47,507 nt of DNA, from positions 1 to 47,507 of the forward strand of contig JAFWTA010000064.1 of the NCBI GenBank assembly GCA_017519145.1. The letters are read 5' to 3'. How positions within the stretch are numbered: the first letter of the stretch is position 1; each line of letters begins with the position of its first letter. A program made the translations under genes and the position numbers. Source of the DNA: Ruminococcus sp. GTDB taxonomy: Bacteria > Bacillota > Clostridia > Oscillospirales > Ruminococcaceae. Below the pieces are notes generated by a model that saw only the letters and a program-made list of their open reading frames with translations, ran no database searches and was not told where the DNA came from. Of this stretch, positions 1 through 47,507 are shown piece after piece.

Positions 1-72
1 ATTTCGTCGCCTTAAAAGCTGAAAGCGACGACCAGAGGCGCTGCCTCTGGACTCCGCCAAAGGAACACAGTC

Positions 73-213
73 CCTTTGGAATCCCTTACATAGGCTCGGC
101 GTACTTATTGCGCTGTAAGCGATGTACAAATATCATTTTTGATATTATTAAGCGAGTTTACGAGCGGCAACGTGGCAAGCGGTCGAGCTGGCTCAGCTCG
201 AAATTTTGATTTA
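73..213 (+). repeat. left copy of 141-bp inverted repeat
   Basis: Aligning this stretch with the reverse complement of 47367-47507 gives 141 positions with only two differences, near 167 and 206. The element contains short hairpins (CGAGCTGgctCAGCTCG; a TATCATTTTTGATA-type palindrome) and no open reading frame. In both copies it lies on the distal side of a GCCCC...GGGGC terminator downstream of a gene's stop codon, in the same orientation relative to that gene. This suggests a dispersed 3'-intergenic repeat family. Transposase-free mobility is possible but not shown. Confidence 0.85.
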
Positions 214-229
214 CCCGAATAAACACAAT

Positions 230-259
230 GCCCCTGAGCGCTTTGACACGCTCGGGGGC
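230..259 (-). terminator. terminator of the GH5 gene, repeat-family copy 1
   Basis: GCCCCTGAGCG and CGCTCGGGGGC form an 11-bp stem with one G-T wobble and an 8-nt loop. Read on the minus strand it follows the GH5 stop by about 30 bases and is followed by a T-rich ATTGTGTTTATT. Related hairpins, with shared flanks of the form AACACAATGCCCC and GGGGCAAAA, occur at 22320-22349 and 47315-47344. Confidence 0.75.
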
Positions 260-289
260 AAAATTTCTGTATTGAGATATGCTGTTGCG

Positions 290-2734
290 TTACAGTGATG
301 TGGGGAGCGAGGTGATGCTGTGGAGAAGGAAAAGCTGTATCGCCAGCGCATCATTGGAGGTGAGTCCCTTTACGCTTGTGTCACAGTCGCCGTTTGTGCG
401 TCCCTTCTCGGTGAGGTGGTTGGTGTCTGAGCCGCTTGTTCCGTATTTGTCGGGATTTGCAAGCGCCTGCATGATGAGGATCGCGTCTGCAAGCTCAACT
501 GTTCCGTCACAGTTTGTGTCGCCGTACACAGGCTTTTCCACAGGCTGTGTGCTGCTGTAATTGGTGGCAGGTGATGCCTTGCCTGCTATCTCCCCAAAGA
601 AGATCTGTCCCCACTCGGTAAGGCTGCTGCCGTCCCAGTCGTTGGAGAGGTCAAGATACTCAACACCGCCGCTGTTGCCCTTCCATGACCATGCAAGATA
701 ACCCATGTTCTTCTCAGCACAATAGCTCATTATCGCTGCCTCGTCTACATCGCCGTCGGTGTGTTTATAGCCGAATTCGCCGACTATTACGGGAGCTCCG
801 CAGCTCAGAGCCGAGTCAAGGTTTTCCTTTACCTGCTGTGCGTTTCCGCCTGCGTACTCATAGAGATGTGCGGAGAATACTGTGTTTTTCAGCGGATCGG
901 AAGCGAATACCTCTGCGCCCTTTTCACCGATGGACTTGGGGTACTGTCCCCAGCCTGCGCTGTCTATCATTATCATGTTCTCGATGCCGCCGTCACGGGC
1001 TGTCTTTATAGCGGACTTGGCACCCTCTGCCCATGTGCCGCTGTTCCACTGACCGTACCACTCGTTGGCGATGTTGAGGATAACTACGTCCTTATTTTTG
1101 TTGAGTATATCCTTCATCTCGCACCAGTACTCAGCAGCCTTTACGATGTCGGCTATGTTGTCGCTTCCCGTAGCGTCATGGGCTTCGAGAATGCATATCT
1201 GCTTGTTCTCGCGGCACCAGCCGATTATCTGCTCCAGCTCGGCGGCTGAGGTCTTGTCCCACTTCGCGCCGTCTGCACAGACTACTCGGATGGTGTTGGT
1301 GCCCTTAGCGGCTGCCGCCTTGATGGACTGCTCCGTATTGTTCTTGTACCACGCATGAGCCACGTTTATTCCCCTCATTATAAAGGGATTGCCGTTTGCG
1401 TCAAGTATCTGCTGCCCTGAGACCGTCATTCCCGAGTTTGTGGGCATGGGAGTTACTGTCTGCTGCGTTACGGTGGTGGTGACCGGTGTCGCTGTTGTAG
1501 TCGTTGTAGTTGACGTTGTGGAAGTTGAGGTCGTGGAGGTCGTTGTGGTCTTTGGCTTGCCTGCCCAGAGAATGGAATCGTTGTTGATGACCTCTATCAT
1601 CTTATTTACAACAGGCTCTGAAACAGAGTACCATGTGCAGGAGCTTCTGTTAAGATACCCGTGGCATTCGCCTGCGGACTGTGATGAGCTCACTACATTG
1701 TTGTCCCAGAGTACGCAGGGGATACCGATCTCCTTGGCTCTGGTGATGTATGTGTCAGTCCACTTTACGCGGGCTTCGGTGTTGTTGAAGTTTGAGGTTC
1801 CCATCTCACCGATGACAACGGGAACTCCTCTGTCGATGAAGGTGCTCTTGAGGCCGTTGAGGGTGCCCAGCAGGCTGTTTTTGTACTGGTCTGTAAATGT
1901 GCTGTGGTCGCCTACGGCGGTGTTCATGGTGAAGTCGTAGGGGACATAGGCGTGTATGGAAACTGCCACAAGGTCATCGTTTGGAACTGATATCCTTGTG
2001 TAAATGGTGGAGTCTGCGGAAGCGCAGTAGCCCGGCACCATGAGGAGACGATTCTTGTTGTTTTCAGATGAGGAGCTTCTGATAAGCTGCACGAAATCCG
2101 CGTCCAGCTTGTTAATGGTGTCCACCTCGTTCTGCTGAGGTCCCCACCACTCATGGGAAGTGCCCTTTGCACGGGGCTCGTTCATCGCCTCGAAGATGAG
2201 GTGCTGGTCGTAGTCCTTGAAAGCGTCGGCGATCTGCGTCCATAGCTTGATGAAGCGCGGCTTCATCTGGTCGTAGGCGGTCCCCAGATCACCGCGGTCG
2301 ATCCAGTCCTCGTGGTGGAGGTTGAGGATAACGTACATATCGTTGCTGATACCGTAGTCCACCACCTCCTTGACCCTTGCCATCCACTGAGGATCCACAT
2401 TATTGTCGCCGTCAAGGTGATTGTACCATGTTGTGGGGATTCGTACAGTGTTGAAGCCCTTTGCCTTTACGGCGTCGATCATTGCCTTCGAGGTCTTGGG
2501 GTTGCCCCAGCTGGTCTCGGTTGCCAGACCCGAGGCAAATCCGCCGTGTGAGTCGAGAGTGTTTCCGAGATTCCAGCCTATCTTCATGTTCTCGGTTATC
2601 TCGAATGCTGTCATATAGTCGGCGGCATCGGCTGTGAGCTGTGTGGTCGGTGCAGCCTTCAGCGATGCCAGCATACATAATGCTGCCGCGGAAAGGCTCA
2701 CCACGCGTTTGATGAATTTGTTCTTTTCTCGCAT
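290..2734 (-). CDS. secreted bimodular GH5-GH5 enzyme (cellulase/mannanase-like) with dockerin
   Basis: An 814-residue secreted plant-fibre hydrolase. Residues 1-38 are a signal peptide. Residues 40-390 are a GH5 catalytic domain (GWNLGNTLD at 53-61, acid/base Glu186 in the MNEP motif, nucleophile Glu310 in VIGEMG) resembling GH5_4 endoglucanases. A Thr-rich linker spans about 394-432. Residues 435-720 are a second GH5 domain with GINVAHAWY, Glu558 (ANEWY) and Glu653 (VGEFG), closest in motif to GH5_8 beta-mannanases. A dockerin with two calcium-loop repeats follows at about 738-808, so the enzyme should dock onto a cohesin scaffold. The start has a strong SD (AGGAGGAATAAT). The gene is monocistronic with its own promoter and terminator. 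Family calls are firm; substrate assignment for each domain is inference. Confidence 0.93.
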   Translation of the reverse strand: MREKNKFIKRVVSLSAAALCMLASLKAAPTTQLTADAADYMTAFEITENMKIGWNLGNTLDSHGGFASGLATETSWGNPKTSKAMIDAVKAKGFNTVRIPTTWYNHLDGDNNVDPQWMARVKEVVDYGISNDMYVILNLHHEDWIDRGDLGTAYDQMKPRFIKLWTQIADAFKDYDQHLIFEAMNEPRAKGTSHEWWGPQQNEVDTINKLDADFVQLIRSSSSENNKNRLLMVPGYCASADSTIYTRISVPNDDLVAVSIHAYVPYDFTMNTAVGDHSTFTDQYKNSLLGTLNGLKSTFIDRGVPVVIGEMGTSNFNNTEARVKWTDTYITRAKEIGIPCVLWDNNVVSSSQSAGECHGYLNRSSCTWYSVSEPVVNKMIEVINNDSILWAGKPKTTTTSTTSTSTTSTTTTTTATPVTTTVTQQTVTPMPTNSGMTVSGQQILDANGNPFIMRGINVAHAWYKNNTEQSIKAAAAKGTNTIRVVCADGAKWDKTSAAELEQIIGWCRENKQICILEAHDATGSDNIADIVKAAEYWCEMKDILNKNKDVVILNIANEWYGQWNSGTWAEGAKSAIKTARDGGIENMIMIDSAGWGQYPKSIGEKGAEVFASDPLKNTVFSAHLYEYAGGNAQQVKENLDSALSCGAPVIVGEFGYKHTDGDVDEAAIMSYCAEKNMGYLAWSWKGNSGGVEYLDLSNDWDGSSLTEWGQIFFGEIAGKASPATNYSSTQPVEKPVYGDTNCDGTVELADAILIMQALANPDKYGTSGSDTNHLTEKGRTNGDCDTSVKGLTSNDALAIQLFLLHSITSLPTSL

Positions 2735-2836
2735 ATTATTCCTCCTATTCTAAGAATGTTGCTGGCGACTCAGTGCAGGAAGTCTCCAAATCAATATCCC
2801 TTGCAGCCTCGGGCTTAAAGCCCTGCTGCTGCTTAA

Positions 2837-2865
2837 ATGATACAACAGGCAGCGCGAAAAGTCAA
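2837..2865 (-). promoter_or_regulatory. promoter of the GH5 gene
   Basis: Read on the minus strand, TTGACT (2865-2860) and TATCAT (2842-2837) are separated by exactly 17 bases, a good sigma-A match. The start codon is about 100 bases downstream, leaving a leader with a small hairpin and an AGGAGG SD. Confidence 0.65.
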
Positions 2866-3163
2866 TACTTGTAATAGCAAATGGGACAAACTGCAAATAA
2901 TTCGGGATATTCTACAATATCGCGGAGCGTGGCTTGTGTGATGTGTCAATACAACGGGTTAAATGATGCAGGATTAATTTACTGCGAGTTTATTGTAAAA
3001 ACCGCCGCTTCTGCCGTAAAACAGGGAGATGAGCGGCAGTTCCCGAGAGTTTGGACAGCTGAACTTAAAACAACACTATTTAAGCTTAAATTTAAGCCCG
3101 AGACAGGTGCGTAAAGCGGTAGGACCAATGTGCGGGAAGTCCCCATTATTTTCCGAAAAAAGC

Positions 3164-3192
3164 TTGCATTTTGGGCAGAATGATGTTATAAT
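3164..3192 (+). promoter_or_regulatory. promoter of the yicC-to-spoVM operon
   Basis: TTGCAT (3164-3169), 17 bases, then a perfect TATAAT (3187-3192). It lies about 54 bases before the proposed GTG start of yicC. No other equally good promoter was noticed before the end of this gene series near 16966. Confidence 0.75.
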
Positions 3193-3245
3193 AATATAAT
3201 AGCATAGTTATGCATAAAAATATCATTCAGAAAGCGGGCGATAAG

Positions 3246-4124
3246 GTGCTTAGAAGTATGACAGGCTACGGAAGAGCGCAGCAGATACTTAACGGACGCG
3301 ATATCCTTGTGGAGATCCGCTCCGTCAATCATAGATATTACGAGTATTCCTCAAGAGTCCCAAGAACCTACAGCTACATCGACGAAAAGCTGAAGGCTCT
3401 GCTGAAGAACGGGATCTCACGAGGCAAGGTCGAGGTATCCGTCACTATAAACAATATCGAGGGAAAGGATACCGAGATCGCCATCAATAAAGGCGCGGCA
3501 GAGGGCTATGTGAACGCTCTCAGAAGCATTGCCGATGAGCTCGGCGTGGAGGACGATATCACCCTTTCAAAGCTCATGAAGCTTCCTGATATCTTCAATA
3601 TACAGAAAACACCCGACGACGAGGAACAGGTCTGGGAGGACGTCTCAAAGGTGGCTTCCGAGGCCATTCAGCGCTTTGTTGAAATGCGTCAGGTGGAGGG
3701 CGAGCGCCTGAAAAAGGACATCACCGAAAAGGCTGAGGGTATCCTCACCATGGTTGGCAGGGTGGAGGAGCTTTCTCCCCTTACCGTGGAAAACTACAGG
3801 AACAGGCTCTACAAGAAGCTCAGCGAGGTCCTTGAGGGCAAGGACATAGACGACCAGAGAGTTCTTACCGAGGCTGCCGTTTTTGCCGAGAAGATCGCTG
3901 TTGACGAGGAGACCGTCCGTCTCAGGAGCCATATCGCTCAGCTGGAGTCAATGATCTCGGGCGACGAGGCAGTGGGAAGAAAGCTGGACTTCATCGTGCA
4001 GGAAATGAACCGCGAGGTAAACACCATCGGTTCAAAGGCTCAGGATCTCAATATCACCAAGGTAGTCGTTGATATGAAGGCTGAGATCGAAAAGATCCGC
4101 GAGCAGATCCAGAATATAGAATAA
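3246..4124 (+). CDS. yicC: YicC/YloC-family endoribonuclease
   Basis: A 292-residue member of the YicC family, which includes stress-associated endoribonucleases. The N-terminal signature RSMTGYGRA and the C-terminal [10 protein letters not shown](K) segment followed by a helical end are both typical. I place the start at GTG 3246, giving [11 protein letters not shown] as in relatives. An in-frame ATG at 3210 would add 12 residues unlike the family and has no better SD. It is the first gene of the long operon, followed four bases later by remA, the same yloC-ylzA-gmk-rpoZ order as in Bacillus subtilis. Family identity is secure; the RNA targets here are unknown. Confidence 0.9.
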
Positions 4125-4128
4125 GCCT

Positions 4129-4386
4129 ATGAAGCTCATTAATATAGGCTACGGAAATATGGTGTCCTCGGAGAGGATAGTCGCCGTTGTAAGCCCCGAA
4201 TCAGCGCCTATAAAGCGCCTCGTTCAGGAGGCGCGCGACGACGGCAGAGCTGTGGACGCCACCTACGGAAGAAAGACAAGAGCCGTTATGATAATGGACA
4301 GCGGTCACATTATCCTGTCCTCGCTCATAACCGAGACTCTTGCGGCAAGGATAAACGGATCGGGAGGTTCTGACGACGATGAATAA
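4129..4386 (+). CDS. remA: RemA-like DUF370 DNA-binding regulator
   Basis: An 85-residue protein of the DUF370/RemA family. In B. subtilis RemA is a DNA-binding activator of biofilm matrix and osmoprotection genes. The N-terminal [17 protein letters not shown] and the central [11 protein letters not shown]...[11 protein letters not shown] segment are characteristic. Length matches the family. It lies between yicC and gmk, overlapping gmk by 8 bases, its usual position in Firmicutes. Whether it controls matrix genes in this organism is not evident, since no matrix operon is present in the window. Confidence 0.9.
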
Positions 4387-4984
4387 GGGCAGACTTATTG
4401 TATTATCCGCTCCCTCGGGCTGCGGAAAAGGTACCATACTTGCGGAGGTGTTCAAGGATCCGCACTTTGCGCTTTCTGTTTCCGCAACTACAAGGGCTCC
4501 CCGAGAGGGCGAAGCGGACGGTGTCAACTACCACTTCCTTACAAGGGAGGACTTCGAGCAGAGGATAGCAGACGGCAAGTTCATCGAGTACGCAGAGTAT
4601 TGTGATAATCTCTACGGAACTCTCATGAGCGAGGTGGACGACCGCCTTGAACAGGGACTCAATGTGGTGCTTGAAATAGAGACCAAGGGTGCTATGAAGG
4701 TCCGCGAAAAGCGTCCCGATGCTATTTTTATATTCGTTCTGCCGCCTTCTGTGGCAGAGCTGAGACGCAGGCTGAAAAAGCGCGGCACAGAGACTGATGA
4801 TGTCATCGAAAAGCGCGTTTCACAGGCTGCATGGGAGATAGAACAGGCTCCCAAATACGATTATGTCATTGTCAACGACGCCCTTGAGGACGCCGTAAGC
4901 GACTTCTTCGCGGTAATGCGCGCAGAAAAGCTTAAAGCGGAGTTTTCGGGCGATATTATAGAAGAGGTGTTGAAAAATGCTTAG
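4379..4984 (+). CDS. gmk: guanylate kinase
   Basis: A 201-residue guanylate kinase (GMP + ATP to GDP + ADP), an essential step in guanine nucleotide supply. The P-loop [10 protein letters not shown] sits at residues 10-19, followed by the GMP-binding [21 protein letters not shown] region and the C-terminal [14 protein letters not shown] typical of the family. In the P-loop the last two residues are Gly-Thr where many homologues have Ser-Thr. The gene overlaps remA and rpoZ by 8 bases each, indicating translational coupling in the operon. Confidence 0.97.
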
Positions 4985-5186
4985 ACCCGCAGTAAACCAG
5001 ATCATCACAAAGAATGAGAGCTGCTATTCGCTCGTTATCGCTGTTGCGAAGCGTGCAAGACAGATCTCCGAGGAGCTCTGCAAGAACAATGAGACCCTTG
5101 AGGAGAAGCCTGTCAAGACAGCTGTTGAGGAGCTCGCAAGCGGCAAGTGCAAGATAGTGAGCGCTGCTCCCCAGACTAACGAGTAA
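4977..5186 (+). CDS. rpoZ: RNA polymerase omega subunit
   Basis: A 69-residue omega subunit that helps assemble RNA polymerase around the beta-prime subunit. The N-terminal MLRPAVNQI and the motif SLVIAVAKRARQISEE are characteristic. The length suits the shorter Firmicutes forms. It follows gmk with an 8-base overlap, and its TAA shares a base with the ATG of priA, the standard gmk-rpoZ-priA arrangement (coaBC, which sits between rpoZ and priA in B. subtilis, is absent here). Confidence 0.93.
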   Translation: MLRPAVNQIITKNESCYSLVIAVAKRARQISEELCKNNETLEEKPVKTAVEELASGKCKIVSAAPQTNE

Positions 5187-7636
5187 TGCCCCTCATTGCG
5201 GAGACCGCAGTCAGCGGAACAGCCTATTCATTCGATATGCTGTTCAGCTATGCAGTCCCCGACAGGCTCGCGGCTGTCATTGCCTGCGGCTGTCGGGTGC
5301 TGGTACCCTTCGGCAGGGGGAACAAACGCAGGATAGGTGTTGTCATGAAGCTCTCACAGGGCGAGGCAAAGGGGCTGAAATCCCTTGTGTCCCTTGTGGA
5401 CGAGACTCCCGTGGTCTCGGAGGAGCTTCTCGGACTTGCCTTCTACCTTCGCGAGCAGACCTTCTGCACTTACTTTGATGCGGTAAAAGCCATGCTTCCG
5501 CCTGCCATGAGCGTCAGCGCAAAAGAGACGTTCAGGCTTGTTAAGAATTTCACGGACATTTCTTCACTCAGTCCTCAGGCGGCTGAGCTGCTTCAGGTGC
5601 TCTCCTGCACCGAGGGCAGCAAGGAGCTCAATGAGGCGGTGGAGAAGCATATCATTGACAACGGAAGGCGGCTCACCGACGAGCTCTGCGACGCAGGCGC
5701 CCTTGACTCGGATAACGTGTTCAGGCAGGCTGTGGGCGACGCGGCAGTGAGAATGGTACGCCTTACGGACAAGTATATGAGCACCCCCGAGGACTTTGAT
5801 CTCACACCCAAGCAGAAGGCTGTTGCGGACTTCCTTGCGGAGTTCGGAGCTGCTGCGGTCAGGGAGGCTGCATATATGTGCGGCGTCACCGAGGCTGTGG
5901 TTAAAAGGCTCTGCGCCAGCGGCGCCGCCGAGGAGTACGAGGCGGAGGTGCTGAGAAGGGTGGAGGACTTCGCCGACGAGGTGAGACGCCCCGAGGATAT
6001 AGTCCTCTCTGCCGAGCAGCAGAGGGCAAGGGACGCGGTATACGAGCAGATGACCACGGGGAAGCCTGCGGTGTTCCTGCTCCACGGCGTTACGGGAAGC
6101 GGCAAGACCTCTGTCTTTGAAAAGCTCATTGACGATACCGTGAAAAGCGGCAGACAGGCTATGCTCCTTATCCCCGAGATAGGACTTACACCGCAGATAC
6201 TGAAACGCTTCAGGTCGATGTTCGGAGAGAGAGTCGCTGTTATTCACAGCGGTCTGTCACTGGGTCAGAGACTTGACGAATACAAGAGAATAAAACGGGG
6301 CGACGCAGACATCGTTATCGGTACGAGAAGCGCCGTTTTCGCGCCCCTTGACAATATAGGACTCATCATCATTGATGAGGAGGGCGAGCGCTCCTACAAG
6401 TCGGACAGCTCACCCAGATATACCACACATGACATCGCCAAGCAGCGCTGTGCCTTTCACGGTGCGTCACTGCTGCTGGCTTCGGCAACTCCTTCCATCG
6501 AGAGCTATTACCTCGCCGAAAGGGGAGCGTACAGGCTCCTTGAGATGAAGGAGAGGTACCGCAATGCGCCGCTGCCCGAGGTGAGCATAGTCGATATGAA
6601 CCTCGAGCGCGGCGAGGGCAACCGCACGGAATTCAGCCGCAGACTGGCTGAGGAGATAAACGCTAACCTGAAAAAGGGAGAGCAGTCCATACTGCTGCTC
6701 AACAGGCGCGGATATCATACCATCATAAGCTGCTGTGACTGCTATCAGCCCGTGTACTGCCCCAACTGTTCGGTGCCGCTGACATATCACAAGAAAAACA
6801 ACAAGCTGATGTGCCACTACTGCGGATACGTCAGCGAACCTGTGACGGTGTGTCCGTCCTGCGGCTCGGAGCGCCTGAAAAATATGGGCTTCGGCACACA
6901 GAAACTGGAGGAGGAGCTGTCTGTGTTCTTCCCCAAGGCGAGAGTGCTCCGCATGGACGCGGATACTACCTTTTCACGTTATTCCTACGAGAAGAACTTC
7001 ACCGACTTCCGCGAGGGAAAGTACGATATAATGATAGGCACCCAGATGATAGGCAAGGGACTCGATTTCCCCAATGTCACTCTGGTAGGTGTGCTGTCTG
7101 TGGATAAGGCGCTGTATGCAGGGGACTTCCGAAGCTATGAGCGCACCTTCTCCCTCATCACTCAGGTGGTGGGACGAGGCGGACGCGGAGGCAGCCGCGG
7201 AAGAGCTATACTCCAGACCTTTATCCCCGAGCATTATATCATGAACCTTGCGGCGGCTCAGGACTACAAGGGCTTCTACAACGAGGAGATAGCCATACGC
7301 CGCGCTATGATATTCCCGCCCCTCTGCGATATGTGCATTTTCTGTTTTTCGGGAAATGAGGACATCACCGTGAGACTGGGCGCGGAGGCTGTGCTGCGGC
7401 TCATGAACGGCAGACTCAGGGAGATACAGCCCAAAACTCCTGTGAGAGTGCTGGGACCCGTCCGCTGCTCATACGGCAGGATAAACGGAAAGTACCGCTA
7501 CCGTATTATAATGAAATGCAAGAACACCGCCGAGATGAGAGGATTTATAAGCGGTATCCTCACAGAGTCGGCAAAACTGAAGGAAATGAGAAATACTTCC
7601 CTGTACGCCGATATGAACGGCGATGTGGGAGTCTGA
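5186..7636 (+). CDS. priA: primosomal replication restart helicase PriA
   Basis: An 816-residue PriA, the 3'-5' helicase that reloads the replisome at stalled forks. An N-terminal fork-binding domain is followed by the Walker A motif HGVTGSGKTS near residue 300, the Walker B IIIDEEGERSYK, and the helicase C lobe with IGTQMIGKGLDF. A zinc-binding insertion holds paired cysteines (CCDCYQPVYCPNC ... MCHYCG ... CPSCGS). The DExH box reads DEEG rather than the usual DEEH. Length is slightly above typical. It sits in the conserved place before def and fmt. Confidence 0.97.
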   Translation: MPLIAETAVSGTAYSFDMLFSYAVPDRLAAVIACGCRVLVPFGRGNKRRIGVVMKLSQGEAKGLKSLVSLVDETPVVSEELLGLAFYLREQTFCTYFDAVKAMLPPAMSVSAKETFRLVKNFTDISSLSPQAAELLQVLSCTEGSKELNEAVEKHIIDNGRRLTDELCDAGALDSDNVFRQAVGDAAVRMVRLTDKYMSTPEDFDLTPKQKAVADFLAEFGAAAVREAAYMCGVTEAVVKRLCASGAAEEYEAEVLRRVEDFADEVRRPEDIVLSAEQQRARDAVYEQMTTGKPAVFLLHGVTGSGKTSVFEKLIDDTVKSGRQAMLLIPEIGLTPQILKRFRSMFGERVAVIHSGLSLGQRLDEYKRIKRGDADIVIGTRSAVFAPLDNIGLIIIDEEGERSYKSDSSPRYTTHDIAKQRCAFHGASLLLASATPSIESYYLAERGAYRLLEMKERYRNAPLPEVSIVDMNLERGEGNRTEFSRRLAEEINANLKKGEQSILLLNRRGYHTIISCCDCYQPVYCPNCSVPLTYHKKNNKLMCHYCGYVSEPVTVCPSCGSERLKNMGFGTQKLEEELSVFFPKARVLRMDADTTFSRYSYEKNFTDFREGKYDIMIGTQMIGKGLDFPNVTLVGVLSVDKALYAGDFRSYERTFSLITQVVGRGGRGGSRGRAILQTFIPEHYIMNLAAAQDYKGFYNEEIAIRRAMIFPPLCDMCIFCFSGNEDITVRLGAEAVLRLMNGRLREIQPKTPVRVLGPVRCSYGRINGKYRYRIIMKCKNTAEMRGFISGILTESAKLKEMRNTSLYADMNGDVGV

Positions 7637-7657
7637 AATGCAAAAGGAATTGATCGA

Positions 7658-8125
7658 ATGGCACTTAGAAGAATTTTAACAGATAAGGACGAGATGCTCC
7701 ACAAGGTCTGCAAGCCTGTGGATAAGTTTGACGAGAAGCTGGCTCAACTCCTCGATGATATGCACGAGACACTCAACAAGGCTGAGGGTGTGGGACTTGC
7801 GGCTCCTCAGATAGGCATCTGCCGCAGGATATTCATCATGCACCTTGACGAAAATGATATCGTCGAGGCTATCAACCCCGAGGTGACTCAGAAGGAGGGC
7901 AAGCAGCGCGTTCAGGAGGGCTGCCTCTCCTGCCCCAATGTATGGGGATACGTCACAAGACCTGCAAGCTGTCACCTGAAGGCTCAGGACAGGAACGGCA
8001 ACTGGTTCGAACGCGATTTTACCGAGCTGGGCGCACAGTGTACCTGCCATGAGAACGACCACCTTGACGGTCATATCTTCACTGAGATAGTGGAGGAATT
8101 CTTTGTTCCCGAGGAGAGCAAGTAA
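7658..8125 (+). CDS. def: peptide deformylase
   Basis: A 155-residue peptide deformylase that removes the formyl group from nascent N-termini. All three metal-site motifs are visible: EGVGLAAPQIG, EGCLSCP and HENDHLDG. The extra Cys in EGCLSCP and the Asn in HENDH are unremarkable variants. The stop overlaps the start of fmt by one base (TAATG), so deformylation and formylation enzymes are co-translated, as in many bacteria. Confidence 0.97.
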   Translation: MALRRILTDKDEMLHKVCKPVDKFDEKLAQLLDDMHETLNKAEGVGLAAPQIGICRRIFIMHLDENDIVEAINPEVTQKEGKQRVQEGCLSCPNVWGYVTRPASCHLKAQDRNGNWFERDFTELGAQCTCHENDHLDGHIFTEIVEEFFVPEESK

Positions 8126-9054
8126 TGAAGATAGTATTTATGGGAACTCCCGATTTTGCCGTTCCGTGCCTGCGTACTCTCGCTGAGAGCGCACATGAGG
8201 TGGCAGCGGTGTTCACCCAGCCCGACAAGCCCAAGGGACGCGGCTATAAGCTCATACCAACTCCCGTAAAGGCTGCGGCGGCTGAATATGATATCCCCGT
8301 GTACCAGCCCCTCTCACTGAGAAAGGGCGAGGACGCAGAGGAGTCCATGAGGGTGCTGAGGGAGACAGCTCCCGACCTCATAGTCGTAACGGCATACGGT
8401 CAGATACTCCCCAAGGAGATACTGGAGCTGCCCAAATACGGCTGTATCAATATCCACGCTTCGCTCCTGCCCAAGTACAGAGGAGCGGCTCCCATAAACT
8501 GGGTGCTCCTCAACGGCGAGAAGGAGACAGGCGTCACCTCGATGCAGATGAGCGAGGGACTTGATACGGGCGATATGCTCATAAAGAAAGCAACTCCCAT
8601 AGGCGAGAACGAGACCTGTGAGGAGCTGTATGCAAGACTTTCCGCAATGGGCGGAGAGGTGCTTGCGGAGACAATAGACGCACTGGAAAAGGGAAGCCTT
8701 TCCCCCGAGGTGCAGGACGACAGCCTGAGCTGCTATTCTCCCATGATACGCAAGGAGATGAGCGCTCTGGATTTCTCAAAGACAGCGGCGGAGGTACACA
8801 ACACCATCCGCGGCGTAACGGGCTTTACTATGCTGGAGGGCAAGCGCCTGAAGGTGTTCGCCTCCCGTATCGCCGAGGGCAGCTTTGACACCGCAGAGAA
8901 CGGCTCTGTGGTGGATACGAAGCGATTCGCGGTAAAGTGCGGCGACGGCAGGGCGGTCATCTTCACCGAGGTACAGCCCGAGGGCAAAAAACGCATGAAA
9001 ACAGAGGACTTTCTCAGAGGCAGGAAGCTCACTGAGGGAGAACTCCTCGGATAA
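8125..9054 (+). CDS. fmt: methionyl-tRNA formyltransferase
   Basis: A 309-residue enzyme that transfers a formyl group from 10-formyl-THF to initiator Met-tRNA. The N-terminal KIVFMGTPDFAVPCL, the folate/catalytic signature SLLPKYRGAAPINW and a C-terminal OB-like domain (KTAAEVHNTIRGV onward) are all present. Length is normal. Translationally coupled to def and followed 12 bases later by a zinc protease gene with its own SD (AAGGAGGAAG). Confidence 0.97.
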   Translation: MKIVFMGTPDFAVPCLRTLAESAHEVAAVFTQPDKPKGRGYKLIPTPVKAAAAEYDIPVYQPLSLRKGEDAEESMRVLRETAPDLIVVTAYGQILPKEILELPKYGCINIHASLLPKYRGAAPINWVLLNGEKETGVTSMQMSEGLDTGDMLIKKATPIGENETCEELYARLSAMGGEVLAETIDALEKGSLSPEVQDDSLSCYSPMIRKEMSALDFSKTAAEVHNTIRGVTGFTMLEGKRLKVFASRIAEGSFDTAENGSVVDTKRFAVKCGDGRAVIFTEVQPEGKKRMKTEDFLRGRKLTEGELLG

Positions 9055-9066
9055 GGAGGAAGATCT

Positions 9067-9828
9067 ATGTATATTATGAATTTCGCAGCAGCAGCTCTGA
9101 GATACTACGGCTATTACGGCTACGGCACACGCTCGGCAGGCGGTAACTACGGTCTGTATCTCATTATCTTCCTTGCCATGATGATACTTCCCATCATTGC
9201 GCAGGTCAATGTAAGCTCAACTTTCAAAAAGTACAGTCAGATAGGCAATGCAAGAGGTCTCACCGCCGATCAGGTGGCAAGAATGATACTCGATGCCAAC
9301 GGTCTGTACAATGTAAGGATAGAACGCATCAGAGGTAATCTCACCGACCACTACGACCCGAGGACAAATGTTGTAAGACTTTCCGATTCGGTATACGGTC
9401 AGCGTTCGGTTGCTGCCATCGGTGTTGCCGCACATGAGTGCGGTCATGCCTGTCAGCACGCCGAGAACTACGCACCCATAATCTGGAGGACAAAGCTGGT
9501 GCCCATCACCAATATCTGCGCAAGGCTCTGGTATTTCGTGCTCATCATCGGTGTGGTGCTCAGCAGCCTTACTATCGGCACTTCGCTGATATATGTCTCC
9601 ATCGCTATGTTCCTTGCTGTTATTTTATTCCAGCTTGTAACACTGCCCTGTGAGTTCAACGCAAGCAGCAGAGCCCTCAAGACTCTTGAAAGAGACAGCA
9701 TCCTTGAGCTCGCTGAGGTGCCTCAGGCTAAGAAGGTCCTTACCGCAGCTGCTCTCACATACGTTACAAGCCTTGTGGTATCCATGCTCCAGCTCCTCAG
9801 ACTCCTTATGTCTGTCAGGAGAAGATAA
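9067..9828 (+). CDS. YugP-family neutral zinc membrane metallopeptidase
   Basis: A 253-residue membrane protein of the YugP-like zinc metallopeptidase family. A Tyr/Gly-rich N-terminus precedes a first membrane helix (LYLIIFLAMMILPIIAQV), and the HExxH zinc motif occurs in GVAAHECGHACQHAE around residue 124. Two more hydrophobic segments (WYFVLIIGVVLSSLTIGTSL and AMFLAVILFQLVTLPC) follow. Substrates of the family are poorly known. It is inserted between fmt and rsmB, an arrangement I associate with clostridia. Its TAA overlaps the ATG of rsmB by one base. Confidence 0.88.
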   Translation: MYIMNFAAAALRYYGYYGYGTRSAGGNYGLYLIIFLAMMILPIIAQVNVSSTFKKYSQIGNARGLTADQVARMILDANGLYNVRIERIRGNLTDHYDPRTNVVRLSDSVYGQRSVAAIGVAAHECGHACQHAENYAPIIWRTKLVPITNICARLWYFVLIIGVVLSSLTIGTSLIYVSIAMFLAVILFQLVTLPCEFNASSRALKTLERDSILELAEVPQAKKVLTAAALTYVTSLVVSMLQLLRLLMSVRRR

Positions 9829-11120
9829 TGGGGGATGCAAGATACCTTGCTGTGAAGCTGCTGGATAAGACCTTCGGCAGCGGCAGCTATTCAAATCTTC
9901 AGCTGGACAGCGGCCTGAAAAACTCGGACCTTGACGACAGGGAAAAGAAGCTCTGCTCCGCTATCTACTACGGAGTCATAGAGCGGAAGCTGACCCTCGA
10001 CCACATCATCGGCGGCCTCAGCTCCCGTCCCATAGCGAAACTCGACAGTATCATCCTGAATATACTGCGCTGCGGTATATATCAGATAATGTATATGGAC
10101 AGCGTTCCCGATAACGCGGCTGTCAGCGAGAGCGTTTCCCTTGCGAAGAAATTCCGCAAGACAAGCGCTTCGGGTATGGTCAACGCGGTGCTGCGGAGCT
10201 TCATCCGCGGCGGCAGGGAGATAAAGCTCCCGAAAGACAGGGAAAAGGCAATGTCCGTTAAGTACTCCGCGCCTGCGGCTCTGGTAAGGAGCCTCAGCTC
10301 GGACTACGGCAGTGAGGCGGCAGAAAAATTTCTTGCGGCTTCGCTTGAAAAAAGTGTCACATATCTCCGCATGAATGCGATTAGATGTACTGAGGAAGAA
10401 TTTCTCGGGGCTCTTGAGGGATTCGGAGCCGAAAAAATCGCGGACTGCTGCTTTAAGACAAGCGGCGGCGATGCAGCGGCGACGGAAGCCTTCCGCAAGG
10501 GCTGGTTCCACGTTCAGGGACTTGCCTCGCAGCTTTGCTGTCAGGCAGTGGCTCCCACAGAGGAGGACAGGGTGCTGGATATATGCGCCGCCCCCGGCGG
10601 AAAGACCTTCACTATGGCGGAGCTCATGGGCGGCAAGGGCGAGATATACGCCTTCGACCTCCACGAAAAGCGCGCGGAGCTGATCCGCAGGGGTGCCGAG
10701 AGACTGGGTCTCACCAACATCAGGGCAGCGGCAGGAGACGCAACCAAGTTCAACGGTGCGCTGCCAAAGTTCACAAAGATACTCTGCGATGTCCCGTGCT
10801 CGGGACTGGGAGTCATCGGCAGCAAGCCCGAGATAAAATACAAGGACATCTCGGATTTTGCGGGACTCCCCGACATACAATATAAAATAGTGTGCAATGC
10901 GCTGAACTATCTCGAAGCAGGCGGCACTCTGGTCTATTCCACCTGTACGGTGAGAAAGGCTGAGAATGAGGAGGTCTGCGAGAGACTGCTCCGCGAGCAT
11001 CCCGAGGTGGAGGCTGTGGAGCTGCCGCCTATGCTGGGCAGGAGCTTCGGCACTATGGCTACACTTATGCCGCCTGATTTCGGCAGCGGCTTCTTTATAG
11101 CAAAATTCAGGAAAAAGTAA
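9828..11120 (+). CDS. rsmB: 16S rRNA m5C967 methyltransferase
   Basis: A 430-residue RsmB/Sun-type SAM-dependent methyltransferase. The N-terminal third resembles the NusB-like RNA-binding domain that RsmB carries (DREKKLCSAIYYGVIERKLTLDHII). The catalytic domain has the SAM motif DICAAPGGKTF, the PCSGLG catalytic Cys motif and the second Cys in VYSTCTVRKAENE. Length is normal. It sits directly before rlmN, as in B. subtilis. Confidence 0.95.
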   Translation: MGDARYLAVKLLDKTFGSGSYSNLQLDSGLKNSDLDDREKKLCSAIYYGVIERKLTLDHIIGGLSSRPIAKLDSIILNILRCGIYQIMYMDSVPDNAAVSESVSLAKKFRKTSASGMVNAVLRSFIRGGREIKLPKDREKAMSVKYSAPAALVRSLSSDYGSEAAEKFLAASLEKSVTYLRMNAIRCTEEEFLGALEGFGAEKIADCCFKTSGGDAAATEAFRKGWFHVQGLASQLCCQAVAPTEEDRVLDICAAPGGKTFTMAELMGGKGEIYAFDLHEKRAELIRRGAERLGLTNIRAAAGDATKFNGALPKFTKILCDVPCSGLGVIGSKPEIKYKDISDFAGLPDIQYKIVCNALNYLEAGGTLVYSTCTVRKAENEEVCERLLREHPEVEAVELPPMLGRSFGTMATLMPPDFGSGFFIAKFRKK

Positions 11121-11129
11121 GGTGATAAA

Positions 11130-12188
11130 TTGGAAAAAGTCGATATCCTCAGTCTCGATCTTGAAGAACTGACAGAAGCCCTTCTGGCTATGGGCGAGAA
11201 AAAATTCCGCGCGAAGCAGATATTCCAGTGGCTTCATATTAAAAGAGTCTTCGATTTCGATAAAATGACTGATATATCTGTCCAATTGCGCAGTGCTTTG
11301 AAAGAAAAATTTTGTATAAATGGACTATTTATACAGAAAAAGCTTGAATCTGCTATAGATAATACGGTAAAATATCTTTATAGGCTTTCTGACGGGAATT
11401 TTGTCGAGACTGTGCTCATGGAGTACAGCTACGGCTACAGCATATGTGTGTCCACTCAGGTGGGCTGCAAAATGGGCTGTAATTTCTGTGCCTCGACCAT
11501 CGCAGGCTACGTCAGAAATCTTGCTGCCTCGGAGATCCTTATGCAGATCTACGAGGCCGAGCGTGATTCAGGAAAAAAAGTTTCGGGAGTTGTGCTTATG
11601 GGTATAGGCGAGCCCCTCGATAACTTCGGCAACGTCATGAAGTTCCTCGATCTGCTGTCCCACAAGGACGGCAACGATATGAGCCTTCGTCATGTGTCGC
11701 TTTCCACCTGCGGAATAGTTCCGCGGATCTACGAGCTGGCTGACAAAAAGCTCCAGCTTACCCTTTCGGTGTCCCTCCACTGTGCGGACAACGAGGGGCG
11801 CAGCAGAATCATGCCCGTAAACAGAAAATATGATATCGGCAGTCTTATGGAAGCCTGCCGGTACTATATAGATAAGACGGGACGGCGCATTACCTTTGAG
11901 TACGCCGTTATCGACAACGTCAATTCATCACCTGCGGACGCCGACACTCTTGCGGCCCTCCTCCGCGGTATGAACTGCCATGTGAACCTTATTCCCGTCA
12001 ATAAGGTCAGGGAACGAAATTATCGGACAGTCCGCTCGGGTGTTGCTGAATTCGCGAAGCAGCTGGGCAGACGGGGGATAAATGCTACCGTGAGAAGAAC
12101 TCTCGGAAGCGATATCGAAGCTGCGTGCGGTCAGCTCAGACGTGACGCGGCTGAACAGAACAAAAAGAATGGGGGTGCGGATACTTGA
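11130..12188 (+). CDS. rlmN: dual-specificity 23S rRNA/tRNA m2A methyltransferase
   Basis: A 352-residue radical SAM enzyme methylating A2503 of 23S rRNA and A37 of some tRNAs. The CxxxCxxC cluster is in GCKMGCNFCAST. VVLMGIGEPLDNF and the C-terminal Cys in SDIEAACGQLR, which acts with the resolving Cys, are present. The start is TTG, preceded by AAGGTGAT. The N-terminal section near 11250-11400 is visibly more A/T-rich than its neighbours, though the reading frame and family match are intact. The end overlaps the TTG start of prpC by four bases. Confidence 0.95.
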   Translation: MEKVDILSLDLEELTEALLAMGEKKFRAKQIFQWLHIKRVFDFDKMTDISVQLRSALKEKFCINGLFIQKKLESAIDNTVKYLYRLSDGNFVETVLMEYSYGYSICVSTQVGCKMGCNFCASTIAGYVRNLAASEILMQIYEAERDSGKKVSGVVLMGIGEPLDNFGNVMKFLDLLSHKDGNDMSLRHVSLSTCGIVPRIYELADKKLQLTLSVSLHCADNEGRSRIMPVNRKYDIGSLMEACRYYIDKTGRRITFEYAVIDNVNSSPADADTLAALLRGMNCHVNLIPVNKVRERNYRTVRSGVAEFAKQLGRRGINATVRRTLGSDIEAACGQLRRDAAEQNKKNGGADT

Positions 12189-12910
12189 GATTTCGCTTTG
12201 GCACGGATATCGGTCTTAAACGCGAGGAAAATCAGGACGCGGTAAGATGCGAATACTTCGGCCACAATGTTCTCGCCGTCGTGTGTGACGGCATGGGGGG
12301 CGAACGCGCAGGCAAGGAAGCAAGTGCGCTCGCGATAGAAGAATTCTTTCAGCGTTTTTCGGCTGACTATAAGGAAAGTCTCAGTGATGAGGATATCCGC
12401 AAGCTCCTTATCTCCTCGATATCGGCAGCAAATTCCGTGATCTATACACGGGCGAGATTCGACTTCAAGAATTTCGGCATGGGCACCACCTGCGTAGCTG
12501 CCTTCGTCAACAAAAAAACAGCCTTCATTGCCAATGTCGGTGACAGCAGAGCCTATCTCATCACCGATACGGGACTTGTTAAGATCACAACTGACCACAA
12601 TGTCGCCTCGGTGCTCTATGAACAGGGCAAGATAACCGAGGAGGAAATGGAGGTACACCCTCAGAAGCATATGCTCGTGAGAGCGGTCGGTGTCGAAAAG
12701 ACCGTCCTGACGGACACATTTATGCTGGACTATGAGGACAAGATCAGTCTGCTGCTTTGCTCGGACGGCCTTTCGGGCTACTGCGGCGACGATGAAATAT
12801 ACAGCGTCATACTGAATTCCGATTTTGATGATGTTGCAGACGAACTTATTAAATTAGCGCTCCGCAAGGGCGGCCGCGATAATGTGACTGTCGCGGTAAT
12901 TTCTGACTAA
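12185..12910 (+). CDS. prpC: PP2C-type serine/threonine phosphatase (PrpC/Stp)
   Basis: A 241-residue manganese-dependent PP2C phosphatase, expected to reverse phosphorylation by the PASTA kinase encoded next door. Motifs in order: D8 in the N-terminal FGTDIGLKREENQDA, CDGMGGERAGKEAS, ANVGDSRAYL, LLLCSDGLSGY and the C-terminal GGRDNVTVAVI. The start is TTG, overlapping the rlmN stop by four bases. The prpC-prkC-rsgA order is conserved in Firmicutes, where the pair tunes cell-wall growth, ribosome GTPases and dormancy exit. Confidence 0.95.
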   Translation: MRFRFGTDIGLKREENQDAVRCEYFGHNVLAVVCDGMGGERAGKEASALAIEEFFQRFSADYKESLSDEDIRKLLISSISAANSVIYTRARFDFKNFGMGTTCVAAFVNKKTAFIANVGDSRAYLITDTGLVKITTDHNVASVLYEQGKITEEEMEVHPQKHMLVRAVGVEKTVLTDTFMLDYEDKISLLLCSDGLSGYCGDDEIYSVILNSDFDDVADELIKLALRKGGRDNVTVAVISD

Positions 12911-12926
12911 CGCAGGAGGAAAGGAA

Positions 12927-15305
12927 ATGGATAAGAATATTGGCAAAAAGCTCGACGGAAGATATGAGATAACCGAGCTTATCGGCGTCGGAGGCATGGC
13001 TGAAGTGTACAAGGGCGTCGATGTTATCGACAACAAAACCGTTGCCATTAAGATACTGAAGAAGGAATTCGCTGAGAACGAGGAGTTCCTGCGCCGCTTC
13101 AGAAATGAATCCAAGGCAATTGCAGTTCTTTCCCACCCGAATATCGTAAAGATATACGATGTGGGCTTCTCCGAGAAGATACAGTATATCGTTATGGAGT
13201 ACATCGACGGTATCACGCTGAAGGAGTACATCGAGGAGGAAAAGGTCCTCACATGGAAGGATACGGTGCATTTCGTCATCCAGATCCTCCGCGCTCTCCA
13301 GCACGCTCACGATAAGGGCATCGTTCACCGCGATATAAAGCCCCAGAACATCATGATGTTCACGGACGGCACTATCAAGGTCATGGACTTCGGTATCGCC
13401 AAGTTCGCCCGTGAGGAAGGCAAGACCGCTACCGATCAGGCCATCGGAAGCGTTCACTATATCAGCCCCGAGCAGGCAAGCGGCAATGTTACCGACGCAA
13501 AGAGCGATATCTACTCCGTGGGAGCTATGATGTATGAGATGCTCACAGGAAGAAAGCCCTTCGACAGCGATAACCCCGTTGCTATCGCAGTTATGCATAT
13601 GCACGATATCCCCGAGCGCCCCAGAGCTATCAACCCCGATATCCCTGACGGCCTTGAGGAAATAGTCCTCAGAGCTATGGAAAAGGCTCCCGAGGACAGA
13701 TACCAGACCACAGCCGAGATGATAAGCGATATCGAAGCCTTCAAGGCTGATCCCCATATCACCTTCGGTTACTATACAGAGGACGACGAGGACGCTAACG
13801 ATGAGATCCTCGACCAGTCCGCAGGCACAGAGGTACAGTCAGAGAGCCGTCAGGAGGTGGCTAATGCCTATGCCGCAAAGGCTGCTTCAGCAGTCGGTGC
13901 AGGCGCAGGTGCAGCTGCTATGGCAGCCGGCAGCGGTTCCTCAGCAGGTGCTGTATCACAGAGATACAACGACGCTTATCCCGAGGATTATGGCGAGGAT
14001 TACGACGATGAGGACGATGAGGAAGAGGAGGAGCGCTCGTCACTGGTTGTCCCTGTTCTTACCGCTGTTGTCGTGGTCGTTATCATCGTTGCTGTTATCT
14101 TCGTGGTAACTCTCCTCAGCGGACTCATAAGGAACAGCGGCAACAGAGGCGACAAGTCAATGCCCGATCTCTACGGCTGGGACTATCAGCAGGCTCTTTC
14201 CGCTTACGGAAATACCATCAAGTTCGAGGTAGAGGGTACCGAGTACAACGAGGCTGACCCCAATACCATCATCAAGCAGAGCATTGAGCCCGGAGATGTG
14301 TTCAGCAAGGGCGATGTCTGCAAGGTAACTCTCAGTATGGGTATGGAGACTGTGGAAGTTCCCCGTGTAAAGGACCTCAATGTTGAGCTTGCCAAGGCTC
14401 AGCTCACCGAGCGAGGCATCGTGGCGGATATACGAAAACAATCCGACGCAAATGTCAAACCCAATTACGTTATCAAGTCTGAGCCCGAGGAGGGTACGGA
14501 AGTACACAAGGGTTCAACTGTTATACTCTACGTCAGCATGGGCGCTAACGCAGAGCAGTTCGAGATGGAGGACTATGTTGGTCTTACTATCGACGACGCT
14601 ACAATGAGAGCAGGCTATAAGAACCTGAAGGTCGAGACAGAGCTTATCCCCTCATATGAGAAGAAGGATAAGGTCGTAGAGCAGGATCCTCCCAAGGGCA
14701 CAAAGATCGAGGGCGGTTCTTCCATCAAGCTCTATGTCAGCGACGGTACTATCCCCGACGGTAAGGTGGATATCACCATTCCGCTTCCTTCGGACGCAAA
14801 CGGACGATTCAGCATCGACTTCATCCTCACAGACGAAAAGGGCAAGACCACAGCACAGTCCTCAGGAAATATCATTTGTCCTGATATGAGCAGTGTTCCC
14901 ATGACCCTTGACGGCTCGGGACAGAACGTATCGGTAAGAGCACGTCTTACAAACCTCAGCACACAGCAGAACGCAGTTCTCGGAACATACACCTTTAACT
15001 TCGCAACAGGCAAGTACACCACAAACTCCGAGGATATCTACGGTGCATTCCAGGCAGTAAACGGATTCCCGCAGCCTGAGACCGATCCTCCGACGGATCC
15101 TCCTCAGCCTGAGCCTACACAGAATCAGGAGCCTCAGAACGACCATCAGGAAGGCGTAAACGGATTTACCTATTCCGACGGCAACTGGTGGTACTATACA
15201 GATGCAGACCACGTTCTCGGCGAATGGGTAAACGGCGCATGGGTATTATATCAGCCCGGCACTAACGGTTACTGGGACGAGAATAATCAGTGGCACTGGA
15301 ACTGA
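12927..15305 (+). CDS. prkC: PASTA-domain membrane serine/threonine kinase (PrkC/Stk)
   Basis: A 792-residue transmembrane kinase. The kinase domain spans about 12-275 (Gly-rich loop GVGGMAEVYKG, catalytic Lys in VAIKIL, HRDIKPQN, DFGIAKF, GSVHYISPEQ). An acidic, low-complexity juxtamembrane stretch precedes one membrane helix near 372-395. Three PASTA repeats follow at about 412-610, for sensing muropeptides or lipid II. A beta-rich region and a Pro/Gln-rich spacer lead to a Trp/Tyr-rich tail at about 745-792 (for example GNWWYYTDADHVLGEW), which standard PrkC proteins lack. The SD AGGAGGAAAGG is strong. Its stop overlaps the rsgA start (TGATG). Confidence 0.95.
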   Translation: MDKNIGKKLDGRYEITELIGVGGMAEVYKGVDVIDNKTVAIKILKKEFAENEEFLRRFRNESKAIAVLSHPNIVKIYDVGFSEKIQYIVMEYIDGITLKEYIEEEKVLTWKDTVHFVIQILRALQHAHDKGIVHRDIKPQNIMMFTDGTIKVMDFGIAKFAREEGKTATDQAIGSVHYISPEQASGNVTDAKSDIYSVGAMMYEMLTGRKPFDSDNPVAIAVMHMHDIPERPRAINPDIPDGLEEIVLRAMEKAPEDRYQTTAEMISDIEAFKADPHITFGYYTEDDEDANDEILDQSAGTEVQSESRQEVANAYAAKAASAVGAGAGAAAMAAGSGSSAGAVSQRYNDAYPEDYGEDYDDEDDEEEEERSSLVVPVLTAVVVVVIIVAVIFVVTLLSGLIRNSGNRGDKSMPDLYGWDYQQALSAYGNTIKFEVEGTEYNEADPNTIIKQSIEPGDVFSKGDVCKVTLSMGMETVEVPRVKDLNVELAKAQLTERGIVADIRKQSDANVKPNYVIKSEPEEGTEVHKGSTVILYVSMGANAEQFEMEDYVGLTIDDATMRAGYKNLKVETELIPSYEKKDKVVEQDPPKGTKIEGGSSIKLYVSDGTIPDGKVDITIPLPSDANGRFSIDFILTDEKGKTTAQSSGNIICPDMSSVPMTLDGSGQNVSVRARLTNLSTQQNAVLGTYTFNFATGKYTTNSEDIYGAFQAVNGFPQPETDPPTDPPQPEPTQNQEPQNDHQEGVNGFTYSDGNWWYYTDADHVLGEWVNGAWVLYQPGTNGYWDENNQWHWN

Positions 15306-16180
15306 TGTCAGACAAGTACAGCGGACTTATAATAAAATGCTTAGGGGGACTCTACACAGTAGAGTCCCCTGACGGTATATGCGAGTGCAAGGCAAGAGGA
15401 GTTTTCCGCAACAGAGGTATCAGTCCGTGCGTGGGAGACAACGTCACCATCGAGGACGACGTCATCACAGAGATAGCTCCGCGCAAAAACTGTATCATTC
15501 GACCTCCTCTCGCCAATCTTGACCAGCTCATTTTCATCGTCTCGACCTGTGAGCCTGCCCCTAATTACCTCATTCTGGACAAGTTCATCGCCATTGCCGA
15601 GTACAAGGGCATAACCCCTGTGGTGGTCATCACCAAGGCTGACCTCGGCGACAGCCGTCCCGTCCATGAGATTTACGGCGGTATCGGCATAGAGGTGGCA
15701 GAGGTGAACTACGGCGACGATGACTCCGTGGAGACTGTACGGCAGCTCCTCAGGGGGAAAATAAGCGCCTTTACGGGAAATTCGGGCGCAGGCAAGTCCA
15801 CACTGCTCAACGCAGTTGACCCGTCGCTGAATATCGCTACGGGTGAGATAAGCCGCAAGCTGGGCAGAGGCAGACATACCACACGCCATGCGGAGCTCTA
15901 TAAGCTCAGCGGCGGCGGTTATATCGCTGATACCCCGGGCTTTTCCACATTTGAGACAAACAGATACGACATTATCCGCAAGGAGGAGCTTGCAGGCTGT
16001 TTCCGCGAGTTCGCTCCCTTTACGGAGGACTGCCGTTTCAGAGACTGCGCACACCTCTGCGAAAAGGGCTGTGCCGTAGTTGAGGCGGTTGAGCGCGGAG
16101 AGATCTCCCGCAGCCGCCACGAAAGCTACAAGACTATGTATGAAGAAGCTAAACAGCTGAAGGAGTGGGAGCTGAAATGA
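15305..16180 (+). CDS. rsgA: ribosome small-subunit GTPase RsgA
   Basis: A 291-residue circularly permuted GTPase aiding 30S maturation. An N-terminal OB fold (GLIIKCLGGLYTVES) precedes G4 (VITKADLGD), G1 (FTGNSGAGKSTLLNAV), G3 (DTPGFSTFE) and a C-terminal zinc knuckle with CRFRDCAHLCEKGC. I start at ATG 15305, overlapping the prkC stop, because MSDKYSGLIIKC matches the family. An in-frame ATG at 15290 lies inside prkC. RsgA homologues are known substrates of PrkC-type kinases, which fits its position. Confidence 0.95.
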   Translation: MSDKYSGLIIKCLGGLYTVESPDGICECKARGVFRNRGISPCVGDNVTIEDDVITEIAPRKNCIIRPPLANLDQLIFIVSTCEPAPNYLILDKFIAIAEYKGITPVVVITKADLGDSRPVHEIYGGIGIEVAEVNYGDDDSVETVRQLLRGKISAFTGNSGAGKSTLLNAVDPSLNIATGEISRKLGRGRHTTRHAELYKLSGGGYIADTPGFSTFETNRYDIIRKEELAGCFREFAPFTEDCRFRDCAHLCEKGCAVVEAVERGEISRSRHESYKTMYEEAKQLKEWELK

Positions 16181-16827
16181 ACAGATGCGCCATATTTGCA
16201 GGCGGCGATATGCCCGACCTGAATGAGTATAAGGACTCTTCCTTCTGGACAAGGTACAGCTATTTCATCTGTGCCGACTGCGGCTACAGACACGCAGTAA
16301 AGCTGGGGATACTCCCTGATCTGATAGTGGGAGATTTCGATTCCTACGGCGAGGAGCTGCCTATGGGAGTCGAGGTGTTCAGAAGCGTACCCGAAAAGGA
16401 CGACACCGATACCCTCATGGCAGTAAAAAAAGCCATCGAGCTGGGCTTTACCAATATCGACCTTTACGGAGCTCTCGGCGGCAGCCGTCCCGAGCACAGC
16501 TTCGCCAATATCCAGACTATGATTTACGCCCTTCAGCAGGGATGCAGCCTTGAGATACAGGGCAGCAGCAGAATGCTGGTGCAGGAGGCTGACGAGGGCG
16601 AGGTCACATACAAGTGCCCCGAGGGCGGCTTGTATCTCTCTGTGTTTGCGCTCACCGAGAGCGTGGGTATAGAGTACCTCCGCGGCGTCAAGTACCCCCT
16701 TGAGGATTACCGCATGGTGCAGTCATTCCCCATAGGCGTCAGCAACGAGATAACAGGCAGCGAGGCTTTCCTCCGCATTAAGGACGGTCTTGCCCTTGTG
16801 ATACTGACTCCAAAAAAGGAGAAGTAA
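16177..16827 (+). CDS. thiN: thiamine pyrophosphokinase
   Basis: A 216-residue enzyme that makes thiamine diphosphate from thiamine and ATP. Visible motifs are FAGGDMPD, CADCGYRHAVKLGI, LIVGDFDSYGE, PEKDDTDTLMAVKKAI and GALGGSRPEHSFANI. I place the start at ATG 16177, overlapping the rsgA stop, with AAGGAG at 16160-16165. A GTG at 16165 would add four residues and sit on the SD. No TPP riboswitch precedes it; it is simply an operon member, as in the Bacillus rsgA-rpe-thiN-spoVM order (rpe is missing here). Confidence 0.94.
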   Translation: MNRCAIFAGGDMPDLNEYKDSSFWTRYSYFICADCGYRHAVKLGILPDLIVGDFDSYGEELPMGVEVFRSVPEKDDTDTLMAVKKAIELGFTNIDLYGALGGSRPEHSFANIQTMIYALQQGCSLEIQGSSRMLVQEADEGEVTYKCPEGGLYLSVFALTESVGIEYLRGVKYPLEDYRMVQSFPIGVSNEITGSEAFLRIKDGLALVILTPKKEK

Positions 16828-16833
16828 CAAAAG

Positions 16834-16872
16834 CTCCTCTGATGAATATAATATTATAGTTCATCAAAGGAG
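16834..16872 (+). promoter_or_regulatory. hairpin pairing the spoVM ribosome binding site
   Basis: CTCCTCTGATGAA (16834-16846) and TTCATCAAAGGAG (16860-16872) form a 13-bp stem with one C-A mismatch around a 13-nt AT-rich loop. The right arm contains the AAAGGAG core of the spoVM SD, so the fold would hide it. A GGGAG just outside the stem remains available. The loop includes TATAAT, which could alternatively be a -10 element. Seen in sequence; a regulatory role is inference. Confidence 0.6.
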
Positions 16873-16882
16873 GGAGTACATA

Positions 16883-16966
16883 TTGAAGATAGTTGTCATA
16901 AGGAGCCCTAAGTTCATCTCGGGGCTGCTGAGAGCCATTTTCGGCATCAAAAAAGAAGAAGCATAA
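16883..16966 (+). CDS. spoVM: stage V sporulation protein SpoVM
   Basis: A 27-residue protein, too short for routine gene calls. It starts at TTG with SD AAAGGAGGG. The N-terminal part reads MKIVVIRSPKFISGLLRAIF and ends GIKKEEA. B. subtilis SpoVM is a 26-residue amphipathic helix that marks the convex forespore membrane and anchors SpoIVA. Shared features are the start MK, Pro at position 9 followed by Lys-Phe, Gly14, Arg17-Ala18, Gly21 and the charged tail. Position supports the call: thiN-spoVM is the B. subtilis order. A terminator follows at once. The identification is strong; whether this organism sporulates is unknown from this window. Confidence 0.88.
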   Translation: MKIVVIRSPKFISGLLRAIFGIKKEEA

Positions 16967-16970
16967 GTGA

Positions 16971-17004
16971 AAAGCCCCTGAGCGATGAACTCAGGGGCTT
17001 TTTT
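16971..17004. terminator. bidirectional terminator between spoVM and the APVLDD protein gene
   Basis: AAAGCCCCTGAG and CTCAGGGGCTTT make a perfect 12-bp stem with a 7-nt loop. T-runs follow in both directions (TTTTTT on plus, TTTT on minus), fitting convergent genes on either side. It closes the 13.7-kb yicC-spoVM operon. Confidence 0.92.
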
Positions 17005-17054
17005 GGCTAAGATAAATCAGATTTTTGCTTTTCAATATTCTGATTTGAGCTTAA

Positions 17055-18239
17055 TTAAGAGTGTCTTGAATTGATGTCCTTGTTCCTGTTGAAGAAGTTG
17101 CCTACGTCTTCGCTTCCGCAGAGCAGGAAGAAGCATACGACGGTGCATATAAGCGATACGCCGTAGAGTGCTCCTGCCAGTACCATGCTGCCCTTGTGCT
17201 GGGGTATCATGGTAAGTCCCGGGAACACCTGTATTATACCGAACAGCAGCAGTACAAATGTGGCAAGCGACTTGCAGACGCCCACGCCTGTCATGAGCAG
17301 CAGCGAGAACAGTGCAACTGCAACTGCAATGTATATCGCAGAGCCTTCGATGACTCCGCTGAAGCCGTCAAGTCCGTTCTTGTAGCCCAGTCCGAGCTGT
17401 CCGGAATAGAGCAGGAAGAATGCAACAGCTGCCACAACGCCCAGAAGTCCGATGATTATGGTGACCTTGAAGCCCTTCTTGGCGCTTTCCTGCCTTGCCT
17501 GCTCCTTCAGCTCAAGCATCATTCGCAGGCTCTCCTTTGCGTCCTTCTGCTCGGATACCAGCTGCGAGGAAACTGCCTTCTTGGCTGCCTCTGCCTTTGC
17601 TCTTTCAAGGTCCTCGTCAACGTACTTTGCCTGATACTTGGGGAGCTCGGGCTCCTCGTCAAGTATGGGCGCGGTTATGGGTGCCTCGGGCTGCTTTGGC
17701 TCTTCCTTTTTCGGGGGAGGAGTGTAATTGTCCTCGTCAAGCACGGGAGCCTTTATTTCAACAGGAGGAGCTACTGCGCCAAGCTGAGTTCTTCTCATGT
17801 CGATTATCTGCTGCTGCTTTTCGGGAGGCAGTGCATCAAATCTCTCCTTCAGCTCGGGGGTGAGTCCGCCGATTATATCCTCGTCGGAGAGCACCAACTT
17901 GTCATGGGTGTAGGGAACATTGTCGTCCAGCACAGGTGCGGTAACTCCCGAGGGAGCGCCCTTTCTCTCACTTGTGTAGGACATATCATCGTCAAGGACC
18001 GGTGCGGTAACACCTGTTGGAGCACCCTTCTTTGCGCTGCCCTGAGTGTAGCTGTCCATATCGTCCAGTACGGGAGCAGAAACGCCTGTGGGACCGTCCT
18101 TTTTCGACGATGGCGCAACATACTCAAAATCGTCCAGTACAGGAGCGGAAACTCCCGTGGGACCTTCTTTTTTCGGAGTGCTCGGGGTATAGTCTATCTC
18201 CTCGGGCAGTCCGCCTGCGGGATTGTTTTCATCGTACAT
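17055..18239 (-). CDS. four-helix membrane protein with APVLDD-repeat N-terminal tail
   Basis: A 394-residue protein of no family I recognise. The N-terminal 200 residues look disordered and carry four near-identical units of the form GPTGVSAPVLDD or GAPTGVTAPVLDD, spaced 20-25 residues, then two degenerate ones (IKAPVLDED, ITAPILDEE). Between them, TPELKERFDALPPEKQQQII looks helical. A charged helix near 200-250 may be a coiled coil. Four membrane helices fill the C-terminus (for example VTIIIGLLGVVAAVAFFLLY). There is no signal peptide, so the tail is probably cytoplasmic. I use ATG 18239 (SD GAGGTG) over an upstream TTG at 18257. It follows two dockerin genes in one probable operon. Confidence 0.8.
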   Translation of the reverse strand: MYDENNPAGGLPEEIDYTPSTPKKEGPTGVSAPVLDDFEYVAPSSKKDGPTGVSAPVLDDMDSYTQGSAKKGAPTGVTAPVLDDDMSYTSERKGAPSGVTAPVLDDNVPYTHDKLVLSDEDIIGGLTPELKERFDALPPEKQQQIIDMRRTQLGAVAPPVEIKAPVLDEDNYTPPPKKEEPKQPEAPITAPILDEEPELPKYQAKYVDEDLERAKAEAAKKAVSSQLVSEQKDAKESLRMMLELKEQARQESAKKGFKVTIIIGLLGVVAAVAFFLLYSGQLGLGYKNGLDGFSGVIEGSAIYIAVAVALFSLLLMTGVGVCKSLATFVLLLFGIIQVFPGLTMIPQHKGSMVLAGALYGVSLICTVVCFFLLCGSEDVGNFFNRNKDINSRHS

Positions 18240-18253
18240 AATCAACACCTCGT

Positions 18254-19432
18254 TCAATGAGATTTCAGAAATGCAGCCAGTGTCATTTCCGCGCCGCTGG
18301 ATAGTGCGGCATAGTATGCCAGTACATTGGAAGCGTCTACCGCGTCGATGATACCGTCGCGGTTAACATCGGCGTAGCGTGACTGTGATGAGGTCAGGCA
18401 TGACATCTTCAAGCCCGATGTGCGGGCATATTCGGTAAGTATAAGGGAGGCGTCCACAGCGTCTGTGACGGAGTCTCCGTTGATATTGCCGAGACTGTAT
18501 GCGGGCTCACTGTACTTCAGGTGAGCGATGGGGTATCTTGCCGCGAACTCCTCGGAGTTGTAATCGGGGAAAGAGATACCGTTGTCGTTCTGAGCGGCAT
18601 GATGGTAGAAGGGGAAATCCGAGTCCAGATCCGTGCTGCCCTTCATGAAGTAGTGGAAGCTGTCGCCCCTGAACTTCATATCCCATGTGGGATCCATGAG
18701 GTAATAGCGCTCGCCAAGCTTTACGATAAGCCATACATGATATGCCTCGGATGCAGGGAACACGCTGGTATCGCGGGACTTTCCCGCGATTATGCGGCAG
18801 GTTATGCCGTTGTCGTTGTAGAGCCTGTACAGGAGCTGCGTCACGCCCTGACACACTGCATGATGCTTCGTTACTGCGTTGTAGGCAGTGTACACATAGG
18901 GATCGGTGATGTCGTCCGAGTAGGTCACATTGGAGGTGACATACTTGTAAAGCAGGTGTATCTTTGAAAAGTCGGAAAGCTTATCAAGGCTGAGCTCCTC
19001 GGTGAGCCTGCCGATCTCCTCGGTGAGCCTTGCCTCCTCCTCGGCGGTGGTGTAGTAGTCCACAATGTAGCTGATGGTACAGCTGACCTCGTCCTCGTTC
19101 AGCTGTGATTTGCATTTATAGCCCTTTATGGCAAATCTGAGATAGTCGCCCTCGGTGCCGATGCCTGTTTCCTCGCAGGCGCAGTAGATGGTGTGCGCGC
19201 CTATCTCCGTCAGCGAATAGCCGTCAAGGGGCATCTGCACATTAAACTCTGTCACTCGCTGCTTCAGATTTTCGCGAACTGCTGCGGCAGCCTCTTCCTT
19301 GTTGGCGGCTATGCAGCTCGTTACTATGGAGGGCTCCGATGGGGTGACTGCGTGTGCGTTATATGGTGCCGAAGCAGCTGTCAACAGAGTGAGAGCGGCT
19401 GCGGCGGAGGCTAATAAAGCCCTGATATTCAT
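18254..19432 (-). CDS. secreted transglutaminase-like protein with dockerin
   Basis: A 392-residue exported protein. Residues 1-28 form a signal peptide. Residues about 150-270 match the transglutaminase-like/cysteine protease fold, with a complete apparent triad: Cys194 in HHAVCQG, His232 in AYHVWLIV and Asp247 in YYLMDPTWD. A dockerin with duplicated calcium loops (NINGDSVTDAVDASLIL at about 316 and DVNRDGIIDAVDASNVL at about 355) lies at the C-terminus. It could cleave, crosslink or modify peptide bonds on scaffold-bound partners or cell wall; the substrate is unknown. The SD AAAGGAGGTAAT is near perfect. It lies downstream of a homologous dockerin gene and 14 bases before the APVLDD gene. 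Confidence 0.88.
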   Translation of the reverse strand: MNIRALLASAAAALTLLTAASAPYNAHAVTPSEPSIVTSCIAANKEEAAAAVRENLKQRVTEFNVQMPLDGYSLTEIGAHTIYCACEETGIGTEGDYLRFAIKGYKCKSQLNEDEVSCTISYIVDYYTTAEEEARLTEEIGRLTEELSLDKLSDFSKIHLLYKYVTSNVTYSDDITDPYVYTAYNAVTKHHAVCQGVTQLLYRLYNDNGITCRIIAGKSRDTSVFPASEAYHVWLIVKLGERYYLMDPTWDMKFRGDSFHYFMKGSTDLDSDFPFYHHAAQNDNGISFPDYNSEEFAARYPIAHLKYSEPAYSLGNINGDSVTDAVDASLILTEYARTSGLKMSCLTSSQSRYADVNRDGIIDAVDASNVLAYYAALSSGAEMTLAAFLKSH

Positions 19433-19460
19433 GAGATTACCTCCTTTCGGAAGCCGTTGT

Positions 19461-20660
19461 TTATGCGCCTAAAAATTCTGTCATTCCCTTGGGGTCAGTT
19501 GTGGTCGAGAGATAAGCATAGTAGGAGAGTATCTTTGAGGCATCAACTGCGTCGATCTGGCTGCTTCCGTCAACATCGGCAGCCTTGTTCTGTGCCTCGG
19601 TGAAAACTCCCGTTCCGCCCTCTGATGAGAGCCTTGCGTACTCGGCAAGGACGTTTGATGCATCTACGGAGTCAACTGTACCGTCGCCGTTAACATCGCC
19701 GAGTGAGTATGATACAGGTGGAGCAGGGTATGCCTCGGCGGATACCTCTGAGGCCTCGAATGCCTCCTCGGGAGTTATGCCGAAAAGTGCGAAGATGTGT
19801 ACATGGGTGAACTCCTCGGAGCCGCCGTTCTCGCTGTCGAGATCGTTGTAGCCCTTCAGGAAGAACCTGTGGCCGTTACCGCCCATTTTCTTGTCCCAGA
19901 TGGGATCGAGGAAGTAATATTTCCCGTTCAGATATGCCATGCAAAGATAGTGGATATCTGCCTCTGTTTCGGAGAGGATATTCATATTAGTCATGTAGAG
20001 CATAGGCTCTACGCCCAGCTCCTCCATGAGTCTGACAAAGAGGTGTATCTGTCCGATCTCGTTTGCCTTTTTGTTGAAAATGGCACTGTAAGCGGAGCTG
20101 AGGCTGTCGTCGAGAAGATCATTCTCAAGCACCATCTGTTCGTTGAGATAGTCATACGCCCAGAGGAGCTTTTCGTAGTCAGTGCTTGCGGCAGCTTTTT
20201 TGAAGCCCTCTGTCTCGCGGAGCTTTGCCATCTCGGCAGTGACTTCCGCCTCCTGCTCGAGGGTGGTGAGGTACTCCTCATGATAGTCACAGTATATGCC
20301 CTCGGCGACCTGATAGATGGTGCCGTCGTTCTTGTTTGCCTGTATAGCGAGGTAAACACCCTCAGTGGGGTCTCCCGTGAATTCGGTGACAGCGTTGTTG
20401 AGCATATCCTTTACAGCGTCGAAGTCATCGGTCTCCCAGTCGGTGATGACCAGCTCAATGTGTTCGGTGTGTGCCTTGACCTGCTCGCGGAAATAGCTTA
20501 CTGCCTGTTCTGCAGTCAGGAACGGGACATTTTCCTCAGCTGATACCTGAACGGCGGAGGGGAGAGGTGTGACTGTTGCTGCGTTTGCGGGGACGGCTGC
20601 GGTCATGCATATTGCGGCTGCCGCAAGAGCTGCTGCTACAGCGCTTTTTCTGATCTTCAT
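19461..20660 (-). CDS. secreted transglutaminase-like protein with dockerin, catalytic Cys missing
   Basis: A 399-residue paralogue of the next gene, with a signal peptide (residues 1-27), a transglutaminase-like region at about 155-275 and a C-terminal dockerin (DVNGDGTVDSVDASNVL, DVDGSSQIDAVDASKIL). Aligning the two proteins on YSAIFNKKANEIGQ puts Glu201 where the relative has its catalytic Cys194. His237 and Asp252 (YYFLDPIWD) are kept. It is therefore probably inactive as a protease or transglutaminase, perhaps a binding subunit. I start at ATG 20660 (SD TAGGAGGTAG); an upstream alternative at 20720 would bury the signal peptide. First gene after purA, behind a terminator-like hairpin. 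Confidence 0.85.
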   Translation of the reverse strand: MKIRKSAVAAALAAAAICMTAAVPANAATVTPLPSAVQVSAEENVPFLTAEQAVSYFREQVKAHTEHIELVITDWETDDFDAVKDMLNNAVTEFTGDPTEGVYLAIQANKNDGTIYQVAEGIYCDYHEEYLTTLEQEAEVTAEMAKLRETEGFKKAAASTDYEKLLWAYDYLNEQMVLENDLLDDSLSSAYSAIFNKKANEIGQIHLFVRLMEELGVEPMLYMTNMNILSETEADIHYLCMAYLNGKYYFLDPIWDKKMGGNGHRFFLKGYNDLDSENGGSEEFTHVHIFALFGITPEEAFEASEVSAEAYPAPPVSYSLGDVNGDGTVDSVDASNVLAEYARLSSEGGTGVFTEAQNKAADVDGSSQIDAVDASKILSYYAYLSTTTDPKGMTEFLGA

Positions 20661-20693
20661 GGTACTACCTCCTATCGCATCATTATAAACGAA

Positions 20694-20711
20694 CAGCCGC
20701 CGAAGCGGCTG
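20694..20711 (-). terminator. UUCG tetraloop hairpin after purA
   Basis: On the minus strand CAGCCGC-TTCG-GCGGCTG is a perfect 7-bp stem with a UUCG tetraloop, 16 bases after the purA stop. Only a weak T-rich tail (TTCGTTTAT) follows, so termination may be partial. A TATAAT sequence immediately downstream (about 20683-20688) could serve as a -10 for the dockerin genes. Confidence 0.6.
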
Positions 20712-20726
20712 AACGATCATATTCTT

Positions 20727-22004
20727 TTATCTTTCCAGTATCTGTGCTCTGTCGGGACCGATACCTACCATGCTTACATGGCAGCCTACCAGCTCTTCGA
20801 GGCGGGCGATGTAGCTCTTGCAGTTTGCAGGGAGCTCATCGAAGCTTGTGCACTTTGAGATGTCCTCGCTGAATCCGGGGAACTCCTCATAGATAGGCTC
20901 GCAGCCCTCAAGCTCCTCCAGTGTGGGCGGGAACTCCTTGATAACGCTGCCGTCGGGCTTCTTGTAAGCCACGCACATCTTCAGAGTGTCGATGTTTGCG
21001 AGAGTATCCAGCTTGTTGATAGCGAGGCTGTCAAGGCCGTTTACTCTTACTGAGTGGCGGACGATAACTGCGTCGAACCAGCCTGTTCTTCTGGGTCTGC
21101 CTGTGGTGGTGCCGAACTCGCCGCCTACGTTTCTGATCTGATCGCCTGTTGCGTCGTCAAGCTCTGTGGGGAAGGGTCCCTTGCCTACACGGGTGGTGTA
21201 AGCCTTTGCAACGCCGATGATGTTTGTGATGACCTTGGGACCAACGCCTGTACCTACGCACACGCCTGCTGACAGGGGGTGCGATGAGGTAACATAGGGG
21301 TATGTACCGAAGTCGATGTCAAGAAGGGTAGCCTGAGCTCCCTCGAACATTATAGTCTTGCCTGCCTTGTGAGCCTCGAATGTGAGAACGGAAACGTCGT
21401 CCATGTAGGGGAGAAGTCTCTTTCCGTACTCTGTGTATTCCTTTGTGACTGCGTCAAGGTCGAAAGCCTCGCCGCCGTATACCTTGGTGATTATCTCGTT
21501 CTTGAGCTTACCTGTGGACTGTATCTTTTCAGCCAGCACCTCGGGGTGAACAAGGTCGTACATACGGATGCCGCAGCGCTCGTACTTGTCCATATATGTG
21601 GGGCCGATGCCTCTCTTTGTTGTACCGATGTCCTTGCCGCCGCGGAAAGCCTCTGAGAGACCGTCAAGAGCGATATGCCACGGCATAACTATCTGAGCAC
21701 GGGGGTCAACTTTGAGGTGACCCTGAGTTTTTATACCTCTTGCCTCGAGGTTATCCAGCTCGCCGATGAAGTCCTTGGGGTCAAGAACTACTCCTGCGCC
21801 GATAAGATTGAGGGCGTTGGGGTAAAGGATACCCGAGGGAACAAGGTGGAGCTTATAGACCTCGCCGTTGTTGACTACAGTGTGACCTGCGTTGTTGCCG
21901 CCCTGTGAACGGACTACAACATCTGCACGGGAAGCAAGGATGTCGATGATCTTGCCCTTTCCTTCGTCTCCCCACTGAGTTCCGACTACAATATTTGCAG
22001 GCAT
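20727..22004 (-). CDS. purA: adenylosuccinate synthetase
   Basis: A 425-residue GTP-dependent enzyme joining IMP and aspartate on the way to AMP. The N-terminal GTQWGDEGKGKIIDILA P-loop, NNAGHTVV, TTKRGIGPTYMDK, FEGAQATLLDIDFGTYPYVTSS and the C-terminal region TTGRPRRTGWFDAV are all present. The start is ATG 22004, spaced six bases from AAGAGGA. The in-frame ATG at 22022 lies upstream of that SD. Its promoter is visible at 22079-22107; no purine riboswitch is seen in the roughly 70-base leader. Confidence 0.97.
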   Translation of the reverse strand: MPANIVVGTQWGDEGKGKIIDILASRADVVVRSQGGNNAGHTVVNNGEVYKLHLVPSGILYPNALNLIGAGVVLDPKDFIGELDNLEARGIKTQGHLKVDPRAQIVMPWHIALDGLSEAFRGGKDIGTTKRGIGPTYMDKYERCGIRMYDLVHPEVLAEKIQSTGKLKNEIITKVYGGEAFDLDAVTKEYTEYGKRLLPYMDDVSVLTFEAHKAGKTIMFEGAQATLLDIDFGTYPYVTSSHPLSAGVCVGTGVGPKVITNIIGVAKAYTTRVGKGPFPTELDDATGDQIRNVGGEFGTTTGRPRRTGWFDAVIVRHSVRVNGLDSLAINKLDTLANIDTLKMCVAYKKPDGSVIKEFPPTLEELEGCEPIYEEFPGFSEDISKCTSFDELPANCKSYIARLEELVGCHVSMVGIGPDRAQILER

Positions 22005-22078
22005 TTGTTTTCCTCTTTTCATAAAAAATATTTGTGCCGGCAGCGCCTTTTACTGCCAAAAATGCACACTTACAATTT

Positions 22079-22107
22079 ATTATATCACAAATAAAGCTGT
22101 AATGCAA
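22079..22107 (-). promoter_or_regulatory. promoter of purA
   Basis: On the minus strand TTGCAT (22107-22102), 17 bases, then a perfect TATAAT (22084-22079). The purA ATG is about 75 bases downstream. The -35 hexamer is identical to that of the yicC promoter. Confidence 0.75.
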
Positions 22108-22149
22108 GAGTACATTAATCAAAATTTAGCTTTGCTGAATTTTGATTTG

Positions 22150-22269
22150 AGTTTAGAGTTGAGAGTTTAGAGTTGAAAGTTGTGGAGTCGCCTGCGGTGA
22201 CAATATTTAAATATTGTGAGCGAAGCGAACACATTAACTCTCAACTCTCAACTTTCAACTATCAACTTA
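22150..22269. repeat. imperfect inverted repeat of AGTTGAG-type heptamers around a palindrome
   Basis: The left arm (22150-22182) and right arm (22235-22269) can pair over about 33 positions with roughly six differences. Both are built from TCAACTC-type units. The roughly 50-base centre holds a GTCGCC/GGTGAC hairpin and the perfect 16-base palindrome CAATATTTAAATATTG at 22201-22216. No coding potential. It resembles a miniature inverted-repeat element, but target-site duplications were not recognised. Confidence 0.6.
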
Positions 22270-22319
22270 GTGAATACGCGCTAAATTCTGATTTACCATA
22301 GCAGTAAAATAAACACAAT

Positions 22320-22349
22320 GCCCCGAAGTGCTTTGAAATGCTTCGGGGC
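22320..22349 (-). terminator. terminator of the metallo-beta-lactamase gene, repeat-family copy 2
   Basis: GCCCCGAAG and CTTCGGGGC form a perfect 9-bp stem. The flanks (AAACACAATGCCCC on the left, GGGGCAAAACTTCTGTAT on the right) match the hairpins near 230-259 and 47315-47344. It lies downstream of the leftward gene ending at 22452, with the T-rich side in the direction of transcription. Confidence 0.7.
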
Positions 22350-22406
22350 AAAACTTCTGTATAGGGAGCTGCCATAAAGCGTCCCGTTTGTTTCATGTTG
22401 GGCTGT

Positions 22407-22450
22407 AACTCTCAACTCTCAACTCTCAACTTTCAACTTTCAACTCTCAG
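22407..22450. repeat. tandem TCAACTC heptamer array
   Basis: About six consecutive units of CTCAACT or TTCAACT abut the stop codon of the metallo-beta-lactamase gene. They match, in the same orientation, the right arm of the inverted repeat at 22235-22269. Spacing is seven bases without unique spacers, so this is not a CRISPR array. Confidence 0.7.
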
Positions 22451-22451
22451 C

Positions 22452-23309
22452 TTACGCCGCTCCGCCCTTTTCTGTGGTGAACTCTATGGAGGCACCGTTG
22501 CTTACGGCGGTGATATTGCCGTTGAAGCAGGTGGAGTAGGTTGGGATCTTCATATCCGACAGCATATCCTGCACCTTGCCCGAAAAAGTGCTTGAGTCGG
22601 TGCAGACCACTGCACACTTGGGAGAGGTGGCTTTGAGAAATTCACCGAGATTGTCCAGCTTCCTGCCGTGATAGGGTATCTTCAGCAGAGTGCATTTGCC
22701 GATGTCCATTATCTCATCAAGGCGTTCCTCCATGGCGTCGCCTGTAAAGAGGAGAGTGTTTTTGTGGTGGACTGCCTTGGTGACAAGAGAGAAGTCGTTC
22801 TCGTCGCTGTCGCCGTCACCGTAGGAGGACTTTTTCGGAGCATATACGGTGTAGTCCACATCGTCAAGGGTGAATGACATATCCGATGTGAGCCGTGTGC
22901 GCGTAACTCCGTTTTCTTCCAGCACCTTGCAGAATTTGGCATATTCGTCAGCAGCTCCGTCATAGTCGGGCGTCAGGACGTTCTTTACCTCATAGTTGTT
23001 GAGCACCTTTGCGGCACCGCCGACGTGGTCCTTGTCGAAATGGGTGATTATGAGGTAATCTATGGATGTTCTGCCGCTTTCGTCAAGTATGGCGGCTATT
23101 TTCTTACCGTCGCCTTTTTCTCCGCAGTCAATAACAACTGTTCCTGTTTCGGACTGCAGCACCATTGCGTCCGCCTTGCCTACGTCGATGAAGTCCACCT
23201 TGAATTCCTTTGCGTCGGCAGGGGGCTTTTCATTGCTGCACGAGAACAGTGAAGCTGCTGCGATAATGGGGGCAGCCACAAGTGCTGCAAGTTTTCTTAG
23301 ATCGGGCAT
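22452..23309 (-). CDS. metallo-beta-lactamase-fold lipoprotein (ComEC C-terminal-like)
   Basis: A 285-residue MBL-fold hydrolase with an apparent lipoprotein signal: a hydrophobic leader ending SLFSC, with Cys24 as the lipid site. The fold begins KVDFIDVGKADAMVL, and the metal motif HFDKDH lies at 90-95 (THFDKDHVGG). LLFTGDAMEERL and KIPYHGRK supply later metal ligands. This pattern matches the soluble MBL domain of ComEC, some of which degrade nucleic acids or cyclic nucleotides. No competence genes are nearby. I start at ATG 23309 (SD AAAGGAGCG); the upstream ATG at 23351 lacks one. Enzyme substrate is unknown. Confidence 0.85.
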   Translation of the reverse strand: MPDLRKLAALVAAPIIAAASLFSCSNEKPPADAKEFKVDFIDVGKADAMVLQSETGTVVIDCGEKGDGKKIAAILDESGRTSIDYLIITHFDKDHVGGAAKVLNNYEVKNVLTPDYDGAADEYAKFCKVLEENGVTRTRLTSDMSFTLDDVDYTVYAPKKSSYGDGDSDENDFSLVTKAVHHKNTLLFTGDAMEERLDEIMDIGKCTLLKIPYHGRKLDNLGEFLKATSPKCAVVCTDSSTFSGKVQDMLSDMKIPTYSTCFNGNITAVSNGASIEFTTEKGGAA

Positions 23310-23390
23310 AGATATCGCTCCTTTCGGGGAAATGTGAAAATACACTTTCACATACTACATGATACGCCCGGAAGCTTAAAATAGTCTTAA

Positions 23391-23978
23391 TTATTTTTTT
23401 GCCTTTACAGATATTATGTATCCGGCATCTTCATCGGGGGTCTCGGGACTCCAATCGCGGAGCCATGCGCCGTCGGCTATCTCCTTATAGGCTTTGTCGG
23501 AACGGGCAGTGCCGAGAAGCTTAGCTGTCTCCTTTTCGGATTCTTCGCTTGTATTTTCCAGCAGGATAAAATGCTCCCTGCCGTGCCAGCTGTATTCATC
23601 GGCGTCCTTCTTCACAGGATAGTAATGCATGGTGCAGAAGATATCCTCGCTGTCATTGCCGAGGAAGTGCAGATATATGGTGTAATAGGGACCTCTGCCG
23701 TCTTTTGCGATCTCCTCCTCGAACACAGCGTCAACCGGGGAGGCGCCCTTGAATGGGGCGTAGTCTTCGCTCTCGCCGCTGTCCGCAATGTCCTTTATGT
23801 TGGCAAAGGCACCGTTTACAGCCTTCTCCGCCAGTTCAAGAGCCGCTTTCCTGTCGGCTTCGGACTGCTTCAGACGGTGCATGGTCCACCTGTCTGACAG
23901 GAAGCCTGTGAGTATAAGCAGGCAGATGCCTGCGGCTATGGAAACAAGAATTATGGCTGCTCTTTTCAGTAAATTCAT
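23391..23978 (-). CDS. membrane-anchored protein of unknown function
   Basis: A 195-residue protein I do not recognise. An N-terminal membrane anchor (RAAIILVSIAAGICLLILTGFL) is followed by a short helical stretch (RLKQSEADRKAALELAEKAV) and a soluble outer domain rich in Asp and Glu, with GPYYTIYLHFLG and EDIFCTMHYYPVKKDADEY. The start is ATG 23978, with SD AAGGAGAGG. The 81-base gap to the metallo-beta-lactamase gene suggests, but does not prove, co-transcription. Confidence 0.72.
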   Translation of the reverse strand: MNLLKRAAIILVSIAAGICLLILTGFLSDRWTMHRLKQSEADRKAALELAEKAVNGAFANIKDIADSGESEDYAPFKGASPVDAVFEEEIAKDGRGPYYTIYLHFLGNDSEDIFCTMHYYPVKKDADEYSWHGREHFILLENTSEESEKETAKLLGTARSDKAYKEIADGAWLRDWSPETPDEDAGYIISVKAKK

Positions 23979-24084
23979 ATAAAACCTCTCCTTTTGCGGC
24001 CATCTGACTATAATACACCGCAGAGACGGAAAAGGTTTCACTTTTTTCAAAAAAATATAAATTGTTAACCTCAGTGCCGCGCAC

Positions 24085-24113
24085 TTGAAAAGTTTCTGAA
24101 AATATGGTATAAT
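24085..24113 (+). promoter_or_regulatory. promoter of miaB
   Basis: TTGAAA (24085-24090), exactly 17 bases, then TATAAT (24108-24113). It lies about 40 bases before the miaB start region and faces away from the leftward gene ending its upstream region near 23978. Confidence 0.75.
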
Positions 24114-24154
24114 AATTCATTAAAGGATTTTCACGGAAGGAGATGGTCTGCGAA

Positions 24155-25525
24155 TTGAAGGACAATACCGCGGCTATCAGCCGCATAAAGGAAATGATCG
24201 GCGATAATTCGCCGAAAGCATACATAAGGAGCTTCGGCTGTCAGCTGAATGTCTCCGACGGCGAAAAGATAAAGGGTCTGCTCAGGCAGATGGGCTACTC
24301 CTTTACCGAGGACGAGCACGAGGCTGACCTGATAATACTCAACACCTGTGCCGTCCGCGAGAGCGCTGAGGACAGAGTTTTCGGCATCGTGGGCAGCATG
24401 AAGAAGCTGAAGGAGCTGAAGCCCTCGCTCATCATCGGCATTGCAGGCTGCATGACCGCTCAGAGCCACATCGCTGAGAAGATAAAGAAGTCCTATCCGC
24501 AGGTGGATATCGTTCTGGGCACCTCTGCCATAAGCGCCCTGCCGAGGCTGCTGCTGGAGGCTCTCAACGGTGCTAAGTTCTCGGCGGATATAAGCGAGTA
24601 CGATGACTTCTCCGAGGTGGTGGAGCAGGTACGCGACAGCAGCTTCAAGGCATCGGTGCCCATAATGTTCGGCTGCAACAACTTCTGCACCTACTGCATA
24701 GTGCCCCATGTCCGCGGCCGTGAGCGCAGCCGCCGTCCCGAGGATATAGTGACTGAGGTCTGTCAGCTGGTCAAGAGCGGCTATAAGGAGATAATGCTCC
24801 TCGGACAGAATGTCAATTCCTACGGCAGGGACCTTGAGGACGATACAGACTTCCCCAAGCTCCTGCGACGTCTCAATGATATCGAGGGGGATTTCTGGAT
24901 ACGCTTTATGTCCTCACACCCCAAGGACGCTTCAAAGGAGCTCATCGACGCCATTTTCGACTGCGAAAAGGTGGCAAAGCACCTGCACCTGCCTGTCCAG
25001 AGCGGCAGCAGCGAGGTGCTAAGGCGCATGAACCGCCGCTATACCGTGGAAAAGTACATGGAGATAGTGGATATGATACGCAGCCGTGACCCTGATTTTT
25101 CACTTACCACCGACCTTATCGTGGGATTTCCCGATGAGTCCGACGAGGACTTCCAAGGCACACTCGACATAGTAAGGCGTGTGAAGTATGATAATATCTA
25201 TTCCTTCATCTACTCAAAGCGCTCGGGGACTCCTGCTGCAACCATGGCTGACGGTACCTCCGAGGAGGAAAAGGGCAGGCGCATGAGAAAGCTGCTGGAG
25301 GTTCAGAGAGAGGTGTCCACAGAGCACTATAAGCGCTTTGTGGGAAGGACCATGAGAGTCCTTGCGGACGATACAGCCAAGAAAAAGAAAGGCTGGCTCA
25401 CAGGCAAGAGCAGTGAGTTCATCATAGTCGAATTTGAGGGGGACAGCTCCCTCATCGGACAGTTCGTGGACGTGGAGATAACAGACTCCATGAACTGGGC
25501 TGTCACAGGAAAAATAAAGGGATAA
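24155..25525 (+). CDS. miaB: tRNA methylthiotransferase MiaB
   Basis: A roughly 456-residue radical SAM methylthiotransferase converting i6A37 to ms2i6A37 in tRNA, acting after MiaA (also encoded in this window). The N-terminal UPF0004 domain has SFGCQLNVSDGEKIKG, NTCAVRESAEDR and IAGCMTAQ as cluster ligands. The radical SAM motif is MFGCNNFCTYCIVPHVRGRERSR, and a TRAM domain ends the protein (RVLADDTAKKKKGWLTGKS). I favour TTG 24155, since the SD GGAAGGAG would touch the ATG at 24143 with no spacing. The ATG remains possible. Gene order miaB-ymcA-mutS-mutL is kept in Bacilli. Confidence 0.95.
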   Translation: MKDNTAAISRIKEMIGDNSPKAYIRSFGCQLNVSDGEKIKGLLRQMGYSFTEDEHEADLIILNTCAVRESAEDRVFGIVGSMKKLKELKPSLIIGIAGCMTAQSHIAEKIKKSYPQVDIVLGTSAISALPRLLLEALNGAKFSADISEYDDFSEVVEQVRDSSFKASVPIMFGCNNFCTYCIVPHVRGRERSRRPEDIVTEVCQLVKSGYKEIMLLGQNVNSYGRDLEDDTDFPKLLRRLNDIEGDFWIRFMSSHPKDASKELIDAIFDCEKVAKHLHLPVQSGSSEVLRRMNRRYTVEKYMEIVDMIRSRDPDFSLTTDLIVGFPDESDEDFQGTLDIVRRVKYDNIYSFIYSKRSGTPAATMADGTSEEEKGRRMRKLLEVQREVSTEHYKRFVGRTMRVLADDTAKKKKGWLTGKSSEFIIVEFEGDSSLIGQFVDVEITDSMNWAVTGKIKG

Positions 25526-25540
25526 ACAGGAGGCTGCGTT

Positions 25541-26308
25541 ATGAAAAGAGTGATCGCATTATCATGTCTTGCAGCAGTACTGCTTGCAGGCTGCGGAAAG
25601 AACGGGTCGGGGGACTCGTCCGATAAGAAGACGGAAACTACTACTGCCGCCGAGACTACTGAAGCAGTGACAACTGCCGAGGTGACCACAGCAGAGGTCA
25701 CCACAGAGGCGGAGACAACAACGGAGTCCGAAAGCAGCGCGTCCGCAGGGGACAGAGAGACTATGTACCCCGAGGCTTACAAGAATATGATACAGGATAA
25801 ATATGATATGCTCGCAGATTATCAGACCGGAGAGATCAGAGTTTCATATGCTCTCTATGATATGGACGCAGACGGCGTTCCAGAGCTTGTGCTGAGCTAT
25901 GACGAAGAATACATGGAAGAAAAGATCGAAGGCAATCTGGGAATGTATACCTGCGATGAGAACGGTGAGGCACAGGAGGTAGGCTATTTCGGTCCCGATC
26001 CCGCTGCATGGGGCTGTACAAGCGACGCAGGCGATCTTGCGCTTATATATGAAATGGATGACTATATCGGTATCCATCATCTCGTCCTGTCCGACGGCAG
26101 CGTCGGCATTGATGACTCTGTTGAATTCGACCGCGATGAAAATACGGTCACCAAGGACATTATGGCAGAGGGCGGCTGCAAATACCTTCCCTATGTCAGC
26201 ATAGTCGGAAAGGGTGACGATATAAAGTCTTCATACATTGATCCCAATACCGGCAAGACTGAGGAAAAAGACGGTTTCGGCTTTGAATTTTTTGGCTGGG
26301 AAGCCTGA
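25541..26308 (+). CDS. lipoprotein with Thr-rich linker, paralogue 1
   Basis: A 255-residue predicted lipoprotein with lipobox LLAGC (Cys about 19). Next comes a Thr/Glu-rich low-complexity linker (ETTEAVTTAEVTTAEVTTEA) and a globular domain of about 180 residues beginning MYPEAYKNMI. That domain contains an EF-hand-like Asp motif, YDMDADGVPELVLSY, as found in many secreted Firmicutes proteins. Function unknown. SD CAGGAGG. It lies between miaB and the ylbF-type gene, where Bacilli have no such gene, and has a tandem relative directly after it. Confidence 0.8.
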   Translation: MKRVIALSCLAAVLLAGCGKNGSGDSSDKKTETTTAAETTEAVTTAEVTTAEVTTEAETTTESESSASAGDRETMYPEAYKNMIQDKYDMLADYQTGEIRVSYALYDMDADGVPELVLSYDEEYMEEKIEGNLGMYTCDENGEAQEVGYFGPDPAAWGCTSDAGDLALIYEMDDYIGIHHLVLSDGSVGIDDSVEFDRDENTVTKDIMAEGGCKYLPYVSIVGKGDDIKSSYIDPNTGKTEEKDGFGFEFFGWEA

Positions 26309-26368
26309 CCGCTGCCCGTCAGTGCCCTTTGTCTTACGAATAAAACGAAATACTTTCAGGAGAATAAT

Positions 26369-27142
26369 ATGAAAAAGATACTTGCTATGTTATGCCTGAC
26401 AGCAGTTGTGCTGGCAGGCTGCGGAAAACCCGAGGCTGACAGCTCATCGGCAAAGGAGCCCGGGACTGCAACGACCGCTGAGACAACAGCTGCCGCTGAA
26501 ACTACAGAAACCGCAGAGACAACTGCCGAGGTGACCACAGCAGAGGTGACAACGGCAGCCGAGACAACTACAGAGCCCGACGGAAATGTTTCCGCAGGAG
26601 GACTGATGGATATGTACCCTGCTATCTATGAGGGCTTCATCAAGTCAGAGTTTGACAGGGTAGCGTCTGAAAATAACGGTCTCGCAAGCATAGAATTTGC
26701 TTTCCGTGACCTTGATGTTGACGGCATACCCGAGCTTATCTTCAAGCGCGGTACCTGTGAGGCGGACTATCAGGTAAATGTCTTCACTCTTGACAGCGAG
26801 GGCAATATAAAAGACTGCGGACTTATCGGCGGCGGTCATACCGCCTTCGGATATGACGAGAATACAGGAAGGCTCGTTATGATCTGGGGACACATGGGTG
26901 CGGCTGATATAGAATACCTTGAATGGGACAACGGCACCGTGAAGTCGGTGGATAACTATGAGTTCACACTGGACGAGAATACCCCCTCCTATGACACTGT
27001 TCTGGAGGAAAAGGGCATAAAGTACATGGAGTTCGTGTCTGCATATCAGTCGGATTATGACAGCGGAGCTACTTCGTGGTTCTATCATGCTGACGGAACT
27101 TCCGAAAAGTTCGACGGTCTCTATCTCGACTACATGGGCTGA
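26369..27142 (+). CDS. lipoprotein with Thr-rich linker, paralogue 2
   Basis: A 257-residue lipoprotein homologous to the preceding one: lipobox VLAGC, a linker with ETTAEVTTAEVTTAAETTTE, and a domain starting DMYPAIYEGFIKSEFDRV with FRDLDVDGIPELIFKRG. The shared architecture and linker wording point to tandem duplication. The globular domains have diverged substantially, more than the linkers. SD AGGAG. Function unknown; a surface-exposed binding role is only a guess. Confidence 0.8.
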   Translation: MKKILAMLCLTAVVLAGCGKPEADSSSAKEPGTATTAETTAAAETTETAETTAEVTTAEVTTAAETTTEPDGNVSAGGLMDMYPAIYEGFIKSEFDRVASENNGLASIEFAFRDLDVDGIPELIFKRGTCEADYQVNVFTLDSEGNIKDCGLIGGGHTAFGYDENTGRLVMIWGHMGAADIEYLEWDNGTVKSVDNYEFTLDENTPSYDTVLEEKGIKYMEFVSAYQSDYDSGATSWFYHADGTSEKFDGLYLDYMG

Positions 27143-27209
27143 TCACGCCATACAAACGCAAAATGGCAGGGAACTGCCTGATATAATCAATTTTAAGGAG
27201 AAAAAAGAA

Positions 27210-27617
27210 ATGGATATTATGGAAATGACAAGAGAGCTTGGAAAGGCTCTTCAGCAGGATGACAGATACACAGCTTATATGCTGGCAAAGCAGGCTAACG
27301 ACAACGATGCCGAGCTTCAGGAGGACATCGCTCACTTTGAGGACCTCCGCGTAAATCTGGGCACTGCCATGAGCTCCGAGGAGCCCGACTCCGATGAGAT
27401 AAAGGCTCTCGACTCAGAGCTGAAGGCTGTCTACAAGAAGGTAATGAGCAACCCCAGAATGATGGTGTTCTCAGGCGCTCAGCAGGCACTTGAGAAGCTG
27501 GTCACAAATATGCAGCAGATAATCCAGCTCTGCGCAAACGGCGAGGACCCCGATACCTGCCAGATACCCGAGGCAGGCTGCTCGGGAAGCTGCGCTTCAT
27601 GTGCAGGCTGTCACTGA
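27210..27617 (+). CDS. YlbF/YmcA-family protein with C-terminal Cys cluster
   Basis: A 135-residue helical protein of the YlbF/YmcA (Ric) family. In B. subtilis YmcA, YlbF and YaaT form an iron-sulfur complex that affects RNase Y, competence, biofilm and sporulation. The N-terminal DIMEMTRELGKALQQDDRYTAY and central MSNPRMMVFSGAQQALEKLV fit the family. Six cysteines cluster at the end (CANGEDPDTC, GCSGSCASCAGCH), a possible cluster site. I start at ATG 27210 (SD AAGGAG, 9-base spacing); an upstream start at 27057 would run through the previous gene. Its position by miaB and mutS matches ymcA. Confidence 0.87.
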   Translation: MDIMEMTRELGKALQQDDRYTAYMLAKQANDNDAELQEDIAHFEDLRVNLGTAMSSEEPDSDEIKALDSELKAVYKKVMSNPRMMVFSGAQQALEKLVTNMQQIIQLCANGEDPDTCQIPEAGCSGSCASCAGCH

Positions 27618-27629
27618 TAAAAAAGCCGC

Positions 27630-27672
27630 GGGCAGGTCTGCGGAGGCGAATTAAATACCGCCGCAGCTGCCC
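27630..27672. terminator. GC-rich hairpin between the ylbF-type gene and mutS
   Basis: GGGCAG-GT-CTGCGG (27630-27643) pairs with CCGCAG-CTGCCC (27661-27672), two 6-bp stems separated by a 2-base bulge. No clear T-run follows (AAATAATAATTC), so it may be an mRNA-stability structure or weak terminator rather than a full stop before mutS. Confidence 0.5.
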
Positions 27673-27714
27673 CGAAATAATAATTCTATAAACCTGTGTA
27701 AAGGAGCAAAACCA

Positions 27715-30333
27715 ATGGAAATCGACAGAAGTAAAATATCCCCCATGATGCAGCAGTACTTCGAGGTCAAGGACAAGTATCAGGACTGCGTGCTGTTCTT
27801 CCGTCTCGGCGACTTCTACGAGATGTTCTTTGACGACGCTGTTGCGGTGTCAAAGGCTCTGGAGCTGACCCTGACAGGCAGGGACTGCGGTCTGGAGGAG
27901 AGGGCTCCCATGTGCGGAGTTCCCTATCATGCGGCGGATATGTACATAAAGAGGCTCATCGACATGGGCTTCAAGGTGGCTGTCTGCGAGCAGCTCACCG
28001 ACCCTGCCGAGACCAAGGGTATTGTAGTCCGCGACGTTATCCGCGTAGTTACTCCCGGTACCCTTACCGAGAGCAGTATGCTGGACGACGGCAGCAACAA
28101 CTACATTTGCAGCATATACTACGACGAGGAGGAAAAGACCTGCGGCGTGGCTTCTGCGGACCTTTCTACAGGTGAAGCGGCACTGAGCTTCTTCGAGGGC
28201 AAGGACCTTGAGGCAGGCGTCATCAACGAGCTCTCACGCTGTCAGCCTGCTGAGATAATCTTCCCCCAGAACTTCCTGTCCCTGAAAAATGCGGCGGAGT
28301 TCGTGAAGGTAAGGCTCAGCTGCGCAGTTACTCTCCGCGATACCATCTGCTTCACCCCCTCTGCAAGACGGGACATGACCGCAGCCGTATTTGGCGCAAA
28401 GTCCGTGACGGAGCTGGGTATAAGCGAGGACGGTGCGGACTGTGCGGCAGTCTGCGGACTTTTCGACTATATCAATGATACACAGAAGTCCTCGGTATCG
28501 AGATTTACGGAGCTGAAGCTCCTCAGCGGCGACGCTTTCATGGGGCTTGACCTCAATGCAAGGCGCAATCTGGAGCTGACCGAGACCCTGCGAAGCAAGG
28601 AGAAAAAGGGCTCGCTTCTGTGGGTGCTGGACTCCACAAAGACCTCAATGGGCAGGAGACTGCTTAAAAACTGGATCGAGCAGCCCCTTAAAAGCCCCGC
28701 AAGGATAATCGAGAGGCTTGACGCGGTGGAGTCACTCTACCGCAAGAGCGTGGTGCTGGCAGACCTTACCGACCTGCTGGACAGAGTGTACGACCTTGAG
28801 CGCCTTATGACCAAGGTCATGTACAAGAGCGCAAATCCCCGTGACCTGAAGTCACTTTCCGCAACGGCACAGCAGCTTCCCCTTATAAAGCAGGAGCTGG
28901 AAAAGCTCAGCGACTCCAAGCTCCTCGCCAAGTACAACAGCGAGATCTCCACCCTTGACGAGCTGGTGAACCTTGTGGAGAACGCCATCATGGACGAGCC
29001 GCCTATCTCCGTAAAGGACGGCGGCGTCATCAAGGAGGGCTTCAACAAGGAGCTTGACGAGCTCCGCCACATAATGAACAATGGCAGGAGCATAATCGAC
29101 GAGATAGAGCAGCGCGAGAAGGAAGCAACAGGCATAAAGAACCTGAAAATAGGCTTCAACCGTGTGTTCGGCTACTATCTGGAGGTAACGCGCTCATACT
29201 ACGACCTTATCCCCGAGGGCTGGATACGCAAGCAGACCCTCGCCAACGCCGAGCGCTTCATCACCGAGGAGCTGAAAAATGCCGAGAACGCCATTCTCGG
29301 TGCCAAGGACAAGGCTCTCTCGCTGGAGGCGGATATATTTGCGGAGGTGCGAGATTTCCTTGCCACCAAGCTGGAAGCCGTTCAGCGCACAGCCTCGGCA
29401 GTTGCCTCGGTGGACGTTCTCTGCTCCTTTGCGGACGTCGCCCTGCGCAATCAGTACGTCAAGCCCGATATCGCCATTGACGGCGCTATTGACATAAAGG
29501 CAGGCAGACACCCCGTTGTGGAGCTCATGCTCACTGATGAGATGTTCGTGCCCAATGACCTTTACATAGACAACAAGGCTGACCGTATGTCCATCATCAC
29601 GGGTCCCAATATGTCGGGTAAATCCACATATATGCGTCAGGCGGCTCTCATTGTCCTCATGGCGCAGATAGGCAGCTTCGTGCCTGCGGATTCTGCCAAG
29701 ATATCCGTGGTGGACAAGATATTCACCCGTGTGGGTGCCTCCGATGACCTTACCGCAGGTCAGTCCACTTTCATGGTGGAGATGAGCGAAGTCTCGGATA
29801 TACTGAAAAACGCCACCAAGGACAGTCTTGTTATCCTTGACGAGGTGGGCAGGGGAACCTCCACCTTTGACGGAGTAAGCATTGCCCGTGCAGTTGCGGA
29901 GTACATCTGCAGCTCCAAGAAGCTGGGCTGCAAGACACTTTTCGCCACCCACTACCACGAGCTCATAGGTCTGGAGAACGAGCTTGAGGGCGTGAAGAAT
30001 TACAGCATCGCCGTAAACAAGCACGGCGGCACCATACGCTTCCTGAGAAAGATAGTCCGCGGCGGAGTGGACGAGAGCTACGGCGTGGACGTTGCAAAGC
30101 TGGCCGGACTGCCCTCAAAGGTAGTCACAAGGGCAAAGGAGCTCCTTGAGGAGATGGAAAAGGCTCACGAGAACGAGCGCCCTGCGGCAGTCCGCGAGGA
30201 GTCGGGACAGATAAGCTTCGGCAGTCTGGGCAGGGAAGCGGCTCTGGAAATGCTGGAAAAGACCAATATCGACGAGCTCACCGACGGCGAGTGCCGCGAG
30301 CTCCTCAGAGATATGCTGACGGCTATCCAATAA
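27715..30333 (+). CDS. mutS: DNA mismatch repair protein MutS
   Basis: An 872-residue mismatch-recognition ATPase. Domain I has the mismatch wedge FFRLGDFYEMFFDDA, with the Phe-x-Glu motif as FYEMF. The ATPase has the Walker A TGPNMSGKSTYMRQ near residue 630, SDDLTAGQSTFMVEMSE, the Walker B LVILDEVGRGTSTFDG and ATHYHEL. A C-terminal helical tail follows. Length is standard for MutS1. SD AAAGGAG. It heads mutS-...-mutL with two small genes in between. Confidence 0.98.
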   Translation: MEIDRSKISPMMQQYFEVKDKYQDCVLFFRLGDFYEMFFDDAVAVSKALELTLTGRDCGLEERAPMCGVPYHAADMYIKRLIDMGFKVAVCEQLTDPAETKGIVVRDVIRVVTPGTLTESSMLDDGSNNYICSIYYDEEEKTCGVASADLSTGEAALSFFEGKDLEAGVINELSRCQPAEIIFPQNFLSLKNAAEFVKVRLSCAVTLRDTICFTPSARRDMTAAVFGAKSVTELGISEDGADCAAVCGLFDYINDTQKSSVSRFTELKLLSGDAFMGLDLNARRNLELTETLRSKEKKGSLLWVLDSTKTSMGRRLLKNWIEQPLKSPARIIERLDAVESLYRKSVVLADLTDLLDRVYDLERLMTKVMYKSANPRDLKSLSATAQQLPLIKQELEKLSDSKLLAKYNSEISTLDELVNLVENAIMDEPPISVKDGGVIKEGFNKELDELRHIMNNGRSIIDEIEQREKEATGIKNLKIGFNRVFGYYLEVTRSYYDLIPEGWIRKQTLANAERFITEELKNAENAILGAKDKALSLEADIFAEVRDFLATKLEAVQRTASAVASVDVLCSFADVALRNQYVKPDIAIDGAIDIKAGRHPVVELMLTDEMFVPNDLYIDNKADRMSIITGPNMSGKSTYMRQAALIVLMAQIGSFVPADSAKISVVDKIFTRVGASDDLTAGQSTFMVEMSEVSDILKNATKDSLVILDEVGRGTSTFDGVSIARAVAEYICSSKKLGCKTLFATHYHELIGLENELEGVKNYSIAVNKHGGTIRFLRKIVRGGVDESYGVDVAKLAGLPSKVVTRAKELLEEMEKAHENERPAAVREESGQISFGSLGREAALEMLEKTNIDELTDGECRELLRDMLTAIQ

Positions 30334-30371
30334 AAATGTTGTAAATATCAGCAGAGAAAGAGGGAAACGGC

Positions 30372-30596
30372 ATGGAGTGCAGATATTGTGGAAACAAGAT
30401 GCAGAAAGGCAGGATAAGGTCTAAGGCGAGCCTGCTTAATCCGATTGCGGTGTCAGACCTTGTATGGACTGACGAAAAGGATATTGGAAAAATGAAACGT
30501 AATGAAGCTAAGCTTTCAGAGGAAAATGAAGCGTGGTACTGTGAAAACTGCAAGCTTGTTTTTTCAGAGTTGCCTGTAAAGCCGCCTGTTTTTTAA
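30372..30596 (+). CDS. small zinc-ribbon protein
   Basis: A 74-residue protein with two CxxC pairs, MECRYCGNKM at the start and WYCENCKLVF near the end, which would bind one zinc ion. Between them lies a short KARI/VWTDEKDIGKMKRNEAKL stretch. Such proteins occur widely in clostridia (a PF14205/DUF6487-like pattern) with no known role. SD is modest (AGAGGGAAACGGC). Codon use is more A/T-rich than the mismatch-repair genes around it. Confidence 0.75.
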   Translation: MECRYCGNKMQKGRIRSKASLLNPIAVSDLVWTDEKDIGKMKRNEAKLSEENEAWYCENCKLVFSELPVKPPVF

Positions 30597-30662
30597 TTCC
30601 GTCCCCATAGGTGGCACTGCTTTTATTAATTATATATTATGAATCAAATCGGAGGTAAAAAT

Positions 30663-31283
30663 ATGCCTGCATACTTTTCAATGATAATGGAATTCAGCCG
30701 CGCAGAGCTGGATTTTGACAATATGAAGGAGCTTACCGCTTACATCAAGCACGCAGGGCTTGAATTCAAGGGCGGACTGAAGGGCTATGAAAACGAGTCC
30801 ATGGAGGATATAATGGACTGGAACCAGAAAAAGCTGGAGGAGGACTTCGAGCTGGGCTATGACGAGGACGCTTCCAACGATTACAAGCAGATGCGCTTTG
30901 AATATGACGGATTTTCCGAGGTGCGCGGCTTCATCATGAATGAGGAGCCCATCCGCGGTGAGTATATCTTTACTCTGCTGATTCCTCAGGAGGAGGTACA
31001 CGTTGAGGGAGATACCTACAAAAAGGAAGCGGTCGAGAAGCTGAAAGCAATAGCTGCCAAGCTTTGGATACTCCCCAAGGCTCGTACAATGCAGACTGAG
31101 CTGGAGCTTGGCGAGGGTATCACCACCGAAATGGATATCAGGGACGGAGCTGCTCCAAGTGCCTGTCCATTCGCCATCGTATCGGAAAAGCAGTTCGGAC
31201 GCATGGACACAGCCGATTACACCGCCGAGCACATCGAATACGGCGGAGTCATTCTCACCCCAAAACGGGTAAAGCTGGTCTGA
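30663..31283 (+). CDS. hypothetical protein between mutS and mutL
   Basis: A 206-residue soluble protein with no family I can name. It is acidic, lacks a signal peptide or membrane helix, and contains MIMEFSRAELDFDNMKELT, FEYDGFSEVRGFIMNEEPI and a C-terminal YGGVILTPKRVKLV. The start is ATG 30663 with GGAGGTAAAAAT; an ATG at 30639 lies upstream of that SD. It ends 29 bases before mutL, so it is probably co-transcribed, but a repair role does not follow from that. Confidence 0.75.
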   Translation: MPAYFSMIMEFSRAELDFDNMKELTAYIKHAGLEFKGGLKGYENESMEDIMDWNQKKLEEDFELGYDEDASNDYKQMRFEYDGFSEVRGFIMNEEPIRGEYIFTLLIPQEEVHVEGDTYKKEAVEKLKAIAAKLWILPKARTMQTELELGEGITTEMDIRDGAAPSACPFAIVSEKQFGRMDTADYTAEHIEYGGVILTPKRVKLV

Positions 31284-31312
31284 ACTGCTGCAATTCGGAA
31301 AGGAAGTAAACA

Positions 31313-33349
31313 ATGCCCCCTATCAACGTCCTTAGCAAGGAAATATCAGAGCTTATCGCCGCAGGCGAGGTCATCGAGCGTCCCTCGTCGGTAATAAAGG
31401 AGCTTGTGGAGAACTCCATAGACTCGGGCGCAAGGCATATCACTGTGGAGATAAAAAACGGCGGAACTACCTATATGCGCGTCACCGATGACGGCTGCGG
31501 AATGTCCTTCGGTGACGTTCCCAAGGCGTTCCTTCGCCATGCCACCAGCAAGATAAGAGAAAAAGAGGACCTTGACAATATCATCACTCTGGGCTTCCGA
31601 GGTGAAGCCCTTGCCTCCGTTGCGGCAGTCGCCCGTGTGGAGATAATGACAAAGCAGCGTGAGGAAATGTACGGAACTCTCTATACCATCGAGGGAAGCG
31701 TGGAGAAGTCCCATGAGGAAAGCGGCTGTCCCGACGGCACTACGGTAATTATCCGCGACCTTTTCTATAACGTGCCCGCAAGGCGCAAGTTCATGAAAAA
31801 GGACGTCACCGAGGCAAATGCAGTCAGCAATATCCTCCAGAAGATAACCATGTCCCACCCCGATATCGCCTTCCGCTTTATCCGCGACAACCGCACGGAG
31901 TTCAACTCCAGCGGCGACGGAGAGCTGTTTTCGGCTGTATATGCGGTCTACGGCAGAGACTTCGCCCGTGACCTCATTCCCGTGGACTATGAGTACGAGG
32001 GCGTAAAGGTTGGCGGCTATGTCATAAAGCCACTTTATTCCAAGAACAACCGCGCTTTCCAGAACTTCTTCGTAAACGGCAGATACGTCCGTTCAAGGCT
32101 CTGCTCCGCGGCTCTGGAAAACGCCTACACCAACATGATAATGACGGGAAAATTCCCTGCCTGCGTTCTGCTTGTGGATCTGGCTCCCAGCGCTATGGAC
32201 GTTAATATCCACCCCACTAAGGCGGAGGTGCGCTTCACCAACGAGAAGTCTGTCTCGGACGCTATCTACTTCGCGGTGAAGAACGCCATGATGAAGGACG
32301 GTCTCATCTATGAGTTCGAGCTGAAGCCCCATGCGGACTGGACAAAGGCTGCTCCCGAGCAGGAGGAGATGAAGCAGCAGGAGTTCCTGTTCACTCCCGT
32401 TGACAAGATAGAGGAGACAGAGCAGAAAATGGCGGAGACTGCCGCTCCCGTTTATACTCCTCCCAAGGCGGAGCATAATGCGGCTGATGAGCAGCCCTAC
32501 ACGGCGGATATAGCTGCCAGCCCTGCCTACGACAGACCCGAGCCCGTGCAGTACACCGCTCCCGTCTATGAGAAGCCTGCGGAGACTGCTGCACCCGTGA
32601 GCGTTACAGCTCCCGAGCCAGTAAGGGAGCCCGAGAGAATTCCCGAGCCTGATGCACCTGTGGAACCTCCCAAGCCCGTGGAGGGATTCAGCTACATCAC
32701 ACAGCAGGCGTTCACCGCAGCTCCCGTACAGCAGCCTGTTGAGGAGAAGGCGCCCGAGGAGTCGGTCTGGACAGAAAAGCCTAAGATCCGCGTCATCGGC
32801 GAGGCTTTCGGGCTCTATGTCATCGCGGAGCTGGGCGACGATACCATGATAATGATAGACAAGCACGCCGCTCATGAGCGCATAATCTTTGAGCGGCTGA
32901 AAAGCCGCAACTGCCGCCAGTACAGCCAGCAGCTCCTTACGGGGGTGAGAGTCCTCCTCACAGGGGACGAGTTCAGCGCCCTTGAAACAAATCAGGAGCT
33001 CCTTGCAGACTTGGGCTTTACCTTTGATTTCTCGGAGAAGCCCTGCGCAGTGGCAACGGCTGTGCCCACATTTATCATGGAGCTGGACATGGAGGACATA
33101 ATCTCAGAGATAGCAAATAACCTGCGTATGTACAGCCACGACCCGCAGTCCCATATGCTGGACGATATGCTCCACACAGTTGCCTGCAAATCGGCAATAA
33201 AGGGCAATGACAAGAACAGCCTTGAGGAGCTGCAATCACTGGCGGAGCAGGTCTACTTCGACGAGCGCATACGGCACTGCCCCCACGGCAGACCCGTGAT
33301 GTTTACCATGACAAAGAGCAATATTTCACACCAATTCAAAAGAACATAA
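31313..33349 (+). CDS. mutL: DNA mismatch repair protein MutL
   Basis: A 678-residue MutL with GHKL ATPase motifs ELVENSIDSGA, DDGCGM, FLRHATSKI and LGFRGEALASV. A Pro/Ala/Glu-rich linker of about 130 residues (roughly 350-480) follows, holding several APVYTPP/TAAPV-like segments. The C-terminal endonuclease domain has MIDKHAAHERIIFE, ACKSAIKGN and CPHGRP, so it should nick DNA as other MutL endonucleases do. The usual Gln of DQHA is Lys here, a non-ligand change. Confidence 0.97.
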   Translation: MPPINVLSKEISELIAAGEVIERPSSVIKELVENSIDSGARHITVEIKNGGTTYMRVTDDGCGMSFGDVPKAFLRHATSKIREKEDLDNIITLGFRGEALASVAAVARVEIMTKQREEMYGTLYTIEGSVEKSHEESGCPDGTTVIIRDLFYNVPARRKFMKKDVTEANAVSNILQKITMSHPDIAFRFIRDNRTEFNSSGDGELFSAVYAVYGRDFARDLIPVDYEYEGVKVGGYVIKPLYSKNNRAFQNFFVNGRYVRSRLCSAALENAYTNMIMTGKFPACVLLVDLAPSAMDVNIHPTKAEVRFTNEKSVSDAIYFAVKNAMMKDGLIYEFELKPHADWTKAAPEQEEMKQQEFLFTPVDKIEETEQKMAETAAPVYTPPKAEHNAADEQPYTADIAASPAYDRPEPVQYTAPVYEKPAETAAPVSVTAPEPVREPERIPEPDAPVEPPKPVEGFSYITQQAFTAAPVQQPVEEKAPEESVWTEKPKIRVIGEAFGLYVIAELGDDTMIMIDKHAAHERIIFERLKSRNCRQYSQQLLTGVRVLLTGDEFSALETNQELLADLGFTFDFSEKPCAVATAVPTFIMELDMEDIISEIANNLRMYSHDPQSHMLDDMLHTVACKSAIKGNDKNSLEELQSLAEQVYFDERIRHCPHGRPVMFTMTKSNISHQFKRT

Positions 33350-33359
33350 GGAGCATAAT

Positions 33360-34019
33360 ATGAAAAAAGCAGTAAAGGTTATTATCCCGTTATTACTGGC
33401 GGTTGGTCTTGGAATATTCAGCGTCTGGAACTACATCGACGGATATGTTGCCGATTCATCTCATCTTAAAATGAAGTTCGGCGAGGTTCCCGCGGGAACT
33501 GAGTTTGCGGATATACTTGTTAAGGAAGACTGGCACAGGTACCCTGATGGAGCTGTCAATGTATCTTTTGCGCCTACACTGGAACTTGATGAAAACTGCG
33601 AACTCGCAAAGTATAACGAGGACGGCTATGCAAGTATGATCCTGAGGACGGGACTGGCTTTACTGGAAGATCATGAGCTGTCTCCCGAGGTCTCGGACAA
33701 GCACAGCTGTCTCGGACTGGAAACAGGAGATGATGACATATTTGACCATATTCACCATATAAAGGTGGCTTACTGCGATAAAGACGGCAATATCCTCGGT
33801 ATCACCGATGAGGCTGAGGTGAAAAGCGCGCTGTTCGGTATGCCTGAGTACACCATAAAGGCGGACGGCAGCAAGGTGGAACTTGATACGCGCATAAAGC
33901 TGCCCTTCTTCTGGGGAGTTGTGCTGCCTGCAATACTGGGAGGTATCCTCTTTATAGCAGCCATCATCATCGCAGTTAAAAAGAGCAAAAAGTCTGAAGC
34001 GCCAAAGAGTGAAGACTAA
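33360..34019 (+). CDS. membrane protein with external domain, paralogue 1
   Basis: A 219-residue protein with membrane helices at both ends: VIIPLLLAVGLGIFSVWNYI near the N-terminus and FFWGVVLPAILGGILFIAAIIIAV near the C-terminus. The external domain between them contains VPAGTEFADILVKED, NEDGYASMILRTG, HHIKVAYCDKDGNILGITD and a short Lys/Glu tail inside the cell. No known family is recognised. SD AAGGAG, ten bases after mutL. The next gene is a clear relative with the same plan. Confidence 0.75.
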   Translation: MKKAVKVIIPLLLAVGLGIFSVWNYIDGYVADSSHLKMKFGEVPAGTEFADILVKEDWHRYPDGAVNVSFAPTLELDENCELAKYNEDGYASMILRTGLALLEDHELSPEVSDKHSCLGLETGDDDIFDHIHHIKVAYCDKDGNILGITDEAEVKSALFGMPEYTIKADGSKVELDTRIKLPFFWGVVLPAILGGILFIAAIIIAVKKSKKSEAPKSED

Positions 34020-34041
34020 AAACAGTCGGGAAGATAATATT

Positions 34042-34734
34042 GTGAAACGGACGGTTAAAGCGCTCATTGCGGTATATTTCACGGTTTTTATGTGTGTTTT
34101 CGGCGGTATCAGTGCCTTTGCGTGGGACGTCGATACACGCAGTCAGGACATCGTGCTGAAAAATGTGCCCGAGGGCACAGCCTTTGCGGATATACTTGTA
34201 AAGGATAAAAAGAACGATAAGTATGCCGCCTGCTTCAATGAGGAGAACGGAAGGCTGCTTGGCGTGGGAAAAGACTGCGGACTTGCAGGATATGAAGAAG
34301 ACGGCTATACAAGTATGCTCCTGCGGCATAACTGTGCCGTTTTTGAGAAAGCAGACCTTTCGGAGCATTCAAGCGTCAGTTTTAAGCTGAATGAAGAAAA
34401 CAACAAGCTTTTCAATCATTTCCGCAGGATAAAAGTTGCCTGCTGTGACAAGGATGGCAATATCCTCGGAGTAACAGATGTATCAGGGTTTGAAGCGGTG
34501 CATTTTAATACACCTGCCTATTACAGAATAGAAGCAAACGGCAGCAGTCTGTCCTGCGAAGTAAATACAGGACCGCCCTATTTCATGATGGTTCTGGTGC
34601 CTGCGGCGTTTATACTGTTTGCGGTGATCGTAATTGCGGCGATCATAATTAAAAGAGCCGTCAGAAAAGCGGGTACAGCCGGAATGATAAAGCGTATACA
34701 GTCGGGAGAAGTCGATAATGAACGAAAAAAATAA
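34042..34734 (+). CDS. membrane protein with external domain, paralogue 2
   Basis: A roughly 230-residue relative of the preceding gene: VPEGTAFADILVKDK, EEDGYTSMLLRHN, RRIKVACCDKDGNILGVTD and a C-terminal helix FMMVLVPAAFILFAVIVIAAIII. The N-terminus starting at GTG 34042 gives a signal-like MKRTVKALIAVYFTVFMCVF ending in SAFAWD. GTG 34009 would add 11 polar residues and overlap the previous stop. The pair appears to be a tandem duplication inserted between mutL and miaA. Its end overlaps miaA by 17 bases. Function unknown. Confidence 0.72.
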   Translation: MKRTVKALIAVYFTVFMCVFGGISAFAWDVDTRSQDIVLKNVPEGTAFADILVKDKKNDKYAACFNEENGRLLGVGKDCGLAGYEEDGYTSMLLRHNCAVFEKADLSEHSSVSFKLNEENNKLFNHFRRIKVACCDKDGNILGVTDVSGFEAVHFNTPAYYRIEANGSSLSCEVNTGPPYFMMVLVPAAFILFAVIVIAAIIIKRAVRKAGTAGMIKRIQSGEVDNERKK

Positions 34735-35671
34735 AAAGCCCTTTGTGTTGGCGGTAGTAGGACCTACGGCATCGGGCAAGACATGGCTGGGCGTTGAGCT
34801 GGCGAAGATATACGGCGGAGAGGTCATCTCCGCCGATTCCATGCAGATATACAAGGGCATGGACATAGCCTCCGCAAAGCCCACAGAAGCCGAAAAACAG
34901 GGCATTCCCCACCACCTCATGGACTTCCTTGACAGGGGAGAGAGCTTCAGTGCAGCAGACTATGTGAAGCTGGCAAATGAGAAGATAGTGGACATACTCT
35001 CACGGGGAAAGCTGCCCATTATCGTGGGCGGAACGGGTCTGTATGTGGACTCGCTGCTTGAAAATGTGCAGTTCTCCGAGGGCGGCAGCGATGAGGCTTA
35101 CCGCGCGGAGCTCTGCGCCTTTGCCAAGGAGCAGGGCAACGAAGCTCTCCACGCCCGTCTTGCGGAGCTTGACCCCGAAGCCGCCGAGGGCATCCACCCG
35201 AATAATCTGGTGAGAGTGGTCCGCGCTATGGAGGTCTGTCACGTTACGGGACGGAAATTCAGTGAGCTGAAAAAAGAGAGCAGGACAGTGGAAAGTCCAT
35301 ATAATTCCCTTATTATCGGACTTAACTACACCGACAGGCAGACCCTCTATGACCGCATAGACCTGCGCGTGGACGAAATGGTGAAGGCAGGTCTTGTGGA
35401 GGAGGCACGGGCGCTGTGGCAGGAGAGCGGCATGAAGACTGCCGCCAACGCCATAGGCTACAAGGAGCTTATCCCGTACTTCGAGGGGGAGACCGACCTT
35501 GCGGACTGCATTGCCACTATCAAGCAGGAAACGCGGAGATACGCCAAGCGTCAGCTCACATGGTTCAGGCGGAATGACCGTATTGAGTGGATAATGCTTG
35601 ACGAATTTGATAAAAAGAATGAAATATTAGAAAAATGCAAAAAAACTATAGCCAAATACAAGGAAATGTGA
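34718..35671 (+). CDS. miaA: tRNA dimethylallyltransferase MiaA
   Basis: A 317-residue enzyme that prenylates A37 of tRNAs reading UNN codons, supplying the substrate of MiaB. The P-loop VGPTASGKTWLGVELA, ISADSMQIYKGMDI, PHHLMDFLD, VGGTGLYVDSLL and the C-terminal IGYKEL...TRRYAKRQLTWFR are all typical. It overlaps the preceding membrane-protein gene by 17 bases and precedes hfq, the usual miaA-hfq pairing. Confidence 0.97.
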   Translation: MNEKNKKPFVLAVVGPTASGKTWLGVELAKIYGGEVISADSMQIYKGMDIASAKPTEAEKQGIPHHLMDFLDRGESFSAADYVKLANEKIVDILSRGKLPIIVGGTGLYVDSLLENVQFSEGGSDEAYRAELCAFAKEQGNEALHARLAELDPEAAEGIHPNNLVRVVRAMEVCHVTGRKFSELKKESRTVESPYNSLIIGLNYTDRQTLYDRIDLRVDEMVKAGLVEEARALWQESGMKTAANAIGYKELIPYFEGETDLADCIATIKQETRRYAKRQLTWFRRNDRIEWIMLDEFDKKNEILEKCKKTIAKYKEM

Positions 35672-35676
35672 TATAA
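35668..35676 (+). promoter_or_regulatory. possible extended -10 promoter of hfq
   Basis: TG-A-TATAAT at 35668-35676, overlapping the miaA stop codon, has the extended -10 form. No convincing -35 hexamer is seen at 17 bases. It would give a leader of about 80 bases for hfq. Confidence 0.4.
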
Positions 35677-35764
35677 TGTACTGTGTGTATTTCTATGCGG
35701 TACATTTGGAAAAACATTTTACCCACGGATTTCGCAACGCAAACAAATAAAAAGGAGAATGTGT

Positions 35765-36004
35765 ATGAACAAAACAATCAATCTGCAGGACGTGTTCCTC
35801 AATCAGTGCAGAAAAGACAAGATCATGGTGACTATAATCCTCACCAACGGCTTCCAGTTCAAGGGAATGGTAAGAGGCTTCGACAGCTATGTTGCCATCT
35901 TTGACTGCGACGGAAAGCAGCAGCTCGTTTACAAGCACGCTATCTCAACGATCATTCCTGCAAGAGCAGTATCTATCCTCGACGCTTCCGAGAAAAACGA
36001 CTAA
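35765..36004 (+). CDS. hfq: RNA chaperone Hfq
   Basis: A 79-residue Sm-fold RNA chaperone. Sm1 ([30 protein letters not shown] split across its strands) and Sm2 ([12 protein letters not shown]) motifs are clear, with the YKHA pocket of the proximal RNA site. The start is ATG 35765, seven bases from GGAG; ATG 35759 would sit one base from it. It has a minimal C-terminal tail, as in Firmicutes Hfq. Confidence 0.95.
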
Positions 36005-36015
36005 GGGTGATCTGA

Positions 36016-37278
36016 ATGCGATTTACCAAATCGGAAGGCAGCTTCCTTGTGAAAACACTGCGCAATGTGGTGCTGGTGCTGCTTCTGATAGTTTTTGTCA
36101 GCATAGTCTATAACTTCCGCAATAAGGAAAGTGACACCGTCACTGCCCTGACAGCCTCTGCGGTAGACTCAAAGGAGTACAAGGGCTTGTTCATCAGGGA
36201 CGAGGAGATCGTCCTTTACAGCGGAAACGGCGTTCTCAGCTACAATGTCTCTGACGGCGGCAAGGTGGGAAGCGATACCATCATCGCAGAAGCCTATCCC
36301 GACGACGAACAGCTGAGCATCAAGCGCGAAAAGGCTAAGCTGGAAAAAGACCTTAATATCCTGAAAAAGATACAGAACCCCGGTACTCTTGAATCCGCTC
36401 AGCCCGCAAGCTTGTCGGAGAGCATAGATACAAGCTACCGAAGCCTTATCTATTACAGGGATATGGGTAATTACGATGAGCTGGAAACTGTCAAGGACGA
36501 CCTCCTTGTACAGCTCAGTACATACCAGATCATCACAAATGAGGTACAGGACTTCAGCCAGAAGATCTCGGATATCCAGTCCGAGATAACCAAGCTGGAC
36601 GCAAGGTCTGTCGTATCAAAGGAGCAGATACAGGCTCCGCGCTCGGCGTATTTCGCCAGCTACTGCGACGGCTATGAGGACAAGCTGACCACGGCGTCAC
36701 TCGATCAGATAACTTCATCTGTCATCGAAGAGGCTGAGGACAGAAAGTCCACTGCGCCCAATGTTGTGGGCAAGCTCATCGACGGCTACGGCTGGTACCT
36801 TGCACTTGTTGCGGACAACTCCAGAAAGGAGTATGCTGTCGGCGATCAGGTAAAGCTCAGATTTGACTCCGCTGCGGAGTCCTATCCTGCACAGATAACC
36901 GATATCCGCGACGAAAAAGCCGATAAGAGCGTCATTATCATCTTCTGTGAAAAGTTCAATTATGAGCTCGTTCAGCACAGAACGGAGAGAGTTGAGCTCA
37001 TAAAAGGCGAAGCTACGGGACTGAAGGTGCCCCGTGAGGCTATACGCTTCAAGGACGTCACCGAGACAGTTACCGACGAACAGGGCAATGAACAGACGAA
37101 GACCTCCACCTGCAAGGGCGTCTACATACGCGAGGGCGAGCAGGTCATTTTCAAAAAGATCAAGGTCATATACGAGGGAAGCGATTATGTGCTTTCGGAA
37201 AGCACCAATGATCCCGATTATCTTGCACTGTATGACGATATCATGATTGAGGAGGTCGATAAAGATGATGAACAGTAA
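36016..37278 (+). CDS. HlyD-like membrane-fusion protein
   Basis: A 420-residue protein with one N-terminal membrane helix (VVLVLLLIVFVSIVYNF), an alpha-helical hairpin region (about 95-210), a lipoyl/barrel-sandwich-like section with APRSAYFASYCDGYED and a beta-rich C-terminus. Architecture is that of HlyD-family adaptor proteins of efflux or secretion machines. No ABC or RND partner lies nearby; the gene stands instead at the head of the yggS-sepF-divIVA division cluster and overlaps yggS by 14 bases. A role at the division site is possible but unproven. Confidence 0.75.
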   Translation: MRFTKSEGSFLVKTLRNVVLVLLLIVFVSIVYNFRNKESDTVTALTASAVDSKEYKGLFIRDEEIVLYSGNGVLSYNVSDGGKVGSDTIIAEAYPDDEQLSIKREKAKLEKDLNILKKIQNPGTLESAQPASLSESIDTSYRSLIYYRDMGNYDELETVKDDLLVQLSTYQIITNEVQDFSQKISDIQSEITKLDARSVVSKEQIQAPRSAYFASYCDGYEDKLTTASLDQITSSVIEEAEDRKSTAPNVVGKLIDGYGWYLALVADNSRKEYAVGDQVKLRFDSAAESYPAQITDIRDEKADKSVIIIFCEKFNYELVQHRTERVELIKGEATGLKVPREAIRFKDVTETVTDEQGNEQTKTSTCKGVYIREGEQVIFKKIKVIYEGSDYVLSESTNDPDYLALYDDIMIEEVDKDDEQ

Positions 37279-37960
37279 CGATCTCGCTTATATCGACGAG
37301 AATCTGCGCATAATAAGAGAGAGATGTGCCGAGGCTAAGGAAAAATACCGCAGCCCCGACGATAATATCCGCATAATGGCTGTCACAAAGACAGTTGCTC
37401 CCGAAGCCGTCAACCACGCCGTAAAGCTGGGGCTGGACCTTCTGGGCGAGAACAGAGTGCAGGAATACCTCTCAAAAGCCGAAGCCTATGACAAGTCGGC
37501 TGAGGTGCAGTTCATCGGTCATCTTCAGACAAACAAGGTAAAATACATTATAAATAGTGTAAGCATGATACAGTCCGTGGACAGCCTCAGGCTGGGACAG
37601 GAGATCAGCCGCCTCGCCGTTAAGAACGGCAGGGTCATGGATATCCTCTGCGAAGTAAATATAGGGGGAGAGGACTCCAAGAGCGGTATCCCTCCCGCAG
37701 GACTGAAACAGCTTATAGAGGAGCTCAGAGAGCTTGAGGGCATAAGGATAAGAGGTCTCATGACAATCCCGCCCCCTTCCGACAGCGATGTATTCCTCGG
37801 AAGGATGAAGGAGCTCTATGACAGTATATCCTCGGAATATGAGGGAATGGATACCCTCTCAATGGGCATGACCCATGATTACGCCGAAGCCATAAGATAC
37901 GGCTCAACACTGGTGCGCATAGGCACAGGGCTCTTCGGCGCAAGAGACTATTCCAAATAA
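37265..37960 (+). CDS. yggS: YggS/YlmE-family PLP-binding homeostasis protein
   Basis: A 231-residue PLP-carrier protein (COG0325) with an alanine-racemase-like barrel. The PLP lysine lies in RIMAVTKTVAPEAV. GLDLLGENRVQEYLSKA, FIGHLQTNKVKY and SMGMTHDYAEAIRYGSTLVRIGTGLFG are diagnostic. I start at ATG 37265, nine bases from AGGAGG. An ATG at 37268 is equally placed; TTG 37247 lies upstream of that SD. It is followed, as usual in Firmicutes, by sepF. Confidence 0.94.
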   Translation: MMNSNDLAYIDENLRIIRERCAEAKEKYRSPDDNIRIMAVTKTVAPEAVNHAVKLGLDLLGENRVQEYLSKAEAYDKSAEVQFIGHLQTNKVKYIINSVSMIQSVDSLRLGQEISRLAVKNGRVMDILCEVNIGGEDSKSGIPPAGLKQLIEELRELEGIRIRGLMTIPPPSDSDVFLGRMKELYDSISSEYEGMDTLSMGMTHDYAEAIRYGSTLVRIGTGLFGARDYSK

Positions 37961-38054
37961 CTTCCAGCGGAACGCTGAACATCAACACGGGATGCTCCGC
38001 ATTGATCCTGTGAAGAGATATAAAATATAAATAATGCGGAGAAGGAGTATTAAG
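37961..38054 (+). promoter_or_regulatory. structured leader of sepF with competing hairpins
   Basis: CTCCGCATT (37995-38003) and AATGCGGAG (38033-38041) are a perfect 9-bp inverted repeat whose right arm abuts the sepF SD (AAGGAG). The CACGGGAT (37986-37993) / ATCCTGTG (38005-38012) pair would instead use the same middle segment in another hairpin, so the two folds exclude each other. A small CAGCG-gaa-CGCTG hairpin comes first (37965-37977). Mutual exclusion is seen by eye; any switching is inference. Confidence 0.5.
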
Positions 38055-38522
38055 ATGAAACTTTTTGAGAACATTAAGGAATTTTTCTTTGCTGCAGAGG
38101 ACGACGATTTTGACGCTGATGTTCCGGTACGTCACGAGCGTGAGCGCAGCTTCTCGCCTGCCGATCAGGACGATGCTCCCGTAAACGAGGGCGTAAGCGC
38201 AGGCACAGGCAGAAGAAACAAGGTCGTTAATATCCAGACTACAGCTCAGCTTCAGGTAGTTCTGGTAAAGCCCTCAGCTTTCACAGATGCAAAGCAGATC
38301 GCTGATCATCTTATCGCCAAGAAGACAGTAGTTCTCAACCTTGAGACAGCTTCTCCCGAAAACAAGAGAAGGATCATCGACTTCCTCGTAGGCGTTGCTT
38401 ATGCAAACGGCGGAAGCCTCAAGCCTGTTGCAAACCTGACATATATCATTACTCCTTATAATGTCGGATTTATCGGCGAAGACCTCGTAGGTGAGCTGGA
38501 GAACAACGGCGTATTCATCTGA
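38055..38522 (+). CDS. sepF: cell division protein SepF
   Basis: A 155-residue FtsZ-binding protein that bundles and membrane-tethers FtsZ. It has an N-terminal amphipathic helix (MKLFENIKEFFF), an acidic linker and the SepF core: VVLVKPSAFTDAKQIADHLIAKK, VLNLETASPENKRRIIDFL and an ending AYANGGSLKPVANLTYIITP. Start ATG 38055 with AAGGAG. Its stop overlaps the ylmH start (TGATG). ylmG/yggT, usually between sepF and ylmH, is missing. Confidence 0.95.
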   Translation: MKLFENIKEFFFAAEDDDFDADVPVRHERERSFSPADQDDAPVNEGVSAGTGRRNKVVNIQTTAQLQVVLVKPSAFTDAKQIADHLIAKKTVVLNLETASPENKRRIIDFLVGVAYANGGSLKPVANLTYIITPYNVGFIGEDLVGELENNGVFI

Positions 38523-39280
38523 TGGACGACAGGTCGGATAAGCTTTTTGCCGCAAGGCTCGAGGATATGACTGCCCTCTGTGAAAGGGACGGAGCGGCTC
38601 AGTTCTCCTCCTTCCTCGATGAGAGACAGTGCTCCGTCGCCGAGGCGTGGTGCAGGAGAAATGCAGGAGCCCTCGGGTATATGCTCTACGGCGGATATGA
38701 GGACGCAAGACGGCGCATCCTTGCCGTATATCCCGATTACTTCGCCGAATATATCACAGAGGCTTTCCCTATGAAATGCCTTACCTTTACCTACCGAAGC
38801 GAGGATAAGCTGACCCATCGGGACTTTCTCGGCTCCTTTATGGCTCAGCAGCTCAAACGTGAGGTCATCGGCGATATCGTCGTGGGTGAGGGCGTGGCAC
38901 AGGCTTTTGTGACCGATGTTGCCGCTAAGCTCATCGGCAGCTCTGTCACCAAAATAGGACGAGTGGGCGTGAAGCTTACCGACAATGAGCCGTTCAGGCT
39001 TGAAAATGCTCAGAAGTTTCAGGAAATAAGCGGAACGGTCGCTTCTCTGCGCCTTGACTGTGCAGTGGGGCTCGCAGCTCATCTGAGCCGCGAAAAGGCG
39101 GCTGTACTTATCCGCTCCGATAAGGTGGATGTGAATCATTTTACAGTTTCCTCAGTCTCCCATGAACTGAAGGAGGGAGATATTCTCTCCGTCCGGGGCT
39201 GCGGAAGGTTTGTACTTTCCCGTATAGACGGCTCGACGAAAAAAGGCCGCATACACATTAATCTGAGAAAATATATTTAG
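38522..39280 (+). CDS. ylmH: YlmH-family S4-domain RNA-binding protein
   Basis: A 252-residue RNA-binding protein. It matches YlmH/RqcP-relatives of Firmicutes division clusters, implicated in ribosome-associated quality control. The C-terminal S4 domain is seen in GLAAHLSREKAAVLIRSDKV through LKEGDILSVRGCGRF. The N-terminal half has AFPMKCLTFTYRSEDKLTHRDFLG. Translationally coupled to sepF and followed 11 bases later by divIVA, as in B. subtilis. Confidence 0.9.
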   Translation: MDDRSDKLFAARLEDMTALCERDGAAQFSSFLDERQCSVAEAWCRRNAGALGYMLYGGYEDARRRILAVYPDYFAEYITEAFPMKCLTFTYRSEDKLTHRDFLGSFMAQQLKREVIGDIVVGEGVAQAFVTDVAAKLIGSSVTKIGRVGVKLTDNEPFRLENAQKFQEISGTVASLRLDCAVGLAAHLSREKAAVLIRSDKVDVNHFTVSSVSHELKEGDILSVRGCGRFVLSRIDGSTKKGRIHINLRKYI

Positions 39281-39291
39281 AGGTGAATGAA

Positions 39292-39849
39292 ATGATAACT
39301 TCAAAGGACGTTAGAAATAAGAGATTTGAAAAGGCAGCTTTTGGTTATAAGCAGGAGGAGATCGACGAGTTCCTCTCACAGCTGGAGGCTGAGCTTGACG
39401 AAATGGAGCGCGAGCGCGCTGAGGCAAACAGCAAGATTCAGGTGCTTGCTGACAAGGTAAGAGAATATATGAGAGATGAGGACGCTCTCAAGGACGCTCT
39501 CCTCGGTGCCCAGAAGCAGGGCCATCAGGTACTCAACGACGCTAACGAAAAGGCTGAGCAGATCATCGCAGAGGCTCAGGCTAAGGCAGATGCCCTCGAG
39601 GACGAGGCTGTTCGTCAGCACGCTGAGGCTATGGAGAAGAACCGCGAGGAGATCGCTAAGGAGAAGGAAGCCCTCATCGAGGCTCAGCAGCAGGTAGCAG
39701 ACTTCAAGAAGAGCCTGTTCGATATGTACAAGAGCCACCTCGAGCTCATTTCCTCTATGCCCGAGACGTTTGAAGAAGCAACAGGCGCTGACGAGCCCCA
39801 GACAGCTGAGGAGATCGCTGCAGCAGTTGCTGCCGAAACAGAGGAATAA
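39292..39849 (+). CDS. divIVA: DivIVA-domain cell-pole/septum organiser
   Basis: A 185-residue coiled-coil protein that senses negative membrane curvature at septa and poles. The N-terminal lipid-binding domain is conserved (TSKDVRNKRFEKAAFGYKQ, EEIDEFLSQLE). A long heptad-repeat coiled coil follows (ELDEMERERAEANSKIQVLADKV onward), with an acidic, Ala-rich tail. I start at ATG 39292, eight bases from GAGG; GTG 39283 is part of the SD area. Confidence 0.93.
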   Translation: MITSKDVRNKRFEKAAFGYKQEEIDEFLSQLEAELDEMERERAEANSKIQVLADKVREYMRDEDALKDALLGAQKQGHQVLNDANEKAEQIIAEAQAKADALEDEAVRQHAEAMEKNREEIAKEKEALIEAQQQVADFKKSLFDMYKSHLELISSMPETFEEATGADEPQTAEEIAAAVAAETEE

Positions 39850-39868
39850 TCAATAATCAATAAGATCG

Positions 39869-39911
39869 AAAGGAGGATCCCTCAGAGCTTTTGAATGAGG
39901 GATCAGATAGT
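39869..39911 (+). promoter_or_regulatory. ileS leader: hairpin between Shine-Dalgarno and start codon
   Basis: A strong AAAGGAG lies at 39869-39875. The stem GATCCCTCA (39876-39884) / TGAGGGATC (39896-39904) is perfect over 9 bp with an 11-nt loop. Seven bases then lead to the ATG at 39912. Linear SD-to-start distance is about 36 bases, but folding the hairpin leaves only seven. No T-box features (specifier loop, TGGNACC) are present in the 62-base gap after divIVA. Confidence 0.65.
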
Positions 39912-42689
39912 ATGGCACAGGATTATAACAGTACTCTTAATTTACCGCAGACAGAATTCCCCATGCGAGGAAACCTGCCCAAGAGAGAACCCGATACTCT
40001 CCAGAGATGGGAGGATGAACGCCTCTATTACAAGATGGTAGAGAAGAACAAGGGCAAGCCCTCCTATGTACTCCACGACGGCCCTCCCTATGCAAACGGC
40101 GAGATCCATCTGGGACACGCTCTCAACAAGTCCCTCAAGGACTTCATCGTGAAGTATAAGAACATGAACGGATTCTGTGCGCCTTACGTTCCCGGCTGGG
40201 ATACTCACGGACTTCCCATCGAGCTGAAGGCTATGAAGGCCATCGGCGTTGAGAACGGCGCTATCCCTGCGGTAGACCTGAGAAAGCACTGCCGCGAATA
40301 CGCTATGGAACAGGTAGCAAACCAGATGAAGGGCTTCAAGAGACTGGGCTCGCTGGGCGACTATGACTACCCCTATCTCACACTCCGTCCGGAGTATGAG
40401 GCTAAGCAGGTAGAGGTATTCGGTTCTATGGTAAAGAAGGGCTATATGTACAAGGGTCTGAAGCCCGTTTACTGGTGCCCCGACTGTAATACAGCTCTTG
40501 CTGAGGCTGAGATCGAGTACTCAAACGACCCCTGCTATTCTATCTATGTCAAGTTCAATGTCACCGACGACAAGGGCATCTTCACAGGTCTCGGACTTGA
40601 CCTTTCCAAGATCTATTTCGTTATCTGGACAACTACCACATGGACTATCCCCGGCAACCTTGCTATCTGTCTGGGACCCGAGTACAACTACACTCTCGTC
40701 CATGTAGGCGATGAATACTACGTTATGGCTGAGGAGCTCGTAAAGACCACTATGGAAACTGCGGGCATCACCGAGTACACAACAGACCATATCTTCACAG
40801 GTGCAGAGCTTGAGGGCATGAAGACAAAGCACCCCCTCTATGACCGTCTCTCACCCATCATCGTAGGCGACCACGTTACTCTTGAAAGCGGTACGGGCTG
40901 CGTACATACAGCTCCCGGCTACGGTGTCGAGGACTTTGAGGTATGCAAGAACTACGACGATATCGGCATAATCGTATGCGTTGACGCAAAGGGTAAGCAG
41001 ACCGCCGAGGCAGGCGAGTTCGAGGGCATGGACACAGATCAGGCCAACAAGGCTATCGCCGCAAAGCTGACAGAGCTGGGCGCTATGCTGGCTACACAGA
41101 AGATCGTCCACCAGTATCCTCACTGCTGGAGATGTAACAGCCCTATCATCTACAGAGCTACAGAGCAGTGGTTCTGCTCAGTAAACGGCTTCAAGGATGA
41201 GGCTATCAAGGCCATAGAGTCTGTCAAGTGGATCCCTGAGTGGGGCGAGGACAGAATAAAGGGCATGGTACGCGACAGAAGCGACTGGTGTATCTCACGT
41301 CAGAGAACATGGGGCGTTCCGATCCCCGTTGTTTACTGTAAGGACTGCGGCAAGCCCATCTGCAACGATGAAACTATCGCCGCTATCTCGGAGCTCTTCC
41401 GCAAAGAGGGCAGCGATGCATGGTGGACAAAGGATACAAGCGAATTCATCCCCGCAAGCGTAAAGTGCGAGTGCGGCTGCGGCGAATTTACCAAGGAATA
41501 CGACATCATGGACGTTTGGTTCGACAGCGGTGTATCACACACATCTGTAATGGAGGGAGAGGACTTCCCCAGCCTTTCATGGCCTGCCGATCTCTATCTT
41601 GAGGGCGCAGATCAGTACAGAGGCTGGTTCCAGTCATCGCTCCTCACATCCGTTGTATACAAGGGACAGTCGCCCTACAAGGCAGTCTGCACCCACGGCT
41701 GGGTAGTTGACGGCGAGGGCAAGGCAATGCACAAGTCTCTCGGCAACGGTATCGACCCCAGCGAGATCATCGATCAGTACGGCGCGGATATACTCCGTCT
41801 GTGGGCAGCTTCTTCTGACTATCACAGCGATATCCGTATCTCAAAGCCCATTATCAGCCAGCTCTCCGATGCCTACAAGAAGATCAGAAATACTGCTCGT
41901 TTCATTCTGGGCAACCTGGGCAACGGTGCAGGCTTCGATCCCGATAAGGACAGCGTTTCCGACGATCAGCTCACAGAGCTTGACAAGTGGGCGCTCATGA
42001 AGCTGGATAACCTCATCGACGCTATGAAGAAGGGCTATGACGATTTCGATTTCCATATCGCATTCCACGCTCTCCATAACTTCTGCGTAATAGATATGTC
42101 CAACTTCTATCTTGACATCATCAAGGACAGACTTTACTGCGAGAAGGAGACTTCTGTTCTCCGCCGCGCAGCTCAGACGGCAATGTACCGCATAATCAGT
42201 GCGATAACAAGACTTGCCGCACCTATCATTTCATTCACAGCCGAGGAGATCTGGCAGTTCATGCCCCACTCCGCAGGCGACGACAAGCAGAGCGTATTCC
42301 TCAACCAGATGCCCGAGAAGAGCGGTATAGAGTTCAGTGCCGACTTCAAGGACAAGTGGGAATTTATCTACAACACCCGTCTTGGTGCTAACAAGGCTCT
42401 CGAGGAGGCTCGTAATGCCAAGACCATCGGTAAGTCTCTTGAGGCTAAGATCATCATAAAGAGCAGCGATGCCGACTATGACAGATACGCTTCACTGGCT
42501 GACCAGCTCAAGGATATCCTGATCGTTTCGGGAGTTGAGGTGGAGAAGGCAGGCGCTGAGACCATATTCGAGGTCGCAAAGGCAGAGGGCGAAAAGTGCG
42601 AGCGCTGCTGGTGCTACAGCAAGTACGTCGGCACCAACCACGATCACCCCACTCTCTGTGAGAGATGCGCAATAGCTGTAGAAGCTTAA
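39912..42689 (+). CDS. ileS: isoleucyl-tRNA synthetase
   Basis: A 925-residue class I synthetase. It opens DYNSTLNLPQTEFPMRG, as most bacterial IleRS do. The HIGH motif reads PPYANGEIHLGHAL, the CP1 editing domain contains WTTTTWTIPGNLAI, and the C-terminal zinc finger is CERCWCYSKYV...TLCERC. The KMSKS loop reads AMHKS (GEGKAMHKSLGN). I choose ATG 39912 because family members start there; the TTG at 39891 lies in the loop of the leader hairpin. Follows divIVA as in Bacilli. Confidence 0.97.
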   Translation: MAQDYNSTLNLPQTEFPMRGNLPKREPDTLQRWEDERLYYKMVEKNKGKPSYVLHDGPPYANGEIHLGHALNKSLKDFIVKYKNMNGFCAPYVPGWDTHGLPIELKAMKAIGVENGAIPAVDLRKHCREYAMEQVANQMKGFKRLGSLGDYDYPYLTLRPEYEAKQVEVFGSMVKKGYMYKGLKPVYWCPDCNTALAEAEIEYSNDPCYSIYVKFNVTDDKGIFTGLGLDLSKIYFVIWTTTTWTIPGNLAICLGPEYNYTLVHVGDEYYVMAEELVKTTMETAGITEYTTDHIFTGAELEGMKTKHPLYDRLSPIIVGDHVTLESGTGCVHTAPGYGVEDFEVCKNYDDIGIIVCVDAKGKQTAEAGEFEGMDTDQANKAIAAKLTELGAMLATQKIVHQYPHCWRCNSPIIYRATEQWFCSVNGFKDEAIKAIESVKWIPEWGEDRIKGMVRDRSDWCISRQRTWGVPIPVVYCKDCGKPICNDETIAAISELFRKEGSDAWWTKDTSEFIPASVKCECGCGEFTKEYDIMDVWFDSGVSHTSVMEGEDFPSLSWPADLYLEGADQYRGWFQSSLLTSVVYKGQSPYKAVCTHGWVVDGEGKAMHKSLGNGIDPSEIIDQYGADILRLWAASSDYHSDIRISKPIISQLSDAYKKIRNTARFILGNLGNGAGFDPDKDSVSDDQLTELDKWALMKLDNLIDAMKKGYDDFDFHIAFHALHNFCVIDMSNFYLDIIKDRLYCEKETSVLRRAAQTAMYRIISAITRLAAPIISFTAEEIWQFMPHSAGDDKQSVFLNQMPEKSGIEFSADFKDKWEFIYNTRLGANKALEEARNAKTIGKSLEAKIIIKSSDADYDRYASLADQLKDILIVSGVEVEKAGAETIFEVAKAEGEKCERCWCYSKYVGTNHDHPTLCERCAIAVEA

Positions 42690-42755
42690 AACGTAATTAT
42701 ATTGCCTGTCGGCTGTTCGGGTCGGCAGGCAGTCTTATTGAAAGGATAAAACCAT

Positions 42756-43265
42756 ATGGCAATATTTCTTGCGGTACTGGTCATCGCCCTTGTGGGGGCG
42801 GATCAGCTTGTGAAATACTGGGCTGTCCATGAACTGAAGCCCGTGGGCTCCATGGACTTTATCCATTTCGGGAGCCATAAGATCGTGGATCTTACCTATC
42901 TTGAGAACGACGGTGCCATATTCGGAAGTATGTCGGGACAGAGATGGTTCCTCATCGGCTTCACTACCCTCGTGGTCATAGGCTGCGCGATACTGCTGAT
43001 CAAGGTATTCCGCCGCTCGAAGCTGCTGGACGTTGCTCTTGCACTGTTCATCGCGGGAGGCATCGGCAACCTCATCGATCGTTTCCGCTTTGCGTATGTG
43101 GTGGATATGTTCGAGATAAAGCTGTTCCACTTTGCCATATTCAACGTCGCTGACATCTGCGTTACCGTGGCATTCGTGCTTCTTCTGTGGTATGCGGTGT
43201 TCATCGACCCGAAGCTTGAAAAGAAGAAGAAAGCCTCTGCGGAAAAGGCGGAGACAAATGAGTGA
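42756..43265 (+). CDS. lspA: lipoprotein signal peptidase
   Basis: A 169-residue aspartic membrane protease cleaving prolipoproteins, including the lipoproteins predicted in this window. Four membrane helices are visible. Family motifs: DQLVKYWAV, YLENDGAIFG, AGGIGNLIDRF with the first catalytic Asp, and FNVADICVTV with the second. It overlaps rluD by 8 bases; lspA-rluD is a common pair. Confidence 0.95.
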   Translation: MAIFLAVLVIALVGADQLVKYWAVHELKPVGSMDFIHFGSHKIVDLTYLENDGAIFGSMSGQRWFLIGFTTLVVIGCAILLIKVFRRSKLLDVALALFIAGGIGNLIDRFRFAYVVDMFEIKLFHFAIFNVADICVTVAFVLLLWYAVFIDPKLEKKKKASAEKAETNE

Positions 43266-44172
43266 GCAGGCAGTTCTCACGGCTGCTCCCGAGGATAAGG
43301 GAAGCCGTATAGACAAGTATATTTCGGACAATATTGCTGAGCTTACACGTTCGGCAGTACAGGGACTCATCGAAAAGGGACTTGTCCTTGCCGGCGGCAA
43401 AGCCATAAGCAAGAACTACAAGCTCAGAGGCGGCGAGGAGATATCCGTTATCATTCCCGAGCCCGAGCCCATGGACGCCGTTCCCGAGGATATCCCTCTG
43501 GATATCGTCTATGAGGACGACGACCTCCTTGTGGTCAACAAGCCCAAGGGCATGGTGGTACATCCTGCTCACGGCAACTACACGGGGACTCTCGTGAACG
43601 CTCTCCTGCACCACTGCGGAGACAGCCTTTCGGGCATAAACGGCGTTATCCGCCCCGGAATAGTCCACCGTATCGACAAGAACACCAGCGGTCTCCTTAT
43701 AGTCGCAAAGAACGACGCCTCCCACCTGAAGCTGGCGGAGCAGATAAAGGTGCACAGCTTCACAAGAGAGTACGAGGCTGTCGCCTGCGGATACTTCAAG
43801 GACACCGAAGGTACCGTTGACGCGCCCATCGGACGGCATAAGACCGACCGAAAAAAGATGTGCGTGACCACGGAAAATTCAAGGAATGCGGTCACTCATT
43901 ACAGCGTCATAAAGCAGTACGGCGGCTACGCCCATGTGAGACTGAGACTGGAAACGGGAAGGACTCACCAGATAAGGGTACACCTGAGCTATATCGGACA
44001 CCCCGTTCTCGGGGACGACGTATACGGAAAGCCCTATAAGGGGCTGGAGGGACAGTGCCTTCACGCCCGTAAAATAGGCTTTGTACACCCCACAACAGGG
44101 GAGTACATGGAGTTTGAGAGCGACCTGCCCGATTACTTCGTTTCGGTGCTGAACAAGCTTGAGAAAATGTAG
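43258..44172 (+). CDS. rluD: RluD-family 23S rRNA pseudouridine synthase
   Basis: A 304-residue pseudouridine synthase with an N-terminal S4 domain (GSRIDKYISDNIAELTRSAVQ) and catalytic motif HRIDKNTSGLLIVAKN, whose Asp forms the adduct. VNKPKGMVVHPAHG and RLETGRTHQIRVHL are also diagnostic. I start at ATG 43258, which overlaps the lspA stop and has GGAG upstream. The longer frame from 43132 runs within lspA and gives non-homologous sequence. Confidence 0.93.
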   Translation: MSEQAVLTAAPEDKGSRIDKYISDNIAELTRSAVQGLIEKGLVLAGGKAISKNYKLRGGEEISVIIPEPEPMDAVPEDIPLDIVYEDDDLLVVNKPKGMVVHPAHGNYTGTLVNALLHHCGDSLSGINGVIRPGIVHRIDKNTSGLLIVAKNDASHLKLAEQIKVHSFTREYEAVACGYFKDTEGTVDAPIGRHKTDRKKMCVTTENSRNAVTHYSVIKQYGGYAHVRLRLETGRTHQIRVHLSYIGHPVLGDDVYGKPYKGLEGQCLHARKIGFVHPTTGEYMEFESDLPDYFVSVLNKLEKM

Positions 44173-44182
44173 GAGTGATATT

Positions 44183-45004
44183 TTGTTTGAAGATATATCG
44201 AGAGTTGTGCTGCTCAGTGATATGGACGGCACTCTCCTCAACAGCCGCAAGGAGATAACCGATGCCGACCGCTCTGCCATCGAGCGGTTCACGGCGCTGG
44301 GAGGACGCTTCACTGTGGCTACGGGACGGACTATCCAGTCCTTTGACCAGTTCCGCAGTATTCTCGGGCTGAAATATCCCATAATCATGTATAACGGAGC
44401 GGCTATCCACGATTATATCAGCGGAGAGACACTCTATACCCACCCCCTCACCCCCCGCGCCAAGGAATACACCGCGGAGCTTCTGGAGCTCATGCCTCAG
44501 GCAGGAGGAGAGGTGCTGAAGACCGAGGGCACCTATGTTTTCAGAAATACGGATTATCAGCAGCTCCACACAAGACTGTGCGGTATCGTTCCCAATTATG
44601 CGGAGCTTGCCGACATCAGCGACGGCGGCTGGCTGAAGGTGCTTTTTTCACTTGCTCCCGAGGATGTGGAGCATATGCAGCTCCTTACAAGGAAGCTGGC
44701 TTATGAGGACGTTGATTTTGTAAAGTCCTCGGATATTTTTCTTGAAATGCTCCCTCAGGGCGTGAGCAAGGGCTCCGCTCTGGCGGAATACCGCAGACTG
44801 AAAGGCATGGAGGGCTGTACCTTCGTGTCCGTCGGCGACTTCGACAACGATATAGAGATGATAGTCGAAGCCGATGTGGGAGCCTGCCCTGCCAACGCGG
44901 AGGACTCCGTAAAGGCAAAGGCAGACCTTGTGCTCTCACGCACCAATGACGAGGGCGCAGTCGCGGAGCTCATAGACTATATAATCGAAAGGTGCAAACA
45001 GTAG
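44183..45004 (+). CDS. Cof-type HAD-superfamily phosphatase
   Basis: A 273-residue HAD hydrolase of the Cof/IIB class, probably dephosphorylating sugar phosphates or flavin/PLP-type metabolites. The nucleophile motif is VLLSDMDGTLLNS; ATGRTIQSF, KGSALAEYRR and VSVGDFDNDIEMI complete the active site. The start is TTG 44183, seven bases from AGGAG. The final substrate cannot be inferred. Confidence 0.88.
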   Translation: MFEDISRVVLLSDMDGTLLNSRKEITDADRSAIERFTALGGRFTVATGRTIQSFDQFRSILGLKYPIIMYNGAAIHDYISGETLYTHPLTPRAKEYTAELLELMPQAGGEVLKTEGTYVFRNTDYQQLHTRLCGIVPNYAELADISDGGWLKVLFSLAPEDVEHMQLLTRKLAYEDVDFVKSSDIFLEMLPQGVSKGSALAEYRRLKGMEGCTFVSVGDFDNDIEMIVEADVGACPANAEDSVKAKADLVLSRTNDEGAVAELIDYIIERCKQ

Positions 45005-45008
45005 AACA

Positions 45009-45332
45009 ATGAAAAAGAAGGCGGCAATAAGCATATATGTCATCGGAGTACTCATAGCTCTGGGACTTCTTGCGCTGCTTGTATACAGCAGCGTAAGCGG
45101 CATAAGCTCGGGAAGCACGGCAAACTTTACCCTCAGCGACATCGCGACGCTGGGACTGGCTGTCTGGGCTCTGCCCATGTGGGGAGCAGCGCTTTTCCTC
45201 ATAAAGGCGCTGAGAATAAGAGGAACTCTCCACGAAAAACAGAATAAGATGCTCATATCATTCCCCGCAGTGGTGTGTACGGGCTTCTTCATATTCTATA
45301 TGATAGTTCTGGTTATGATGTTATTCAGATAG
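45009..45332 (+). CDS. small three-helix membrane protein
   Basis: A 107-residue protein with three hydrophobic helices (ISIYVIGVLIALGLLALLVY, IATLGLAVWALPMWGAALFL, FPAVVCTGFFIFYMIVLVMM) and a short Lys/Arg-rich loop. No family is recognised. It begins four bases after the phosphatase gene and is the last gene before a terminator. SD AAAGGTG is distant (about 14 bases), so expression may depend on coupling. Confidence 0.65.
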   Translation: MKKKAAISIYVIGVLIALGLLALLVYSSVSGISSGSTANFTLSDIATLGLAVWALPMWGAALFLIKALRIRGTLHEKQNKMLISFPAVVCTGFFIFYMIVLVMMLFR

Positions 45333-45340
45333 TGAGCAAG

Positions 45341-45366
45341 AAAAGTCTTGCAATGCGACTTTTTTT
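45341..45366 (+). terminator. terminator overlapping the transketolase promoter
   Basis: AAAAGTC and GACTTTT form a 7-bp stem with a 9-nt loop, followed by further Ts, eight bases after the upstream stop. The loop holds the TTGCAA -35 hexamer of the transketolase promoter, so stop and start signals share the same bases. Confidence 0.7.
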
Positions 45367-45376
45367 GCGCTATAAT
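45348..45376 (+). promoter_or_regulatory. promoter of the transketolase operon
   Basis: TTGCAA (45348-45353), exactly 17 bases, then TATAAT (45371-45376). A leader of about 90 bases follows. In it GATCAGTT (45385-45392) can pair with AACTGATC (45428-45435), or the overlapping CAGTTGTCG can pair with CGACAGCTG nearer by, giving two alternative folds. Confidence 0.72.
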
Positions 45377-45472
45377 TATTAAGTGATCAGTTGTCGATAC
45401 ATAGTGCCGACAGCTGAAACTGACACAAACTGATCGCGGCAGAAGCCGTTAAATAAAATCATGGAGGTCAAT

Positions 45473-46312
45473 ATGGACGCAAAGCTTAAAAAGGAATTGC
45501 AGAAAACAGCCTGCAAGGTTAGAATGGGCGTTATCGAGGGAACCTATAACGCTAAGTCGGGTCATCCCGGCGGTTCGCTGTCTATAAGCGATACCCTGAC
45601 ATACCTTTACTTCAACAAGATGAACAACGATCCCAAGAACCCCGACGCTCCCGAAAGAGACCGTCTTGTGCTCTCAAAGGGTCATACAGCTCCCGCACTT
45701 TACTCGGTACTTGCTCAGAAGGGCTATTTCCCCGAGGAGGAGCTGAAGTCGCTCCGCCATATCGGTGCTCTCCTTCAGGGTCACCCCTGTATCCATATCC
45801 CCGGTGTTGATATGTCCAGCGGATCTCTCGGACAGGGCATCTCCGCAGCCTGCGGCATGGCTCTTGCAGGAAAGATCGACGGCAAGTCATATAAGGTCTA
45901 CACTATCCTCGGCGACGGCGAGATCGAGGAGGGTCAGGTCTGGGAGGCTGCTATGTTCGCAGCTCACAAGAAGCTGACTAACCTTGTTGCTATCGTTGAC
46001 AACAACGGTCTCCAGATCGACGGACCTATCTCTGAGGTATGCTCACCCGAGCCTATCACAGATAAGTTCGCTGCATTCGGCTGGCACGTTATAACTATGG
46101 ACGCTCACGACTTCGATGATATCGACAGAGCCTTCACAGAGGCTGAGTCCGTTAAGGACAAGCCCGTTGCTATCATCCAGAAGTCCGTTAAGGGCAAGGG
46201 CGTTTCATTCATGGAAAATCAGGTAGGCTGGCACGGTACAGCTCCCAACAAGGAGCAGTACGAGCAGGCTATGTCAGAGCTTAATGCGCAGTTAAAGGAA
46301 TTGGAGGACTAA
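45473..46312 (+). CDS. tkt: transketolase, N-terminal (TPP-binding) subunit
   Basis: A 279-residue half transketolase that binds thiamine diphosphate and moves two-carbon units between sugar phosphates. GHPGGSLSISDTLTYLYF, SKGHTAPALYSVLA, LGQGISAACGMALAGK and the TPP motif GDGEIEEGQVWEAAMFA through NNGLQIDG are visible. The start is ATG 45473, seven bases from GGAGG. Split transketolases are common in Clostridia and Archaea. The second half follows after four bases. Confidence 0.95.
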   Translation: MDAKLKKELQKTACKVRMGVIEGTYNAKSGHPGGSLSISDTLTYLYFNKMNNDPKNPDAPERDRLVLSKGHTAPALYSVLAQKGYFPEEELKSLRHIGALLQGHPCIHIPGVDMSSGSLGQGISAACGMALAGKIDGKSYKVYTILGDGEIEEGQVWEAAMFAAHKKLTNLVAIVDNNGLQIDGPISEVCSPEPITDKFAAFGWHVITMDAHDFDDIDRAFTEAESVKDKPVAIIQKSVKGKGVSFMENQVGWHGTAPNKEQYEQAMSELNAQLKELED

Positions 46313-46316
46313 TATA

Positions 46317-47261
46317 ATGGCAGATGTTATCAAAAAGGCTACCAGAGAAAGCTACGGCGAGGCTCTCAAGGAGCTTGCCGAGGAATACAAGGACCTGATA
46401 GTTCTCGATGCAGACCTTGCTGCTGCAACCAAGACAGGAATTTTCAAGAAGGCTTATCCCGACCGCTTCTTTGACTGCGGTATCGCAGAGGCTAACATGA
46501 TGGGCGTAGCTGCAGGACTTGCTGCCTGTGGAAAGATCCCCTTCGCAAGCACATTCGCTATGTTCGCAGCAGGCAGAGCTTTTGAAATAGTAAGAAACTC
46601 CATCGGCTATCCCCACCTCAACGTAAAGATCGGCGCTACACACGCAGGTATCTCCGTTGGTGAGGACGGCGCTACACATCAGTGCAACGAGGATATCGCT
46701 CTCATGAGAACTATCCCCGGCATGACTATCATCAACCCCTGCGACGACGTAGAGGCTAAGGCTGCCGTAAAGGCTGCTCTGGACTTCAACGGTCCCGTTT
46801 ATATGCGTTTCGGCAGACTTGCTGTGCCCGTTATCAATGACGCTGCAAGCTACAAGTTCGAGCTTGGCAAGGGCGTTGTTATGAAGGACGGCAAGGACGT
46901 TACCATCGTTGCAACAGGTCTCATGGTAAACGAGGCAGTTGAGGCTGCAAAGACTCTCGAGGCTGAGGGCGTTTCCGCAAGAGTGGTAAATATCCACACT
47001 ATCAAGCCTCTCGATAAGGAGCTTATCTGCAAGTGCGCCAAGGAGACAGGTCTCATCGTAACAGCTGAGGAGCACAGCATTATCGGCGGTCTCGGCTCGG
47101 CAGTTGCTGAGGCAGTTACAGAGTGCTGCCCTGTTCCCGTTGTAAAGATAGGTGTAAACGACGAATTCGGTCATTCGGGTCCCGCAGTAGACCTCCTTAA
47201 GGAGTTCGGTCTCTCTGCCGAGAATATCGTAAAGACAGTAAAGGCTGCTCTCAAGAAGTAA
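46317..47261 (+). CDS. tkt: transketolase, C-terminal (pyrimidine-binding) subunit
   Basis: A 314-residue partner half. Features: VLDADLAAATKTGIFKKAYP, the FDCGIAEANMMGVAAGLA segment with the Glu that activates TPP, THAGISVGEDGATHQ, and a C-terminal Rossmann domain (VTIVATGLMVNEAVEAA, EHSIIGGLGSAVAEAV). The two subunits form one active enzyme of the non-oxidative pentose phosphate pathway. SD GGAGG precedes the ATG. A repeat-family terminator lies about 50 bases downstream. Confidence 0.95.
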   Translation: MADVIKKATRESYGEALKELAEEYKDLIVLDADLAAATKTGIFKKAYPDRFFDCGIAEANMMGVAAGLAACGKIPFASTFAMFAAGRAFEIVRNSIGYPHLNVKIGATHAGISVGEDGATHQCNEDIALMRTIPGMTIINPCDDVEAKAAVKAALDFNGPVYMRFGRLAVPVINDAASYKFELGKGVVMKDGKDVTIVATGLMVNEAVEAAKTLEAEGVSARVVNIHTIKPLDKELICKCAKETGLIVTAEEHSIIGGLGSAVAEAVTECCPVPVVKIGVNDEFGHSGPAVDLLKEFGLSAENIVKTVKAALKK

Positions 47262-47314
47262 TATTTGAGAATACGAGCAATTCGTGCTCATACAGATACC
47301 GATATAAAAGTTTT

Positions 47315-47344
47315 GCCCCTGAGTGCTTTATAGCACCCGGGGGC
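47315..47344 (+). terminator. terminator of the transketolase operon, repeat-family copy 3
   Basis: GCCCCTGAGTGC and GCACCCGGGGGC pair with one wobble and one mismatch around a short loop, then ATTATGTTTTTT. Flanks match the copies near 230-259 and 22320-22349, including the CAAAACTTTTATAT side and the ACATAATGCCCC side read on the other strand. Confidence 0.75.
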
Positions 47345-47366
47345 ATTATGTTTTTTACTGCTGAAC

Positions 47367-47507
47367 TAAATCATAATTTCGAGCTGAGCCAGCTCGACCG
47401 CTTGCCACGTTGTCGCTCGTAAACTCGCTTAATAATATCAAAAATGATATTTGTACATCGCTTACAGCGCAATAAGTACGCCGAGCCTATGTAAGGGATT
47501 CCAAAGG
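47367..47507 (-). repeat. right copy of 141-bp inverted repeat
   Basis: Reverse complement of 73-213 with two differences in 141 bases. The match runs to the last base of the window, so the repeat probably continues beyond it; the left copy has 72 more upstream bases available to compare. It lies distal to the transketolase terminator, the same relation the left copy has to the GH5 gene. Confidence 0.85.

Follow-up and report, generated by a model that had tools for sequence, protein, structure and literature searches.

The window analysed here, a stretch of 47,507 nucleotides from Ruminococcus sp. taken at its full length, raises the question of how a developmental gene can be carried as the last gene of a growth operon without leaky expression. 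The gene is spoVM, and rumen cellulolytic ruminococci are usually described as non-sporing.

spoVM as the last gene of a housekeeping operon

The operon in the window runs in the order yicC, gmk, priA, def, fmt, an unmatched gene, rsmB, rlmN, prpC, prkC, rsgA, thiN and spoVM (Table 1). The product of the last ORF is MKIVVIRSPKFISGLLRAIFGIKKEEA, with the start codon read as M, and it matched NCBIfam NF033436 (SpoVM_broad) over model positions 1–26 of 26 with 54.9 bits against a cut-off of 31, while Pfam returned no family for the same ORF up to an E-value of 1. Judged by its sequence, the ORF is SpoVM, and the gene itself is ordinary: it shares with the family the length, the full-length match, residues Pro9 and Arg17, the position after thiN and a SpoIVA in the same genome, and it differs in its TTG start, the function being a prediction. 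SpoVM is a small spore-coat protein that attaches to the curved membrane of the forespore and brings in its partner SpoIVA. The original prediction that spoVM closes the yicC–thiN operon is thus borne out by the full-length match, by the two residues and by the end of thiN at 16827, and the 27-codon frame proved to be conserved in relatives, SpoVM being present in 119 of 125 genomes of the genus. The start codons at 116 loci, in a first script count, were ATG in 76, TTG in 20, GTG in 17, ACG in 2 and CTG in 1; the expected start is ACG in two genomes and CTG in one (L050, L109 and L117). The product of thiN is 95% identical to ThiN of Ruminococcus flavefaciens SAb67 (L188), which assigns the window to R. 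flavefaciens or a close relative of it. The unmatched gene between fmt and rsmB (9067–9828, + strand) had no NCBIfam match at an E-value of 1e-30.

A consensus scan for terminators gave three matches against 4.8 expected, with a weak terminator-like match inside thiN (16615–16627) and none between thiN and spoVM. The intrinsic terminator past spoVM was identified by folding and is absent from the output of that scan. Because no convincing terminator precedes spoVM, the vegetative read-through mRNA of the housekeeping operon should contain it. The next large ORF past spoVM lies on the − strand, and in B. subtilis the gene after spoVM is rpmB. Farther on, 18254–19432 and 19461–20720 on the − strand encode two adjacent secreted-looking proteins with C-terminal repeats, which we take to be dockerin-like (GDVNGDGTVDSVDAS...).

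Table 1. Positions of the operon genes and of the elements around spoVM in the window
Feature	Position	Strand	Evidence or remark
yicC, gmk, priA, def, fmt, one unmatched gene, rsmB, rlmN	3210..12188	+	upstream operon genes
prpC, PP2C phosphatase	12185..12910	+	NF033484
prkC, PASTA Ser/Thr kinase	12927..15305	+	NF033483
rsgA	15290..16180	+	TIGR00157
thiN, thiamine diphosphokinase	16177..16827	+	TIGR01378, 124.7 bits; final vegetative gene ahead of spoVM
−35-like GTAACA	16824..16829	+	overlaps thiN stop codon (16825–16827); 17 nt ahead of TATAAT
Hairpin 5′ arm	16834..16847	+	fold, arm-swap test, compensatory changes; mismatch at 16839
Mother-cell-type −10 TGAATATAAT	16843..16852	+	found without mismatch in 88 of the 119 genus genomes
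Predicted mother-cell transcript start	16858..16860	+	predicted from −10 position (6–8 nt downstream)
Hairpin 3′ arm	16859..16872	+	contains most of the Shine–Dalgarno sequence; fold, arm-swap test, compensatory changes
Shine–Dalgarno sequence AAGGAGGG	16867..16874	+	sequence
spoVM	16883..16966	+	27 codons, TTG start; NF033436, 54.9 bits
Intrinsic terminator past spoVM	16970..17002	+	fold: 13-bp stem, −21.5 kcal/mol, T-rich end

The gene had been predicted to lie in a non-sporing lineage, a premise that fails at the gene level. Spo0A of the same genome exceeds its cut-off, SpoIVA is encoded here (G000:C15, E-value = 4.6e-213) as in 122 of the 125 genus genomes, SigE is above both of its models and SigK above one of two. 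SigG reaches the cut-off of NF006071 and stays below that of TIGR02850 (one of two equivalog models), the best-scoring SigF candidate is under its cut-off, and so are SpoIIR (147 bits, cut-off 151.9) and SpoIIID (102.3 bits, cut-off 111.5); from these matches SigG, SigF and SpoIIR are likely present. Across the genus, SpoIIR was found in 113 of 125 genomes (46 of these above cut-off) and SpoIIID in 114 (24 above cut-off). In the available part of a 2012 survey, several genes including spoIIR are tabulated against R. albus 7 among non-sporogenous strains (PMC3533761). By homology, sporulation genes are widespread in the genus at the gene level. Since its own genome carries core sporulation genes, spoVM is no lone relic, and what is informative about the retained gene is not its mere presence, as had been suggested, but the arrangement of promoter and hairpin in front of it.

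In several genus genomes spoIIID is split, the N-terminal part ending in ...FGISKSTVH and the C-terminal part beginning with ...VHKDVSERL. In four genomes (G053, G078, G006 and G072; L425–L430) a single contig carries both parts, separated by 10–26 kb, and in G113, G091, G102, G031 and G115 the parts are on separate contigs. A recombinase-like ORF lies 12, 26, 60 or 1,799 nt from one of the parts, and the one checked in Pfam, that of L425, matched Resolvase, Recombinase and Zn-ribbon. The split resembles the sigK skin element; a list of interrupted sporulation genes, in the available text of PMC10747680, is without spoIIID. In G005 (L431, L432) there is an intact spoIIID and a second copy of the C-terminal part about 22 kb off on the same strand, with a recombinase-like ORF 1.8 kb away from this copy, as though an element had carried in, or retained, a spoIIID 3′ end that belongs to it.

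Predicted pairing of the Shine–Dalgarno sequence with an upstream arm

In the hairpin, 16834–16838 pair with 16868–16872 and 16840–16847 with 16859–16866, giving 13 pairs with a single C/A mismatch (16839/16867), and the AAGGAG of the Shine–Dalgarno sequence (SD) lies within or beside the 3′ arm. The minimum free energy of 16828–16882 was −16.3 kcal/mol (z = −4.9, none of 200 shuffles as stable), and two longer stretches gave z = −2.6 and −4.2, their stability being reached by 2 and by 0 of 200 shuffles, respectively. The fold agrees with the predicted hairpin of 13 pairs and one mismatch covering the SD; the TATAAT (16847–16852), which had been placed in the loop, does occupy the loop, and also the weak top of the stem. 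An Rfam search of 16500–17200 gave nothing at the gathering threshold.

Pairing across the genus was analyzed between two arms, one of 21 nt that closes with the first three bases of the −10 and the other reaching from the −10 as far as the start codon, in 117 of the 119 loci (L071 and L109 were left out). Among 38 representatives less than 70% identical in the arm, the own arms paired at −12.0 kcal/mol and permuted arms at −8.83 ± 0.36 kcal/mol, and none of 100,000 permutations, a null that does not entirely remove relatedness, reached the own value. The test was rerun with 20,000 permutations, and further thresholds that left 14 and 6 representatives returned z = −5.2 and −3.2. The control segment 27 nt farther upstream showed no pairing excess (z = −0.5), and the 5′ arm against the first 30 coding nucleotides a slight excess over permuted sequences (z = −2.3).

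The arms also changed together. With registers taken as the best for each genome, which favours structure in a way that slid controls leave in place, the commonest register (32 sequences) had a covariation score of 0.435 (0.190 shuffled, at most 0.243 slid), changes on both sides in 11 of 13 pairs (7.8 shuffled) and 64 both-side-change cells (20.9 shuffled, at most 23 slid); in the next register (22 sequences), chosen in the same way, the values were 0.427 (0.222 shuffled, at most 0.244 slid), 11 of 13 (7.3 shuffled) and 41 (17.1 shuffled, at most 22 slid). Such pairing could arise as a by-product where the promoter spacer, rich in pyrimidines, faces the purine-rich SD, and in this respect the swapped arms still reach −8.8 kcal/mol and a slight excess is also seen at spoIIIAA (19 representatives, z = −2.5, p = 0.009). 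However, own arms pair much better than swapped ones and both-side changes exceed the shuffled values in each register, and we regard a by-product as very unlikely. The repeat is moreover palindromic and overlaps the promoter, as would a DNA operator over the −10 that forms no RNA hairpin. The letters of an operator should stay fixed, whereas the arm sequences vary among species and stay complementary; because the letters vary while the pairing persists, an RNA element is expected rather than a protein-binding site, and the operator reading is hardly probable. On this comparative evidence the hairpin is an RNA element conserved in the genus, with arms that change in step, and the covariation of the stem in relatives that the original prediction left to be sought was found, in the arm swap as in both pairing registers.

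A weak hairpin (above −10 kcal/mol) occurs in 22 of 107 rows of a tree that was used for this count alone, its rows being upstream ORF fragments, not all of them ThiN, with 12 of the 119 loci left out. In L026, L027, L034, L087 and L099 the distance from the −10 to the 3′ arm is longer, and the arms still look complementary by eye (computed for L027 and L087).

ThiN homology was found upstream of spoVM in 104 of the 119 genomes and not found in 15, one of which (L054) has its upstream region cut by the contig end. The hairpin median was −14.6 in 102 thiN-linked and −9.1 in the 15 unlinked genomes (p = 7e-5), and divergent representatives (32 vs. 6) gave p = 0.04, a comparison confounded by unlinked genomes that are partly related, many with shorter leaders and some with another co-directional upstream gene. 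Five of the 15 unlinked genomes still pair at −12.9 or better, and the −10 keeps its final T in 14 and G(A/C)ATA in all 15. The weaker hairpin away from thiN is, within this confounding, compatible with a device against read-through.

Promoter elements in the hairpin and the proposed switch

The −10 lies inside the hairpin, its first bases being shared with the 5′ arm and the remainder lying in the stem top and the loop. G(A/C)(A/G)TA is kept in 117 of 119 spoVM loci, and in 117 of the 119 TATAAT is preceded by a G followed by A or C, a count whose scoring favoured that pattern. A matrix (PWM) was seeded with a consensus and trained on the regions upstream of spoIIIAA and spoIIID in the genus, with spoIID left out; it had its best site at the same −10 in 115 of the 119 loci, 83 beyond the 95th percentile of shuffled sequence. 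The −35 columns at fixed distance are conserved as well (G 66, T 66, A 79 or C 21, A 81, C 82 and A 75% of 117), and the spacing between the two elements is nearly constant (17 nt in 90, 18 in 21 and 16 in 6 of 117, as the best choice among 16–18).

Read as a sigma-70 site, GTAACA-17-TATAAT in the window matches at 10 of 12 positions, with a perfect TATAAT and a spacer of 17, and TTGACA is matched at four of six positions in 73 of 117 genomes. The promoter might then be a vegetative sigma-A promoter, from which spoVM would be made constantly at a low level, with the hairpin merely tuning its output. Against this, the best −35 begins with TTG in none of the 117 genomes, the third base of the hexamer at the fixed position is A or C and never G (n = 117), and the bases before TATAAT, under the scoring noted above, and the agreement with the spoIIIAA/spoIIID matrix speak against it too; we consider a sigma-A promoter improbable.

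The sigma-E −10 consensus is similar to CATAYAMT. The spoVM −10, (A/C)ATATAAT, fits this consensus, and the same type is found at spoIIIAA, spoIIID and sipL. An example of a C. difficile sigma-E −10 in the available text of PMC3789822 is CATATATA. The portions available of two further papers give sipL, spoIVA and spoVM as sigma-E genes in C. difficile (PMC5607322) and spoVM as sigma-E controlled in B. subtilis (PMC517825). Of 20 genomes of the genus, 7, the own genome among them, carry an exact GAATATAAT upstream of sipL–spoIVA, and a GAATA-type −10 was chosen in 16 of 20. The upstream stretches of spoIVA showed no clear promoter by eye because spoIVA follows sipL, and those of spoIID showed no clear motif by eye. 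The yqfC loci, whose matches were weak, were not used as a comparison set.

The position of the −35 suits sigma-E, but its core is ACA, where spoIIIAA and sipL have ATA or TA. The ACA core resembles the −35 of sigma-K, so sigma-E is likely and sigma-K is also a candidate. A promoter of sigma-K, late in the mother cell, or of sigma-E with SpoIIID would leave the role of the hairpin unchanged, and the available texts assign a −35 AC with a −10 CATATAAT to sigma-K at C. difficile sigK P2 (PMC3789822) and describe SpoIIID as required for B. subtilis spoVM (PMC5607322). However, GTAACAT also stands upstream of spoIIID in L284 and L287, spoIIID being sigma-E controlled in C. difficile according to the same available text (PMC3789822), and sipL–spoIVA carries the same −10 type. 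Control by sigma-K or by sigma-E with SpoIIID appears rather unlikely.

With sigma-E as the preferred factor, the two elements may work as one switch. In the long read-through mRNA the 5′ arm would pair with the SD, and translation would be blocked. In sporulating cells transcription would start at the internal promoter, with its −35 over the thiN stop codon and its −10 in the hairpin top, under a mother-cell sigma factor that is most likely sigma-E. The short transcript would begin at the foot of the 3′ arm and lack the 5′ arm, leaving the ribosome site open, so that the promoter switch would double as a translation switch. The predicted unpaired fraction of the SD in the window was 0.20 in the long RNA, 0.74 in the short RNA and 0.44 with the 5′ arm shuffled; the means were 0.25, 0.55 and 0.41 in 117 genomes, and 0.32, 0.59 and 0.40 in the 38 representatives (p = 0.008 for long vs. 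shuffled and 6e-6 for long vs. short). In the short RNA the SD is thus merely 55% unpaired on average, and only 39 of 117 genomes passed both strict limits (below 0.3 unpaired in the long RNA and above 0.5 in the short).

A hairpin that hides the SD on read-through, together with a sporulation promoter that frees it, is the best model for these data, and we think it likely to be right. spoVM would then probably be translated mainly during spore formation. The original prediction had offered a translationally quiet gene or an internal promoter; in silico both find support, and they would combine into one device.

Related arrangements and meaning

The arm swap was also applied to other sporulation genes. 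For spoIIID it gave z = −4.1 in a first set (12 representatives) and z = −3.8 (p = 0.00025) in a wider set of 20 representatives, in which 44 of 45 loci were kept, L415 being left out and the −10 of L398 looking misplaced. A pairing energy of at least −12 kcal/mol in strength was reached by about 20 of the 44 loci, including one whose −10 is doubtful. As judged from these predicted pairings, spoIIID is a patchy form of the promoter-in-hairpin arrangement. For sipL there was no hairpin excess (10 representatives, p = 0.25; 3 of 20 starts look wrong and were retained). In the spoIIID leaders L279, L281, L282, L284, L285, L286 and L288 (own genome), the −10 is in the loop of an SD-covering hairpin (−15.8 to −21.1 kcal/mol). 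Translation of spoIIID in B. subtilis is usd-dependent.

A search of the own genome for the pattern of −10 plus SD returned 40 matches against 6 in a reversed control. Thirty of these pattern loci yielded 11 rows with an ORF start, among which only spoVM beat every one of its 200 shuffles; in absolute terms the pairing is stronger than that of spoVM in L368 (p = 0.015) and in L359 (p = 0.085). The comparison beyond the genus comprised 30 family loci from 148 genomes, 28 of them located, 3 of these within the genus. A −10-like site is occasionally present at the family loci outside the genus (e.g., L255 and L268), and no SD-covering hairpin was seen there by eye. Tentatively, promoter-in-loop hairpins may be a recurring insulator of sporulation genes in Ruminococcus (spoVM, often spoIIID), a generalization that we put forward as possible rather than probable. 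If it is true, transcription and translation of mother-cell genes would be switched jointly by one short, fast-evolving stretch.

Comparable devices are known. For B. subtilis sigG, a hairpin of 20+ bp was proposed to block translation of spoIIG read-through, and it is unable to fold in transcripts that begin at the sigG promoter, as described in the available part of PMC5942855. To the extent of that description, the spoVM arrangement is alike in that a sporulation gene lies downstream of another operon and the hairpin would be restricted to the read-through mRNA; it differs in the gene, in the sigma factor (sigma-F/G at sigG) and in the upstream operon, which is spoIIGA-sigE at sigG and housekeeping at spoVM. 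In phage T4, the SD and/or start codon of e, soc, 49 and I-TevI lies in a helix of the long early mRNA, and the late-promoter mRNA of gene e, without the 5′ portion, is translated well (100-fold by experiment; PMC3014915). The T4 case concerns phage late promoters and was tested experimentally, whereas the switch at spoVM is in silico only. It is a well-supported reading that the spoVM arrangement would join the mechanism class of T4 gene e and B. subtilis sigG, a mechanism already known. A search of the literature on SD sequestration, read-through and spoVM, with most subscription journals outside its coverage, found no report of this at spoVM.

The arrangement suggests how a developmental gene can form the tail of a growth operon and yet not leak; the co-variation is strong over many genomes, and the proposal is testable with simple reporters. 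Rumen cellulolytic ruminococci appear to keep a conserved and apparently selected control element of sporulation, which suggests that their sporulation programme is in use now or was so recently.
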